NCBI GenBank assembly: GCA_948567375.1
Contig: OX419756.1
Span: 37,152,333 to 37,216,332, forward strand
Length of the DNA: 64,000 bases
Reading direction: 5' to 3'
From: Lunularia cruciata
Taxonomy: Eukaryota > Streptophyta > Marchantiopsida > Lunulariales > Lunulariaceae
Shown: positions 1 to 64,000 of the stretch, in pieces
Position numbering within the stretch: the first letter of the stretch is position 1
Layout of the letters: every line of letters starts with the position of its first letter
Notes under the pieces: model-generated
Database searches by the model: none
Seen by the model: only the letters and a program-made list of their open reading frames with translations
Told to the model about the DNA's origin: nothing
Program-made: the position numbers and the translations under genes

Positions 1-56
1 TTCTTGGTGATCTTGGTAGCTTAGGACTTAGATATAAACTTCTCTTATGTCAAATG
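1..56 (+). repeat. Element A 5' LTR, last ~56 bases
   Basis: These bases align with the inner end of the A' LTR (minus strand, 35388-35445), which ends in CA just before the primer-binding site. In A the final CA reads TG, consistent with decay. The rest of this LTR lies outside the window. Confidence 0.65.
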
Positions 57-61
57 CCAAA

Positions 62-79
62 TGGTGGCATAGTCAGTCC
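62..79 (+). other. Element A primer-binding site
   Basis: The sequence TGGTGGCATAGTCAGTCC lies 5 bases after the LTR end and is conserved in A' (minus strand, about 35365-35383). It starts with TGG, the complement of a tRNA 3' CCA end. The primer tRNA is not identified; it only partly resembles the initiator-Met site of element D. Confidence 0.55.
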
Positions 80-426
80 CATGTTGTGTTATGAGATGGA
101 GGGTTTTTGTTTAGATTTCTTGTGATTGGACCCCTTCCATTCTCTGCTTCCTGTTTGTGCACCATGTTTGTGTGAGGTGCCTTGACTTTTGAACGTTGGT
201 GCTCTGGTGTGCTCTTGTGATAACCAGTCAGACTACCTTTGTTTCTCTCCGGTGAGGCAGGAAGTGATGACCTACAGACCGTGAGAGTGCGTGTTATGAT
301 GGCAGGTTACAAGTTGCCCTTTCCCCTAGTGTAGTTATCTCGGTTAGAGTTACATTAGTGGGTGGTGCTTAGTTTGTATTGGCACGTGGTGGTGTTGGCA
401 CTTGGTGAGGTACTTGCGGTTGCGAC

Positions 427-2508
427 TTGCGGTTGCAGTTGGTGGTTCGGGTTTGCTCTTGTGGTTACTTTGTCACGACGGAGTTCATTGGAGATTCTCA
501 AGGAGTTAGCCCTGTAGTACGCAGTAGGTTTACTTGGAGTGGTGCTCGGTATCAGCTTGTATCTCAGGTCACAGTGAGGGAGGAGATTGACTCTGAGTTG
601 GAGTTCGACACAGGAGCTGATTCAGTTGAGAGTGCACTTGGTGTGTCCGCACCGTTGTTGTAGGACATGGACAAGATTTATGGGGCCTCCAAAGGCCCTA
701 GGCATTACTCTGGTACAGTGGGTACCATTGAGTTGGATGACTTCATCAAGGAGTTTGATAGTTGGTGTGATCTGCAGTAGATGCGTAACCCAACTTTGTT
801 CACACCCTTCATAGCATGGAAGGGGTTGTTTCAGCATTTGGAGGGTCCACCAATGGATGACTACCATGAGTTTAGGAGAGCTCATTTGGAGGAGATCAAG
901 TTATGGAGATAGTATTTGTCTCCAAACTATGTCTCCATCACTTCAGGCTCGCTGGCCAGGAGTAGATCGGCTGTACCTACGAGTTCTAGCTTGAGTAGTG
1001 TGGGTGGAGCTAGTGGAGGTGCACTAGCTGGAGATAGTGCTACTACGAGTGGAGGCACCGCTGCAGGAGGTGGTGTGGTACTGGGGTTTAACCCCATGGT
1101 GGAGTTCTTCTTGTGTTTGAGGCAGAACTACCAGGGAGTGCGGACTGAAAAGCTGAGGAACTTGCAGGAGTTCTAGCGGAAGGCTGGAGAGAGCCTATGC
1201 GAGGCATACACTTGCATGAGGCGGCTGATCAGTTTCACTTAGGGAGTTACTGAGGCCCAGGCAGTCCAGTTTTGGTATGGGATACTGGACAGGGAGTTGC
1301 AACGTAGAGTTCGCGATGCTACGTTGTTGCAGGCTACTTCGCCCACTTTGGCAGTAGTCTTTGGTTTGGCTGAGCATATTGAGCTCAACGTGGTGGAGGA
1401 GAGAGTGGTGACATCTGGATTTGGTAGGGAGACCTCATCCACGATTGTGACTTCTTCTAGAGTGCAACAAAGTGCACCACACCTTGTTGGTTTTTGAGGA
1501 CAGGGTGGACAGCCTAGATCCTATGGAGCGAGTGGAGGGCCTAGTGGAGTTAGACCCTTACCCTCATTTTTGGGTCAACAGCAGCCAATGAGTGGTGGGG
1601 TTGCTTGTTGGACTTGTGGTGGACCTCACCATCAGAGAGAGTGTACTCAGGGCAGTGGACCTGATACCTCAGGTGCATCACAGCCAACACAAAGGCAATG
1701 TGAGCACTGCCACAGATTTGGTCACACTAGTGACCGGTGTTTTGACCTACACCTGGAGTTATGGAGTGGTAGGGCTGCTATGGTAGGTAGTAGAGGAGCT
1801 CCAGTTCATGGAGGACGAGGTGGTAGAGGTGGTGGTAGAGGATCTACACCTAGTAGGGGTGTAGTACCTACCCTTACTTCTGACATAGCTATGGCTACTC
1901 GGATTGAGCAATTGGAGTAGAGATTGGCTAGTATAGCTATTGCTCAAAGGAGATCAGATTCGGGTGCTGAGGCTTCTACCTCATATGCTGGTGATAGAGA
2001 TGCTTTGGACTTCATGTGCGGAGCAGCACAGGTGGGTGCATCTGCAGCAGTGACTAGGAGTGCAGTACGTGCTCCCAAGCCTAGAGGAGCATCAGTGGAG
2101 TTTGACCCACAAAGAGGAGAGGTTGGGAGATAGGTCAGACTTCCCCAGTCTTTCACGCTATCTGAGGCATTGCAAATGACATCCATGGTTCCTAGACGTC
2201 CTAGTGTAGGTGTGGTAGGTGGTGATGGAGTACATGATGGACTACCTGCTAGTCAACCACCTGCTACTACACAGACTGAGTCTAGCATGATGTTGGGGGC
2301 AGCTCAACTGATTATGCGACATCTTTTGTTTTCAGCCAGTGATATGTTTACATTGGGAGTTGACCCAGCCCCAGTGTTCCGGTTGGCTACCACGTTGTGT
2401 GAGAGTAGGGATGGTGCAATACCTACTACTAGAGCAGAGGTGGTTGGTAGTGGAGCTGACTTGGTTGAAGAGCATGGGATCCGTTCAACGACCAGTGGTT
2501 TATGGTAG
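427..2508 (+). pseudogene. Element A gag, stop-interrupted
   Basis: One reading frame runs from about 427 to 2508, broken by in-frame stops at 661, 778, 910, 1174 and further on. Several are TAG where A' has Gln codons. The capsid-like region (about 670-1450) contains LFQHLEG and the helical stretch around FNPMVEFF. Two zinc knuckles follow at 1606-1743: the first is irregular (C-x2-C-x3-H-x4-C), the second canonical (C-x2-C-x4-H-x4-C). After them comes a Gly-Arg-rich RGG-type tail (about 1790-1860). Gag packages the element RNA in cytoplasmic particles. The segment 1924-2508 is a low-complexity linker towards the protease. Confidence 0.75.
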
Positions 2509-2529
2509 GCAACAACGGCTAGACTGGAG

Positions 2530-3310
2530 GAGTTGCCAGCTAGACCGGCCTTTGAGAGAGTGCGGTTCACACATAGTGTTGTCCTATTGGATAACCAAAG
2601 GGGGGTTTGTTTTTGGTGGGACCTTCAGGGAAGGTCTATACACCACAAAGAGTCTTGTTAGACTGGGGTGCGTAGCCCCTTATGCTGGGGAAAGTTGTAG
2701 TTGTCGGTCTGGAGTTACGGAAGACCGATGTGGAGAGGTGTCTATTTCAGATCCAGACTATTCTAGGTGGTGGTTTGACACAGTACATCACACACGGGGA
2801 GCTTGTTGTCCAGGTTCAGCCTAGTCATCCGATTGATAGCTCGGTGGTGAGAGCTCAGGCTATTACGATGATAGTTGAGTCATATGATGTGCTAGTTGGG
2901 GAGCAGTGTTATACCCCATGGGTTTTAGCATTGACTATTAGGAGGAGACAACCTCTTATAGACTTGGTTGGCAGTCTGGTGAAGGACAGGTATGTTGCCT
3001 GCCAGTACACTTCAGTAGTGGCAGTCTTGGCTCACTACAGTTTGGGACTATGGCAACATCACTTTTAGCTTTCAGTGGTGCGGTTACTTGGCCTGGTGAC
3101 TTGTTGGAAGGGAACGCCCATGCAGCGGATACTCCAGTACCATAGGAGATCACTTGGCTTTGGAGTACGAGTGGGATTGTTCCATCCACTTTGGATGTTC
3201 CATTGTGGAGTTCAAAGGAGGCATTGCAATAACATGCAGATCAATTGGTGTAGTAGGCTTGGAGTGGAGCCTTTGTACCATCAGGAGATGAGTGTGAGGA
3301 TGAGCTTCCA
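2530..3310 (+). pseudogene. Element A retropepsin-like protease region
   Basis: The frame covering 2682-3068 contains upstream the motif VLLDWGA (Asp at 2661-2663), matching the D-[ST]-G-A active site of retroviral-type aspartic proteases with Trp in place of Ser or Thr, followed by a stop. Downstream, ESYDVLVGE is a typical second-half strand of plant gypsy proteases. The enzyme would cut the Gag-Pol polyprotein. Frames change at about 2590 and 3070. The same region is present, also broken, in A' at about 14500-15000 on the minus strand. The assignment rests on motif and position, since the domain is short and decayed. Confidence 0.6.
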
Positions 3311-3313
3311 GAG

Positions 3314-4335
3314 GTGATTGCTTTGACACCTCTGGATACCACCCTCATTGCTTGGCAGTATCTAGTAGAGGGGATATGCCTATTGGAGTTGTTTGGTGGG
3401 ATCAACACCGGACTAGCTGCGGTGTTACAGGCGGGTATACAAGTACAGAGGTACTTGTATGTAGAGAGAGATGAGACTACTAGGCAAGTCTCTTTACATC
3501 ATGTAGCACACTTGGCCTATCTGTATCCAGAGTTATTACCGATGTCAGCAGTTAGAGGTTACCAGAAGGCCCTACCAGGAGACATTTCCTTATTGAAGGC
3601 GCATGACCTAGAGGGACATGGGCCTATTCACTTGGTGATTTTTGGATGGCCATGTCAAGGACATACATGTGCTGGTAGAGGATTGGGTCTTTAGGATCCT
3701 CGTTTGGTGTGTTTTGGGAGATGTTACGAATACTACGACATCTCCAGGTTCATTAGTCCATTTCTCCAACTTACCTTTGGAAGAACATTCCTTTGATGGG
3801 TGATTCTTGCACTAGAGTGGTGGCGAGTACACATCAGGGTTATTCTTGGATGGGACCTATTGTATTGTTAGATGCAGCCAGAGTGAGATCACGGGCTCAT
3901 TGTCTTTGTCTTTGGTGGATGAACCTCTTACCCATAGAGGTTCTACATTGCGCTTATGATGGGATTCAACGACTTGACCACATCCTTGTTGATGATATCT
4001 TGGATGTTGGGTGTCAGACTCAAACAATGGTAGTGGCTGATAGGTCAGACTCAAACAGTGGTGAACCTAGTTGGACAACCTAGAGCCGCATTTCCCACAC
4101 TCATGAGTTTCCCAGGCTCTCATGCTTTTTGAGAGGGAGGACCTGGACTTGTTTGGGACTCACAGTTGGTGGAGCTCAATGCTGATGAGAGAGAGAGCGG
4201 GCAATGATTTTTCACACCAATATTACTGCTGTTCCAGCAGTGTTAGAGGCATCTAGGCGTTAGGTGTTAGGTCAGGCTATGGACCTGAATTGTTTGACCT
4301 GGATTGTGAGCCTTGGCTTAGCAGAGCAGTGTAGG
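3314..4335 (+). pseudogene. C5 cytosine DNA methyltransferase domain inside gypsy pol
   Basis: This is not a normal retrotransposon domain. In order I see motif I (LELFGG, 3383-3400), the cofactor pocket with YLYVERDE, motif IV with the catalytic Cys (GWPCQG, Cys at 3653-3655) followed by AG and GL-DPR, the helix WEMLRILRHL (from 3715), motif VI as KNI instead of ENV (3781), and motif VIII (PIVLLDA, then AHCLCLWW where the family has AHRxRxxW). The C-terminal part has LVWDSQLVELN and VLGQAMD like motifs IX-X. Motifs run I to X, not permuted as in plant DRM enzymes. The overall look is nearest DNMT3/DRM, but with PCQ rather than PCN. A stop (3692, CAG to TAG) and shifts near 3715 and 4200 inactivate this copy. 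It sits between protease and RT, so it was probably part of the Pol polyprotein. Confidence 0.83.
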
Positions 4336-4757
4336 ATGTGCTTGATAGGCATCACCACTCGGACACTTATGAGCCTGTGCCTGTCGAGATGATTCAGGCA
4401 CATGCTGGGGGTGATGGACCAAGTGGACATAGTATTCTTAGGACACATCCAATAGCTACTAGGGAGAGTGGTCTACTTGGAGTCCATCCACGTGAGCGTG
4501 GGCTACTTGGATTACACTCTTGGTCCACATGGGATGCAACTAGAGGACGTGTGGAGCTTGCAACCAGAGTGGAGGGAGTTTTTCACACAGAGGTTGGGAC
4601 CTCTAGTGGTCGAGAGTATGACACTATTGCTCCCAAGGGCCCAATGTAGCAGCCAGTCAATACGTCTTCCACTCCTACTACAGTTATAGAGGATACTTGG
4701 GAGCCAGATCTTGGACCCAAGCTTACTGGAGAGGAAAGACGAAGGGTTTGGAGGTTC
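4336..4757 (+). other. Element A linker between methyltransferase and RT
   Basis: Two frames are partly open here (4338-4649 and 4468-4689). The second reads as a plausible polyprotein linker (VYLESIHVSVGYL, PEWREFFTQRL) leading into the RT N-terminus. I recognise no domain. Confidence 0.35.
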
Positions 4758-5620
4758 TTGAGGAGTCACACGAGTTTTTTTGCCTTCAGTATGAAGGATT
4801 TGGGTGCTCTAAAGGGACCTGATATACGGATTGAGTTGACTAGTGACACACCAGTTTTCCAACGTCCTTATCGATATAGTGAGATGGAGAGGACATTGAT
4901 TCAAAGCCAGAGTAGTGACCTTTTTAAGGCTAGTTTGGTGGAGATTTCACATGGAGAGTATGCATCAACGATAGTGATGCCAGCCAAGAAGGATATGCAT
5001 GGCAACTATATAGATAGGCGGATGTGTGGAGATTATTGTCCTATCAACCGACAGACTAGGGCTGATCGGTATGCCATGCCTACACCGAAGGAGATTTTTG
5101 ATGCGATTGGGCATGCAAAGATCTTCAGTACTTTGGATCTTTGAGCGGGATATCATCAATTGCCGATCACGGAGGAGGATAAGTCCAAGACAACATTTTG
5201 GGCTATTGATCCTCACGGCAAGGATGTGTTATATCAATGGAGGTTCTTACCATTTGGGTTAAAGAACGCTCCTGCTGAGTTCCAGAGGGTCATGGATAGG
5301 ATCCTAGCTGGATTGGATTTTGCTTGGTGCTATATTGATGACATTTTGGTTTATAGCACTATTGTGGAGGAGCATGAGAGATAGTTGTTGGAGTTGTTTG
5401 AGAGCTTTAGATCTCATGGACTCAAATTACATCCTGGGAAGTGTAGGTTCTTCTACGAGCAAGTTGAGTATTTGGGTCACACTATCTACCCCGGAGGACT
5501 TGGTGTCCAGCAGACCAAGGTGGAGGCTATTGCATGTATTCCTTGGCCTACGGATGTGAGCAAGTACAAGCATTCCTTGGGTTGGCAAACTTCTATCGCC
5601 GCTTGTTAGAGGATTTAGTG
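4758..5620 (+). pseudogene. Element A reverse transcriptase
   Basis: One frame covers nearly the whole RT with two internal stops. The N-terminal DTPVFQRPYRYS is followed by the motif region ending FSTLDL, where a TGA replaces the family Arg. Then come GYHQLPITEEDK, LPFGLKNAPAEFQRVMD and the catalytic YIDD box (5331-5342). The thumb and connection follow in the same frame after a TAG that replaces Gln (about 5382). The frame is lost at about 5570-5640. It copies element RNA into cDNA in the virus-like particle. YIDD and LPFGLKNAP place it in the Ty3/gypsy RT family. Confidence 0.85.
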
Positions 5621-5639
5621 CCATTGCCAAGGCCTTGAC

Positions 5640-6141
5640 GAAGTTGACCAAGCTTACATAGGAGTGGTGTTGGGGAGATGAGCAGGAGAGAGCTTTTGTA
5701 GAGCTCAAGGAGAGATTGACATCTACTCCTATTTTGAGGAGACCGATCAAGGGACGACCATTTCAGGTTCACATTGATTGGAGTATGTTAGGGCTTGGAG
5801 CAGTGCTCACCCAACATGATGATGAGGAGAAGGAGTTTGTGGTGGCCTATGCTAGTTGCTCCAACAATTCAGCGGAGGCAAAGTATAGTTCATGTGAGGG
5901 AGAGTGCTTGGCAGCAATTTGGGTAGTAGCACATTTCCGATGTTACCTTTTTGGTAACCCCTTCACTCTCATCACTGATCATCAGCCGCTGAAGTGGTTG
6001 ATGGAGTCCAACAAGCTTTCAAGGAAGCTTGCACGATGGGCTCTGATTTTACAGGAGTATGATTTCACAGTTGTTCACAGACCTGGAGTGGTGAACCGTG
6101 ATGCAGATAGGTTGAGTAGAAACCCATGTCCCAACCAGTAG
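5640..6141 (+). pseudogene. Element A RNase H
   Basis: This frame continues from the RT connection. It holds the gypsy RNase H signatures VHIDWSMLGLGAVL (the first catalytic Asp is in HID), the Glu of the CEGECLAAIW helix, and LITDHQPLKWL (catalytic Asp). It ends with VNRDADRLSR, which normally closes the domain. RNase H removes the RNA template during reverse transcription. The catalytic residues look intact, but the RT upstream lies in a different frame. Confidence 0.82.
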
Positions 6142-7600
6142 GATCAGACCGGAGCACGTTGGCATGGTGAGACAGATGAGGAGATGGTGCCAGGTTGGCA
6201 TGCATTGGCCTTTCTATGTATGTTTGCAAAGGCTTTGGTGGTATCTCTCTCAGCGCATACAGGAGGAGTTATTGAGGTCACAAATCCAAAGAGTGAAGAT
6301 ATTGGTACAATTTAGCAAGACATTCATGATGATGTCTTAGTGATGGACTATCTTTGCACTGGTGTTGTGGGTGGCACAGTTGGGGCCAAGGAGAGAGACC
6401 GTGTTCTTCAGCAAGCCAGATGGCTCAGATTGGAAGGTAGACACCTTTTGCGTGTATGGGAGGATGGTAGAATGCGAGTAGTACCACTTCCATCATAGAG
6501 ACCACAGTTGGTCCGTCATGCTCATGAGGAGCTAAGACATTTTGGAGTGAAGCGTACATATAGCTTACTCTAGAGTCATTATTGGTGGCACGGTATGCAG
6601 ACCAAAGTACAGTAGTTTGTTGGTAGATGTGTGGTTTGTGACCAAGGTAGAGCATCATTCAATGCTCTTATGCCATAGTTACACCCATTACCTATCATGG
6701 GATTGGGTTACTGTTGGAGTTTGGACTTTGCTGGACCTTTACCGCTGACTGTGAGACATCATTGGTACATTTTGGTGATGGTGGAGCACTTCTCCAAGTG
6801 GATTGAGTTGGTGGCACTTCCTGACAAGTCTAGTGAAGGGACAACTTACTCCTTTTTGGATCGAGTTCTTAGTCATTTTGGTGCATCAGTTGAGGTTTTG
6901 ACTGATCAAGGTACAGAGTTCTTGGGAGAGTTTGAGGTCTTGTGTGACAAGGCTTTGATTGATCATCATACTACATCTCAAGATCACCCTAAGGCAGATG
7001 GTCTAGCAGAGAGAGTGGTTCAGACGGTGAAGAGAGGATTGCAAAAGTATGGTTTGTAGAGAGGCCACTAAGGAGATTGGATCTCCAATTACCTTGGTTG
7101 GCCATGGGCTATCAGTTCAGCCGGCAAGCCTCCTTAGCATCCTTCTCTCCATACTTTCTACTCTATGGACGAGATCCAGATTTACCTGCAGCCATTCATC
7201 GAGATGCTATTGTAGTTTTGGACTTGGATGACCGTGATGTATGGATGAGCGCATGTTCTCAACGGGCACAGAACTTTTGGAGAGTGATGCCGATGGCCTT
7301 TGAGAACTTGGCAATTGCTCAACATAGAGATACTTTATGCTATGCTACCATTCGAGGAGGAGGTTATAGAACCTTGATCTGTTGATTTCATCTAGGCGAC
7401 TATGTATATCTACAGCAGACAACACCGATGACACTTGATGTTTCTACAGGCCGCACTATCTTGAGAGTGCGTGAGGTTTTTCCATCTGGAGTCCTTGTGT
7501 TAGAAGGACGTGATGGTGTTGTTTGGAAGGATCATGTGCGCAATTGTGCGCCATGCCACCTTCCAAACATTGATGGTACTATGGACCCAACTTAGCAGTT
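6142..7600 (+). pseudogene. Element A integrase
   Basis: The reading frame of RNase H continues. The N-terminal zinc-binding region (6480-6660) has HAHEELRHFG and CVVC, giving HHCC, but with four TAG codons where Gln is expected. The core has LDFAGP (first Asp), LTDQGTEF (second Asp) and DGLAERVVQ (Glu), the DDE triad. A frameshift at about 7060 moves the C-terminal part (FSPYFLLYGRDP, then VREVFPSGVLVL) to another frame. Integrase inserts the cDNA. Its C-terminal tail leads directly into the PHD finger, where many plant gypsy elements have a chromodomain. Confidence 0.82.
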
Positions 7601-7759
7601 GTACGTGCAGGCTTGAGGTGTATGTTATGTGGCTCTTTTGGTGGAGCTGCTACTATGTTAGTGTGTGATAGCTGTTCGAGAGGATGGCATATGGCATGTA
7701 TGACTCCTCCCCTCACGGTGGTTCCTCAGGGATAGTGGTTATGTCCTAGATGTGCTTGA
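7601..7759 (+). pseudogene. PHD finger at the C-terminus of element A pol
   Basis: After a one-base frame change, the frame from 7610 gives the C4HC3 pattern of a PHD finger. The Cys pairs are at 7619 and 7628 and at 7664 and 7673, the motif RGWH gives His at 7688-7690, and further Cys codons lie at 7697, 7742 and 7751 with W-LCPRC at the end. The spacing and the PPLTVVP stretch are typical PHD features. PHD fingers commonly read histone H3 tails, often H3K4 state. Here it could target integration or the methyltransferase to a chromatin type, but that is inference. One in-frame TAG (7733) replaces the Gln usual before the conserved Trp. The frame closes at TGA 7757. Confidence 0.8.
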
Positions 7760-7928
7760 CCTATAGCTAGTTCATTCTTTATATGGTATAGATTGCAGAC
7801 ATGCGACTAACGATGGGGCTCTATAGCACCCGGCCTCTTGATCTTTGCCCATTAGAGGGTATACCATATACTTAGAGTAGATGGCTATCTGGAGTTAGAG
7901 GAACCTAACCGCCAGCTAGGGGGGCAAT
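7760..7928 (+). other. Element A 3' untranslated stretch with polypurine tract
   Basis: No coding signal is seen. The run AGGGGGGC at 7918-7925, just before the first TG (7929), is the likely primer for plus-strand synthesis and helps set the 3' LTR start. Confidence 0.5.
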
Positions 7929-8431
7929 TGTGGCACTTTAGAGTCTATGTATGACTTATGTGTGAGTTGTGCTTCTATAGTGTATGATGTTGACAACGAT
8001 GTATGTTGTGTAGCGATGTATATACGCACAACAACTGTCATGCCATTTGTAGTGCCGCATCTAGATGGTTGGACACAAAGTTCCAATGATAGTAGTTAGA
8101 GTTATTTTAGCAATTTCTCAAAGACTACTTTCCGACGGTCAGATTTTGTGTTTGGGGTACTGACTTCACGATGGGGCCCATCGTCACTTTGCACCGTTGA
8201 GTGTGCCATCAATGGGACCATTAGGGTTTCAGAGCTAGCTTGAGTCCAGGGGGTATAGTTTCAAAGTGAGCTCCAGAGAGCTCACTTCTCTGATGTTTAG
8301 CCTTTGAGTTCTTGGCTATGGTGGACAGAGGCCGGCAAGCATCACCTGGATTCTCTCTACTTGAGTGGGTGTGGCTTGACTGTAATTAGTGCCCAATTGT
8401 TGGCAGTCTATAGAGTGACAGATCAAGTACT
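7929..8431 (+). repeat. Element A 3' LTR, truncated
   Basis: It starts with TGTGGCAC after the polypurine tract. From about 8040 it aligns with the outer part of the A' LTR (minus strand, 36371 downwards), including ATTTTGTGTTTGGGGTAC and GAGTGGGTGTGGCTTGA. It stops abruptly at 8431 where element E begins. The A' LTR shows the whole LTR would be roughly 1.1 kb. Confidence 0.7.
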
Positions 8432-9168
8432 TGTAATACTCCGAGGACAAGAGAAGAGAGAAAACACAGATTGCACACTCAAACATTTGATGCCCCAAGG
8501 GAGCACCTTCTCTTTATTATATAGACAAAGAGGATCTCCTCCAAGGAAGCTCCACCATAGGATTAGGGACACAGATAGGTGACATGTCAGCAAGCTCCAC
8601 CCTTGGATTACTTACTTGGATGGGTGACTTGTCTGGTCTAGGTCCTATCTGGTTGGTCAAACAAGCTTTGACCGGAGCAATCTTTTAGGGAATCTTCCTA
8701 TAGGAATCTCAGAATCATGTGAGTAAGGTACCATTGGAAAGCTCTTGACGAGACAAAGCAAGGGGTGGGAAAGCCAGCCTCTCCTCCAATGGGGGGGGGG
8801 GATCTGCACATTTTCAAGGCCTAATTCATCCATTTAGGCCTCCAAAATTGCCTTCAAAGATTTGGCATATTTTGGTTCCTACTCTATTAGTAGAAGTCCC
8901 CTTTTGGTGATACCTCTTTCTGATCTGCTTAGTCCATCATGTGTAACATCCTTCCAGATGTTACCAAACCAATTCTCACCTTAAAATCATATGTCTAGCT
9001 ATTGGTTCTAAGGTTCTCAAGTCTATTTTGGTTTCTGCCCTATTAGTAGAAGTACTCTTTTGGTGATACTTCTATCTGATCTATTTTGACCATCATGTAT
9101 AATATCATTCTAGAAGTTACCAAACCGAATTTCACATCTAGATCATATGGCTAACCCTTGGTATTACA
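8432..9168 (-). repeat. Element E 3' LTR
   Basis: 737 bp, ending exactly TG...CA, and the same length as the 3' LTR of D (28523-29259). A TATA box on the minus strand lies at about 8514-8523. It carries the same U3 duplication as the D LTRs. The polypurine tract (AAAAGGAGAGTGG, minus strand) lies just upstream at about 9170-9182. Confidence 0.88.
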
Positions 9169-9181
9169 GACCACTCTCCTT

Positions 9182-9406
9182 TTAAGACGCAATGTCCTTG
9201 TTGCGCAATTGTTGCTCAAATGCTTGCACCAACACCGGTGCATGTGCCAAATTGGCAGCGGGTTCCCAGGTTGCTTCATAGAGGGGGTAACCTTTCCATT
9301 GTACAAGATATTCCACCTGTGGATGGCAAGTACCACGCATGCGCTTTTGGAGAATCCGCTCCACTTCATATTCCTCTATGCCATCAATGAGTGTCGGACA
9401 AGGTCA
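9182..9406 (-). pseudogene. Element E chromodomain
   Basis: The minus-strand frame reads EEYEVERIL, VEYLVQWKGYP and ATWEPAANL, which is the chromodomain fold. In chromoviruses this reads methylated histone tails and steers integration to heterochromatin. A TGA before it (after STQDI) separates it from the integrase tail, and element D has the same stop. It may therefore be inherited, or both copies decayed at the same CGA. Confidence 0.85.
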
Positions 9407-11837
9407 AATGTCCTGTGTGGAAGGACCTTGGCCTGATTGGAGAGCATATCTGCATAGTAGGGAGACATGGAACACTAGATGGATCTTCATGTGTGGTGGT
9501 AGCTCAAGGTGATAGGCCACAGCGCCGATGCAACAAAGAATTGAGAAAGGCCCAATAAAACAAGGTCTGAGCTTACGAGATCCAACTAATGTGAGGTTGG
9601 TTGTCGATAGCCACACTTGATCTCCAACATTGAACTCCATGTACCTACGGTGTGCATCAGCATACTGCTTTTGTTGATTTTGCACAATCTGTAACCTATG
9701 CTTGATGCTCTCCACACCTTGTTGGATTCTAGAAACAAATGTGTTGACTGCATCAACCTTGGTAGTCACTGGATGGGATCTTCATCAAGCTAGAAGGTGT
9801 GAAGGGATGCTCACCATACATGAGGAAGAACGGAGTGACCTGGGTGGAGGCATTCACTGAATTGTTGTAAGCAAATTCTACCAACGGTAGTAGGGTGTCC
9901 CACCTCTCTTGCTCTTCTAAGGTGAAGCCGCGTAACATGTCTTCAATCGTGCGATTAGCCCACTTTGTTTGGCCATCTATTTGTGGGTGGTAAGCTATAG
10001 ACATGGCCAACTTGGTTTTGAAGAAACCAAAGAGTGTTTGCCAAAACAAACAAATGAATTGGGTGCCTCTATTGGTGATGAGTACTCTAGACAAGCCATG
10101 GTGAGCAAAGACTGCATCTAAGTATAGTTGAGCTAGTTGTGGAGCGGTCACCTCCTTGGTGGTAGGGCATACATGAATCATTTTGCTAAGCCGGTCCACA
10201 AAGACCATAATGGAGTCAAACCTTGCGGTGGTCTTGGGTATTTTGCAGACGAGATCCATACTCACTTGTTCCCAACGTTGGGTAGGAGTGGAGAGAGGTT
10301 GAAGGAGCCCTGCAAGAGCTTGATTAGAAGCTTTGTTTTGTTGACAAAGTAGGCAGCTACGCACATAGTCCATCACGTCATTGCTCATCTTGGGCCAATA
10401 GTAATGGCGCTTGACTGCATCCAAGGTCTTGTCTACTCCGACATGAGCTGCAATGGCCAAATCATGACATTCCACTAGAATGGTGGTGCGTAAGTCTGGG
10501 ACATTTGGGATCCATAATCTACCATCCCAAAAGGTGAGTCCTTGGGTGCTGGTGACACCTTTGGACGATTGCGGTTCTACAATTTGTGGATCAGTTTTTG
10601 TAGTAGCTAGAATCTCTTGCCAAAATTCAGGGTTAATCTTAACCTCTGCCACCAAGTTGTTGGCCATTGGCATACGGGTGAATGCATCTACCAATTGTTT
10701 CTTACCTTCCACGTAGGTGATTGTCATGTTGAAGCGTTGTTGCCACTTTGCCCACCGAATTTGGCGACGAGAGAGATCCTTCTGCGTCTCGAGGTAGACT
10801 AGAGGTTTGTGGTCTGTCTCTACTATAAATGCCTTCTCGCCCAGGTAGTGCTTCCAATGCTTGGTTGCTAGAACGATGGCCAACTCTTCTCGTTTTGTGG
10901 TGTGGTAGTTGCGCTTTGCCGGTAACAACTTTTGAGAGAAATATGCAATTGGATGCCATCCGTCATGCCACTCTTGTTGTAGGACTGCTCCTATTGCTAC
11001 ACCTGATGCATCTGTAGCCAACTTGATTGGATGTTTTGGGTCATACCACTTCAAGATTGGTGCATGTAGCAAGGCAGCCTTCAATTCTTGAAAGGCCAAC
11101 TCTTGTGCGGTTCTCCGTGTCCACTTCTTCCCCTTGCCAAGTAGTGCCGTTAAAGGTTGTGCAACCTTGGAGAAGTCCTTGACAAATCTATGATAGAATC
11201 CCGTCAACCCCAAGAAGCTCTTAAGTTGAGTCTGATCTTCTAGGGCACTCCATTTTTGAATGACCTTTATTTTATCTGTCAATACTTGAATGCCCTCTGC
11301 ACTTACTCTATGCCCTAAGTAGTCTACTTTAGACTTGCCAAACTCACACTTTGAGATTTTGGCGTACAACTGATTCTGTCTTAAAATCTGGAGGACCTCT
11401 CGTAGATGTTGTTTGTGTTTTGTCATCGTGCTACTATATACTAAGATATCATCCAAGAAGACAATAACAAACTTATCCAAGTATGGACGATATATGTCAT
11501 TCATTAGGCTCATGAAAGTGGCAGGCGCATTGGTGAGGCCAAAAGGCATCACAAGATACTCAAAGTGGCCATACCTGGTTCGAAAGGCAGTTTTGTACAC
11601 ATCCTCCTTTGCAATTCGGATTTGATTTTAACCGCTCCGCAAGTCCAGTTTGGTGTAGTATCTTGCTCCATGGAGTTGATCAAACAGGTCATCCATGCGA
11701 GGTAAGGGGTATTTGTTCTTCACTGTTTGCTGATTGAGACCCTGATAGTCAATGCACATGCGCATTGTACCATCCTTCTTCTTCACAAACAAGACAGGGA
11801 CCCCATATGGTGATACGCTAGGTTGGATGAACCCTTT
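9404..11837 (-). pseudogene. Element E RT, RNase H and integrase
   Basis: A long frame (9753-11600) preceded by RT N-terminus in the same frame back to 11837, with a TAG (11838) and a TAA (about 11627) inside. The RT box is FLDD. RNase H has [13 protein letters not shown] and [10 protein letters not shown]. The integrase has HHCC with CLLCQQ intact, the first Asp (SMDLV), but TNRGTQF in place of TDRGTQF and QTKWAN in place of QTERAN. Two of the three DDE residues are lost. A frameshift at about 9760 separates the integrase C-terminus (9404-9769). The copy cannot integrate on its own. Confidence 0.88.
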
Positions 11838-12560
11838 CTATAGCATCTCCTCAATTTGAGTCTTACACTCCTCCAACTCATGAGGTGATAGGCAATATGG
11901 GGCCTTACAAGGAGGTGTCTTCCCCGAGAGTGTCTCTATTTTGTGATCTACTCGCCTTTTAGGTGGTAATCCTGAGGGTAGATCATCGGGAAAGACATCT
12001 TGAAACTCATCCACTACATCCTTCAATTTCTCAAGAATTTGTCTAGCAAGTTGTGCACTCTGGACTTCTCTTATTCGACCCATAGAACATCTATTGGTCT
12101 TATAGACAATTGTCGTCCTTATGACATATAGAGGCAATTTCTGCCTGTGTGATTTTTCTTTAACCCCAATGATTGACCATTGGTGGGTTCTCACTACTTT
12201 CTTCCTCCAATCCACCATTGGGTTGTACTGCTCCATCCATGGCATACCTAAAATTGCATCATAACGGGCTAACTGTATCACTCGCCACTCAATTGCTTCC
12301 TGATATTCTCCTACAGAGAGGGTTACCCGTTTAGGTAATGATTCAATCCTCTCTGTTTGCCCATTTGGTAACTCTACTTCTTCACTTCCATCTCTCTCTA
12401 GATCCATTCCCAATCTTATTGCAATAGAGCGAGACAAGAAATTCTCTGTTGCTCTCGGATCTATTAATACTCTCACTTGATTACCTTCTAGGATTCCATT
12501 CACGACAATCAATTGTGAGGTTGCCTTTCAGGATCTTTGCGCATTATTCTTCTTCCTTCC
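11838..12560 (-). pseudogene. Element E protease and RT N-terminus
   Basis: The frame starts around VVNGILEGNQV. Its active site reads LIDPRATENF where D has IDPGATENF, so the Gly of the D-x-G motif has become Arg and the protease should be inactive. [12 protein letters not shown] is the typical late protease strand. RT begins at about 11950 ([12 protein letters not shown]). It ends at a TAG replacing Gln. Confidence 0.82.
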
Positions 12561-12607
12561 CTTGCTTCCCTGCTTCCTTATTGAGCCAATAAGGCCGCGA
12601 GGTACAT

Positions 12608-13695
12608 TTACTGGCAATCTTCATTTTCCGAAGTGGTTTCCACCTCCGCCTCTTCAATATGCCTCTCCATGTTGTTCAAAGATTGCCTGTATGAAGGCCG
12701 AGGGCCTCTAGGGAAACGAGTGCAACAACTGGTAGATATGTGCATAATACGGCCACAATTATAACAACGGCGTTGTTCTCCTTGAGTCCCTTCTCCTTGT
12801 GGGACTCCATCTCTTTGTTCTTCTACCCGTCCCCACTCTCCTTGAAGCGGCCGTGCTCCTTGATCTCGGAATCGAAGGTTGCCCAATTCCATTGGTACTA
12901 GTCCACCCATGTGTGGCATTTCTGCCCGATAATGTTGAGGTGGAACTACTCCTTCACCTCCACCTAATGCTCCTGCTATTCTCTGCGCACAAGCAATGGC
13001 TTCAAATACCGTGCGAGGGTTTTGCACCATGACTTCTTGGAAAATCTGCTCTTTCAACCCTTGTTTGAAATTGTCGAGAGCCTCTGCTAGACTCATGTCG
13101 GTAATTGCAACTTGTAGATCCAAAAATGCCTCCACATACTCTTGTACGCTATTTTTCTGTCTCAATCCCCATAGTCGGGTTTGAGCCATCTGCACAGAAT
13201 CCACCGATTGGAAATTCTTCAGCAGTCCTTCTTGCATTGCTATCCATGTGACCTCCCTTCTCTTTGCCAGCATGGATCGTTCCCAAGCATCATACCATGT
13301 GAGCGCTCTATCGGTCAAGTACCCACATGAAAACACGCATGCAGCATGCTCTGTGATCTCTGTTGAGAACAATCGGAAATATTGATTCATTCTCAAGATC
13401 CAATTTTCCACTACTCCCATCGTACGCTGCCCCTTGTAAGGCTTGATGTTGCAGGTCTTCTTCATCCGGAGTAGCAATGGACTTCATCGTTGATAGGGTT
13501 TGTAGGCACGGGTGCCTCTTCAAGTACTTCAGTCGTAGGTACTGGGTTTTGAGACGACTCTTCTCCTTGCATGGGTTGATTGTTCCTGAGGATTTGCACT
13601 TGACTTTGTAATGTCTCCATGGTCATCTTAATCTCTCAAAATTCATTCAGCATCCCTTGCATTCCTTGCACCAGCTCTTGCAACTGCGGATCCAT
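12608..13695 (-). pseudogene. Element E gag
   Basis: The ATG at 13695 matches the D gag start (MDPQLQEL). A CGA-to-TGA stop occurs early, and a one-base deletion near 13478 breaks the frame. From 13477 a 289-codon frame covers the capsid (TWYDAWERSML, ALDNFKQGLKEQI) and a complete zinc knuckle CYNCGRIMHISTSC. It ends at 12608. This copy keeps the knuckle His that D has lost. Confidence 0.85.
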
Positions 13696-14094
13696 GGTTC
13701 CTGCAACACCCAATTGCTAATGTCTACTTCAATACAGAGTCAATATAATCACTCTGGAAGGCATACAAAGTATCGGAACTACCATTGGGACCTCAGAAGC
13801 TATCACTCGTTGATAATACTCCTCACCAAAATTCCTAACAACAAAATCTCTAAACATCACTTTTGGCCTCACTACATAGCGGATTTCTACTTGAGTGTTG
13901 AAAGGGAGAGGATTTGGGACATTCATATCCATATTATCATAATAGAATGTAGATTGTCAAATCCCACTCTCTATCATATATCACCATAGGTAGAATCACC
14001 GGGTTTGGTGAGTTCATCACTCTGTCCATGAATTCCGTACCAAAGTGATAAACTAGCGATACCCTCCTCTGCTCACACTGGATGTACATAACCT
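13696..14094 (-). other. Element E leader with short pre-gag ORFs
   Basis: The leader holds the same two short frames as D (see 23545-23954). The second is the 67-codon frame 13729-13932 beginning MDMNVPNPLPFN. The first lies upstream up to the junction at 14091-14096. Confidence 0.6.
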
Positions 14095-14230
14095 TTGTAC
14101 TCATATACTTGCCTATAATTGCAACTAGTCCAATACTAATCCCACCAAATCAGTCCAATAAACATACTCCCTCTATTGGATACTGCCAAGCAATGAGTGT
14201 AGTATCTAGAGGTGTCAAGGTAATTGTGTC
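14095..14230 (-). pseudogene. A' methyltransferase motif I fragment
   Basis: The minus strand reads EGVCLLD-stop-FGGISIGLVA, aligning with EGICLLELFGG of element A. The fragment ends at the E junction (14091-14096). It shows that the methyltransferase was present in a second family member. Confidence 0.7.
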
Positions 14231-15235
14231 AATGTGAGGATGACTCTAGAGGCTCATCCTTACACTAGTCACCCAATGGTACAAAGGCTCCACTCCAAGC
14301 CTATTGACCAACTGATCTTCATGTTGCTACAATGCCTCCTTTGAACTCACAATGGAACATCCAAGGTGGATGGAAAAATCCCACTCATACTCCAAATCTG
14401 AGTGATCTCCTTTGGTATTGAAGTATCCTCTGCATGGGTGTTCCGTTCTAATAAGTCACCACGCCAAGTAACAAAACCACCTAAAGCTAAAATTAATGTT
14501 TATAGTCCCAAACTATAGTGAGCCAAGACTACCACTATTAAAGTGTATAAGCATGTGACATACCCGTCCCTCACCTAACTGCCACCCTAGTCTATAAGAG
14601 GATGTCTCCTACCAATAGTTAATATTGGAACCCATGGGATATAACATTGCTCTCCCACTAACACATCATATGATTCAACCATTGTCGCAATGGCTTGAGC
14701 TCTCACCATAGAGCTATCAGTCAGATGACTGGGCAGAATCTAAACAACAAGTTCTCCACATGTGATGTACTATGTAGAACCACCACCTAGAAATGTTTGG
14801 ATTTGAAATAGACACCTCTCCACATTGGTCTTCCATAACTCCAGATTGACAACTACAACCTTCTCCAACATAAAGAGTTGTGCATGAGAGTCTAGTAAGA
14901 CCATCTATAGTGTATAGACCTTCCTTGAAGGTCCCACCAAACAAAAAATTCCCCTTTGGTTATCCAATAAGACAACTCCAAGTGTAAACCACACTCTCTC
15001 AAAGGCTGGTCTAGCTAGTAACTCCTCCAATCTAGCCATTGTTGCCTGCCATAAACCACTGGTCGTTGAGTGGATTCCATGCTCCTCGACCAAGTCAGCT
15101 CCACTATCAACAACCTCTACTCTAGTAGTAGGGCTCACATCATCCCTACTCTCACAAAGCATAGCATCCAACCGGAACATTGAGGCTGGATCAACTCCCA
15201 ATGTAAACATGTCATTGGTTGAGAATAATCAAAAG
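14231..15235 (-). pseudogene. A' protease and linker
   Basis: The minus-strand frames 14905-15210 (MFTLGVDPASMFRL) and 14717-14944 (FGGTFKEGLYTIDGL) align with A at 2340-2830. Frames are broken and no intact active site is readable. Confidence 0.6.
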
Positions 15236-16014
15236 TGCATGATCAGCTAAGCTGCCTCTAACATCATGCTAGATTTAGTTTGTGTAATAGTAGGTGGTTG
15301 ACTAGTAGGTAGTCCATCATGCACCTCATCACTAACTACCACACTTGCACTAGGACATCTAGGAACCATGGATGTTGTCTATAGTGCCTCAAAGAGTGCA
15401 AAAGATTGTGGAATTTTGCCTATCTACCACCCTCTCCTCTCTCTAGATCCAGCTCCATTGATTGTCCTCTACACTCTAGAGCATGTACTACACTCCTAGT
15501 CACAATGATAGATCCATCCACCTTTGTTGCTCTGCACAAGAAATCCAAGGTGTCTCTATCACCAACATATGAGGTGAAAGCCTTAGCACCCAAATCTGAT
15601 CTCCTTTGAGCTATGGCCATGCTAGCCAATCTTTGCTCCAACTGCTCAATGCAAGTAACCATGGCTATATCAAAAGTAAGGGTAGGTATTGCACCCCTAC
15701 TAGGTGTGGATCCTCTTCCACCACCTTTACCACCTTGTTCTTTATGACTGAGAGCTCCTCTACTACCTGCAATAGCAGCCCTTCCACTCCATAACTTTGG
15801 GTGTAGGTCAAAGCATCAATCATTGGTGTGACTAAATCCGTGGCAATGCTCACAATGTCTCTATGCTAGTTGTGATGCATCAAAGGTATCAAGTCTACTA
15901 CTTGAGTGCACCTCTCTTGTGAAGACGTCCACCATAAGTCCAACAAGCAACCCTACCACTCACTAGTTGCTACTTACCCAAAAATGAAGGTAAGGATCTA
16001 GCTACACTAGGCCC
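15236..16014 (-). pseudogene. A' gag C-terminal part with zinc-knuckle region
   Basis: The minus-strand frames around 15420-15662 (EQLEQRLASMAIAQRRSD) and 15665-15853 match A gag at 1700-2130. Where A has TAG, this copy has Gln (EQLEQRL), supporting CAG-to-TAG decay in A. The element is interrupted at 16014 by B. Confidence 0.7.
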
Positions 16015-16015
16015 T
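16011..16015 (+). repeat. Target-site duplication of element B (left)
   Basis: GCCCT here and at 34138-34142. Since the LTR should start TG, the shared T at 16015 leaves a 4- or 5-base duplication. The uninterrupted A sequence near 1535 (AGGGC on the opposite strand) confirms the empty site. Confidence 0.75.
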
Positions 16016-16705
16016 GTAACACCCATTTGTGCATGTGTGTGGTATTGTGATATTTAGCTTGGTATTACAAGTACTTAAGAGATATTATTTATATAGAGAT
16101 AAAGGATGGTTCTATATTAGTCATGGTTAGCTAAAGTTAGTCATAGCTAAGATAGAGGGGACCTTACTTTAGAGGAAGTAGAAAAGATGAGCACCACTAT
16201 TTTGGATTTTAGTGTGTTAACTTGGTATTATTCCTAAGTGTTTGGCTTTGAGGAAAGAGTTGAGAACTCTTGGGCCCGCAAGCCTTTTGTTTTGGATTCT
16301 TCTTTAGTCCAAGGATAGCCCATGTGAAGGAATCCTTGACTTAGTGATTGAGTCAAGATAAGACCACATGCTTAGGGGAATATGCCCATGTGAATGGATA
16401 TTCCTTTCTACTTTTTGACTTTACTTGACTTTTAGTCTAGTAACTTGAGTTACTATGGTAATTAGTAACTTTGGTACGTAACTATTTCACAAGTATATAA
16501 ACAAGGGGTGAGGAGGTACTCATCATCCTTTCATTTGCAACTATCTCTCTCTCATTGAGTTCTCTAGTGAGCAATGTCTTGAGTCTTGGAGTGTTAGCCT
16601 TGGAGGAGTATGATGGAGTTTGGGTTCCTTGCCTTCTTAGTCCATGGTGCGCTACCATAATAGCCATCAGAGGTTCATCCTGAGTGAGAGATAGGCTGGC
16701 TCACA
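16015..16705 (+). repeat. Element B 5' LTR
   Basis: 691 bp, TGTAACACCC...GGCTCACA, matching 33445-34137 with few differences. A TATA box (TATATAA) is at 16494-16500. Confidence 0.92.
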
Positions 16706-16709
16706 TTTT

Positions 16710-16726
16710 TGGTTTCGTTGCCGGGA
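16710..16726 (+). other. Element B primer-binding site
   Basis: TGGTTTCGTTGCCGGGA lies 4 bases after the LTR. It resembles the TGGCGCCGTTGCCGGGGA site of Athila/Tat-type elements, usually assigned to tRNA-Asp. Confidence 0.6.
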
Positions 16727-17621
16727 CCTCTCTAGAAGGCAAGATAATGTTCCGCGTTAAATTCTACATCAGGCAGAAGGAGGCTATGAGAGCTCACTTG
16801 GAGAGAACATTAGGAGAGGAGAGGGCTGAAGTTATGTTAGAGAACCAAGATCCATTTGTATTCCCTGTAGTTCATTGTGATGTCTTTGAGGTGATTTTGT
16901 ACATCTTGTACACATGAGAGGAATTGGAGAGATTGTGTGAGGTGTATTGTAGATTTTGGGGATTAAGGTGATTTTGGGCAAAATCTCAAGTTTGAGATCT
17001 GGACTTGAAATTTCTACACATGATAGCTTGGGTTATCTTTCAGTTAGCACACTTAAAATTATTGTGAGACCTACTATGAGCACTGGACTAGAATTTTCGA
17101 AAGTTGAAAGTGTAAAGTGCTACCTCAACTGCATGCTCTTTGGAAAATTTTATAGAGTCTGTTTTTTCTTCAATTTTCAGTGAATTGTCTTGAAAATTTC
17201 CAAAAACATTTATTGCATTGTATGCTACCTATTGCCACAAAAATTAGAGAAAGATTGTTCTTGCACAGGGAGTTATGAATTTTTGAAGTGAGGGGTGTGG
17301 TTTTGAGACCAAATCTGAAATATGTGTGCTGAATAGAAAGATGTCTAGGCCAAATGGCTCAATGAAAAGATTTGAAATTTTGCAAAGAGAGATGCCCTAG
17401 AGTTGTGATTAAGTGTGAAAAATTTCAAAGGACTATAACATACTGGTTGGGAGATTTGAGTGACATTGAGAGGAAGGGTCAATTTTGCAGAGCTGAGATC
17501 TCATGCATGAGGAGTTTGAGATCAACAAAAAGCATGTTTGAGTGTTAAGATTCATCTTGGGAACATGGAAGGTCATCAAGAGTGTAAATTGAGATTATGC
17601 AAGGTTCCCTAAGGGTTTGAG

Positions 17622-17987
17622 GTGATTGTAGGGGTGGATTTGAGGAAAAGAGAGTTTACAATAGAATTTGAAGAGAGTGTTGAGAGGATCCAAAAACCTA
17701 CACCACTTGGAGGAAAGAGTGAGTCTAAGTGCTTTCTATGTGGAGAGAAGGGACATAAGGCAAGTTCATGTCCATTGGACTTTGAGAGCAAGAGATTGAG
17801 GGAAAGGAGAGGCTTACTTGACTTGGGTTTGCATGTTGGACCTTCTTCACCAAGATTAGGAGGGAGAAGATCTAAGACCAAGGAGTTGTGTGAGGTTTGT
17901 GGAGTGGAAGGACTCCCAAAAGGACATGAGTGTAGTGGAGTAAAAGCACTTTTGGAGACTTTGGTGAAGGATCTTGCACAGTCTTAG
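17622..17987 (+). CDS. Extra pre-gag ORF of element B with zinc-knuckle motifs
   Basis: A 121-codon open frame in the 1.5-kb leader between the LTR and gag. It contains a canonical zinc knuckle, CFLCGEKGHKASSC (C-x2-C-x4-H-x4-C), then a second Cys/His cluster CEVCGVEGLPKGHEC. Zinc knuckles of the first type bind nucleic acid and normally belong to nucleocapsid. Here it lies upstream of gag, whose own knuckle (about 19125-19165) is decayed. It could be a duplicated nucleocapsid piece, an accessory RNA-binding protein, or the relic of an older gag. It is open and unbroken, but coding is not proven. Confidence 0.5.
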   Translation: MIVGVDLRKREFTIEFEESVERIQKPTPLGGKSESKCFLCGEKGHKASSCPLDFESKRLRERRGLLDLGLHVGPSSPRLGGRRSKTKELCEVCGVEGLPKGHECSGVKALLETLVKDLAQS

Positions 17988-18268
17988 TAGAACTACAGAA
18001 ATACTACCACCTTCATCAGCTAGTTCTCAAGATTAGTGATGGAGATAATCTTTCAACTTATGGATAAACTATCCATGAGAGTTAGATTAATATGCACTCT
18101 AGGATTTGATATTGCTATATAAATCTTGGAGCAACCTGAACCTTTTTTGTTCCCTAGAGTGGATTATTCTCAGATGGTGTTAGTCATGTATATACTCTAT
18201 TAGTAATAGAGTGAGAGAAAAGAAAAGAGAAAAAAAATTGAGAGAAAGAAAGATAGTGAGAGGTTAAG

Positions 18269-19701
18269 ATGGAGAAACTTCCGGTTTTCTTTGGCAAGGA
18301 TGGAGAAGATGTGGAGGCCTTTATGAGAGACTTCAAGAGAGCTGGCATAGGAAACAATGAGAGGAGGAAGAATGAGTGGGCTTCATTATTACCAGATTTC
18401 TTTGAGGATGTAGCACTTACATGGTATGAGTCAGAATACCAAAAGAGAGAGAAGAGAGATAGGGAAGAGAAGTCTTGGGAGACTTTGACTTCAGCACTCA
18501 TTGAGAACTTTCTTCCTGATGAGAGTTATGAGAGATTGATGAGTGAGGTTACATTTCTCAAGCAAGGAGATGGAGAGAAAGTGAGAGTCTATGGGGAAAG
18601 AGTGGAAAAGTTAGAGTCCAGATTTCGCATAGTGTTGAGGAAGGGTGGGGATGATGTGGAGACTACAATGATTGGCATAGGGGCCATGCTCACCAAGAAT
18701 TTTGTGGGAGGGTTGAGACCACAAATTAGAAGCAAGGTGAGATATGAGAAACCTTCTTCCAAGGTTGAAGCTATCAAGATCGCAATTCGTATGGAGGAGA
18801 GTTTGGAAGGGGATGAGAGTGATTTGGTGGTGAAGGAGATTGTGCATCCTCCTCAAGGCTACAAGTATGGTGGAACTTCTGATACTTTGGTGGCAAGGGT
18901 TGCACCACAAGTAGTGGTTGCTCTAGTTCTTGCACCTCCACCAAAAGATCCACTTCAAACCATCACAGAACAACTTAGGGTCTCAAGATCAATGTGGTGC
19001 AACTATGGGAGAAGAGAGAGGTGGATTAGAATGTAGGGAGAGGGCCTAGGAGTTATGGAAAATATCCATATAGAGGAGGCCAACCAGCCAACAATTTCAA
19101 TGATAGAAATGGTTTTGGTTGTGGAGGAAGAGGCTATATCCAAAGGAATTGCCCAAATTCCACTTACCATGGAGGAAGGGGTTATGAGGGAGCAAATAGA
19201 GGGAAAGAGGGAGGAAGTGAAACCCAAGTGGCTCCTAATCCCAACAAAGGTAAGCGGATAGCATCCATAGATGTGGTTGAGAGCAAGTATGAGAAGGGAG
19301 AGTGCTCAAACTCCAAGGGTCTTAATTTGGAGCTTTTGGCACAAGAGAAGAAGAGAGCTCGTTTTGAAGAGGATGTTCATTCTTCTCAAGGATTCACTCC
19401 AAGCAAGGATAATCCTATGTCTACTAGGAGCACTTGCACCTCAACACCATCAACAATAAAGACTCCAAGGAAGAAGTTGGGGATGGAGGACTTCTTGATC
19501 TCAAAGCAACAATGGAACTACAATGTGTTGGAGGATGTTGGTAGTTACAAGGCTAACATCACAGTGGGCCAATTAATTGCTTTGAACCCTACCTTGAGAA
19601 AGGAGCTTAGAGGTGGTTTGGGTTCTACAAGGAGCAAGAGGAAGAAGAAGGCAAAAGTTCCAGTATCAATGGGGGTGGTGGATGCCAAGCCAACACAATG
19701 A
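18269..19701 (+). pseudogene. Element B gag
   Basis: The ATG at 18269 opens a 255-codon frame with capsid-like features (PVFFGKDGEDVEAFMRDF, LTWYESEY, FLPDESYERLMSEVTFL). The frame is lost at about 19035. The true continuation is the other frame through a Gly/Asn-rich stretch and a decayed zinc knuckle (GCGGRGYIQRNC, lacking the first Cys and with His to Tyr), then the 19228-19701 frame with KKLGMEDFL. A TGA follows before the protease in the same frame. It is the structural protein of the particle. Confidence 0.8.
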
Positions 19702-20339
19702 GAGGCTTGTGAATATGCCTCCAAGATTGATGTGAGAGTGAATGGTCACAACATCAAGGATGCATTGGTTGATGGAGGATCAGCAGTAAATGCCATGTCA
19801 GAAAGGTTGATGAAGAAGTTGGGTATGATACCCTCAAGACCTTTAACATTTGTGGTGAGCATGGCAAACAAGCAACAAGTTCAACCAGTAGGGGTGATGG
19901 ATAAAGTGGTAGTTTCAATTATGAGAATTCAAAATCTCATGACTTTCCAAGTCTTGAAGGATTCAAGCTTTGACTTACTTCTTGGGAGGCCATGGTTGAG
20001 AGCAACACGCACAATTGATCGATGGCACAAAGGGTACTTGAGGATTGGGCCATCAAACCATAGAGTCACAGTTCATGTGACTAACACCACCAACACTTCA
20101 GATTCAGATACACCATCTTCTAATTATTGGGAATCAGATTCTGAAGAAGGAGCTTCAGGTGTGGACACAAGCATGGAGGAGGAGACTTCCACGGAGGAGG
20201 ATGAATCTGAATCTGATTCAGATGTGTATCCTTTGTGTGCATTGGAATTTGCACCTAAGCCAGAGGTTTTGAAGGACCCAGAAAAATCACCATTGAAACT
20301 TGAGGAGGTAGAGAGAAGGTTAGCTACCCTCAAGTATGG
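19702..20339 (+). pseudogene. Element B aspartic protease, cut by C1
   Basis: The open frame 19732-20373 has ALVDGGSAVNAMS (retropepsin active site in the D-G-G-S form common in this gypsy group) and DLLLGRPWLRA. An acidic Ser/Asp/Glu-rich linker follows (20100-20230). The last ten codons belong to element C1, and the true sequence resumes at 30639 after the TATGG duplication. Confidence 0.83.
20335..20339 (+). repeat. Target-site duplication of C1 (left)
   Basis: TATGG here and at 30639-30643, directly flanking TGTG...CACA. Confidence 0.9.
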
Positions 20340-21137
20340 TGTGACAACCCGGCAAATATCACTTTTGCGGTAATTGGGTAAGTAAAGTTCGTTCCCACAG
20401 AGATATGATCCAGAATTGGTCAAATACGAAGTCAAAAGTCACAATTGTAATTCTTCTTGATTGCTTCTTTAATCTCTCAGGTAGAAACTACACCCAAAAG
20501 AGAGTAACAAGCTCACAATCTTGACAACTTGTCACAAATACACACGCATAATCACAACATAGTCAATTCTGTCCAAACAACTCTTGATTGTGATGATTCA
20601 TATTCTCCCAAAGACGACACTTCACTGCAAAGACCAATTTTGCCGCAGAATTGTGTTCCACCCCTCCACTGAAGGCACAACTTCCTTGATTGAAATTGCT
20701 TCACATCAACTTTGTGCTGCACTCACAAATGCAGAATACTAACAACACTACAATTCCTCTCAGATCTGTCAAGGCATTGCTCCGATGCACTTCACTCAGG
20801 ATCAAATACACAGAATGAAGATCAAGGCTGCAGATTCCAACATCCACAGACACACTGACTTGCTCTTTGGAATTCTTCACACACTCACAAATACAAACAC
20901 AAAATTGACAATCGGAATTAAGCTTAAGCAACGAGTACTGAGAACAGCACTTCGCTTTATCTATCTTAAAAAATGTGAATACTGAATAACATTGTACTGC
21001 GAATGCTCCACTTAAATACTGAAGCAAACGGCAGATTTGCCTACCTTGCACCGCTTCCTAACATCCCTTCCTACCTATAGATCCCAAGGGACAATCTATC
21101 TCTTCATATCTGACTCTTCCTATCTCAAAATCGACTT
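20340..21137 (-). other. C1 3' region after the coiled-coil gene
   Basis: 798 bp without a convincing frame, ending at the TGTGACAACCCGG terminus. C3 has 797 bp in the same place and the sequence is conserved in C1 to C4, so it is a defined part of the element. Confidence 0.6.
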
Positions 21138-22665
21138 TTATCCTGATCCGATGTTGACCTCATCATCGGCTTCCAAACTCGATGATCTTCTTGCTATTTC
21201 ACCCTCTTTGGGTATGACTGATTCTACTAATTTCTTTACTAATTCTACAACTTCTTCACTACAATATGTAATTGAACTCCGGGTTACTCCATCTACACTC
21301 TTATTTCCTGACCCACTCTTCTCTAATGTGTCAATTAGCAAGTCCGATGACACCTGAATTCCTGCTTCTGCGACATTGGGTTTCCTCTCCACTGTCACAC
21401 TATTTTGAATCATCTCCAATTCCGAATTGACTAAATCCAATCTCAGACTAACATTATTCTCTACTTCCAACATTTTCCTATCTACTTGTTCTCTCAACTG
21501 AATCAGCAATGTGTTCATGTCCACATCCTTGGCTCTTCGCTTCCGAGTTTCCTGCACAAGTAACTTCAACTCATGCAGACGAGCTTCTTCCAATCTACCT
21601 TCAGCCTCCGTGCTTAAAATTGCTCGTAATCTCCCAGCAAGGTCCTCTACTGATTCCGATGCGTATCCCCGAGAACGTTCTACCTTCAACTCCACTCGAT
21701 ACATCTGCAACTCGTCTTCATATTCTATAGCGAGCATCTTCTTCTCCTCTGCATACTGCATTTTCTGCTGCTTTGTACTTTTGACAAGTTCATGCAAACG
21801 CTCTTCTTCTTCTTGCCTGGACGCCAATTCTCTCTGCCATGCTTGATCTTTTGCTGCGGCACTCTTCTTCAAGCTGTCCAATTCTTGCTCCATCACGATG
21901 TTCATCGCCTTAAAATGGACATTCTCAACGTGCATATTACTTACTTCCTCTTGCATCTTGTTGAGCCACATTGCCTGCTCCTTCAACTCTCCGGCTTGCT
22001 TTTGCAGGTCCTTCTCCTTCTCTGCGCAACTCTCTTGTAACACGCTCAGTAGTTTCTTCCTTGAGTCTTCCTCCCTCCGAAGATCTTCAATTTCCGCACT
22101 TCTTCGGATTTGATGTTCTTGCAGCTCCTGCACTTCCTTCAGTAGATGCTTCACCACCTGCAACTCATTCATCCCCTTTCTCCGATCTTGGGGAATTCCT
22201 CTCCGATGTTCCTTCAACATTTCTAGCAATGGTGTGACCACCTTTGTTAAATATGATATCCCGCCGAAAGTTTCTTCTTCATCATGGCCTCCTTCGTCTG
22301 GAGTCTTTCCCTGTGTCATCAGCTCCTTCATCCGAAGTCGCGATCTTTGTATCTTCATAATGTCAGCGCTATCTTTGTCTTGGCCTCTTGAACTCGGGCC
22401 CGCGGGATATTCCTTCTTTGCTTCAGGTTTTGGCTTGTTCTCCAACATTACCTCGCCAGCTTCACTCACCACCACCGATTGCTGGACTTCGGGCTCTCCC
22501 TCACTTTCACTACCCGACTCCCCACTCTTCAACGTGAGCTCTTCTTTGTCTGAGTCTTCTTCTTGCGACTCAGTTTCTTCATCCGACTCCGATCTCGAAG
22601 ATGCTCTTCTCACAACGTTAGTAGTCTTCAACATCAGCCTCTGAGTCTTATGTTGGATGGGCAAT
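21138..22665 (-). pseudogene. C1 coiled-coil protein, C-terminal part
   Basis: The minus-strand frame is open for about 509 codons until D begins at 22665/22666. It starts in an acidic, Ser-rich region (RSESDEETESQEEDSDKEEL), then a long heptad-rich coiled coil of about 300 residues (LLKEVQELQEHQ, EEERLHELVKS, LHELKLLVQETRKRRAK). It ends SSSLEADDEVNIGSG. The same C-terminus is found in C3. No enzyme motif is visible. The length and lack of stops suggest recent activity or selection at family level. I do not recognise the protein family. Confidence 0.7.
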
Positions 22666-23404
22666 TGTAATACCAAGGGTTAGCCATATGATCTAGATGT
22701 GAAATTTGGTTTGGTAACATCTAGAATGATGTTACACATGATGGTCAAAATAGATCAGATAGAAGTATCACCAAAAGAGTACTTCTACTAATAGGGCAGA
22801 AACCAAAATAGACTTGAGAACCTTAGAACCAATAGCTAGACATATGATTTAAAGGTGAGAATTGGTTTGGTAACATCTGGAAGGATGTTACACATGATGG
22901 ACTAAACAGATCAGAAAGAGGTATCACCAAAAGGGGACTTCTACTAATAGAGTAGGAACCGAAATATGCCTGAAATCTTTGAATGCAAGTTCGGAGGCCT
23001 AAACGGATGAATTTGGCCTCGAAAATGTGCAGATTCCCCCTTCAACTGATGAAAGGCTGGCCTTCCCTCCCCCTTTGGTTTGTCTCGTCGAGAGCTTTCC
23101 AACGGTACCTTACTCATGTGATTCTGAGATTCCTACAGGAAGATTCCCTAAAAGATTCCCTCTGGTCAAAGCTCGTTGACCAACCAGATAGGACCTAGAC
23201 CAGACAAGTCACCCATCCAAGTAAGTAATCCAAGGGTGGAGCTTGCTGACATGTCACCTATCTGTGTCCCTAATCCTATGGTGGAGCTTCCTTGGAGGAG
23301 ATCCTCTTTGTCTATATAATAAAGAGAAGGTGCTCCCTTGGGGCATCGAATGTTTGAGTGTGCAATCTGTGTTTTCTCTCTTCTCTTGTCCTTGGAGTAT
23401 TAAA
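22666..23404 (+). repeat. Element D 5' LTR
   Basis: 739 bp, starts TGTAATACC and ends AGTATTAAA where the 3' copy has AGTATTACA. TATA box at 23313-23321. U3 holds two diverged 156-bp repeats. By eye it differs from the 3' LTR at about 27 positions. Confidence 0.92.
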
Positions 23405-23405
23405 A

Positions 23406-23423
23406 TGGTATCAGAGCAAGTGT
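23406..23423 (+). other. Element D primer-binding site (initiator Met tRNA)
   Basis: TGGTATCAGAGCAAGTG starts two bases after the LTR. TGGTATCAGAGC is the standard site complementary to plant initiator tRNA-Met. Confidence 0.85.
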
Positions 23424-23544
23424 TCTAGTCCAAGAGAGTGGATCACCCCTCTTGGAATAGCACGAACTACTGAAATTGAGTAATTTGAGGTGGAGAATAT
23501 AGAGTAATTGCTAGAATTAGGAAGGACTTTAGAGAGCGGATGGG

Positions 23545-23954
23545 ATGGATGCGCCGGGAGGACAATTTCCCGCACCTAGCTTTCCATTCTCAAACCCATT
23601 CCACATCAAGGTTATGTACATCCAGCATGAGCAGATGAGAGTATTGCTAGTTTATCACTTTGGTGCGGAATTCATGGACAGAGTGATGAACTCACCAAAC
23701 TTGGTGATTCTACCTGTGGTGATATATGACAGAGAGTGGGATTTGATGATCTACATTCTATTATGATAATATGGATATGAATGTCCCCAATCCTCTCCCT
23801 TTCAACACTCAAGTAGAAATCCGTTATGTAGTGAGGCCGAAATTGATGTTTAGAGATTTTGTGGTTAGGAATTTTGGTGAGGAGTATTATCAACGAGTGA
23901 TAGCTTCTGAGGTCCCAATGGTAGTTCCGATAGTTTGTGCGCCTTCCTGAGTGA
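23545..23954 (+). CDS. Two short leader ORFs of element D
   Basis: ORF1 (23545-23766, MDAPGGQF...) is followed by ORF2 (from about 23770, MDMNVPNPLPFN...), which overlaps the end of ORF1 in another frame. Both are repeated with the same frame relation in E (minus strand, 13729-14090), although other parts of E are broken. ORF2 contains VVRNFGEEYYQRVIASEV. Neither matches a domain I know. They may encode one protein of about 135 residues through a frameshift or splice, or be two small proteins. Confidence 0.4.
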
Positions 23955-24006
23955 TTATATTGACTTTATATTGAAGTAGACGTTAGCAATTGGTTGTTGC
24001 GGAACC

Positions 24007-25095
24007 ATGGATCCGCAGTTGCAAGAGCTGGTGCAAGGAATGCAAGGGATGTTGAATGAATTTCGAGAGATTAAGATGACCATGGAGACATTGCAAAGTC
24101 AAGTGCAGATCCTTAGGAACAATCAAGCCATGCAAGAAGAAGAGCCGTCTCAAAACCCAGTACCTACGACTGAAGTACTTGGAGAGGCATTCGTGCCTAC
24201 GAACCCTATCAATGATGAAGCCACATTGCTACTCCGGATGAAGAAGACCTGCAACATTGAGCCTTACAAGGAGCAGCGTACGATGGGAGTAGTGGAGAAT
24301 TGGATCTCGAGAATGAATCGATATTTTTGATTGTTCTCAACAGAGATCACAAAGCATGCTACAGGCGTGTTTGCATGTGGGTACTTGACCGATAAAGCCC
24401 TCACATGGTATGATGCTTGGGAACGATCCATGCTGGCAGAGAGAAGGGAGGTCACATGGACAACAATGCAAGAAGGACTACTCAAGAATTTCCAATCGGT
24501 GGATTCTCTGCAGATGGCTCGAACCCGACTAGGAGGATTGAGACAAAAGAATAACTTACAAGAGTATGTGGAGGCATTTCTGGATCTACAAGTTGCAATT
24601 ACCGACATGAGTCCAGCAGAGGCTCTTAACAATTTCAAACGAGGGTTGAAAGAGCGGATTCGCCAAGAAGTCATGGCGCAAAACCCTTGCATGGTATTTG
24701 AAGCTATTGCTTGTGCGCAGAGAATAGCCGGAGCATTAGGTGGAGGTGAAGAAGTAGTTCCACCTCAACATTATTGGGCAGAAATGCCACACATGGGTGG
24801 ACCAGTATCGATGGAATTGGGCAACCTTTGATTCCGGGATCGAGGAGCACAGCCGCTTCAAGGAGAGCGGGGACGGGTAGAAGAACAAAGAGATGGAGTC
24901 CCACAAGGAGAAGGGACTCAAGGAGAACAACGCCGTTGTTACAATTGTGGCCGTATTGGGTACATATCTACCAATTGTTGCACTTGTTTCCCTAGAGGCC
25001 CTCGGCCTTCGTACAGGCAATCTTTGAACAACATGGAGAGGCACATTGAAGAGGAGGAGGTGGAAACCACTTTGGAAAACAAAGATCACCAGTAA
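24007..25095 (+). pseudogene. Element D gag
   Basis: The ATG at 24007 (MDPQLQEL) follows the leader. One frame runs to TAA 25093-25095, with TGA stops at 24328 and 24829 where E has Arg codons. A short coiled coil (residues about 10-40) precedes the capsid (ALTWYDAWERSML, FQSVDSLQMARTRL). The zinc knuckle CYNCGRIGYISTNC has lost its His (Tyr instead), so RNA binding should be impaired. Pol overlaps the end in the -1 frame. Confidence 0.88.
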
Positions 25096-25097
25096 AT

Positions 25098-28000
25098 GTA
25101 CCTCGTGGCCTTACTGGCTCAATAAGGAAGCAGAGAAGCGAGGGAAGGAAGAAGAATAATGCGCAAAGATCCCAAAAGGCAACCTCACAATTGATTGTCG
25201 TGAATGGAATCCTAGAAGGTAATCAAGTGAGAGTATAAATAGATCCGGGAGCAACAGAGAATTTCTTATCTTGCTTTGTTGCAATAAGCTTGGGAATGGA
25301 TCTAGAGAGAGATGGAAGTGAAGAAGTAGAGTTACCAAATGGGCAAACAGAGAGGATTGAATCATTACCTAGACGGGTAACCCTCTCTGTAGGAGAGTAT
25401 CAGGAAGTAATTGAGTGGCGAGTGATACAGTTAGCCCGTTATGATGCAATTTTAGGCATGCCATGGATGGAGCAGTACAACCCAATGGTGGATTGGAGGA
25501 AGAAAGTAGTGAGAACCCACCAATGGTCAATCATTGGGGTTAAAGAAAAATCACACAGGCAGAAACTGCCTCTATATGTCGTAGGGACGACAACTGTCTG
25601 TAAAACCAATAGATGTTTTCTGGGTCTAATAAGAGAAGTCCAGAGTGCACAACTTGCTGGACAAATTCCTGAGAAATTGAAGGATGTGGTGGATGAGTTT
25701 CAAGATGTCTTTCCCGATGATCTACCCTCAGGATTACCACCTAAAAGGCGAGTAGATCACAAAATAGAGACACTCCCGGGGAAGACACCTCCTTGTAAGG
25801 CCCTATATCGCCTATCACCTCATGAGTTGGAGGAGTGTAAGACTCAAATTGAGGAGATGCTACAGAAAGGGTTCATCCAACCTAGCGTATCACCATATGG
25901 GGCCCTTGTCTTGTTTGTGAAGAAGGATGGTACAATGCGCATGTGCATTGACTATCGGGGTCTCAATCAGCAAACAGTGAAGAACAAATACCCCTTACCT
26001 CGCATGGATGACCTGTTTGATCAACTCCATGGAGCGAGGTACTTCACCAAACTGGACTTGCGGAGCGGTTACAATCAAATCCGAATTGCAGAGGAGGATG
26101 TGTACAATACTGCCTTTTGAACCAGGTATGGCCACTTTGAGTATCTTGTGATGCCTTTTGGCCTCACCAATACGCCTGCCACTTTCATGAGCCTAATGAA
26201 TGACATATTTTGTCCTTACTTGGATAAGTCTGTTATTGTCTTCTTGGATGATATCTTAGTATATAGTAGCACGATGACAGAACACAAACAACATCTACAA
26301 GAGGTCCTCCAGATTCTAAGACAGAATCAATTGTACGCCAAAATCTCAAAGTGTGAGTTTGGCAAGTCTGAAGTAGACTACTTAGGGCATAGAGTAAGTG
26401 CAGAGGGCATTCAAGTATTGACAGATAAAATAGAGGTCATTCAAAAATGGAGCGCCCCAAAAGATCAGACTCAACTTAAGAGCTTCTTGGGGTTGATGGG
26501 ATTCTATCGTAGATTTGTCAAGGACTTCTCTAAGGTTACACAGCCTTTAACGGCACTACTTGGCAAGGGGAAGAAGGGGACATGGGGAACTGCACAAAAG
26601 TTGGCCTTTCAAGAATTGAAGGCTGCCTTACTACATGCACCAATCTTGAAGTGGTATGACCCAAAACGTCCAATCAAGTTGGCTACGGATGCATCAGGCG
26701 TAGCAATAGGAGCAGTCCTACAACAAGAGTGGCATGACGGATGGCATCCAATTGCATATTTCTCTCGAAAGTTGTTACCGACAGAGCGCAACTACCATAC
26801 CACAGAACGAGAAGAGCTGGCCATCGTTCTAGCAACCAAGCATTGGAAGCACTACCTGGGCGAGAAGGCATTTGTAGTAGAGATAGACCACAAACCTTTA
26901 GTCTACCTCGAGACGAAGAAGGATCTATCTCGTCGCCAAATTCGGTGGGCAGAGTGGCAACAACGCTTCAACATGACAATCACCTATGTGGAAGGTAAGA
27001 AGCAACTTGCAGATGCATTCACCCGCATGCCAATGGCCAACAACTTGGCGGTAGAGGTTAAGATTAACCTTGAATTCTGGCAAGAGATTCTAGCTACTAC
27101 AAAAACTGATCCACAGATTGTAGAAGCGCAATTGTCCAAAGGTGTCACCAGCACCCAAGGACTCACCTTTTGGGAGGGCCGATTGTGGATCCCAAATGTC
27201 CCAGAATTACACACCACCATTCTAGCAGAATATCATGATTTGGCCATTGCAGCTCATGTCGGAGTGGACAAGACCTTGGAGGCAATCAAGCGCCATTACT
27301 ATTGGCCCAAGATGAGCAACGACGTGATGGACTATGTGCGTAGCTGCCTACTTTATCAACAGAACAAAGCTTCTAATCAAGCTCCTGCAGGGCTCCTTCA
27401 ACCTCTTCCCACTCCTACCCAACGTTGGGAACAAGTGAGTATCGATCTCGTCTGTGAATTACCCAAGACCACCTCAGGGTTTGACTCCATTGTGGTCTTT
27501 GTGGACCGGCTCAGAAAAATGATTCATGTACGTCCTACCACCAAGGAGGTGACCGCTCCACAACTAGCTCAACTATACTTAGATGCAGTCTTTGCTCACC
27601 GTGGCTTGTCTAGAGTACTCATCACCGATAGAGGCACCCAATTCACCAGTTTGTTTTGGCAAACACTCTTTGGTTTCTTCAAAACCAAGTTGGCCATGTC
27701 TACAGCTTACCATCCACAAACAGATGGCCAAACAGAGCGGGCTAATCGCACGATTGAAGATATGTTACGCGACTTCACCTTAGAAGAGCAAGAGAGGTGG
27801 GACACCATACTACCGTTGGTGGAATTTGCTTACAACAATTCAGTGAATGCCTCCACCCAGGTCACTCCGTTCTTCCTCATGTATGGTGAGCATCCCTTCA
27901 CACCTTCTAGCTTGATGAAGATCCGTCCAGTGACTACCAAGGTTGATGCAGTCAACACATTTGTTTCTAGAATCCAACAAGGTGTGGAGAGCGCCAAGCA

Positions 28001-28187
28001 TAGGTTACAGATTGCGCAAAATCAACAAAAGCAGTATGCTGATGCACACCGTAGGCACATGGAGTTCAATGTTGGGGATCAAGTATGGCTATCGACAACC
28101 AACCTCACATTAGTTGGATCTCGTAAGCTCAGACCTCGTTTTATTGGGCCTTTCTTGATTCTTCGTCGCTGTGGCCTATCACCTTGA
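25098..28187 (+). pseudogene. Element D pol: protease, RT, RNase H, integrase
   Basis: The frame is -1 relative to gag. Protease active site IDPGATENF (about 25242), preceded by a TAA at 25236 where E has Leu, and ILGMPWMEQ follows. RT contains [27 protein letters not shown] and [13 protein letters not shown] at 26118 replaces Arg. RNase H has [13 protein letters not shown] and [10 protein letters not shown]. The integrase keeps the DDE residues (IDLV, TDRGTQF, QTERAN), but the zinc-binding CxxC reads CLLYQQ, a lost Cys. The frame shifts at about 28165 by an 8-base deletion relative to E. Confidence 0.92.
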
Positions 28188-28509
28188 GCTACCACCACAC
28201 ATGAAGATCCATCCAGTGTTCCATGTCTCCCTATTACGCAGATATGCTCCCCGATCAGGCCAAGGTACTTCCACACAGGACATTTGACCTTGTCCGATAG
28301 TCATTGATGGCTTAGAGGAATATGAAGTAGAGCGGATTCTCCAAAAGCGCATGCGTGGTACTCGCCATCCGCGGGTGGAATATCTAGTACAATGGAAAGG
28401 TTACCCCCTCTATGAAGCAACATGGGAACCCGCTACCAATTTGGCACATGCACTAGTGTTGGTGCAAGCATTTGAGCAACAATTGCACAACGAGGACGTT
28501 GCGTCTTAA
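28170..28509 (+). pseudogene. Element D integrase tail and chromodomain
   Basis: After the frameshift the frame gives MKIHPVFHVSLLRRY, a TGA, then EEYEVERIL, VEYLVQWKGYP and ATWEPATNL, the chromodomain. It ends in TAA at 28507-28509. Chromodomains guide chromovirus integration to heterochromatin marked by histone methylation. Confidence 0.88.
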
Positions 28510-28522
28510 AAGGAGGAAGGTC
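28510..28522 (+). other. Element D polypurine tract
   Basis: AGGAGGAAGG lies directly before the 3' LTR, the usual plus-strand primer. Confidence 0.7.
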
Positions 28523-29259
28523 TGTAATACCAAGGGTTAGCCATATGATCTAGATGTGAAATTCGGTTTGGTAACATCTAGAATGATGTTATACATGATG
28601 GTCAAAATAAATCAGATAGAAGTATCACCAAAAGAGTACTTCTACTAATAGGGCAGAAACTGAAATAGACTTGAGAATCTTAGAACCAATAGCTAGACAT
28701 ATGATTTAAAGGTGAGAATTGGTTTGGTAACATCTGGAAGGATGTTACACATGATGGACTTAACAGATCCAAAAGAGGTATCACCAAAAGGGGACTTCTA
28801 CTAATAGAGTAGGAACCGAAATATGCTTGAAATCTTAGAATGCAAGTTCGGAGGCCTAAAAGGATGAATTAGGCCTCGAAAATGTGCAGATCCCCCCCCA
28901 ACAGAGGAAAGGTTGGCTATCCCTCCCCCTTGGTTTGTCTCGTTGAGAGCTTTCCAATGGTACCTTACTCATGTGATTCTGAGATTCCTACAGGAAGATT
29001 CCCTAAAAGATTCCCTCCGGTCAAAGCTCATTGACCAACCAGATAGGACCTAGACCAGACAGGTCACCCATCCAAGTAAGTAATCCAAGGGTGGAGCTTG
29101 CTGACATGTCACCTATCTGTGTCCCTAATCCTATGGTGGAGCTTCCTTGGAGGAGATCCTCTTTGTCTATATAATAAAGAGAAGGTGCTCCCTTGGGGCA
29201 TCGAATGTTTGAGTGTGCAATCTGTGTTTTCTCTCTTCTCTTGTCCTCGGAGTATTACA
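28523..29259 (+). repeat. Element D 3' LTR
   Basis: 737 bp, TGTAATACC...GTATTACA, with TATA at 29168-29175. It is followed by the GCAAT duplication and then C1 coding sequence. Confidence 0.93.
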
Positions 29260-29264
29260 GCAAT

Positions 29265-30500
29265 GGTTTAGCTTCTTTGGGTTTACTTTGCTTCTTTGTC
29301 TTCGGACAGGCAACATCTTCAATCTTCCACTGTCCCGTTCTCGCAAAGTATTCATCATTCGCCCTCAGCTGAAGCATGTACTGTTGCTCCTCTTTGTTGG
29401 CTTCTCGTCTCAAATCAGGATGCATGTGGGAGACCATACGATGCCTCTCATCTTCAGAGAGCAAGTTTAGGCCAAAGTAGAAATGTGCTGCGAATGGCGC
29501 AAAATAATGCGGTGGCGAGCCCATTTGCCAATTCACTACCATCTGCCTGGTTCGGTGATGGAAACACTTTGCCCAATTCACAGGTACCCCTACAAACATC
29601 TAGTGGAAGAAGACCGCCTACTGCATGGTTATGTACATTGTTCGCTCCAACTTGAACATGGCCATCATCGCCCCTACGATACTTCTTCGGATCGGGTCCC
29701 GATAGGACTCCACCTTATAACCATTCGTAGTTCTTGGAGCAAAAAATGAATTACAAATTTCCGCCGTCTCCTCTGCAGCATCACACTTCCGATAGAAGGT
29801 GATTCCTGTCGGCTCTCCTGCTTCTCTCCCCAGGACCAACTTCCAGTCCGACTCAGTCCATCAAGCCGGATTGCCTCTCTTCCTCTCCACTTTGGGACCC
29901 TCCTCACAATTACTGGCAGCAATTTCTGCCATTACTCTCGGGAAACTGAAATTCTAGTTCCAGGCTAAAAAGGTGATACGAAGTCTCACCAAGACTTTGA
30001 TCCTTGCTACTACATCTACCCTTCAAATTGCAAAACCTCTCACTGCCAGTGTTGGCCACCTTCTTCGCCATGATTTGTTCTCTCGTTCTACGCTGTTGGA
30101 AGATCAGCCCCTCTCTTGGACGAGACACTCTAACTCCCTCAGGGTTTTGGAAAATTTCACTCTTGACGGGCTTCCAGACACGCATTCCTGCAGGATGACT
30201 ACTCAAAGGAATTGGAAATTTACTCAGCAAATTCAACTTCCCCCTATGCATTCGCAATTTTATATTGCCCCAAATCGCATTTATTCTTCAGTCAATTTTG
30301 TTTGTGAGTTTCTCTCTTCTACGTGCTCTCCCAGTCACTGTCAAGACATGCTTCTTCTGCCCCCGCCGTTTCTTGAAATGTACTTTCTTGCCACGTACTG
30401 AGGTTGTTAAACGGTCTTCATCATTCCTGCATTTTCCAACCCAAAGACGATGATCTTCGGCCTGCTTCCGGCGTACTCCTCTTCCGAATACCTCCATCAT
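29265..30500 (-). pseudogene. C1 coiled-coil protein, N-terminal part
   Basis: Starts MMEVFGRG at 30500, as C3 does at 48163. A TGA at 30288 interrupts it and a shift follows near 29910. The conserved N-terminal blocks include MRVWKPVKSEIF, a basic REQIMAKKV, GITFYRKCDAAEETAEI, FFAPRTTNGYKVESY and HYFAPFAAHFYFGLNLL. The N-terminal half looks globular. The function is unknown; its role in mobility would be inference. Confidence 0.62.
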
Positions 30501-30638
30501 CGGATCTGACGTCAGCTTCTTCGGCTTTCCTCCAAAGTTACTTTTGCCTCTTCTTTGTTTGCAATTTTTCTTTTCCGTGCTTACTTCGTCTCTTAAACAC
30601 TACTAACCATAAAAAAAACAAAAAATGTGGGTACCACA

Positions 30639-31560
30639 TATGGCCCAAATGTTACCAAGGAGGAGAAGGTGAGATTTGAGGAGATTTTCCGCAAGTTCAT
30701 CCATGTGTTTGCTTTTAGTTACAAGGATTTGAAGGAAGTCACCTTGGAGGAGCACAAGATAGAGGTGGAGTCACATGCAAGACCAATCTGCCAAAAGCAA
30801 TGTTGCATTAGCCCACCAATATCTTTGGTTGTGAAGGAGGAGATTGATTAGCTCAAGGAGGCTAGATTTATCTTTGAGGTGGAGAATTCAGAATGGGTGT
30901 CTCCAATTGTCATTGTGAAGAAAAAAAATGGCAAGCTTTGGGTATGTGTGGATTACAAGAAGCTTAATGCTGTTACCAAGAAGGACTACTACCCATTGCC
31001 ATTCATTGATGAGATCTTGGAGGAGGTTGCAAGTCATGAGAGGTACAGTTTTTGAGATGGTTATAGTGGATACAACCAAATCAAGATTGCACCAGAGCAT
31101 CAACAACTCACCACATTCACCACACCTTGGGGAAATTACGCTTTCAAGGTCATGCCTTTTGGGCTTTGCAATGCTCCAGCCACATTCCAATGGTTCATGA
31201 ACAAGGTATTTGAACCTTTCATTGGGAAATTTGTAAGACTTCATTGATGACTTTTGTGTCTATGGGAGCAAGGAAGAGCATTTTGAGCACCTATCAAAGT
31301 CTTGCAACGCTTGGATGAAGCAAATGCATCACTCAACCTAGAGAAGTGAATTTTTGGATGTGAAGAAGGTCTACTTTTGGGGCACATCATCTCCAAGGAT
31401 GGAATAGCTGTTGATCCTAAGAAGGTGCGGAAAATCTCAGACCTTCCATTCCCTTCAAGCTTGACAAAGTTACGCCAATTCTTGGGGATGGTTGGGTACT
31501 ATAGGAGGTTCATCTTCTCATTTTCCAACAAGGCTTATGCATTGAACATCTACATGAAGA
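30639..31560 (+). pseudogene. Element B reverse transcriptase
   Basis: Resumes after C1 in the frame of 30627-30851. The N-terminal KEEKVRFEEIFRKFIHVFAF leads to HARPICQKQ, a TAG (30849), CVDYKKLNAVTKKDYYPLPF, DGYSGYNQIKIAP with a TGA just before it, and MPFGLCNAPATFQ. The catalytic FIDD lies at about 31242 after a frameshift, with a further shift before 31377. Signatures fit the Tat/Athila side of gypsy. Confidence 0.82.
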
Positions 31561-32060
31561 AGGGTGTAGATTACATGGTGATTTTGGAAGACAAGGAGGC
31601 TCTCAAAGCTTTTGAGGAGCTCAAGCAATCCCTTGTTGTAGCTCCAATTCTTGCTAAACCTGATTGGAGTAAGCCTTTCATCCTCTACACTGATACTTCT
31701 AATGTAGCTATAGGATGCACTCTTAGTCAATTAGACCAAGATGGGCATGATCATCCAATAGCTTATGCTAGTAGGCAGATGGTTTTAGTAGAGAAGAACT
31801 ACTCTGTCACGGAGAGAGAAGGGTTTGGCAGTGATCTTTGGTCTCAAGAAGTTTAGACACTACTTGATTGGAGGGAAAGCCACCATTGTCACAAATCACA
31901 AGGCTTTAAAGTACATCTTCAACAAGCCTAATGTTGAAGGGAGACTAGCAAGGTGGATGATACTCTTGTCTAAGTATGACTACACCATTGTGGATAGGCC
32001 AAGAAAGAAATATGCAAATGCTGATTTGTTATCTAGAGCCTATGATCATGATGGAGATGA
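31561..32060 (+). pseudogene. Element B RNase H
   Basis: Two frames joined by a shift near 31830. LYTDTSNVAIGCTLSQ (catalytic Asp), VTEREGF (Glu), then VTNHKALKYIF, where the expected Asp of TDH is Asn, so activity is probably lost. ANADLLSRA closes the domain. Confidence 0.8.
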
Positions 32061-33396
32061 GCCTATGGATGATTCCTTCTCGGATGAGGAGCTCATGACA
32101 ATCTCAGTCACTCAAGAGGTTCCAATGGAGTACAAGGAGATTGTGGATTTTGTGACAAGAGGTAACTATCCAGAAGGGATGCATGCTAGGGAGAGGAAGG
32201 CCCTTGCAGCAAGATCTAGACCTTACACAATGGTGGAGGATATTCTTTTTCATCAAGGAGCAGATGGTCTACTTCAAAGAGCAGTGGGTAAGGAAGAGTC
32301 TATCCTACTCATAAAGAAGTTTCATGAAGGTTTAGTATATGGAGGACACTTTGTAGGAAAGGTGACTGCTTTCAAGATTCTAGATGCAGGTTACCATTGG
32401 AGAGGGATTTTCAAGGATTGTCTTGATTATTGTAAAACTTGTCATGTTTGTCAAGCTTTTGCTAGAAAGTCTACATCCACTCCACCACTTAGATCAATTC
32501 CATTGCTAGGACCTTTTGAGAAGTGGTGAATTGATTTTGTAGGTCCTCTTAATAGAACCCCAAGGAACAATCAACACATTGTGGTAGTTACTGATTACCT
32601 TACCAAGTGGGTTGAGGCTAGACCATTGAGGGACAAGAATGAAGATGAAGTGGGTAGATTTCTTTATGAACGCATTATCACTAGGTTTGGATGCCCTTTG
32701 GAGTTGGTTTTTGATAGAGGAGGAGAGTTTACAAGAAGCATTACTACAGCCATGCTACGACATTTCTCTATCACACATAGAGTAACTACATCCTATAAGC
32801 CAAATTCCAATGGCTTGGCAGAGAGAACCAATCAGACCTTGTGCATGATGTTGGCCAAAGATGCAGAAATGGAGGGAGCTAAACATCATTGGGACAAGAG
32901 GATTCATGCAGTTTTGTGGGAGTATAGGACAACCATGAAGACTTCCACCGGATATTCTCCATTTCAATTGGTGTATGGTATTGAGTCTACCTTATCTATT
33001 CACTTTGATCTTCCTACCTTCCAAAGGATTCATAGGAGATTGAAGAAAGCACAAGGAGGTGATGCAAAGAAGTCAAGGAAGGATCAACTCATGGAGTTGG
33101 AAGAGGCAAAAGTAGTTGCTATGGTTTGAATGGAGCAAGCCCAAAGGAAACAAAAGGAGAGCTATGACAAGAGGCAAGACAAGAAGAAGGTGGAGCCTTT
33201 CAAAGAAGGTGATTGGGTAATGTTGTTTGATTCCATTTGATTCAAGAGAGTGCAAAACAAGTTTTTGCCTAAGTACTTTGGACCTTTCATAGTGGAGAAG
33301 GTGTGGGGCAATTACACCTATGATCTCAAGGAGTTGGGAGGAAGACACTTTGATAGGATTAACCATGATAAGTTGAAGATGTACAATAGAAGGTAG
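32061..33396 (+). pseudogene. Element B integrase
   Basis: A nearly continuous frame broken by TGA at 32527 and 33127 and another near 33238. The zinc-binding part has CKTCHVCQAF. The core has IDFVGP, VFDRGGEF and NGLAERTNQ, a complete DDE triad. The C-terminus continues with EGDWVMLFDSI and LPKYFGPFIVEKV and ends at a TAG near 33396, without a chromodomain. Confidence 0.85.
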
Positions 33397-33431
33397 AGAG
33401 ACCTTCACTTTGAGGACAAAGTGAAAACTTA

Positions 33432-33440
33432 GTCCGGGGG
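33432..33440 (+). other. Element B polypurine tract
   Basis: GTCCGGGGG four bases before the 3' LTR, in the usual place. Confidence 0.55.
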
Positions 33441-33444
33441 TAAA

Positions 33445-34137
33445 TGTAACACCCATTTGTACATGTGTGTGGTATTGTGATATTTAGCTTGTTATTAGAA
33501 GTACTTAAGAGATATTATTTATATAGAGATAAAGGATGGTTCTATATTAGTCATGGTTAGCTAAAGTTAGTCATAGCTAAGATAGAGGGGACCTTACTTT
33601 AGAGGAAGTAGAAAAGATGAGCACCACTATTTTGGATTTTAGTGTGTTGACTTGGTATTATTCCTAAGTGTTTGGCTTTGAGGAAAGAGTTGAGAACTCT
33701 TGGGCCCGCAAGCCTTTTGTTTTGGATTCTTCTTTAGTCCAAGGATAGCCCATGTGAAGGAATCCTTGACTTAGTGGTTGGGTCAAGATAAGACCACATG
33801 CTTAGGGGAATATGCTCATGTGAATGGATATTCCTTTCTACTTTTTGACTTTACTTGACTTTTAGTCTAGTAACTTGAGAGTTATTACGGTAATTAGTAA
33901 CTTTGGTACGTAACTATTTCACAAGTATATAAACAAGGGGTGAGGAGGTACTCATCATCCTTTCATTTGCAACTATCTCTCTCTCATTGAGTTCTCTAGT
34001 GAGCAATGTCTTGAGTCTTGGAGTGTTAGCCTTGGAAGAGTCTGATGGAGTTTGGGTTCCTTGCCTTCTTAGTCCATGGTGCGTTACCATAATTGCCATC
34101 AGAGGTTCATCCTGAGTGAGAGACAGGCCGGCTCACA
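33445..34137 (+). repeat. Element B 3' LTR
   Basis: 693 bp, TGTAACACCC...CTCACA, TATA at 33926-33933. It is followed by GCCCT and then A' sequence. Confidence 0.92.
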
Positions 34138-34142
34138 GCCCT

Positions 34143-35000
34143 CCACTCGGTCTATTAGACCTAGGTTGTCCACCCTATCCTCAAAAACAAATATGGCATT
34201 GTGTACTCTATTGCACTCTTGAAGAAGTTATTGCTGTGCTCCCAAGCAAATCTTAATGTCACCACTCTCTCTTCCACCATGTTGAGCTCAATACGCTTAG
34301 CCAAACCAAAGACCATTGCCAAAGTAGGCAAAATAGCATATCTCCTCAACTTGTCAATCCATACTCCATGGTGGTTCTGCCTCAAGCATTGGAAGAACTC
34401 CACCATGGGATTAAACCCTGGTACTACACCACCCCCTATAGTAGTACCTCCACTTGTAGTAGCACCATCTCCAAGAGATCCACCAACACTACCAAAGCTA
34501 GAACTTGTGAGTATTGTTGATCTATCCCTAGAAACTAAACCTAAAGTAATGGAGACATAGTTCGGAGACCAATATTGTTGCCATAACTCAATCTCTTCCA
34601 AGTGAGCTCTCCTAAATTCATGGTAGTGGACCCTCCAAATGTTGAAATAACCTCTTCCATGCCATGAAGAGTGTGAACAAAGTTGAGTTTTTCATTTGCT
34701 GCAAATCACACCAACTATCAAACTCTTGGATAAAGTCATCCAACTCAATGGTACCTACCCTACTAGAGTAATGCTTGGGGCCTTTGGGGACCCTATAAAT
34801 CTTGTCCATGTCTCACAACAACTATGTTGACATACCAAGTGCACTCTCAATTGAATCAACTCTTGTGTCAAACTCCAACTTAGATTCAATCTCCTCCCTC
34901 ATTGGGACTTGAAATACAAGATAAGATCAAGTGCCACTCTAAGTAAACCCACTATGTATTGCAATGCTATCTCTTCCAAAATCCCTAAGGAACTCCATTG
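34143..35000 (-). pseudogene. A' gag N-terminal part
   Basis: The minus-strand frames 34618-34809 (MDKIYRVPKGPKHYSS, VGTIELDDFIQEFDSW, LFQHLEG) and 34161-34601 (LWQQYWSPNYVSIT) align with A at 666-1480. Gln codons here correspond to TAG in A. Confidence 0.75.
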
Positions 35001-35387
35001 TGACAAAGTAACCAAAAATTGCAACCCGTAACTCTAACCTCTGCAAGTGCCAACACCTCCAACTAAATATCATTGACGAATGTAGCTCTAACTACAACAA
35101 CTACACTAGGGGAAAGTGCAACCTGTAACTTGCCATCACAACATGCCTTCTCATGGTATATAGGTCATCACTTCTTGCCTCATCAAAGAGAAATATATGT
35201 CGTATGACTAGTCATCACTCTAACCTCACTATCAAGAGCACACAAGAGCACCAACGCTCTAAATTTAGGGCACCTCACAGAAACATAGTGCACAAATAGG
35301 AAGTAAAGAATAGAGTAGGTCCAATCACAATAAAGCTAAATAAAACATCTCATAAATCAACATTGGACTAACTCTGCCACCACTTGG
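35001..35387 (-). other. A' leader and primer-binding site
   Basis: Aligns with A at 57-430, including the PBS-like TGGTGGCAGAGTTAGTCC on the minus strand at about 35365-35383. No convincing coding. Confidence 0.55.
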
Positions 35388-36371
35388 TGTTTGATATAAT
35401 GGAGTACCTATCTACTTCCTTAGCTACAAGGATCATTGTGAATATGATCAAAGTTTTTCTTACCAAAATGACATAAATGCTTCACAAAATCTAATGTTAA
35501 TTTGACATGAAATCTAACATAAATTTGAGGTAAATCCTTAAAGTTGGTTGACTGTCAAATCCTCCGCTAACTCTTTACTTAAGCGAAATTGGAAAGATGG
35601 GGATTGTCAAATCTCTAATTTGCAAGAATCCCAACTCCACCTTCAATTTCACTTTCTGAGCTCAAATTGTACCAAATTGGTCCTATGTTCACCTTTCGAG
35701 CTCAAAATCACAACTACCACTTGCAATCAACTCTCTCTAGCTACCAATTTAGCTAACACTTCCGCACATAATCACTCCCAAGGAATCATAACTTTGATCA
35801 AGGTGCCATGATCCACCAAGCTTGGAGATACCACCACCATCCTCAATTCTTGCACTCGATTTCCCCCTTACTCTCACTTCTTTGTTGTAATCAATTCATT
35901 TACACAACTCAAATCACACTCATTTAATTAGTATTTATTAGATTAGTAAATTATAGTAAAGCCAATCTGTATGCCAATACCAATGCTATCATTCCATAAT
36001 CTGCCAACAATGGGCATTGATTACAATCAAGCCACACCCACTCTACCTAAGAGACTCTAGATGATGCTTTCCGGCTTTTTATCCACTCTAGCTAGGAACT
36101 CAAAGGCTCAACAATAGAGAAGTGAACTCTCTAGAGCTACACTTCCAAGGTATACTCCTGATTTTGACCTAGGTCTTACCCAAATGGTCCCAATGACGGC
36201 ACACCTGATGGTGCAAACGGTGCAAGTGATGGTGGGCCCCACCATGTACCCCAAACACAAAATCTGACCATTGGAAAGTAGTGTATGAGTAATTTCCAAA
36301 ATACCTCTTACTACTATCACTACTACTCTATTGTCCAAGCAATCTAGATGCAATGCTACAAATGGCATAAT
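35388..36371 (-). repeat. A' 5' LTR
   Basis: 984 bp on the minus strand. Its outer part (36371 to about 35980) aligns with the A 3' LTR from 8040, and its inner end aligns with A 1-56. It seems to lack about 110 bp at the outer end, where it meets element F. Confidence 0.72.
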
Positions 36372-37260
36372 CCCTCCCACTTGATACCCAAGTTTGTAAA
36401 CTTGCCACTAATTGGATAGGACCCTTTGATGTCACCTAAATTATCTCTCCTGTTGCTTATCAACTTGACTTGCCTTGTCATATGCATATCTACCTTGTCT
36501 TTCAAATTTCCAAGTTGAAACCCTTTGTTCCAAGTTGAAATGCATCTTCTCTTTCCTCCCATGTCCAACTTCCTCCTCTTTCAGTCCCTATCAATGATCA
36601 TGAGGAGTACAAAGTTGATTGTATCCTTGCATGTCATCACATTCAACAAGGCCGTCAACAACATACAGAGTACAAGGTCCTTTGGAAAGGGTATCCCCTT
36701 CCTGACACCACATGGAAACCTCTTTCTCATCTCCAAAATGCACAAACGGTCATCCAGGAGTTTGAAGATTCAATTGCAACAAGGACGTCACAACTAGCAG
36801 TGAGGAAATATGTAAAAATGTGGAGTTTAGCAATGAAGTTAGTTAGGGCTAACAAAGTAGCAAATAGGACAAATTAGCCTAAAATATTCCAAAAGTATCT
36901 AAAAAACTTATTGGGAAGCTTCCTGGCTAGCTTAGCTTGCACTTCAAGTAGGTAGCTTCTAGAAGCTTCCAACTAGCTTGGCTTGCACGCCAAGTAAACA
37001 ACTTCTAAAAGGAAGCTTCTTGAGAAGCTTCTTGGTTAACTTGGCTTATACCTCAACAAGCAACTTAAGGAAGCTTGTTGAGAAGCTTCTCAAGGCCTTG
37101 TATACTCCCTATAAATACCAAAGCCGAAGCTCATGCTAGGCATTCAGAGTTTCTCTCATTCAAGTGTCCCAATGTGATCTTCTATTCTCTTATTTCTCTC
37201 CTTGGTCTTGGATCTTTTACAGATAAACTTTCTTATAATATAAAACATGCTTCAATCTAA
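36372..37260 (+). mobile_element. Element F: chromovirus 3' end (integrase tail, chromodomain, LTR)
   Basis: The start reads as a decayed integrase tail (WIGPFDVT-like, then VAYQLDLPCHM). A chromodomain follows at about 36590-36790: EEYKVDCIL, EYKVLWKGYP and TTWKPLSHL. From about 36810 an LTR-like non-coding stretch begins, with a TATA box (TATAAATA, 37109-37116). It is a different subfamily from D/E. A' adjoins it at 36371, so F is probably the oldest host layer. The outer LTR end is uncertain. Confidence 0.7.
36911..37090 (+). promoter_or_regulatory. Cluster of heat-shock-element-like motifs upstream of the F LTR TATA box
   Basis: Repeated GAAGCTTC palindromes, including TTCTAGAAGCTTC (36956-36968), which fits three alternating nGAAn units, and further GAAGCTTC copies at 37011-37018, 37023-37030 and 37081-37088. 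They lie 20-190 bp upstream of the TATA box at 37109. They form part of an imperfect tandem array. Heat-factor binding is inferred from the motif only. Confidence 0.5.
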
Positions 37261-39100
37261 GTAATAAATCTCCATTGACACTGTCATGAACTTAACTTTT
37301 ATGGCTCAAAACTCTTATTTGAAACTCTTAACAAGATGCGACCCTAATTCTTATCAATTTTTGGCTTAGAGGTTTAAGTAAGTATCAAAAACTCTCTAGT
37401 AAGTTGTCACTCTATCAAGCATGATATTGAATGGGGAAAATTGCAATCAATTGTAGTCATAAGTGGAACAATCTATTGGTGCTTACTACATACTTTTATT
37501 GAATTTTGATGCATTAGATCTCATAGCCAATCAGCCTTAGTTCAACTAAACTCAAGAGCATAGTTTGTTATGCCATTCTCTAAACCTATGTGAAGTTTAC
37601 AATTTGAATTCTAAACCAATCTCTAGATATGAATCAATTCTTAGGCTACACTAACATTTGAGTATACTTGATCCACTATCATGGTTTCTCTAATTGAGTA
37701 CCTTGTAGCATATTTCAAACAAAAGTACATGATGACAAAAAATATTGCAACTTTTTACAAGTTGCTTCAAACCAGAACTTGAAAAATCATCAAAAGATTT
37801 TTTGTGGAATCCTTCAAAGTGTTTGCTTGGGTATAGATTAGAACCCCTTGCTCTAAAGGATTAGATATGAGTAATAAATTGCTTAGATCTTGCATTTTGG
37901 TTTGTAAGCTATAGCTTATTTTCTCTTCCCTCCAAATATACTCCTTTTCTCTTCAAATGCTCCTCTTGAACTTTCACAAATGTCCCAAACTGTCCCAATT
38001 CTTACACCTTGGACAATTGGTAATTCCTCCTTTTTACCCATGGATCTCCAAATTACACCTTTAAAGCTTTGAGTGAGATTTTGTTTCCTTTTCTTCTACA
38101 AAAGGATACAAATGAGTAAATCCTAGGTTTGCTTACAAGTAAGCACCAAAAGGATAACATGATCCGGTTTATCCATCACTAATGCCATGAACTTGGGACC
38201 AAAATGAGCTACCATACAAACCCAAACGTGATCATAGTGTATAAATTAAAACTAGAGCTTAATGTGAAATGAGTTTGAGAGATCTAGATCAAGAGAAAAT
38301 ACACAATCATCTATCCAATCAAACTTGTTACTTTCATGCTCCAACTTCCACATTTTGCTACCATTTAAGACTCACAAGACTAAAACACACCATTATTTAT
38401 TGAGCCTCCACTACCTATATATATAAGATTTAGATGAGGATAAGATCATAATCCACACAATTAGTGATTTGAATATGCATAGATTTTTCACATGGGCAAT
38501 TGATAAGCCAATATGATCTCTTGTATAGTATGTTATAATACTACATAGATAAACAACAATAGAATATTATATAACTTCACTCTCTAAGCAAACCACAACA
38601 TGACATGACACTATATAATCTATGATTAGACTAGATAGTACTTTTGCTTACCATTGGATTGATTGGCATGTGATTCCTTGGCTGAGTTAGCATGGTTTAT
38701 TTGTTATTATGGTGTCTTTGTTATACTATAGGGCGGACATGCAAGGTGGAAGGAAGTGGCTCTTAGATTTTTTAGAGTTTGAGTAGGATATTGTGCTATC
38801 CTATAGGAGGAGTCTGTTTGCACTACACATTGTATGAAATAAGGTAAACCACAAAATACTAAAAATTTCATTTGAATATAATGATATATGATATTAAGAA
38901 AGGTTGGAAAGCATGGTAGAGTAGCACATGCACTATGTTCGTTATCTATAGCTAATCCTATTGACAAAATTTTCTCTTCCTTACATTCTTTGGCAAGAGA
39001 GTAATTATAATTAGAGGTCTTAGAATATCAACCTAAGGAGCCTTTATATTTGAATAGATTGATTTTTGCTTGTGCATTGTGCACAACACTATACTGTCCT
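37261..39100. other. Unassigned AT-rich stretch
   Basis: No frame longer than about 90 codons and no recognisable domain or terminal repeat. CpG is sparse, consistent with old methylated DNA. It may hold the end of the F LTR and further worn elements. Confidence 0.5.
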
Positions 39101-39175
39101 CAAGAGGCTAATCAAAGATGACTTCTCATACTATCCTCATAAGCATCTTAAAGATTAATTCCCAATAGATGATCT
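39101..39175 (+). pseudogene. Non-LTR reverse transcriptase fragment, left of C2
   Basis: Read on the plus strand, DDFSYYPHKHLKD, a stop, then FPIDD continues in frame into DPFIDFIKLFQ at 41060 once C2 and one duplication are removed. It is the upstream part of the fragment at 41060-41668. Confidence 0.5.
39171..39175 (+). repeat. Target-site duplication of C2 (left)
   Basis: GATCT here against GATCC at 41060-41064, one mismatch. Confidence 0.7.
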
Positions 39176-41059
39176 TGTGACAACCCGGAAAATATCACTT
39201 TTGCGGTAATTGGGTAAGTAAAGTTTGTTCCCGCAGAGATACAATTCAGAATTGGTCAAATACAAAACAAAGTAACAATTTCAGTTCTTCTTGGTTGCAT
39301 CTTTAATCTCTCACGTAGAAACTACACCCAAAAGAGAGTAACAAGCACTGATTCTCAGTCTTGTTACAAATTAACACTTCTTAATCACAACACCTTCAAC
39401 TCTTTCCAAACAATCTTGATTGTGATGATTCAAGCTCTCCCAAAAACGACACTTCATTGCCAAATGACTTCGCCTCAGAATTGTGTTCCACCCCTCCACG
39501 GAAGGCACAACTTCCTTGATCAAAATTGCTTCACATCAACTTTGCCCTGCACTCACAAATGTAGAATAGTACCAACACTACAATTCCTCTCAGATCTGTC
39601 AAGGCATTGCTCCGATTGCACTGCACTCAAGATCAAACACACAGAATGAAGATCAAGCCTGCGGAATCCAACATCCAACAAGCACACTGACTTGCACTTC
39701 AAAATTCTCACAACATTTCCAAACATAGATACAAAGTTGATACTCAGAATCAAGCTCAAGCAACGAGCACTGCTTCACAACACTTTGCTTTATCTATTCT
39801 CAAAAATTATGAGCACTGAACAACATAAGATTGCAAATGCCACTCTTAAATAGTGAAGCAAATGACATATATCTTCCTAATGTACCTCTTCCTAACAGCT
39901 CTTCAAACCTGCAGATCCAAAATGACAATGCACCTCTTCATATCTACCTCTTCAAATCTCAAATCTGTTACAAATCCAATCCAATGTCTACTTCTTCCTC
40001 GGCTTTCAAACTTGAACCCAAAGTAACTTTACTTCCTACTACTCTGTCCTCGGGTTTCAAAACTACTACATCCTCTACCAATTCTACTACTTCTTCACTC
40101 TGATCTACAATTCCCATCATAGGTAATCCATCTAAATCTCTATCTCCCAACCCACTCTTCTCTAAAATGTCAAATGTCAAATCTGAAGACACTTGCACTC
40201 CTATCTCTCTTACTTTGGGTCTAACTACTATCAATTCCTTTGCTAATTCTACTATATCCTCATCAAGAATTGTAATTGAAAGCATGGGTACACTATCTAC
40301 ACCTTCAATTTGCAACCCACTTTCCCCTAATCACTCATGTTACTAACCCGAAGAAACTTATTGTCTGATCTTGCACTTCAGGTTCATTCACTATTGCTAT
40401 TTCTCTTCTAATTCTCTCCTATCTTCAATCAGAACTGAAATTGAAGTCATGGATATCCTAACTATCTTCTTTCCCTACCTTAACTTCCTCTAATGCCTCT
40501 GCCAAGATTCCCGAAGTCACTTTCACTACACTCCAAGGCCCGACTACCTGGGGTTGAATCATATTTGTCTTGAGGCGAAGTCTTTAGACCCAAAGTCTGA
40601 AGTCTCATGTCCGAAGTCCGAAGTCGCATTGACCCGAAGACACCAAACTACTCTTCACATCTACTCCCTAAACTTCAAATGCTTGTAACTTTTGCTACAA
40701 ACCTCCAAACTCTGCAATTTTTGTGGCAATAGAAAGCCCTGAATGAGACGTTTCCAATGAAATATAGCACACATGATTTGGATTTGTGGTCAATGAGATA
40801 TGGCCCCCGCAGAAATCTTGATTTACAACTTCCCTTCCTCCTTCGGGTCTGATCCGAGTTTTTTCTCCTCTAACACGAAGTAAACTTCTTCGGGTCTGAT
40901 CCAATTTGAGTCCTTCTTCCTCCAATACAAAGTCGAGTTGCTCAGGCTTGATCAAAACACAAGTTTCCACTCATTTCTTCTTCATTTGGTTTCAATTTGG
41001 TTTCAACAAGGCACTTCTTCTTCAAAACTTATTCCAAAATGAAAAATGTGGGTACCACA
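39176..41059 (-). mobile_element. C2: short member of the TGTG...CACA family
   Basis: 1884 bp with the same termini as C1. The first 1.1 kb corresponds to the 3' region and the last ~115 codons of the coiled-coil gene (39968-40315, minus strand). The central ~700 bp has no counterpart in C1/C3. Its other end shares TTTTGAAGAAGAAGTG with C5. It is probably a non-autonomous derivative. Confidence 0.8.
39968..40315 (-). pseudogene. C2 remnant of the coiled-coil gene C-terminus
   Basis: A 115-codon minus-strand frame with VSSDLTFDILEKSGLGDRD and a terminal SSLKAEEEVDIG, matching the ends of the C1 and C3 proteins. The rest of the gene is absent. Confidence 0.6.
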
Positions 41060-41668
41060 GATCCGTTTATTGATTTTATTAAGTTATTCCAAATAGCTAT
41101 AATAGTAGCAAAGAGAGAGATTCTAGTGACAATTAGTAAAGTGTTAGGTGATAGTCAACTTCTTATAATGGAGAAGGACAAAGTGAGCATTAGATTAATT
41201 GCTATCTAGGAGGTCTTCTTGCATCTTGTTAGCCATACCATTGTCCTTTAATATCATCCTCAATTCCAACAACACCTTAGTCAACTTAAAGATTATGAGA
41301 CTATATCTTTAGGCATTAGAGCATTCTTAGATATCCATTAAGAGTGAGGTATCCTACTAGTGTATGTTAAGAATGCTTTTAATAGCATCTCAAATGCATC
41401 CATCTTTAGAGAGCTCAAGGAAGTTGGTGGATCCTTGCATATTCCTTGCATGTGGTTCTTTTATGGTTCTCCTTCTTCTCTTTATTACCAACATTTTTTC
41501 TCACAAAAAGGGACTTATTATCTTGCAATTGGTTGTAAATACATGATAGGGAGATCCTTTAGGGTGAACTTTAATTACCTGTTTGAACTTCCTTATCTAC
41601 TACATTGGCCATGCCAAGTTATATATTTCTCTCCATGGCAAATGATACATATATTGTGCACTATGTAG
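41060..41668 (+). pseudogene. Non-LTR (LINE-type) reverse transcriptase fragment
   Basis: A decayed plus-strand frame reads SIRLIAI, EVFLHLVSHTIVL, FQQHLSQLKDYE, GIRAFLDIH, then VKNAFNSISNASIFRELKEVGG (RT motif A region, D-x-x-NAFN with the Asp lost) and FFYGSPSSLYY. The order matches non-LTR type RT domains found in plant genomes. A worn GDP box lies near 41550. No endonuclease or tail is visible. C2 is inserted in its upstream part. Confidence 0.62.
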
Positions 41669-41686
41669 ATTAGATTAGATTAGATC
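41667..41686 (+). repeat. GATTA short tandem repeat
   Basis: About four GATTA units directly before a B-family LTR remnant. Confidence 0.7.
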
Positions 41687-42216
41687 TATAACACTCATTT
41701 GTGCATGTGTAGTGTTGTGATATTTAGCTTGGTATTATAAATAGTTGAGAGATATTATTAATATAGAGATAAAGGATGGTTCTGCATTAGTCATGATTAG
41801 CTAAAGTTATTCATAGCTAAGATAGTGAGGACCTTACTTTAGAGGAAGTGGAAAAGATGAGCACCACTTGACTTAGTGGTTGGGTCAAGATAAGATCACA
41901 TGCTTAGTTGAATATGCCCATGTAGATGGATATTCCTTTATACTTTTTGAATTTACTTGAATTTTAGCCTAGTAAATTATGTTACTATGATAAATAGTAA
42001 CTTTAGTGCGTAACTATTTCACAAGTATATAAACATCATCCTTTCATTTGCAACTATCTCTCATTGAGTTCTCTAGTGAGTAATGTCTTGAGTCTTGGAG
42101 TGTTAGTCTTGGAAGAGTATGATGGAGTCGGGGTTCCTTGTCTACTTAGTCCATAGTGCGCTACCATAATAGCCATCAGAGGTTCATCCTAATTGAGAGA
42201 TTAGGGACCCATAAAT
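41687..42216 (+). repeat. B-family LTR remnant (solo LTR) with internal deletion
   Basis: Starts TATAACACTC against TGTAACACCC of B and aligns along the B LTR, including the TATA region and ATTGAGTTCTCTAGTGAG. About 150 bp is missing between GAGCACCACT and TGACTTAG. No internal element sequence flanks it, so it looks like an old solo LTR. The 3' edge is uncertain. Confidence 0.75.
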
Positions 42217-44550
42217 CAGAAAACCTTTGACCACTTGAGTACCAAGTTCTATCTTGTAGGCTTGATAAGGTGTACTTGATACTTGAATTTTCAAAAGTTG
42301 AAAATTTCCTTTCTTTTCCTTTACTTTTTATCTCAAGTATGGGATCCATATACATGATGCATGTTTATATGGAGAGGTATTTATTCATTATGCATTACTT
42401 GGTGGAGAGGAAGCTTGGTTAACTAGAAAATGTCTTTGTCTTTGGACCTATTGTTACAAAGGCCTACTGGTTAAGCCAAAGATAAAGGAAGGTCAACCAA
42501 AGAGAAGGAAATTTGAATTTCAACGAAATATATTTTGAATCTTGCAGAAGTCCAAAGACATTTGAACTTTGCCAAAAGTCATGCAAAGAATTGCCCAACA
42601 AAGAAGCGTTACCTACTAGAGGATTCCCATATGACTGAAAAACAATGAAAGCATGATTAGAGAGTAACACCTAAAGCTTGGAACTATGAATTGGTTGTTT
42701 GTATCATTAGAGTCTTTTTTAGTGAAATTAAATCCCAAAGCCAAAGAAATTGCAACAAAGAACATTGAGAGTGAATCAAACATGAGAGGAATTTAAGCAA
42801 CAACAAGCATTGGGAGATTTGATTGTAGTTTGAATGTGAACATGCAAGAGAGAGGTTTGATTTGTTTGGGTAGTTGTATAAATTAGGGGTATGAAAGTAG
42901 AGGAAGATGATGAGAAAGACCAAGAGGAAGAAATGGGAGATGATTGCTCAAATAGAGGTTCTCAAGAAGCTTCATCTCATGTCCTTGATGTGTGATTGGA
43001 GCTACAAAATGCCCATTACTTTGGATATTTAACAAGGAAAACATCAACATTACGGTACTCTTTGGAGTAACTAGAAGGATTAGAGTAAGGATCATTGGTA
43101 CCAAGTGTTGGGAGATGATGTGGGAGAAGCAAGTGGTTATAGAATTGAATGCTAAAACATAAAGACAAGGATGATAAAAGCTAGGTTGAAGCTATGATGC
43201 TTTCTCTTCATATCAATAAGAGAAGAATAGATGGTCAATGATACACTTTCACTATCCAACACAAAGGACAACCTATCTTTTGACAAACAATGCCATCTTC
43301 TTTGAGAACATTTTAGCAAGAGAGAATATTGACTAAGCAAGAATATTCACATTGACACCCAAAAGATGTATGGCACTTCCAACAAGAAGGGCTTGCATAA
43401 TTTAGTGCCCTTTACAATCTATTTTATGGGAGTTTGCAATTATTGATAAACAACAAGAAATATGTCTTTGGCAATCACTTCATCTTGGATAGGTGCTTTG
43501 TGAGTTAGTCCATAGGACAAGAAGACTTAAAAGCAAGCAACAAATGGGATGAAAAGTTCCATGATACAAGACAAGCTAGAGTCTCAGTGGAGTCTTTGGA
43601 GAATAGGAAGATGATTAGAGTGCTTTTGGCAAGAACTCTTTCTGTGCAATCTAAAAAATGCCAAAGAACTATTCTTATGAAGGAGACAAAGTTAAAGATA
43701 ATATTTTTATTGATGACAGTGTCCTTGTAAGAAGAAAAATATTATAAGGAGACCAAATCTGATGAGGAGAGAGAAATTCCTCAAAAAGAACCAAAGGTGG
43801 CAAAGCATAATAACCATTTCCAATCTCTTAAATGAATTGATACCAAATTTTAATAGAAGACATTATGGCAAGGTGGTCAAGTAAATAGATGTCTCTAAAT
43901 GAGGCACCAAAGACAATCAAAGAGGAGTCTACGTTGAAAGAGTAGTCTTTCAACTATTGCTATAGAAGAGGCACAATAGTAGTTGCAACATGTCCTAGAG
44001 CAACCAAGAGGAGAATGTTGTAGTCCAAATGGCAAGGACTTACAATGAAAGAACTTTCTCTTAGATGGAGGTGTACTTGACTTAGAGTGGTTATAACAAA
44101 GTTGTGGAGTTTACTCTTTCCAATGTCAAGCAAAGGAACTTAAAGATGATTAAAAATGATCAGAACTCCAAAGAGGATATGAGAAGAAGTAATGTTAGTT
44201 TTAGCTGATGGAGTCCAATGGCTAATAGCAAAGATTAGAGAATCTTAGAGTAAGTTAGCAGATATTATGTATAGGTCAGAATTAATTGTTCAAAAGTAAA
44301 AGTAAGATCATTCTTAGTTTTAGAATATGTTGGTGGTAGTTTTTAAAAAAGGAAGTCATTTTCTTATGTGATAGTCACTAAATTCAGTTTATCTAGTTCA
44401 TAGCAATTAGTCAATTTTGGCAAAGAAACCGATTGGAGACAATTTAGCTATTTAAGTTATGAGAGCCAAAGAACTATGTTGTTCAAAACTAAAGGTGAAT
44501 AAAGGAAAGGAGAAAATTCTCAATACTATTGTCCTAATTTCTTTGTGAAG
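42217..44550. other. Unassigned AT-rich stretch
   Basis: No frame over about 80 codons, no domain, very few CpG. Purine-rich runs on the plus strand. I see no gene here. Confidence 0.5.
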
Positions 44551-44555
44551 ACTAT
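44551..44555 (+). repeat. Target-site duplication of C3 (left)
   Basis: ACTAT here and at 48300-48304, perfect. Confidence 0.92.
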
Positions 44556-47500
44556 TGTGACAACCCGGAAAAAATCACTTTTGCGGTAATTGGGTAAGTA
44601 AAGTTCGTTCCCGCAGAGATATGATTCAGAATTGGTCAAATATGAAGTCAAACAGTAACTTGTAGTTCTTCTTGATTTCTTCTTTAATCTCTTAGGTAGA
44701 AACTACACCCAGAAGAGAGTAACAAGCTCACAATCTTGACAACTTGTCACGAATACACACACACATAATCACAACATAGCAAATTCTGTCCAAACAACTC
44801 TTGATTGTGATGATTTAGTTTCTCCCGAAGACGGCACTTCACTGCAAAGAAAAATTTTGACTCAGAATTGTGTTCCACCCCTCCATTGAAGGCATAACTT
44901 CCTCAATCAAAATTGCTTCACATCAACTTTGTGTTGCACTCACAAATGCAGAATACTAACAACACTACAATTCCTCTCAGATTTGTCAAGGCATTGCTCT
45001 GATGTACTTCACTTAGGATCAAACACACAAAATGAAGATCAAAGCTACAGAATCAACATTCACAGACACACTGACTTGCACTTTGGAATTCTCCACACAC
45101 TCATAAACACAAACACGGAATTGACAATCGGAATTAAGCTCAAGCGACAAGCACTAGAAATAGCACTTTGCTTTATCTCTCTTCAGAAATTTGAATACTG
45201 AACAACATAAGACTGCAAATGCTTCCCTTAAATACTGAAGCAAATGGCAGTTCCCTACTAATGTACCGCTTCCTAACATCTTTTCCTACCTGTAGATGTA
45301 AATTGACAATCCATCTCTTTATATCTGCCTCTTCCTATCTCAAAATTGTTACTTACCCCGATCCGATGTCTACCTCATCATCGGCTTCCAAACTCGATGA
45401 TCTTCCTACTTCTTCTCCTTCTCCTTCTTTGGGTATAGCTAATTCTACCAATTCTTGCACTAATTCTACTACTTCTATGCTAGGAACTAAAATTGAGCTC
45501 AGGGTTACTCCATCTACTTCTTTATCTCCTGAACCACTCTTCTCTAATGTGTCAAATGACAAGTCCGATGACACCTAAATTCCTACTTCTGCAACATTGG
45601 ACATCCTCTCCGTTATCACACTATTCCTAATTTTCTCTAACTTTGAATTGACTAAATCTAATCTGAGACTAACATTGTCTTCTACTTCTAACATCTTCCG
45701 GTCTACTCGCTCCCTCAATTGGATCAGCAACGTGTTCATATCCACATCTTTGGCTTTTCTCTTCTGAGTTTCCTGCACAAGCAACTTCAACTCATGTAGA
45801 CGGGCTTCTTCTGATCTCCCTTCAGCCTCCGTGCTCAAGTTTGCTCTCAACTTCCCTACAACTTCTCCTACTGATTCCAACTCATATCCTCAAGAGTGCT
45901 CTACCTTCAACTCTTCGCGGTACATCTTCAACTCATCTTCGTACTCCATAGCAAGCATCTTCTTCTCCTCCGCATACTGTGTACTCTGTAACTCAACACT
46001 TTGGACCAGCTCTCGTAGTCGTCCTTCTTCTTCAAGCTTGACTGCTAACTCTCTCTGCCCTGCTTGATCCTTCCACGCTGCACTTTTCTTCAAGCTGTCC
46101 AACTCCTGCTCCAGTATTGCTGCCATCGCCTTCAAATGAATATTCTTGGTGTGCACATCAATCATTTCTTCCTTCATTTTGCTCAGCCACATTGCTTGCT
46201 CCTTCAATTCTCTAGCTTGCCTTTGCAGTTCTTTCTCTTTTGACTCGCAGCTCTCTTGTAACATCTCGAAAGCCTTCTTCTTCAAGACTTCCTCTCTCCA
46301 AAGTTCTCCAATTTTGTCATTTCTTTGGACTTGTTGCTCCTGCAACCCCTTCACTTCACTCAATAGATGCTTCACCACTTGCAACTCATTCATCCCCTTT
46401 CTATAATTGTGGGGAATTACATTCCAATGCTCCTTTAATAGCTCCAGCAATGGTGTGACCACCTTTGTCAGATACAATATTTTGCCAAATTTATCTTTAT
46501 CTGCTTCACCATCTTTGTCTTCAGTCTTTGGCTCCTTCATCCAAAGTTGTGATCTTTGTATCTTCTAAGACACCACATGTGAACTTTCTTCTTCTTTACC
46601 GATTGAACTTAGCCCCGCAGGATACTCTTCCTTTTCCTCTAGTCTATGCTTATTCACCACCATGGCTACGCAATGACTTGTTGTTCTGGGTACTCTGTCA
46701 ATCATCGCATGAAAAGCTTTACTGACCGCCACCGATTGCTGAACCTCAAGTTCCCCATCACTATCACTTCCAGGCTCCTCACTTTTTAAGGTGAGTTCAT
46801 CTTCTTTGGATTCCTCCTCTTGCGACTTGGTTTCTTCCTTAGACTCTGATTCCAATGATGCTTCTCTCACCATCTTCTTATTCTGCACATCCAGTCTTCG
46901 AGTCCTCCTTTGAGTTAGAGGCAACTTTGCTTCTTTGGGTTTACTGCGCTTCTTCGTCTTTAGACTTGTGACTTCTTCTATCTTCCATTATCCTATCTTC
47001 AAGAAGTGATAGTCATTGGCTTGCAGGTGTATCATATACTGTCGCTCTTCTTTGTCCGCTTCCCGTCTTCAGTAAGGATGGAATTGGGACACCATGTGAT
47101 GCCACTCCTCTAGTGTTAGCAAGTTCAAACCAAAGTAGAAGTGTGTTGCAAATGGTGCAAAATAATGAGGAGGAGAACTTGTTCGCCAATTGATCACCAT
47201 CTACCTCGTTCAGTGGTGAAAACACTTTGCCCAATTCACCTTGACCCCTGCAAACATTTGGTGGAATAAGACCGCTTGCTGCATGTTCACATACGTTGTT
47301 TGTTCTGGCTTGAACATGGCCATCATTGCCCCCATGATACTTCTCCTAATCAGATCTTGATAGGACTCCACCTTATATCCAGTCGTGGTTCTCGGAGCAA
47401 AGAAAGAGTTTTGAATTTCCGCCGTCTCTTCTGCAGCATCACACTTTCGATAGAAGGTGATCCCCATCGGCTCTCTTGCTTCCTTCCCCAATACTAACCT

Positions 47501-48299
47501 CCAATCCGACTTAGTCCATCAAGCCAGATTTCCTCTCTTCCCTTCAACTTCGGGACCCTCCTCATAATTACTGGCAGCTATCTCTACCATCACTCCTGGG
47601 AAACTGAAATTCCAGTTCCATGCTAAAAACATAATACAAAGTCTATTCAAGACTTTGATTCTGGCTACTACATCTAACCTACAAATTGCAAAACTTTGCA
47701 CCGCCAGAGCATTTGTGACCTTCTTCGCCATGATCTGCTCTTGCGTTCTTCAACAATGAAAGACAATGCCCTCTCCTAGATGAGACACTCTAACCACTTC
47801 TGGATTTCGGAAAATTTCACTCTCAATCGGCTTCCAAACACGCATTACTGTAGAACGACTACTCAAAGGAATTCAAAATTTACTTGGCATATTCAACTTG
47901 TCCCTGCACAATTGCAATCTTATATTACCCTGAATTGTATTCATTCTTCAGTCGATTTCAAATTCAACCTCCCCTCTTCTGCGTGTTGATGTTTGGTCAT
48001 TGTCAAGATATGCTTCTTCTGCCTCCGCCATTTCTTGAAGTGTACTTTCTTGCCATGTACCAAGGTTGTTAGACGGTCTTCGTATTACCTACGCCTTCCA
48101 ACCCAAAGACGGTGCTCTTTGAACTTTTTTCCGTTGTACCTTTCTTTTGAGTACCTCCATCATTGGATCCGATCTCGCCTTCTTTGGATTTCCTCTGAAG
48201 TCACTTCCGTCCATTCTTCTTTCGCAATTTAGCTTTTCGTGCTTACTTCTTCCCTCAAACACTTATAAACAAAGAAAAACAAAAAATGTGGGCACCACA
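44556..48299 (-). mobile_element. C3: complete, uninterrupted TGTG...CACA coiled-coil element
   Basis: 3744 bp with perfect 5-bp duplication, starting TGTGACAACCCGG and ending GGGCACCACA. It has no direct or long inverted terminal repeat; the two ends only share TGTG and a nearby ACCC. In gene orientation (minus): 136-bp leader, ATG at 48163, about 936 codons, 797-bp tail. It is the reference copy for the family in this window. Confidence 0.9.
45353..48163 (-). pseudogene. C3 coiled-coil protein gene, stop-interrupted
   Basis: Starts MMEVLKRKVQRKK at 48163. The conserved order is MRVWKPIESEIF, MAKKVTNALAVQSFAICRLD, VVARIKVLNRLCIMFLAWN, GITFYRKCDAAEETAEI, FFAPRTTTGYKVESYQD, NMQQAVLFHQMFAGVKVNWA, HYFAPFATHFYFGLNLL, a Glu/Ser-rich acidic region, about 300 residues of coiled coil (LLELLKEHWNVIP, LRELVQSVELQ, LHELKLLVQETQKRK) and the end SSSLEADDEVDIGSG. 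At least six stops and some frame changes break this copy. No catalytic motif is recognised. It may be a structural or DNA-binding protein of the element, or captured host cargo. Confidence 0.65.
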
Positions 48300-48304
48300 A
48301 CTAT

Positions 48305-50700
48305 ATGTCTTTGGTTTGCATAAATACCAAGAAATCTTTATAATTGAAGGTATTGAGCGCTTTGTGAGTTGATCTTTGATAATTGCAGTGATTTTCTTGA
48401 CATAATGCCTTGATTGGACCTTTGGGTGCTATAGTTAAGAGTATTTAGAGAAGGTATGTAAATATAGACTCTTTTGATAAAATCATACTTTGTGAAGACA
48501 TATGTCTTCTAGAAAGGCAATTAGTTATCCTTCAACAAAGATAAAAATATAGTTGATAAGAAGAAATTAACATGTCACATTGAATCATCACTCTCAAGTA
48601 TTAGAACAATTTACTATTATGTGATTATAAGTTTTATTTTTTTAATGAAGGTTTATGGTGAAAATTAACTCTTAGGATTGGTTTCTGCTCAAGAAGATAA
48701 ATAAGAAACAATAAAGAACTATCTAATGATAATTTCCTTTCTATCTATTCATTTCTTAACCTTAACCTTATCTTTGTATGATTGACATATTTCTTTTCAA
48801 AATAATTCATTGTGACCATCACTAAGTTATTTATAATTCCCCTTAGGTATCACTTTTCACTTTTAGCTTCCAAAGTTTGTCTCACATCCACAAATGGCTT
48901 ACATATTCCCTCAATGCAAATATATAGATTCAAGGATTTTATCACTCTTTTTAGATGATGCACTCACAAAGTATACTCTTCATGCAGATGACCTTCCTCT
49001 ATTAGGAGATCTGTAGGTTGCATTTGGTTTACTCCTACTATTGCTTGTTGATCAACTTACCTACTTCACAAGGTTCTCCTTTCTTTGACCTTCCTATCAT
49101 GTTTGATAGCTTTTTGTTTGGAGGATAAGAGAATCTTTAATGTTATCATTGGACCAAGGACCTTTGAGTATGTGAAGGGATTTAACACATAAGACAAATA
49201 TATCTACTAATCTTGTGCAAAGAGGTAGGCTTTTTATTTATAGAAGAAATGACACCTGTAGCATTTTTTAGTAGTTTTTTTGTCTTGGAACATCTACTTT
49301 CTTTCCAATTTATGGTTGTTCATAGATTGATCTTGGAAATGTATATGATCAAAGTGGGGGATGGATCTTTTTCTTTTTGGGCGTTATTTCAATAGATAAG
49401 AGATGTGTTATACCCACAGGCACAAGATGGCTTTCCATCCTTTGCCTCCTTACCTTTTGATTGAACTAGAGGTTTGTGGTCTTCCTTGATGGGTTGAACA
49501 TTAAAAAATGCAACATTCTTTCTTAGTTGACTCATTCATTTCTTTTGCTATTAGTGCATGTCTTTGCTCTTATTTAGCAATGGTGTAAGCTCTTGGATCT
49601 TAGTTCAACCATGTATTAGTGGATTCCAACTCACACCAACTACTCTCTCTATAGTGATAAGGATATGTCTAAGTTTTTTCCACTCATATATGTCTTCATT
49701 AATCACTTGTGAATGTAGTATTATACTAGATACAACAACTATCCATATGATTCTATAATCTTTTGGAGAACTAAATATAGCTATATGATGCTATCAAAGA
49801 TATAATGTTTGCTTGCCATGGCACAAGATAGTGGAGATTTCACTTGGACATAGTGTTATTATGCTTTGTAAATAATACAAGTTACTGCAAATTTATATTT
49901 GACATGAGATGATCAAGTGATAATAGCAGATGTTATGGTTACAAATCACACATGCAATGTAATTTAAAAGGGTATGATTACCAATCCTTTTAGATGGGTG
50001 GCAAGCTTAGAAACATTAGCCAAAGTCTCCAAGTATAGGGGTATGCGGTAAAGTCACCTTTTTTTTTCTATGGCCTTGGAGTTATATGGAGTGATAGATA
50101 TGATATTTGACATGCTCATCAAAGGATGCGCAAGAGCATATCATAGTAAATATCGATGGGACTACTCTCACTTTGACAATGTGTGGCATTGGTCTACAGA
50201 GAGCACTGGCTAATGCAATCCAAAGAAGAGCAATCCCATTAGATGATGCTTCTCAGGATATTCTAATAACATGTAGACCATACAATTTGCATAGTTTATA
50301 TATCTAAGGTTTACTAGGACAGATTTCTCAAATCTATAGTAATGGGACTTAACCTCATTTTCCCTCTTGTGTTTTATCCTTGGAACTTAAACTCATTTTA
50401 CGTCTTGTATTTTATCCTTGTAAGACTTGATGGAGTTTTCACATCCTTCTTGTTTTCCAGGCGGCCTTTCAAACAAGAGTCAAGGGTATGAGTGGGTGGG
50501 AAAATTCTATGCAGTCGATTTGGTCACTAGGGACGATAGACAACGCAATCCTAAACTCAGTATTATGTGTGTGAGAAAGAGAATACATGGCAATAAGGTC
50601 AACTCATCGAATCAGATAAGTCAAACTTTTACGGTTGATCATGGCTCACAGCATAGTGCATCTTCTGGAACACATATTACGTAAACCGAGTAAGATTTGA
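48305..50700. other. Unassigned AT-rich stretch
   Basis: Low CpG, no long frame, no terminal structures seen. The longest frames are under 70 codons except one of 85 at 50427 with no recognisable content. Confidence 0.5.
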
Positions 50701-52803
50701 TTCATAAAAATTAACAAGGGCAAAGGTTGTCAATGGATATGCCAATCGTCTCCATTCAATCATGGTCATGTTAGAGATTTTCTCTTATTACAGGTATAAT
50801 TCTGCGCGTACCTTGATGTTAAATTCTCAACACCACTTCCTTATTAAATAGAGAGTATGTGCAGTCTCCATTGCGATAAGCATGACTAATACTCGGGAAG
50901 CAATATAAATAAGGCTCTTCAAAAGCTGCTTTGAAACATGCTACAAGGCTTCCAAACATGGAAAGTCAGTATAAATGAAAGATGAAATAGGGACCATTAT
51001 GACAATGTGCTTCAAACAAGTTACATTCCATTCCCATGTGTGCTTGTGTTCTCCATGATTCTGGAAAGCCATGCAGTTTAAGCATATTGTCTTGGCCTAC
51101 TGTACTGTGTCAGTTATCAAACCTAACGTAATACACATGTTGAAAAGCTACATTTCTTATCAAAGTCGAACTTATGATAGATTTCTAATTTCTTCCTTCA
51201 TCTTTCCATTGTTCAAGCTTGATTCCAAGTTAGCGGACACGTCTACGTTCATTGACGGGCCTTGATTGGGGGTAACTAGTAGTGGAAAGCAATTTCCTGA
51301 ATTGGCTACAATAAAGCAGATACCAACGTCGTCTGTGACATTTACGACCAGAGAAAAAGGGGCCATGGCGCACTGGAAGTAGATGATCGATTATGGATTG
51401 CTATTAGATGACTTTAACTACCGTGCTCAGGCTGGTCTGCGCTATGACTGCGCGAGCAGAGAGGTCCAGGTAGTCTACTTCTCTTCATCGTTCCGACTTC
51501 GAACGCCTCTCGGATCCTACGACTCCAACTCACCTGTGCGAATGATTGCGCATCGCATTGGATTTTAGTCAATTCTGAAGTTCGATACACCTGATATAAT
51601 GCGGGTTGTGTGACGAACGTAGTCTCATGTCAATTGTTAGCTCTCGAATTCCAAAATTAGATTCAGCAATGAAGGTGACTTCCTTCCCCAAATGTTAGCA
51701 CCGAGATCCGCTCTAATCGCCCAGAAATTTTTGTAGCAGTTCATATTTTTGATTAGAATATATATGTAGGTTAGGTCAATACTCAATCCACTCATATAAA
51801 TCGAGTATCATCTTCTCACGGGATTTTTCACCGGCCAGTACGAAGGGAAAAGCTTAGTCAGTAAATACGACTTCCTTCTGCTGATATGGCGTTGATCATG
51901 AGATCCGCATTCTTCTCGATTTCAAAGAGGATTGTACCTGCAGGATGTTGACAATATGTATCCTGGAAACCGCTGCACTGTAGCTGAATTCGATACAGTA
52001 GGTATCGCTTACGTATCCAGCCTCCGCCCGATTTGAGGGCTTGTTCACCTTTAGTCACTAACTAACTAAAGAAAGTTTCGAACCAAATCATCCCATCAGA
52101 TAGTTTTCTGTGGGAGCCAGTATGAAAGTGGCAGCATGAATTCCTCACAAACGACCTGGTGATCTTGACCTGCTGACCGACAGAAGAATTGAGTCAACCC
52201 AACCCGGGCCTACGTATACTGTTTATACTCTCGTGTCTTATATTGTCTTCTAAGTTTCCTAGAATGGATATGATAGATTGCAGAAAGGCATGAGCGAGAG
52301 TCGAACAGATAGTTTTTGTGTAGCGTGATTCTCATGGCTGTCGTACCCTCCTCCTCAACACAGTAGTTTCTCATGTTCGTCACCCTAAAGCGTCTGATTC
52401 GACAGAGGCAGATTCTCATGCCATTCGCCCACCTAAGCTTCTTGCTGTCAAGAAATAGAGAGTGACAAAACGTTTCTGCTACTTGCTCACATGATAGAGA
52501 ACTGTGGATACCCTCAAAATTTGGGGATCGATGCAGTTCTTAAGGTGCGTGCCGTACTAAGCACATGGTCCTAGTACACTTCGGTCAAACGTCACATCCA
52601 GGGCTAGCCAAAGTCGAGCTGTCGAATGTAAATTTTATCTGCTGGAACCGTTTCATGTTTCTATTCATCCTCATGAGTTGCCAACGTCCTCTCGAAAGGA
52701 CCCAATTCCATGAGTAAGGTGATGGATGCAGGTTCGAAGCCATCGTACCAGGTGTCGAATCACAGGATGGATGTTGGCAGTAGTCCGAACTTTCCGGCAC
52801 AGG

Positions 52804-52853
52804 GTAGTGAGTTGTTGATCTGAATAATGTAGTGAGTTGTTGATCTGAATAAT
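52804..52853 (+). repeat. 25-bp perfect tandem duplication
   Basis: The unit starting GTAGTGAGTTGTTGATC is present twice in a row without change. Confidence 0.95.
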
Positions 52854-54969
52854 ATAAATTTCATCCCAGGATTTACTCCCAATCTCACAAGTATACCTGA
52901 AATCGAAGCAAAAACCGGGGAAGCCTTTTGTATGCTGGGTGTTCTTTCCATTCTGATGAGCGATCTTCTGGATCAGGGAGATAGATCTTTTCGCATTCTA
53001 TGCAGTGGAACGCAAAGATTTTGATTATTTCCAAATCAGCATATCTTCGATTTTGGTATAGACGGATAGAGGATGACGAGTAAATCTTGCCAGATTGGTT
53101 CATCGCTTAATAGGTCGTGTGATACATTTGATTGACCTTGCAGCTTACAAGTGCTCTCTTCATGTGATTCCCATTTCCTGGATGTGGTCTACGAGGTAAG
53201 GAAATCCGGAGCCGCTACAAGAGATACGAAAATAATCACCGTTCTGTAAATCCTTCCATGGTAACTGGTAAATGACATAAACCTTGCTGTTGTTATTACC
53301 CATGTTGTTACCGAAGGTAGGAAGAGCAAATGGCCCGTCTCAGGAATAGCTGAATCTTTTCTGAAAATTTGCACCTTTGCAATCTTGTCCTACCATAGAT
53401 GTTGAGATCGGGTTCAATCCTATTCAGCTGTACTTGAACCAAATACTTCTTTGCATTCCATGAACCTGTTACATGATTGTAAGCTCTGAGAAGTTCTGTA
53501 TGGGTCAATCTTGAACTATCTCCTCTACGAAGCGTAAATCGTTGGGTTGACGGACCGTTTTCGTGTGAACTCAGATCCAGAATGTGCACCGAAAAGTAGT
53601 ATCATGTGACAGGTTGAGTTCGGATGTTAAAGCTTGAATGTCGTAATTGATTGATAACTGTGAGAGTTCTAAATATAAAGAGAGCCAAAGTTCATGTGAA
53701 TCGTATGTACGATATAAGTTTTATCTGCTATTCGAGCTTATCAAAACTATGGTTTCGGCTGTTTTGTTTCATGATCGGACTCTCGTGTCAACTGCTAATG
53801 AGTTGTTTAACTTTCGCTATAGTTTAGTTTTCCTATTTCAAGACCTGACCATGCATTATTTCAGAGGACACTCAAGTTAAGCAGCATTGAGAATAAACTT
53901 TTCATTTTGATCGCCGATCCACCTCGGCGATGAAATTCCAAGTCTGATCATCTCGTCTTGTCGAGTGGAAGTTTATATGAGTCTGGTGAATGACCTCCCA
54001 ATATTTCCGTGTTATAACTTTCTCGACATAAAACCTATTACTTGAAGACGAGATATCGTTAAGTCCTCGTTCACTCAGACTTTTACTGAGTAATTCATAT
54101 ATTTTCAGACAATCAAAATAGAAAGTCATCAAAAAATTTCAGAGCCAAACGTGGAAGAATGTAAGATAAACCATTTAAAAATCTACTGTTCCATGAAGCC
54201 GTCTCCACCTCGACTTACCCAAGTCCATGACTGATGTTTCTCCTAGTTGTTTCAACAAGCGTCCGTTCACATGCATGTGGAATTCACACCTATTAGATAA
54301 GCAAGTTCACAAATTATTCATTAACTCTTCAAAGTTTGCATACAAAATACATCTAAATTTCATCTTAGAGCGTAGTTACTGTATTGAATTGAACTCAAAT
54401 TTTGTTTCGCTGGCCTTCTGAGATAAATGTGTCAGTCCCTTGTCCAATGTAGCGTTGCATTGCAGGGCAGCTGTGCCGATAATAGTAATCATACTTTAAA
54501 GGACTGATCTGGCTTGATCTGCACAAACGGGACAGACCTGTTTGTGCCGTTTTCCATCTGAGTTTGTTCTTGCGTAACATGTTTACTACACTAACCATGT
54601 TTCTGACATGGCTAATCAAATGCTCGAAAGTGTTAAATCCTTCAGCGTACACAACGACCTCTACTATTCGTTAACCCAAGAGCCCGGGAAAGCCATACTC
54701 TGGACTCCAGCAAGCGCTATATAGAATAACGGGATTTTAGGAAACAACAGCACCTGAAATCAACAGCATAAATCTTAGAAGTTATCCATTAGACAGGAAA
54801 ATAAGGAGTTTCTATACCTCACTCTTCCAAGTTAAATCTTCAAATTTTTCGATCATAAATCCGCTCAAACCTTGATACCTGCTTACACACTATTTAGCGA
54901 ACTATCGGGCACCTACAGTTTCAGTCCAGAATGAGCTTTGTATTTAGTGTCTACAACTTCATGAGATAT

Positions 54970-55004
54970 TCTTGGTTTCTCCCTAACTCAGGGAGAAACC
55001 AAGA
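54970..55004. repeat. Perfect hairpin, 15-bp stem and 5-base loop
   Basis: TCTTGGTTTCTCCCT, loop AACTC, then the exact reverse complement. No gene or element end is attached to it that I can see. Confidence 0.9.
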
Positions 55005-56460
55005 GTGTTGTCACCATGATCTAAATTCGTTAAAGGTCAGGTACATATAAAGATCTTCTCGAGACTTCGAATGTATTGAAACGACAGAGAATCCCCACTA
55101 GCTTCTGGGTTATTTCAGGCCAAAAGGAAATGGCCCCTGATCTACGTCTGGATCTGCAACTTCTTCAAACGACTTCTGTACCTGACAAGAGGGTATGGGC
55201 GATTCCTTTTGGTTTGTACTAAAAGATTCTAGTGTCGGTGAAAGGTAAGCGACTCCAAGCAATAGGAGGTGCTGAGTTTTAGTTACAGCATGGTACAATC
55301 AAGGACATGTCACTAGGCTGCTTTTGTCTAGTATTGGAAACTAACATGTACTTGACATGAAGTTGTCACCAAGCCCAGTGGTCTACAAATCACAGCACCC
55401 ATTTCCACTTTCGGAATCGCTTTAGGTTCAGAATCAAGAATCTGCAAATAGCGGTTTTACTTTCAGAATCGACCCACAGAGAAGTCAGCAGTCGGTTGAT
55501 TAAGCAGACCCCACTGTGAAGCTTTATGAGTTTATCCAACCCAATAAGGAAAAGTGGAGCATGTGCAATTGGTCTGAGACTAAGTAAACTCTGGTTGACA
55601 AGACAACTTCCACAATATTCCGAGCAAAATTGACCATTAGTTGACTTCCTTTTCGCGGTTGACAGAACTGTCACCTGCTTGTCACAAGCATTCGAGTTCG
55701 GGTTGACGTGACTAGGAGATACTGCCAGTGGTAGTGACTGTCTCAAACTCGAGTTTACTGTCGACGCCAGAAAGATTATTGCAGGAAGGAAAGCATCGGA
55801 AAGGGAGGTACAAATGAACCCGTGAGACACTCAAAACGCTTCCCAAAGATCATCCAAGACGGAGAAGTACATATGGAGAAGAAAGCAGTGGCCTTTTACA
55901 GACGTGTGAGAGTTAAGCTCTTCCAGAAACCGTATGCAACCGCGTACCCGCTCCTCAAACCACGTACTGTGGTCCTTTTATTGGAATACGAAAGCATATA
56001 ACTTTCACATCACTCATAACATATCTCCCCGGTTGGTATAATCCTAGTTGGAGAACCATCCTGGCTCCCACATAAACAGGCCTCCAACTTGCTAAGAACG
56101 TGGACAATTGGCTTGCTATTCCACAAACGACTGGCTGGCTGACGGGTGCTACCTTCTCTTGAGAGGTTCCCCCTGACCCGCTCAAGAAGTTCTCCCTTAC
56201 CCATGAGATGTAGGAACGAACGTCCTAATTTATGCTAACAAGGAGTAAAATGCCTTGACGGAACCTGTGAAGTAGGATGTCAACTACCTAGTTCCCTGAC
56301 CTCCTGTATTGTACTTTCTATCTCTGTGCGGTGATGACTTTTGTGTTGATGAAGACTTATGCTGTCGATCCGACAGATCATTTTCCACCTGGTCGCATGC
56401 ATGTGCAAACTCAAAGATCGCACGGTGAGACGGTGGATTCTTGCTTATTAAATTTTATCG

Positions 56461-56712
56461 ATGGTGAAGGCTGAGCTTGAAGCACATAAGCATTACGTCA
56501 TTTCTTCGAAAGTTGGAAATTTCAAGCATGTAATACAAAAACAAGATGGCACTGTTCATGACAAGAGTAATTCTCATCAGAACAACCTAGGTCCAAGGAG
56601 GCGCAAAGTCGCACTAAAGACGCGTTGTGAGAATCCCTCAAAGCCAACGCGGCAGAAGCGCGTTCCCTTGAGGGATTCTCACAACGCTGTTCACATAGTC
56701 CATCTACATTAA
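56461..56712 (+). CDS. Hypothetical 83-codon ORF containing a hairpin
   Basis: Open from ATG 56461 to TAA 56710. The product is basic in the middle (GPRRRKVALK, PTRQKRVPLR). It spans the inverted repeat at 56623-56686, so part of it is encoded by the two stem arms. No family is recognised. It may be chance. Confidence 0.2.
   Translation: MVKAELEAHKHYVISSKVGNFKHVIQKQDGTVHDKSNSHQNNLGPRRRKVALKTRCENPSKPTRQKRVPLRDSHNAVHIVHLH
56623..56686. repeat. Perfect hairpin, 19-bp stem and 26-base loop
   Basis: The left arm CGTTGTGAGAATCCCTCAA (56623-56641) is exactly repeated in reverse complement at 56668-56686, with a CG-rich loop. Arm length and loop size are in the range of small-RNA precursors or a miniature inverted-repeat relic. 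Confidence 0.92.
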
Positions 56713-57000
56713 TCTATTTGCTTAATATTGTCAGCCAAGCCAGGTAACTAACTACTCATAGCTTTGTCGAATGCCTATAAGCTTTAATTCCCGTAGCATT
56801 TTCAAACGTCTTTGTCTCTTTAATGTGAAACTACAATGATGCCAAACCGACAAACCAGGTATTTCGACACAAATGCATGCACGTAGCTCTTATCCGTGAT
56901 AAGCAGTTAACGAGGAAATTATCATGGATATTGCAAGAATAACCATCAGGCAACATCTTTGACATATGAAAAGAAACGCTATATGATTACGAACTTGCTC

Positions 57001-57882
57001 ATGAGTTGAACTTACTCAGCATCTAGAACACATTGTCAATACTCATGATCAATCTCGAAGAGATTTTGCAATTTCAGTTTTAACCAGATTCAGATTACAA
57101 CTTGGAACTTGGCACTTGGAACTTGCTTGACGAGATACGATAGAGTGCTCATCTTTGCCTGCAAACATGATTTCGCAATAGCGTGTTCTCCACAACCATC
57201 ATCCTCGGAAACCATCACAGCGCGATAACTGATTGCTGAGCTTAGTCAGTTCTTGGGCCGATTCTTGCCAGACTTCTGAGGACTTTTTTTATATATATAA
57301 AAACGCCCCACCAGCGAACTGATTCGCATCTCGTAAGTGCTGTTGAGAGTTTACTCCCCTTTGGCAATACAATAATTTTGATTGTGCCCGCCCCTTTCTT
57401 CTCTCAAAGACGATGCTCTACAGAATTTCATATTCTAATTTCTGGAACATTCCTCTTTACATGCCGAACAACTATAGCAATCGGATGCACAAGCTGGAGT
57501 GCATCTCAAGACATGGCCATAAAACAAAAGTGAAACCACCGCAACTATAGATAGTGCGTGTTCTAACCTTCTGTTCACCACAACTATGCCATATTGTTAA
57601 AGAACTTGTGCAGATCAGACGACACCAAGCGGTTGTTTTTGGTAGAAGTGTACAAATGCATGCAAGTGTGCGAGAGTTCTAAGGAATGCTTCTTGAGATA
57701 GATTATCTCAATTGTTATGAGATAACCCTTGAGGTACATCAACTGAATAATTCTGACCTTTCAAGTCCTTGTGTCCTTTCAGAGTGGTATGTGACTTATT
57801 GATCAAATTTTTATTTGACATTTCACTTATTGTAGACTGTAAGTTCTCATTACATATTTCCCGTTTATTCTAGTCTCCAACA
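57001..57882 (-). repeat. Element G 3' LTR (inner boundary uncertain)
   Basis: The start TGTTGGAGAC is typical of copia LTRs. A TATA-like run (TATATATATAAAAAA, minus strand) lies at about 57285-57302, roughly 580 bp into the LTR. The partner LTR is outside the window, so the end at 57001 is approximate. Confidence 0.55.
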
Positions 57883-57939
57883 TTCACACTTAATGGAGAT
57901 TACTGTTACAAAAAGAATTACATCTAACTTGGTACTAAG

Positions 57940-58341
57940 TTATTCCTGTATGTAAACCAAGTTGAGGTGATGCTCTAATAACTTAGGACCAGATAGTCCT
58001 TTGGTAAATATATCAGCAGTCTGTTGCTGAGTAGGAATATAACTGAACTGAATCTTCTTCTCTGAAGCCAACTGCTTGATGAATTTATATCTGATAGCAA
58101 TATGTTTGGTCCGGTTATGAAACTTGGTGGTATCCACCAATGCTAATGTAGACATATTATCACACAGTATTGTAGTAGGCTGCTTGTCACTTAAACAAAT
58201 GTCTTCAAGTAATTGACGTAGCCAAACTCCTTCAGTAGCTGCAGCTGCCATTGCCACATACTCTGCTTCCGTGGAAGATAGTGCAGAAGTCTTTTGGCTT
58301 TTAGAGCTCCAGGAGATGGCTCCTCCTGAAATAACGCTCAT
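57940..58341 (-). pseudogene. Element G RNase H
   Basis: A 133-codon frame with SWSSKSQKTSALSSTEAEYVA, GVWLRQLLEDI, LCDNMSTLALV and DIFTKGLSGPKL, the standard end of copia Pol. Catalytic Glu and Asp residues are present. A small frame change links it to the RT frame upstream (overlap at 58301-58341). Confidence 0.9.
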
Positions 58342-59234
58342 CTACTTCTCCAGCCCAATCAGCGTTAGAGTATTCATATAGAGTTCTGGGCACCTTGGAG
58401 TACAAATATTCAATAAAAGAATGTAAATTTCCCTTAATATAACGGATCAAATGCTTCATGGCTGCAATATGCTTCTCACCAGGATTACTCATGAATTGAG
58501 AAAGCACTCCCACTGAAAAGGCTAAGTCGGGTCTCGAACAAATTGACGCCCAATTGATTGAGCCTATTGCATTAGGAAACCCAAACTTACTTAGGCGAGA
58601 CTTCCCCTCCTCAGATTGAGGCGAGTCCCGCTTAGAGAGTTTCAACCCAGGTAGCATTGGGGTGGAAACTGGTTTTGCATCCATGAGGTCAAATTCAATC
58701 AGTTTCTGCAATAGATAATGACTTTGGTTGATTCTGATCCAATGACAATGTGGGTCTTGGATGATTTGTAGACTGAGGCAATGTTGCGCAGGCCCCAGAT
58801 CTGTCATCATGAATCTGCCACAGAGCTGCGCCTTGACTTGAGTGAGTAAAGGTAGACTTGTGCTTGCTATTAACGTATCATCCACATATAGTGCTAGTAG
58901 GATGAAATCAGAACCCTTGCACTGGAAGTAGACGTTACCATCTGCATCAGTCTTGGTGAAACCAATGGATAATAAATGACTGTCTATTAGTAGATTCCAT
59001 TCCCGTGATGACTACTTTAGCCCATAGATAGCTTGGATGAGCTTGCAGACTTGCCCTTTCTTAGGCGGGTTAACACCACGAGGTAGCATCACATAAATTT
59101 CCTCATTTAAGATGCTATTTAAAAATGCAGTTTTAACATCCATTTGATGGATGTGCATGTGATGCTAAGCAGCAAGGCTGAATATCACTCATACGGATTG
59201 GATTCGAAACACAAGAGACAAAGTCTCAAAAAAA
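58301..59234 (-). pseudogene. Element G reverse transcriptase
   Basis: Upstream of 58885 the frame continues back to GFTKTDADGNVYF and LLALYVDDTLIAS (YVDD catalytic box, about 58865-58900). Then come QLCGRFMMTDLGPAQHCL, INWASICSRPDLAFSVGVLS and KHLIRYIKGN. Stops interrupt the N-terminal part (58980-59230). Confidence 0.87.
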
Positions 59235-60259
59235 TCAACACCTAGTATTTAGGAGAATCCTTGGGCAATGAGTCGGGCCTTGTACCGGTCCAACTGAATT
59301 ATCTAGTTTCAATTTTAGCTTATACATCCATTTGCTGGAAACTAACTTTCTTCCAAGAGGAAGTTTAGTAAAGACCCAAGTACCAATTTCATGGTGTGAG
59401 CAAAGCTCCTCCTCCATCGCTGCAATCCAATGTTCGCATTGGGGAGAACAAAGAGCTTGCTGTAAATTGGCTGGCTAAATAGGGATGGCATCCTTGGTGG
59501 CAGTAAGAGCTTTCTTCTATGACTTCTTACTCTTCAGAAGGAGGGAGTCCGTAGTGTTATTCTCACTTGGGTTACGCTATGAAGGTACTCCTTTGTTGGA
59601 GCGTGCTGATTGGCACGGTTGCACCATCTTTTGAGGTATATAAGTCTTGAGAGGTGACTTGCAGCTTGTAGGAACTTCCTATGGAATAGAAGTATCACCA
59701 AGATGATGTACCAACTCAGAAGTTGGTATGTGTTCTGTAGGTTGGGAAGAGGATCCTCCTAAGTCATAAGAGTTGTTGTAGAGTGACCACAACATAGCTC
59801 CCACTTGCAGAGTAGAAGTTGGTGAAGGTCTACTAGATGCTGATGCTCTGAGTGGGGAAGGGGTAATAGCAGCAATACTGTGTGCAGGTGCTTGAGGTAG
59901 GGCTGCTTGCGGAGAAACAACTTGCTGAATAGGACCGACTGAACCTGAACTTTGAGTAGCACCAAATGTTGGTATCCTTGGTAAAGCCTTAGACTGAGGG
60001 CCAGGCAAAGGTATAAATGTAGGAGTGGTCCTGTTAGTGAATGCTGGTGGTTTGGGAGGTAGTCCACTAGCATGAGTGTAGAATTTCACATTTTTAAAAA
60101 TATCCTCATCTGATGGTTGTGAATGCAAGGAGTTCTTCTCAGTAAAAGAAAGTGTCTCCTCCTCAAAAACAATGTTCCTTGTGATAAATACCAAACCATC
60201 AGTCTTTGTCTGTAATCTGAATCCCTTGCTAATGGGACTATAGCCTAGAAAAAGGCATT
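59235..60259 (-). pseudogene. Element G integrase C-terminal and linker region
   Basis: On the minus strand it begins KCLFLGYSPISKGFRL and VFITRNIVFEE, the classical end of copia integrase, followed by a Pro/Ser/Ala-rich linker (frame 59679-60194). The RT N-terminal EIGTWVFTKLP and SSKWMYKLK follow at 59280-59400. C4 cuts it at 60259/60260. Confidence 0.82.
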
Positions 60260-60458
60260 TGTGACAACCCGGAAAATATCACTTTTGCGGTAATCAGGTA
60301 AGTAAATTTTGTTCCCACTAAGATACCAGTCAAAAATGTCTAAATACAAAGTCAAATGTCATAATGTAGTTCTTCTCGGTTGCGTCTTTAATCTCTCAGG
60401 TAGAAACCACACCCAAAAGAGAGTAACAAGCTCACAATCTTGACAACTTGTCATGAAT

Positions 60459-60476
60459 ACACACACACACACACAC
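60459..60476 (+). repeat. AC dinucleotide repeat in C4
   Basis: Nine AC units. The other C copies have shorter AC runs at the same place (for example near 44755). Confidence 0.8.
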
Positions 60477-61080
60477 CATAATCACAACTTAGCAAATTCT
60501 GTCCAAACAAATCTTGATTGTGATGATTTAGATTCTCTTGAAGATGACACTTCACTGCAAAACGACTTCACCTCAAAATTGTGTTCCACCCTTCCACTAA
60601 AGGCACAACTTCCTTGATCAAAATTGCTTCATATCAACTTTGCGTTGCACTCACAAATGCCAAATACTACCAACACTATAATTCCTCTCAGATCTATCAA
60701 GGCATTGCTTTGATTGCACTTCACTTAGGATCAAACACACAAAATGAAGATCAAGACTGCAGAATCCAACTTCCAACAAGCACACTGACTTGCACTTCAG
60801 ATTTCTCCTCACACTCACAAACACAATCACTACGTTGATACTCGGAATCACGCTCAAGCAATGAGCACTAAAATCAACACTTCACTTTATCTATCTTCAG
60901 AAATATGAATACTGAATAACATTTGACTGCAAATGCCACCTTTAAATAGTGAAGCAAAACAACAATTACTAACAAAAATACCGTCATACAACAACTCTTC
61001 TAATCTGCAGATCCAAATTGACAATGCAACTCTTCATATCTGCCTCTTTAGACCTCAAATCTATTACTACCCCAATCTGA

Positions 61081-63226
61081 TGTCAATCTCCTCATCGACT
61101 TTCAAACCCGATGATCTTCTATCACTTCTCCTTCTTCGGATATATCTACCACTACCAAGTCCTTCACTACTTCTATTACTTCTACACTAGGAACTACAAT
61201 TGAGCTCTTGGGTAACTTTTCTATCTCCTTATCTCCCGGCCCACTCTTCTCTAATGTCTCAAATAACAAGTCCAAAGACACATGAATTCCTACTTCTGCA
61301 ACATTGAACTTTATCTCTTCTGTCACAGTACTCCTAATTCTCTCTAACTCTGACTTGACTAAATCTAATCTGAGACTAACATTTTTCCTACTTCTAACAT
61401 CTTCCGATCTACTCGCTCCCTTAATTGGATCAGTAAAGTGTTCATATCTACATCTTTGGCTTTCCTCTTCCGAGTTTCCTGCACAAGCAACTTTAACTCG
61501 TGTAAATGTGCTTCTTCCAACCTTCCTTCAGCCTCTGTGCTCAAGATTGCTCATAACTTTCCTGCAACTTCTCCTACTGATTCCGACTCATACCCTTGAG
61601 ATTGCTCTGCCTTCAACTCTTCGTGGTACATCTTCAACTCATCTTTGTACTCAACAACGAGCATCTTCTTCTCCTCCGCATGCTGAGAACTTTGTAACTC
61701 ATCACTTTGTACCAGCTCGTGCAATCTTTCTTCTTCTCAATGCCTGACTGCCAACTCTCTCTACCATGCTTGATCCTTCCCGGCTGCACTCTTCCTCAAG
61801 CTCTCTAACTCCTACTCCATTATTGCTGCCATCGCCTTCACATGAATACTCTCGATGCGCACATCACTGAACTCCTCTTTCATCTTGGTCAGCAACATTG
61901 CCTCCTCCTTCAACTCTTTGGCTTGCTTCTGCATTTCCTTACCTCTTGACTCAAAACTCTCTTGCAACTTCTTGAAAGTCTTCTTCTTCAAGACTACATC
62001 CACCCAAAGTTCTTCAACTTCCTCGTCTCTTTGGGTTACACGCTCCTGCAAACCCTTCACTTCAACAAGCAAATACTTCACCACCTGCAACTCATTTGTC
62101 ACCTTCATATGATCTTGGGGAATTACCTTTTGGTGCTCCTTCAATAGTTCCAACAATGGAGTGACAACCTTTGATAGATATTGTATTCCGCCAAAGTTCT
62201 CTTTGTCTTTGGCCCCATCTTTGTACTTTGTCTCTTCCATCGGCTCCTTCTACCAAAGTTGCGATCTTTGTATCTTCATCAACATTGCTTCTGAGCTTCC
62301 TTCTTCCTTACCTACTAAACTTAGCCCCGCAAGGTACTCCTTTTGTCTTTCAGCTCCCCTCTCTTCCACAACCAGGGCTACACAATGATTCGTCTTTCCT
62401 GGTACACTGTCAATCATAGCATGACAAGCTTCATCTACTTCTTCTTCTCCAACCAATTCCTGAACCTCATGGTCACCCTCACTCTCACTTCTGGATTCCT
62501 TACTTTTTAAAGTGAGTTCAGCTTCTTTTGAGTCCTCTCCTCTAGACTTTGTCTCTCTTTTAGACTCGGTTTCCAATGATGCTTCTTTCACCATCTTCTT
62601 ACTCTATAGAACCAGTCTTTGGGTCTTCCTTTGTGCTAGAGGCAACTTTGCTTCTTAGGGTTTATTGTGCTTCTTCTTCTTTGGGCTTGTGACTTCTTCT
62701 ATCTTCCATTGTCTTGTCCTCAAGAATTGATCATCACTGGCTTGCAGGTGTGCCATGTATTGTTGCTCTTCTTCATCCGCTTCCTATCTCAAATCAGGAT
62801 AGAAATGCAACACCATGCGACTCCTCTCTTGTGCTATCAGCAAGTTCAACCCAAAGTAGATGTGTGGTGCAAACGGTGCAAAATAATGTGGAGGCAAACT
62901 TGTCCTCCAATTGACCACCATCTGCCTTGTTTGCTGGTGAAAACACTTTGCCCAATTCACCTTCACTCCTACAAACATCTGGTGGAAAAAGACCGCCTGT
63001 TGCATGTTCACGTAAGTCGTTTGAACATGGCCATTATTGTCCCCATGATACTTCATCTAATTGGATCCTGATAGGACTCTACTTTGTAACCATTTGTTGT
63101 GCACAAAGCAAAGAAAAAATTTCATATGTCCGTCGTCTTCTCCATAGCATCACACTTTTAATAGAAGGTGATTCCTATTGGTTCTCTTGCTTCCTTCCCC
63201 AACACTAACCTCCAACCTGACTCTGT
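61081..63226 (-). pseudogene. C4 coiled-coil protein gene, partial
   Basis: Minus-strand frames align with C3: KVNWAKCFHQQTRQMVVNW and HYFAPFAPHIYFGLNLL at 62784-63056, an acidic region at 62250-62594, coiled coil at 61812-62240, and SLDLLFETLEKSGPGDKE at 61102-61326. Stops and shifts are frequent. The N-terminal end is removed by C5. Confidence 0.62.
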
Positions 63227-64000
63227 GTGGTACCCACATTTTTGTTTTTTTTTTCTCAATTTTGAAGAAGAAGTGTACAGAGAAGTTGAATTGCGCCTAT
63301 ATGGCCAAAGAAGGCAAAGAAAAGTGTCCTCAGGATGTAACCCGTGGTAACATGACTTTGGGTCATAAGGCGAGGTACTCAGAATTGCCCTGTCAACAAA
63401 CAACCCAAAGTAAGGAGTCTTTGTCTCGGGGGTGCTCAACCCAAGGTGAGGATAGTGTAACAACTTTCCTTTGGGTTGAGACATTCAAGAAGGTACCATT
63501 CAAAAATAGCAGTCATATGCGTGAAGGACACTTGATAGTGATAGGAGCATGCAAGAGGTGTGATTTCATGGTAGAAACTTGAATTGAAGAAAGACAGAGA
63601 AGGCGCAACTCTATAAAAATCAGGCTAAAGACAAAGCAATGACAAGCAATTTCCCATCGCCGTTAAGAAGTTGTCTTGCAGGAGATCATGGGAAGGGGAG
63701 TATAGTCAAAGACGTGTTGGTGTCTCAAGAGGAAGTCGAGAGAGTTAATCCGAGAAGCAATAGGAGGAATAGTTCTCGGCCCAAAGTGGAAGAGAGAAAG
63801 ATGGGAGGTGGGAAGAAGAACTCTGAATTTGTAGTGAGAAATCATGCAATTCAGAGGTTAGATGTGATTGCAAGAATTGAGGTCTTGAGCAGGCTTTGGA
63901 TCACATTCTTGGCATAGAACTAGAATGTTAGCTTTCTAGATTTCATGATTAAGATCATCGAGAGTAAGTGTCTTTATGGCCTTGAGGAAGAAGGAAAGAG
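63227..64000 (+). mobile_element. C5: TGTG...CACA element in inverted orientation inside C4
   Basis: Starts TGTGGTACCCACATTTTTG, the exact reverse complement of the end of C1/C2, directly after C4 coding sequence. It runs off the window. The leader shares TTTTGAAGAAGAAGTG with C2. The target duplication cannot be checked. Confidence 0.8.
63304..63917 (+). pseudogene. C5 start of the coiled-coil protein gene
   Basis: The frames 63178-63582 and 63639-63917 are on the plus strand. The second ends NHAIQRLDVIARIEVLSRLW, aligning with the CRLDVVARIKVLNRLC block of C3, so this is the N-terminal part of the same protein. The first frame (MAKEGKEKCPQDV) is diverged and no MMEV start is present. A TAG closes the second frame at 63915. 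Confidence 0.5.

Follow-up and report, generated by a model that had tools for sequence, protein, structure and literature searches.

A DNMT3-type cytosine methyltransferase domain in a Ty3/gypsy retrotransposon family of Lunularia cruciata

The stretch of Lunularia cruciata DNA analysed here (64 kb, hereafter the window) contains near its start a decayed Ty3/gypsy retrotransposon, element A, whose features are listed in Table 1. Its enzymes follow the order protease, reverse transcriptase (RT), RNase H and integrase, with a DDE integrase and an RT and RNase H of the gypsy type (PF17917, PF17919, PF00665 and profiles). By profile, the RT pieces begin in the open reading frame (ORF) at 4650; the zinc-binding start and the core of the integrase lie within 6499-7056 and its C-terminal part continues to 7592. 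The ordered Pfam and profile matches bear out the initial annotation of this DNA, which had described a Ty3/gypsy element with a C5-methyltransferase (MT) between protease and RT.

Table 1. Features of element A and of two related relics in the window
Feature	Position in window	Strand	Evidence and remarks
gag (start of ORF1), decayed	667-2607	+	tblastn, Marchantia P0030, 51% identity
Aspartic protease (ORF1)	2676-3065	+	Homologue profile, E 4e-17
DNMT3-type MT domain (ORF1)	about 3371-4308	+	Profile; PF00145 in sister copies; decayed (stops, frameshifts, pieces in several frames)
Catalytic Cys codon in GWPCQG	3653-3655	+	Sequence and translation
UAG followed by CAG CCA (CAR-YYA context), in-frame ORF1/ORF2 boundary	4647-4655	+	Alignment of copies
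Reverse transcriptase (ORF2)	4698-5582	+	tblastn and profile
RNase H	5662-6138	+	PF17917, E 2.9e-35; profile, E 1.6e-53
Integrase	6499-7592	+	PF00665, E 5.4e-12; profile; tblastn to Marchantia P0073
PHD finger, C-terminal to integrase, one internal stop	7583-7753	+	PF00628; identity to P0073
Terminal repeat B1	7928-8033	+	96% identical to a sister copy's repeat B
Terminal repeat A2, truncated	8036-8431	+	Repeat comparison with copies
A', older relic: gag-protease and first ~60 residues of MT	13985-15854	-	tblastn
Third family relic, with part of gag (34227-34809) and a repeat A (35986-36366)	34227-36366	-	tblastn, repeats

The MT was searched for in the 2,011 stop-to-stop ORFs of the window, at an E threshold of 0.01, with a 316-position profile that combines homologues from databases with one sister copy from this genome. 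Six fragments of element A match it in order and span profile positions 1-315. Positions 1-107 match window 3257-3691 (the best match, E 3.6e-43), 132-227 match 3757-4080 (E 9.4e-22), 227-253 match 4034-4129, 255-278 match 4133-4204, 276-299 match 4189-4260 and 301-315 match 4264-4389; profile positions 108-131 and some single positions have no coverage by these fragments. No further match at E 0.01 or better was found in the 64-kb window, and the same 2,011 ORFs reversed as a control gave none. The initial annotation had made its claim depend on such a search across 3370-4335, which does find the MT, with motifs in order near the places described. The limits first given, 3314-4335, enclose the domain and are slightly wider than it. 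The Cys of the GWPCQG loop is encoded where it had been placed, at 3653, and the two motifs described as degraded indeed are: element A reads KNI for ENV and AHCLC for AHRxR, at positions where a sister copy has ENV and AHRLR. Pfam (E<1) and NCBIfam (E<10) returned nothing for the two longest MT fragments of the window because this copy is too broken by stops and shifts, and sister copies and the family profile were used instead. Four sister pieces overlapping the MT were compared with PF00145 (cut-off 22 bits): two pass (25.8 and 26.2 bits), one scores 17 bits and one gives nothing. A stop-free sister domain reaches 29 bits.

The CpG observed/expected ratio of the relic A' is 0.13. The initial annotation had placed the start of the same MT domain in A' as well. 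A tblastn search with the homologue P0001, whose MT begins at residue 361, runs into A' as far as residue 418, near 13985, and so agrees with this assignment, which was not recovered with the MT profile (no MT piece in A'). Upstream of the window and just ahead of element A, L029 contains the B-A-B end of a further copy in inverted orientation (minus strand, about 717-1379 of the locus; repeats described below). No MT was found in three other gypsy elements of the window, at 9753-13483 (minus strand), 25239-28184 and 30642-33126 (both plus strand). The RTs of the first two are 92% alike and branch outside the MT-bearing gypsies in the RT tree.

The genome searched comprises 566 Mb, of which eight contigs of 60-85 Mb make up all but about 8 Mb. 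First-look DNA searches, in each of which the best 40 places were scored (at least 90% identity), gave rough, unconfirmed counts of 5,456 candidate places for the 5′ part of the MT, 6,071 for its 3′ part and 6,452 for RT; the MT/RT ratio of these counts (0.85-0.94) agrees with a constant presence of the MT. A genome search with PF00145 yielded 2,161 candidates; the 123 scored were all above the cut-off, host genes included, and 30 of them fall in open frames that reach 600 amino acids or more, 7 in frames of 1,000 or more. Scored MT places are found on all eight large contigs. The association was then approached from the RT: 20 copies were hand-chosen down the list of 39 other scored RT places and the 1.1 kb upstream of each was fetched. 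All 20 carry the MT; 939 or more of its 945 bases are covered in 18 copies, and only a part in the other two (764 and 343 bases); in four, both partial ones included, the covered MT part has no stop. The MT belongs to the family, as the initial annotation had held against a one-off fusion, and other copies that lack the domain, which would have spoken for such an event, did not appear among these 20. A far more divergent MT relic (38% identity to Marchantia) adjoins a family copy in L013 (C11:57062147-57072146, about 1870-2600 of the locus), and perhaps represents a second MT gypsy family in the same genome.

The nearest solved structures of the MT are DNMT3A/B. The stop-free sister domain (L024:4646-5590) matches DNMT3A in the PDB with an E value of 1.2e-11, compared with 0.053 for the best DRM and 0.22 for the best HhaI. 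A 20-row MT profile gives 1.1e-24 for DNMT3A, 6.7e-12 for DRM, 5.7e-8 for HaeIII and 1e-5 or weaker for DNMT2-type chains, and finds no DNMT1 chain at 0.01 or better. The MT is thus closer to DNMT3 than to DRM, DNMT1, DNMT2 or bacterial enzymes. Its motifs I, IV, VI, VIII, IX and X, with the catalytic Cys, are unrearranged, whereas the host DRM is rearranged. Among 121 full-length homologous domains the catalytic Cys is kept in 114, the Glu and Asn of ENV in 119 and 115, and the Arg residues of motif VIII in 113 and 117. The MT was very probably catalytically active in the source elements. In a 45-row tree the 41 MTs from retroelements group in a single clade (98/93), a statement that holds against the only four non-retroelement rows included, all on long branches: human DNMT3A, the host DNMT3, the host DRM and HhaI. 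This clade stands beside DNMT3A, host DNMT3 and host DRM and is not nested inside DNMT3. The two host genes come from the same genome and were named from their motifs: L030 is a DNMT3-like gene of two or more exons, and L031 a DRM with rearranged motifs. For Marchantia, five methyltransferases are listed in the available part of a published account, DNMT3 not among them (PMC5784723).

Protein searches gave 28, 70 and 83 matches, the latter two scored among 8,000 candidates. Named homologues come from Marchantia polymorpha, Calypogeia fissa, Sphagnum troendelagicum, S. fallax and Closterium, with a weak one in Haematococcus lacustris (8.2e-5); the nearest named relatives of the element are those of liverworts. 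No vascular plant name occurs among the matches listed, most of which are proteins without a name. One family member, P0022, is filed under a bacterial metagenome-assembled genome (Candidatus Obscuribacterales), a label that perhaps reflects eukaryotic contamination. Two domain orders were distinguished among 150 proteins. In type I (75 proteins) the MT adjoins the protease or precedes RT; in type II (55 proteins) it lies between RNase H and integrase or adjoins one of them; the order could not be told for 20. Type II forms one clade in the MT trees (98; 99/97) and in the RT tree (97), in which the only gypsy rows from outside the MT families are four from the Lunularia genome. The order RT-RNase H-MT-integrase-PHD is seen in P0063, P0094, P0099, P0116 and others, mostly unnamed proteins. 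The bryophyte MTs and P0007 form one clade (9 rows, one of them from Sphagnum; 100/100 with 4 rows in a second tree). Between the sister copy L023/L024 and Marchantia, identity is 73% for the MT, 66% for RT, 65% for RNase H and linker, 75% for the integrase end with the PHD finger and 57% for the whole gag-protease-MT stretch. The MT is therefore held as well as the core enzymes. All this bears on whether the arrangement is a recent chance fusion, or an assembly artefact, in one lineage. Such an origin would fit the rarity of the arrangement in print, and nothing beyond that speaks for it; it is ruled out by the MT in 20/20 RT-picked copies, by the spread of scored places over eight contigs and by the homologues of other species in which the MT likewise lies between protease and RT, so that we give it next to no probability.

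The MT shares the frame of gag and protease upstream of the UAG, ORF1 being gag-protease-MT. The UAG context could be aligned in 10 of 12 copies, element A included, with TAG in 10/10, CAR in 9/10 and YYA in 10/10; this conservation is weak evidence alone because the copies are about 93% alike. CAR-YYA is given as a readthrough signal of plant viruses in the part of PMC2194720 available. The ends of homologues are a stronger hint of readthrough than the context: of 38 type I homologues that lack RT, many of them partial or predicted, 30 appear to terminate 64-150 residues after the MT. Three full-length homologues (P0088, P0089, P0091) have protease, MT, RT and integrase in one frame. The first polyprotein of the Lunularia family is gag-protease-DNMT3-type MT, and a second product, RT-RNase H-integrase-PHD, would probably be made by readthrough of the UAG in its CAR-YYA context. 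The PHD finger of element A scores 33.6 bits with PF00628 (cut-off 24) over its stop-free part (7583-7732) and is 70% identical to Marchantia P0073 by tblastn. A genome search with PF00628 gave 5,913 candidates; the 150 scored were all above the cut-off, with host PHD genes mixed in. Eighteen of the 57 scored MT places on contigs C1 and C2 have a PHD finger 3.4-4.1 kb downstream on the same strand, where about 0.01 per site is expected by chance; a further two pairs, within 8 kb, have their members on opposite strands. A PHD finger is also present in homologues of both domain orders.

The ends of the element were analysed in copies from L009-L028, of which seven have a complete 3′ end within the sequence analysed. 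None of these seven carries two identical full-length long terminal repeats (LTRs). Their direct repeats are split in the form A...B-A-B: in 7/7 copies the 5′ end carries A1 (about 450 bp) alone, while the 3′ end consists of A2 and then a shared B2 (about 107 bp). B1 stands directly before A2 and aligned to B2 in the three copies tested (3/3); all seven look alike over the 25 bases that precede A2. A reading as plain LTRs was dropped, as the sequence past the 3′ repeat is common to the copies and repeated inside them. Element A also has B1, preceded by a G-run. The A1 of this element falls a little beyond the window (C2, about 37151087-37151534) and is 92% identical to its A2 over 394 bases; no B2 was found after A2 in this element. 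The seven copies have TG...CA ends and are flanked by 4-bp target duplications, of which one contains a mismatch; in L013, L025 and L027 the duplication was set by visual comparison with the shared end, in place of the longest match reported by the script. A DDE integrase core and 4-bp duplications are thus found where DIRS elements are defined by a tyrosine recombinase and no target duplication, and DIRS-like repeats are shown to occur together with gypsy-type integration. The A...B-A-B form would result from opening, at the B/A junction, a two-repeat circle whose repeat is B-A.

The A repeats of the seven copies differ by K2P distances of 0.014-0.092, and each of 12 copies compared has stops in gag. 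Among singleton changes (up to 12 copies), 555 of 853 are C>T or G>A, with rates per site of 0.028 at CG, 0.027 at CHG and 0.011 at CHH, against 0.0035 for A/T transitions. This C>T-dominated decay, strongest at CG and CHG, is the trace of heavy cytosine methylation and can explain the degraded AHRxR of element A. The C>T rates of 67 family pairs and of 285 pairs of other repeats, pairs which draw on the same DNA and are not independent, are 0.164 vs 0.175 at CG, 0.130 vs 0.113 at CHG and 0.033 vs 0.036 at CHH. No footprint of the element's own enzyme is seen against this control, and host methylation suffices since other repeats have the same rates. The comparison likewise gives no signal for the suggestion of the initial annotation that the element could hide from, or use, host silencing. 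It is likely that host silencing methylates the copies after insertion and erodes them. Within the genome no selection on the MT was seen: codon positions change about equally in singletons and in shared changes (9-12 copies per domain, Fisher p 0.35-1; for the MT also with 30 copies), with a lean of shared gag changes to third positions (84/211). The sampled copies therefore decay about neutrally, and support for function comes only from between species (catalytic residues, identity to Marchantia). The missing footprint and selection would suit an MT that is a structural or nucleic-acid-binding passenger, or that methylates RNA or the tRNA primer, with no DNA methylation. The MT of KnitGypsy, an element of the charophyte Klebsormidium nitens, likewise produced no methylation in yeast, a result that its authors call inconclusive in the part of their paper available (PMC5890265). 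We consider such a role unlikely, as the Cys, ENV and AHRxR residues are kept in 113-119 of 121 domains and the MT resembles DNMT3 far more than it does DNMT2, the tRNA enzyme.

Taken as a whole, the observations are in our view best explained, with somewhat better than even confidence, by a high-copy gypsy family with a gag-protease-MT polyprotein, in which the MT may methylate the element's own new DNA and the PHD finger may steer insertion. Being made together with gag, the MT would act inside the particle or on the pre-integration complex. There it may methylate the new DNA of the element de novo, so that this DNA enters the nucleus already marked, a step to which we give not quite an even chance. 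Whether the PHD finger at the end of the integrase recognizes a histone mark and directs where the element inserts appears about evenly balanced. The MT could instead act, together with the PHD finger, on chromatin at or around the insertion site, making the element self-limiting or tolerated by its host. A DNMT3-type writer and a PHD reader do occur in one element, the copies have decayed in a way that suggests strong methylation by the host, and slowed retrotransposition was raised by de Mendoza and colleagues in the available part of their paper (PMC5890265). The MT, however, is on the gag-protease side of the UAG and the PHD finger on the integrase side, so that only readthrough would join the two in a single chain; the great abundance of the family does not look like self-limitation; and no excess of methylation-type decay over other repeats is seen. 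We regard action on chromatin as rather improbable, and retain self-methylation of the new DNA as the preferred reading.

On a broader scale, these elements may form a gypsy clade extending throughout the green lineage and tracing back to a single ancient DNMT3 capture, older than the land plants. The MT would have moved from between protease and RT to between RNase H and integrase, a writer and a PHD reader would be combined, and a circle-like intermediate would take the place of standard LTR ends. This scenario is tentative and falls somewhat short of an even probability. A DNMT3 borne by a gypsy element, known from one charophyte alga, is now found also in land plants. Marchantia and Sphagnum can be grown in the laboratory, and their related elements make the question of why a retrotransposon would carry the silencing enzyme of its host directly testable.

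The closest known system is KnitGypsy-Dnmt3 of Klebsormidium nitens: as far as the available text of PMC5890265 shows, both elements have a Gypsy composition and an unrearranged Dnmt3 in a polyprotein. The A-coding-B-A-B layout is given there for DIRS elements, and the same is said of KnitGypsy; its likeness to the repeats of the Lunularia family is by the paper's description, not by sequence. The hosts differ (a land plant vs a charophyte alga), and the copy number of the Lunularia family is probably far higher; bursts of Ty3/gypsy elements are given as a source of Lunularia cruciata genome growth in the accessible part of PMC9985172. The MT lies in the gag-protease frame before the UAG in Lunularia, whereas it is assigned to the Pol ORF in KnitGypsy-Dnmt3 in the text at hand (PMC5890265). 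TG...CA ends and 4-bp target duplications were measured in the Lunularia copies, which also have a PHD finger after the integrase; the term "PHD" does not occur in the main text on KnitGypsy (PMC5890265). The SymbioDIRS-Dnmt3 elements of Symbiodinium, as described in the same available text, are alike in carrying Dnmt3 in a retrotransposon polyprotein, in the A-coding-B-A-B layout and in occurring in two domain orders. They belong to another retrotransposon class, with a tyrosine recombinase instead of a DDE integrase, and their Dnmt3 is reported to perform de novo CG methylation in yeast (PMC5890265). A later paper, citing de Mendoza, mentions streptophyte and dinoflagellate "LTR Copia and DIRS" elements with DNMT3 in the portion available (PMC12344493), and the main text of a plant survey contains neither "PHD" nor "methyltransferase" (PMC6317226). 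The remark in the initial annotation that no plant gypsy lineage with such a layout was described has thus to be narrowed: KnitGypsy-Dnmt3 comes close, while no description of a land-plant member was found in the open-access literature (one library, mostly titles and abstracts). Plant chromoviruses resemble the Lunularia family in having a chromatin-reading domain C-terminal to a gypsy integrase, which is a chromodomain in the former and a PHD finger in the latter. Relative to the literature found, the new features of the Lunularia family are the PHD finger, the position of the MT in ORF1 and the gypsy-type integration marks.
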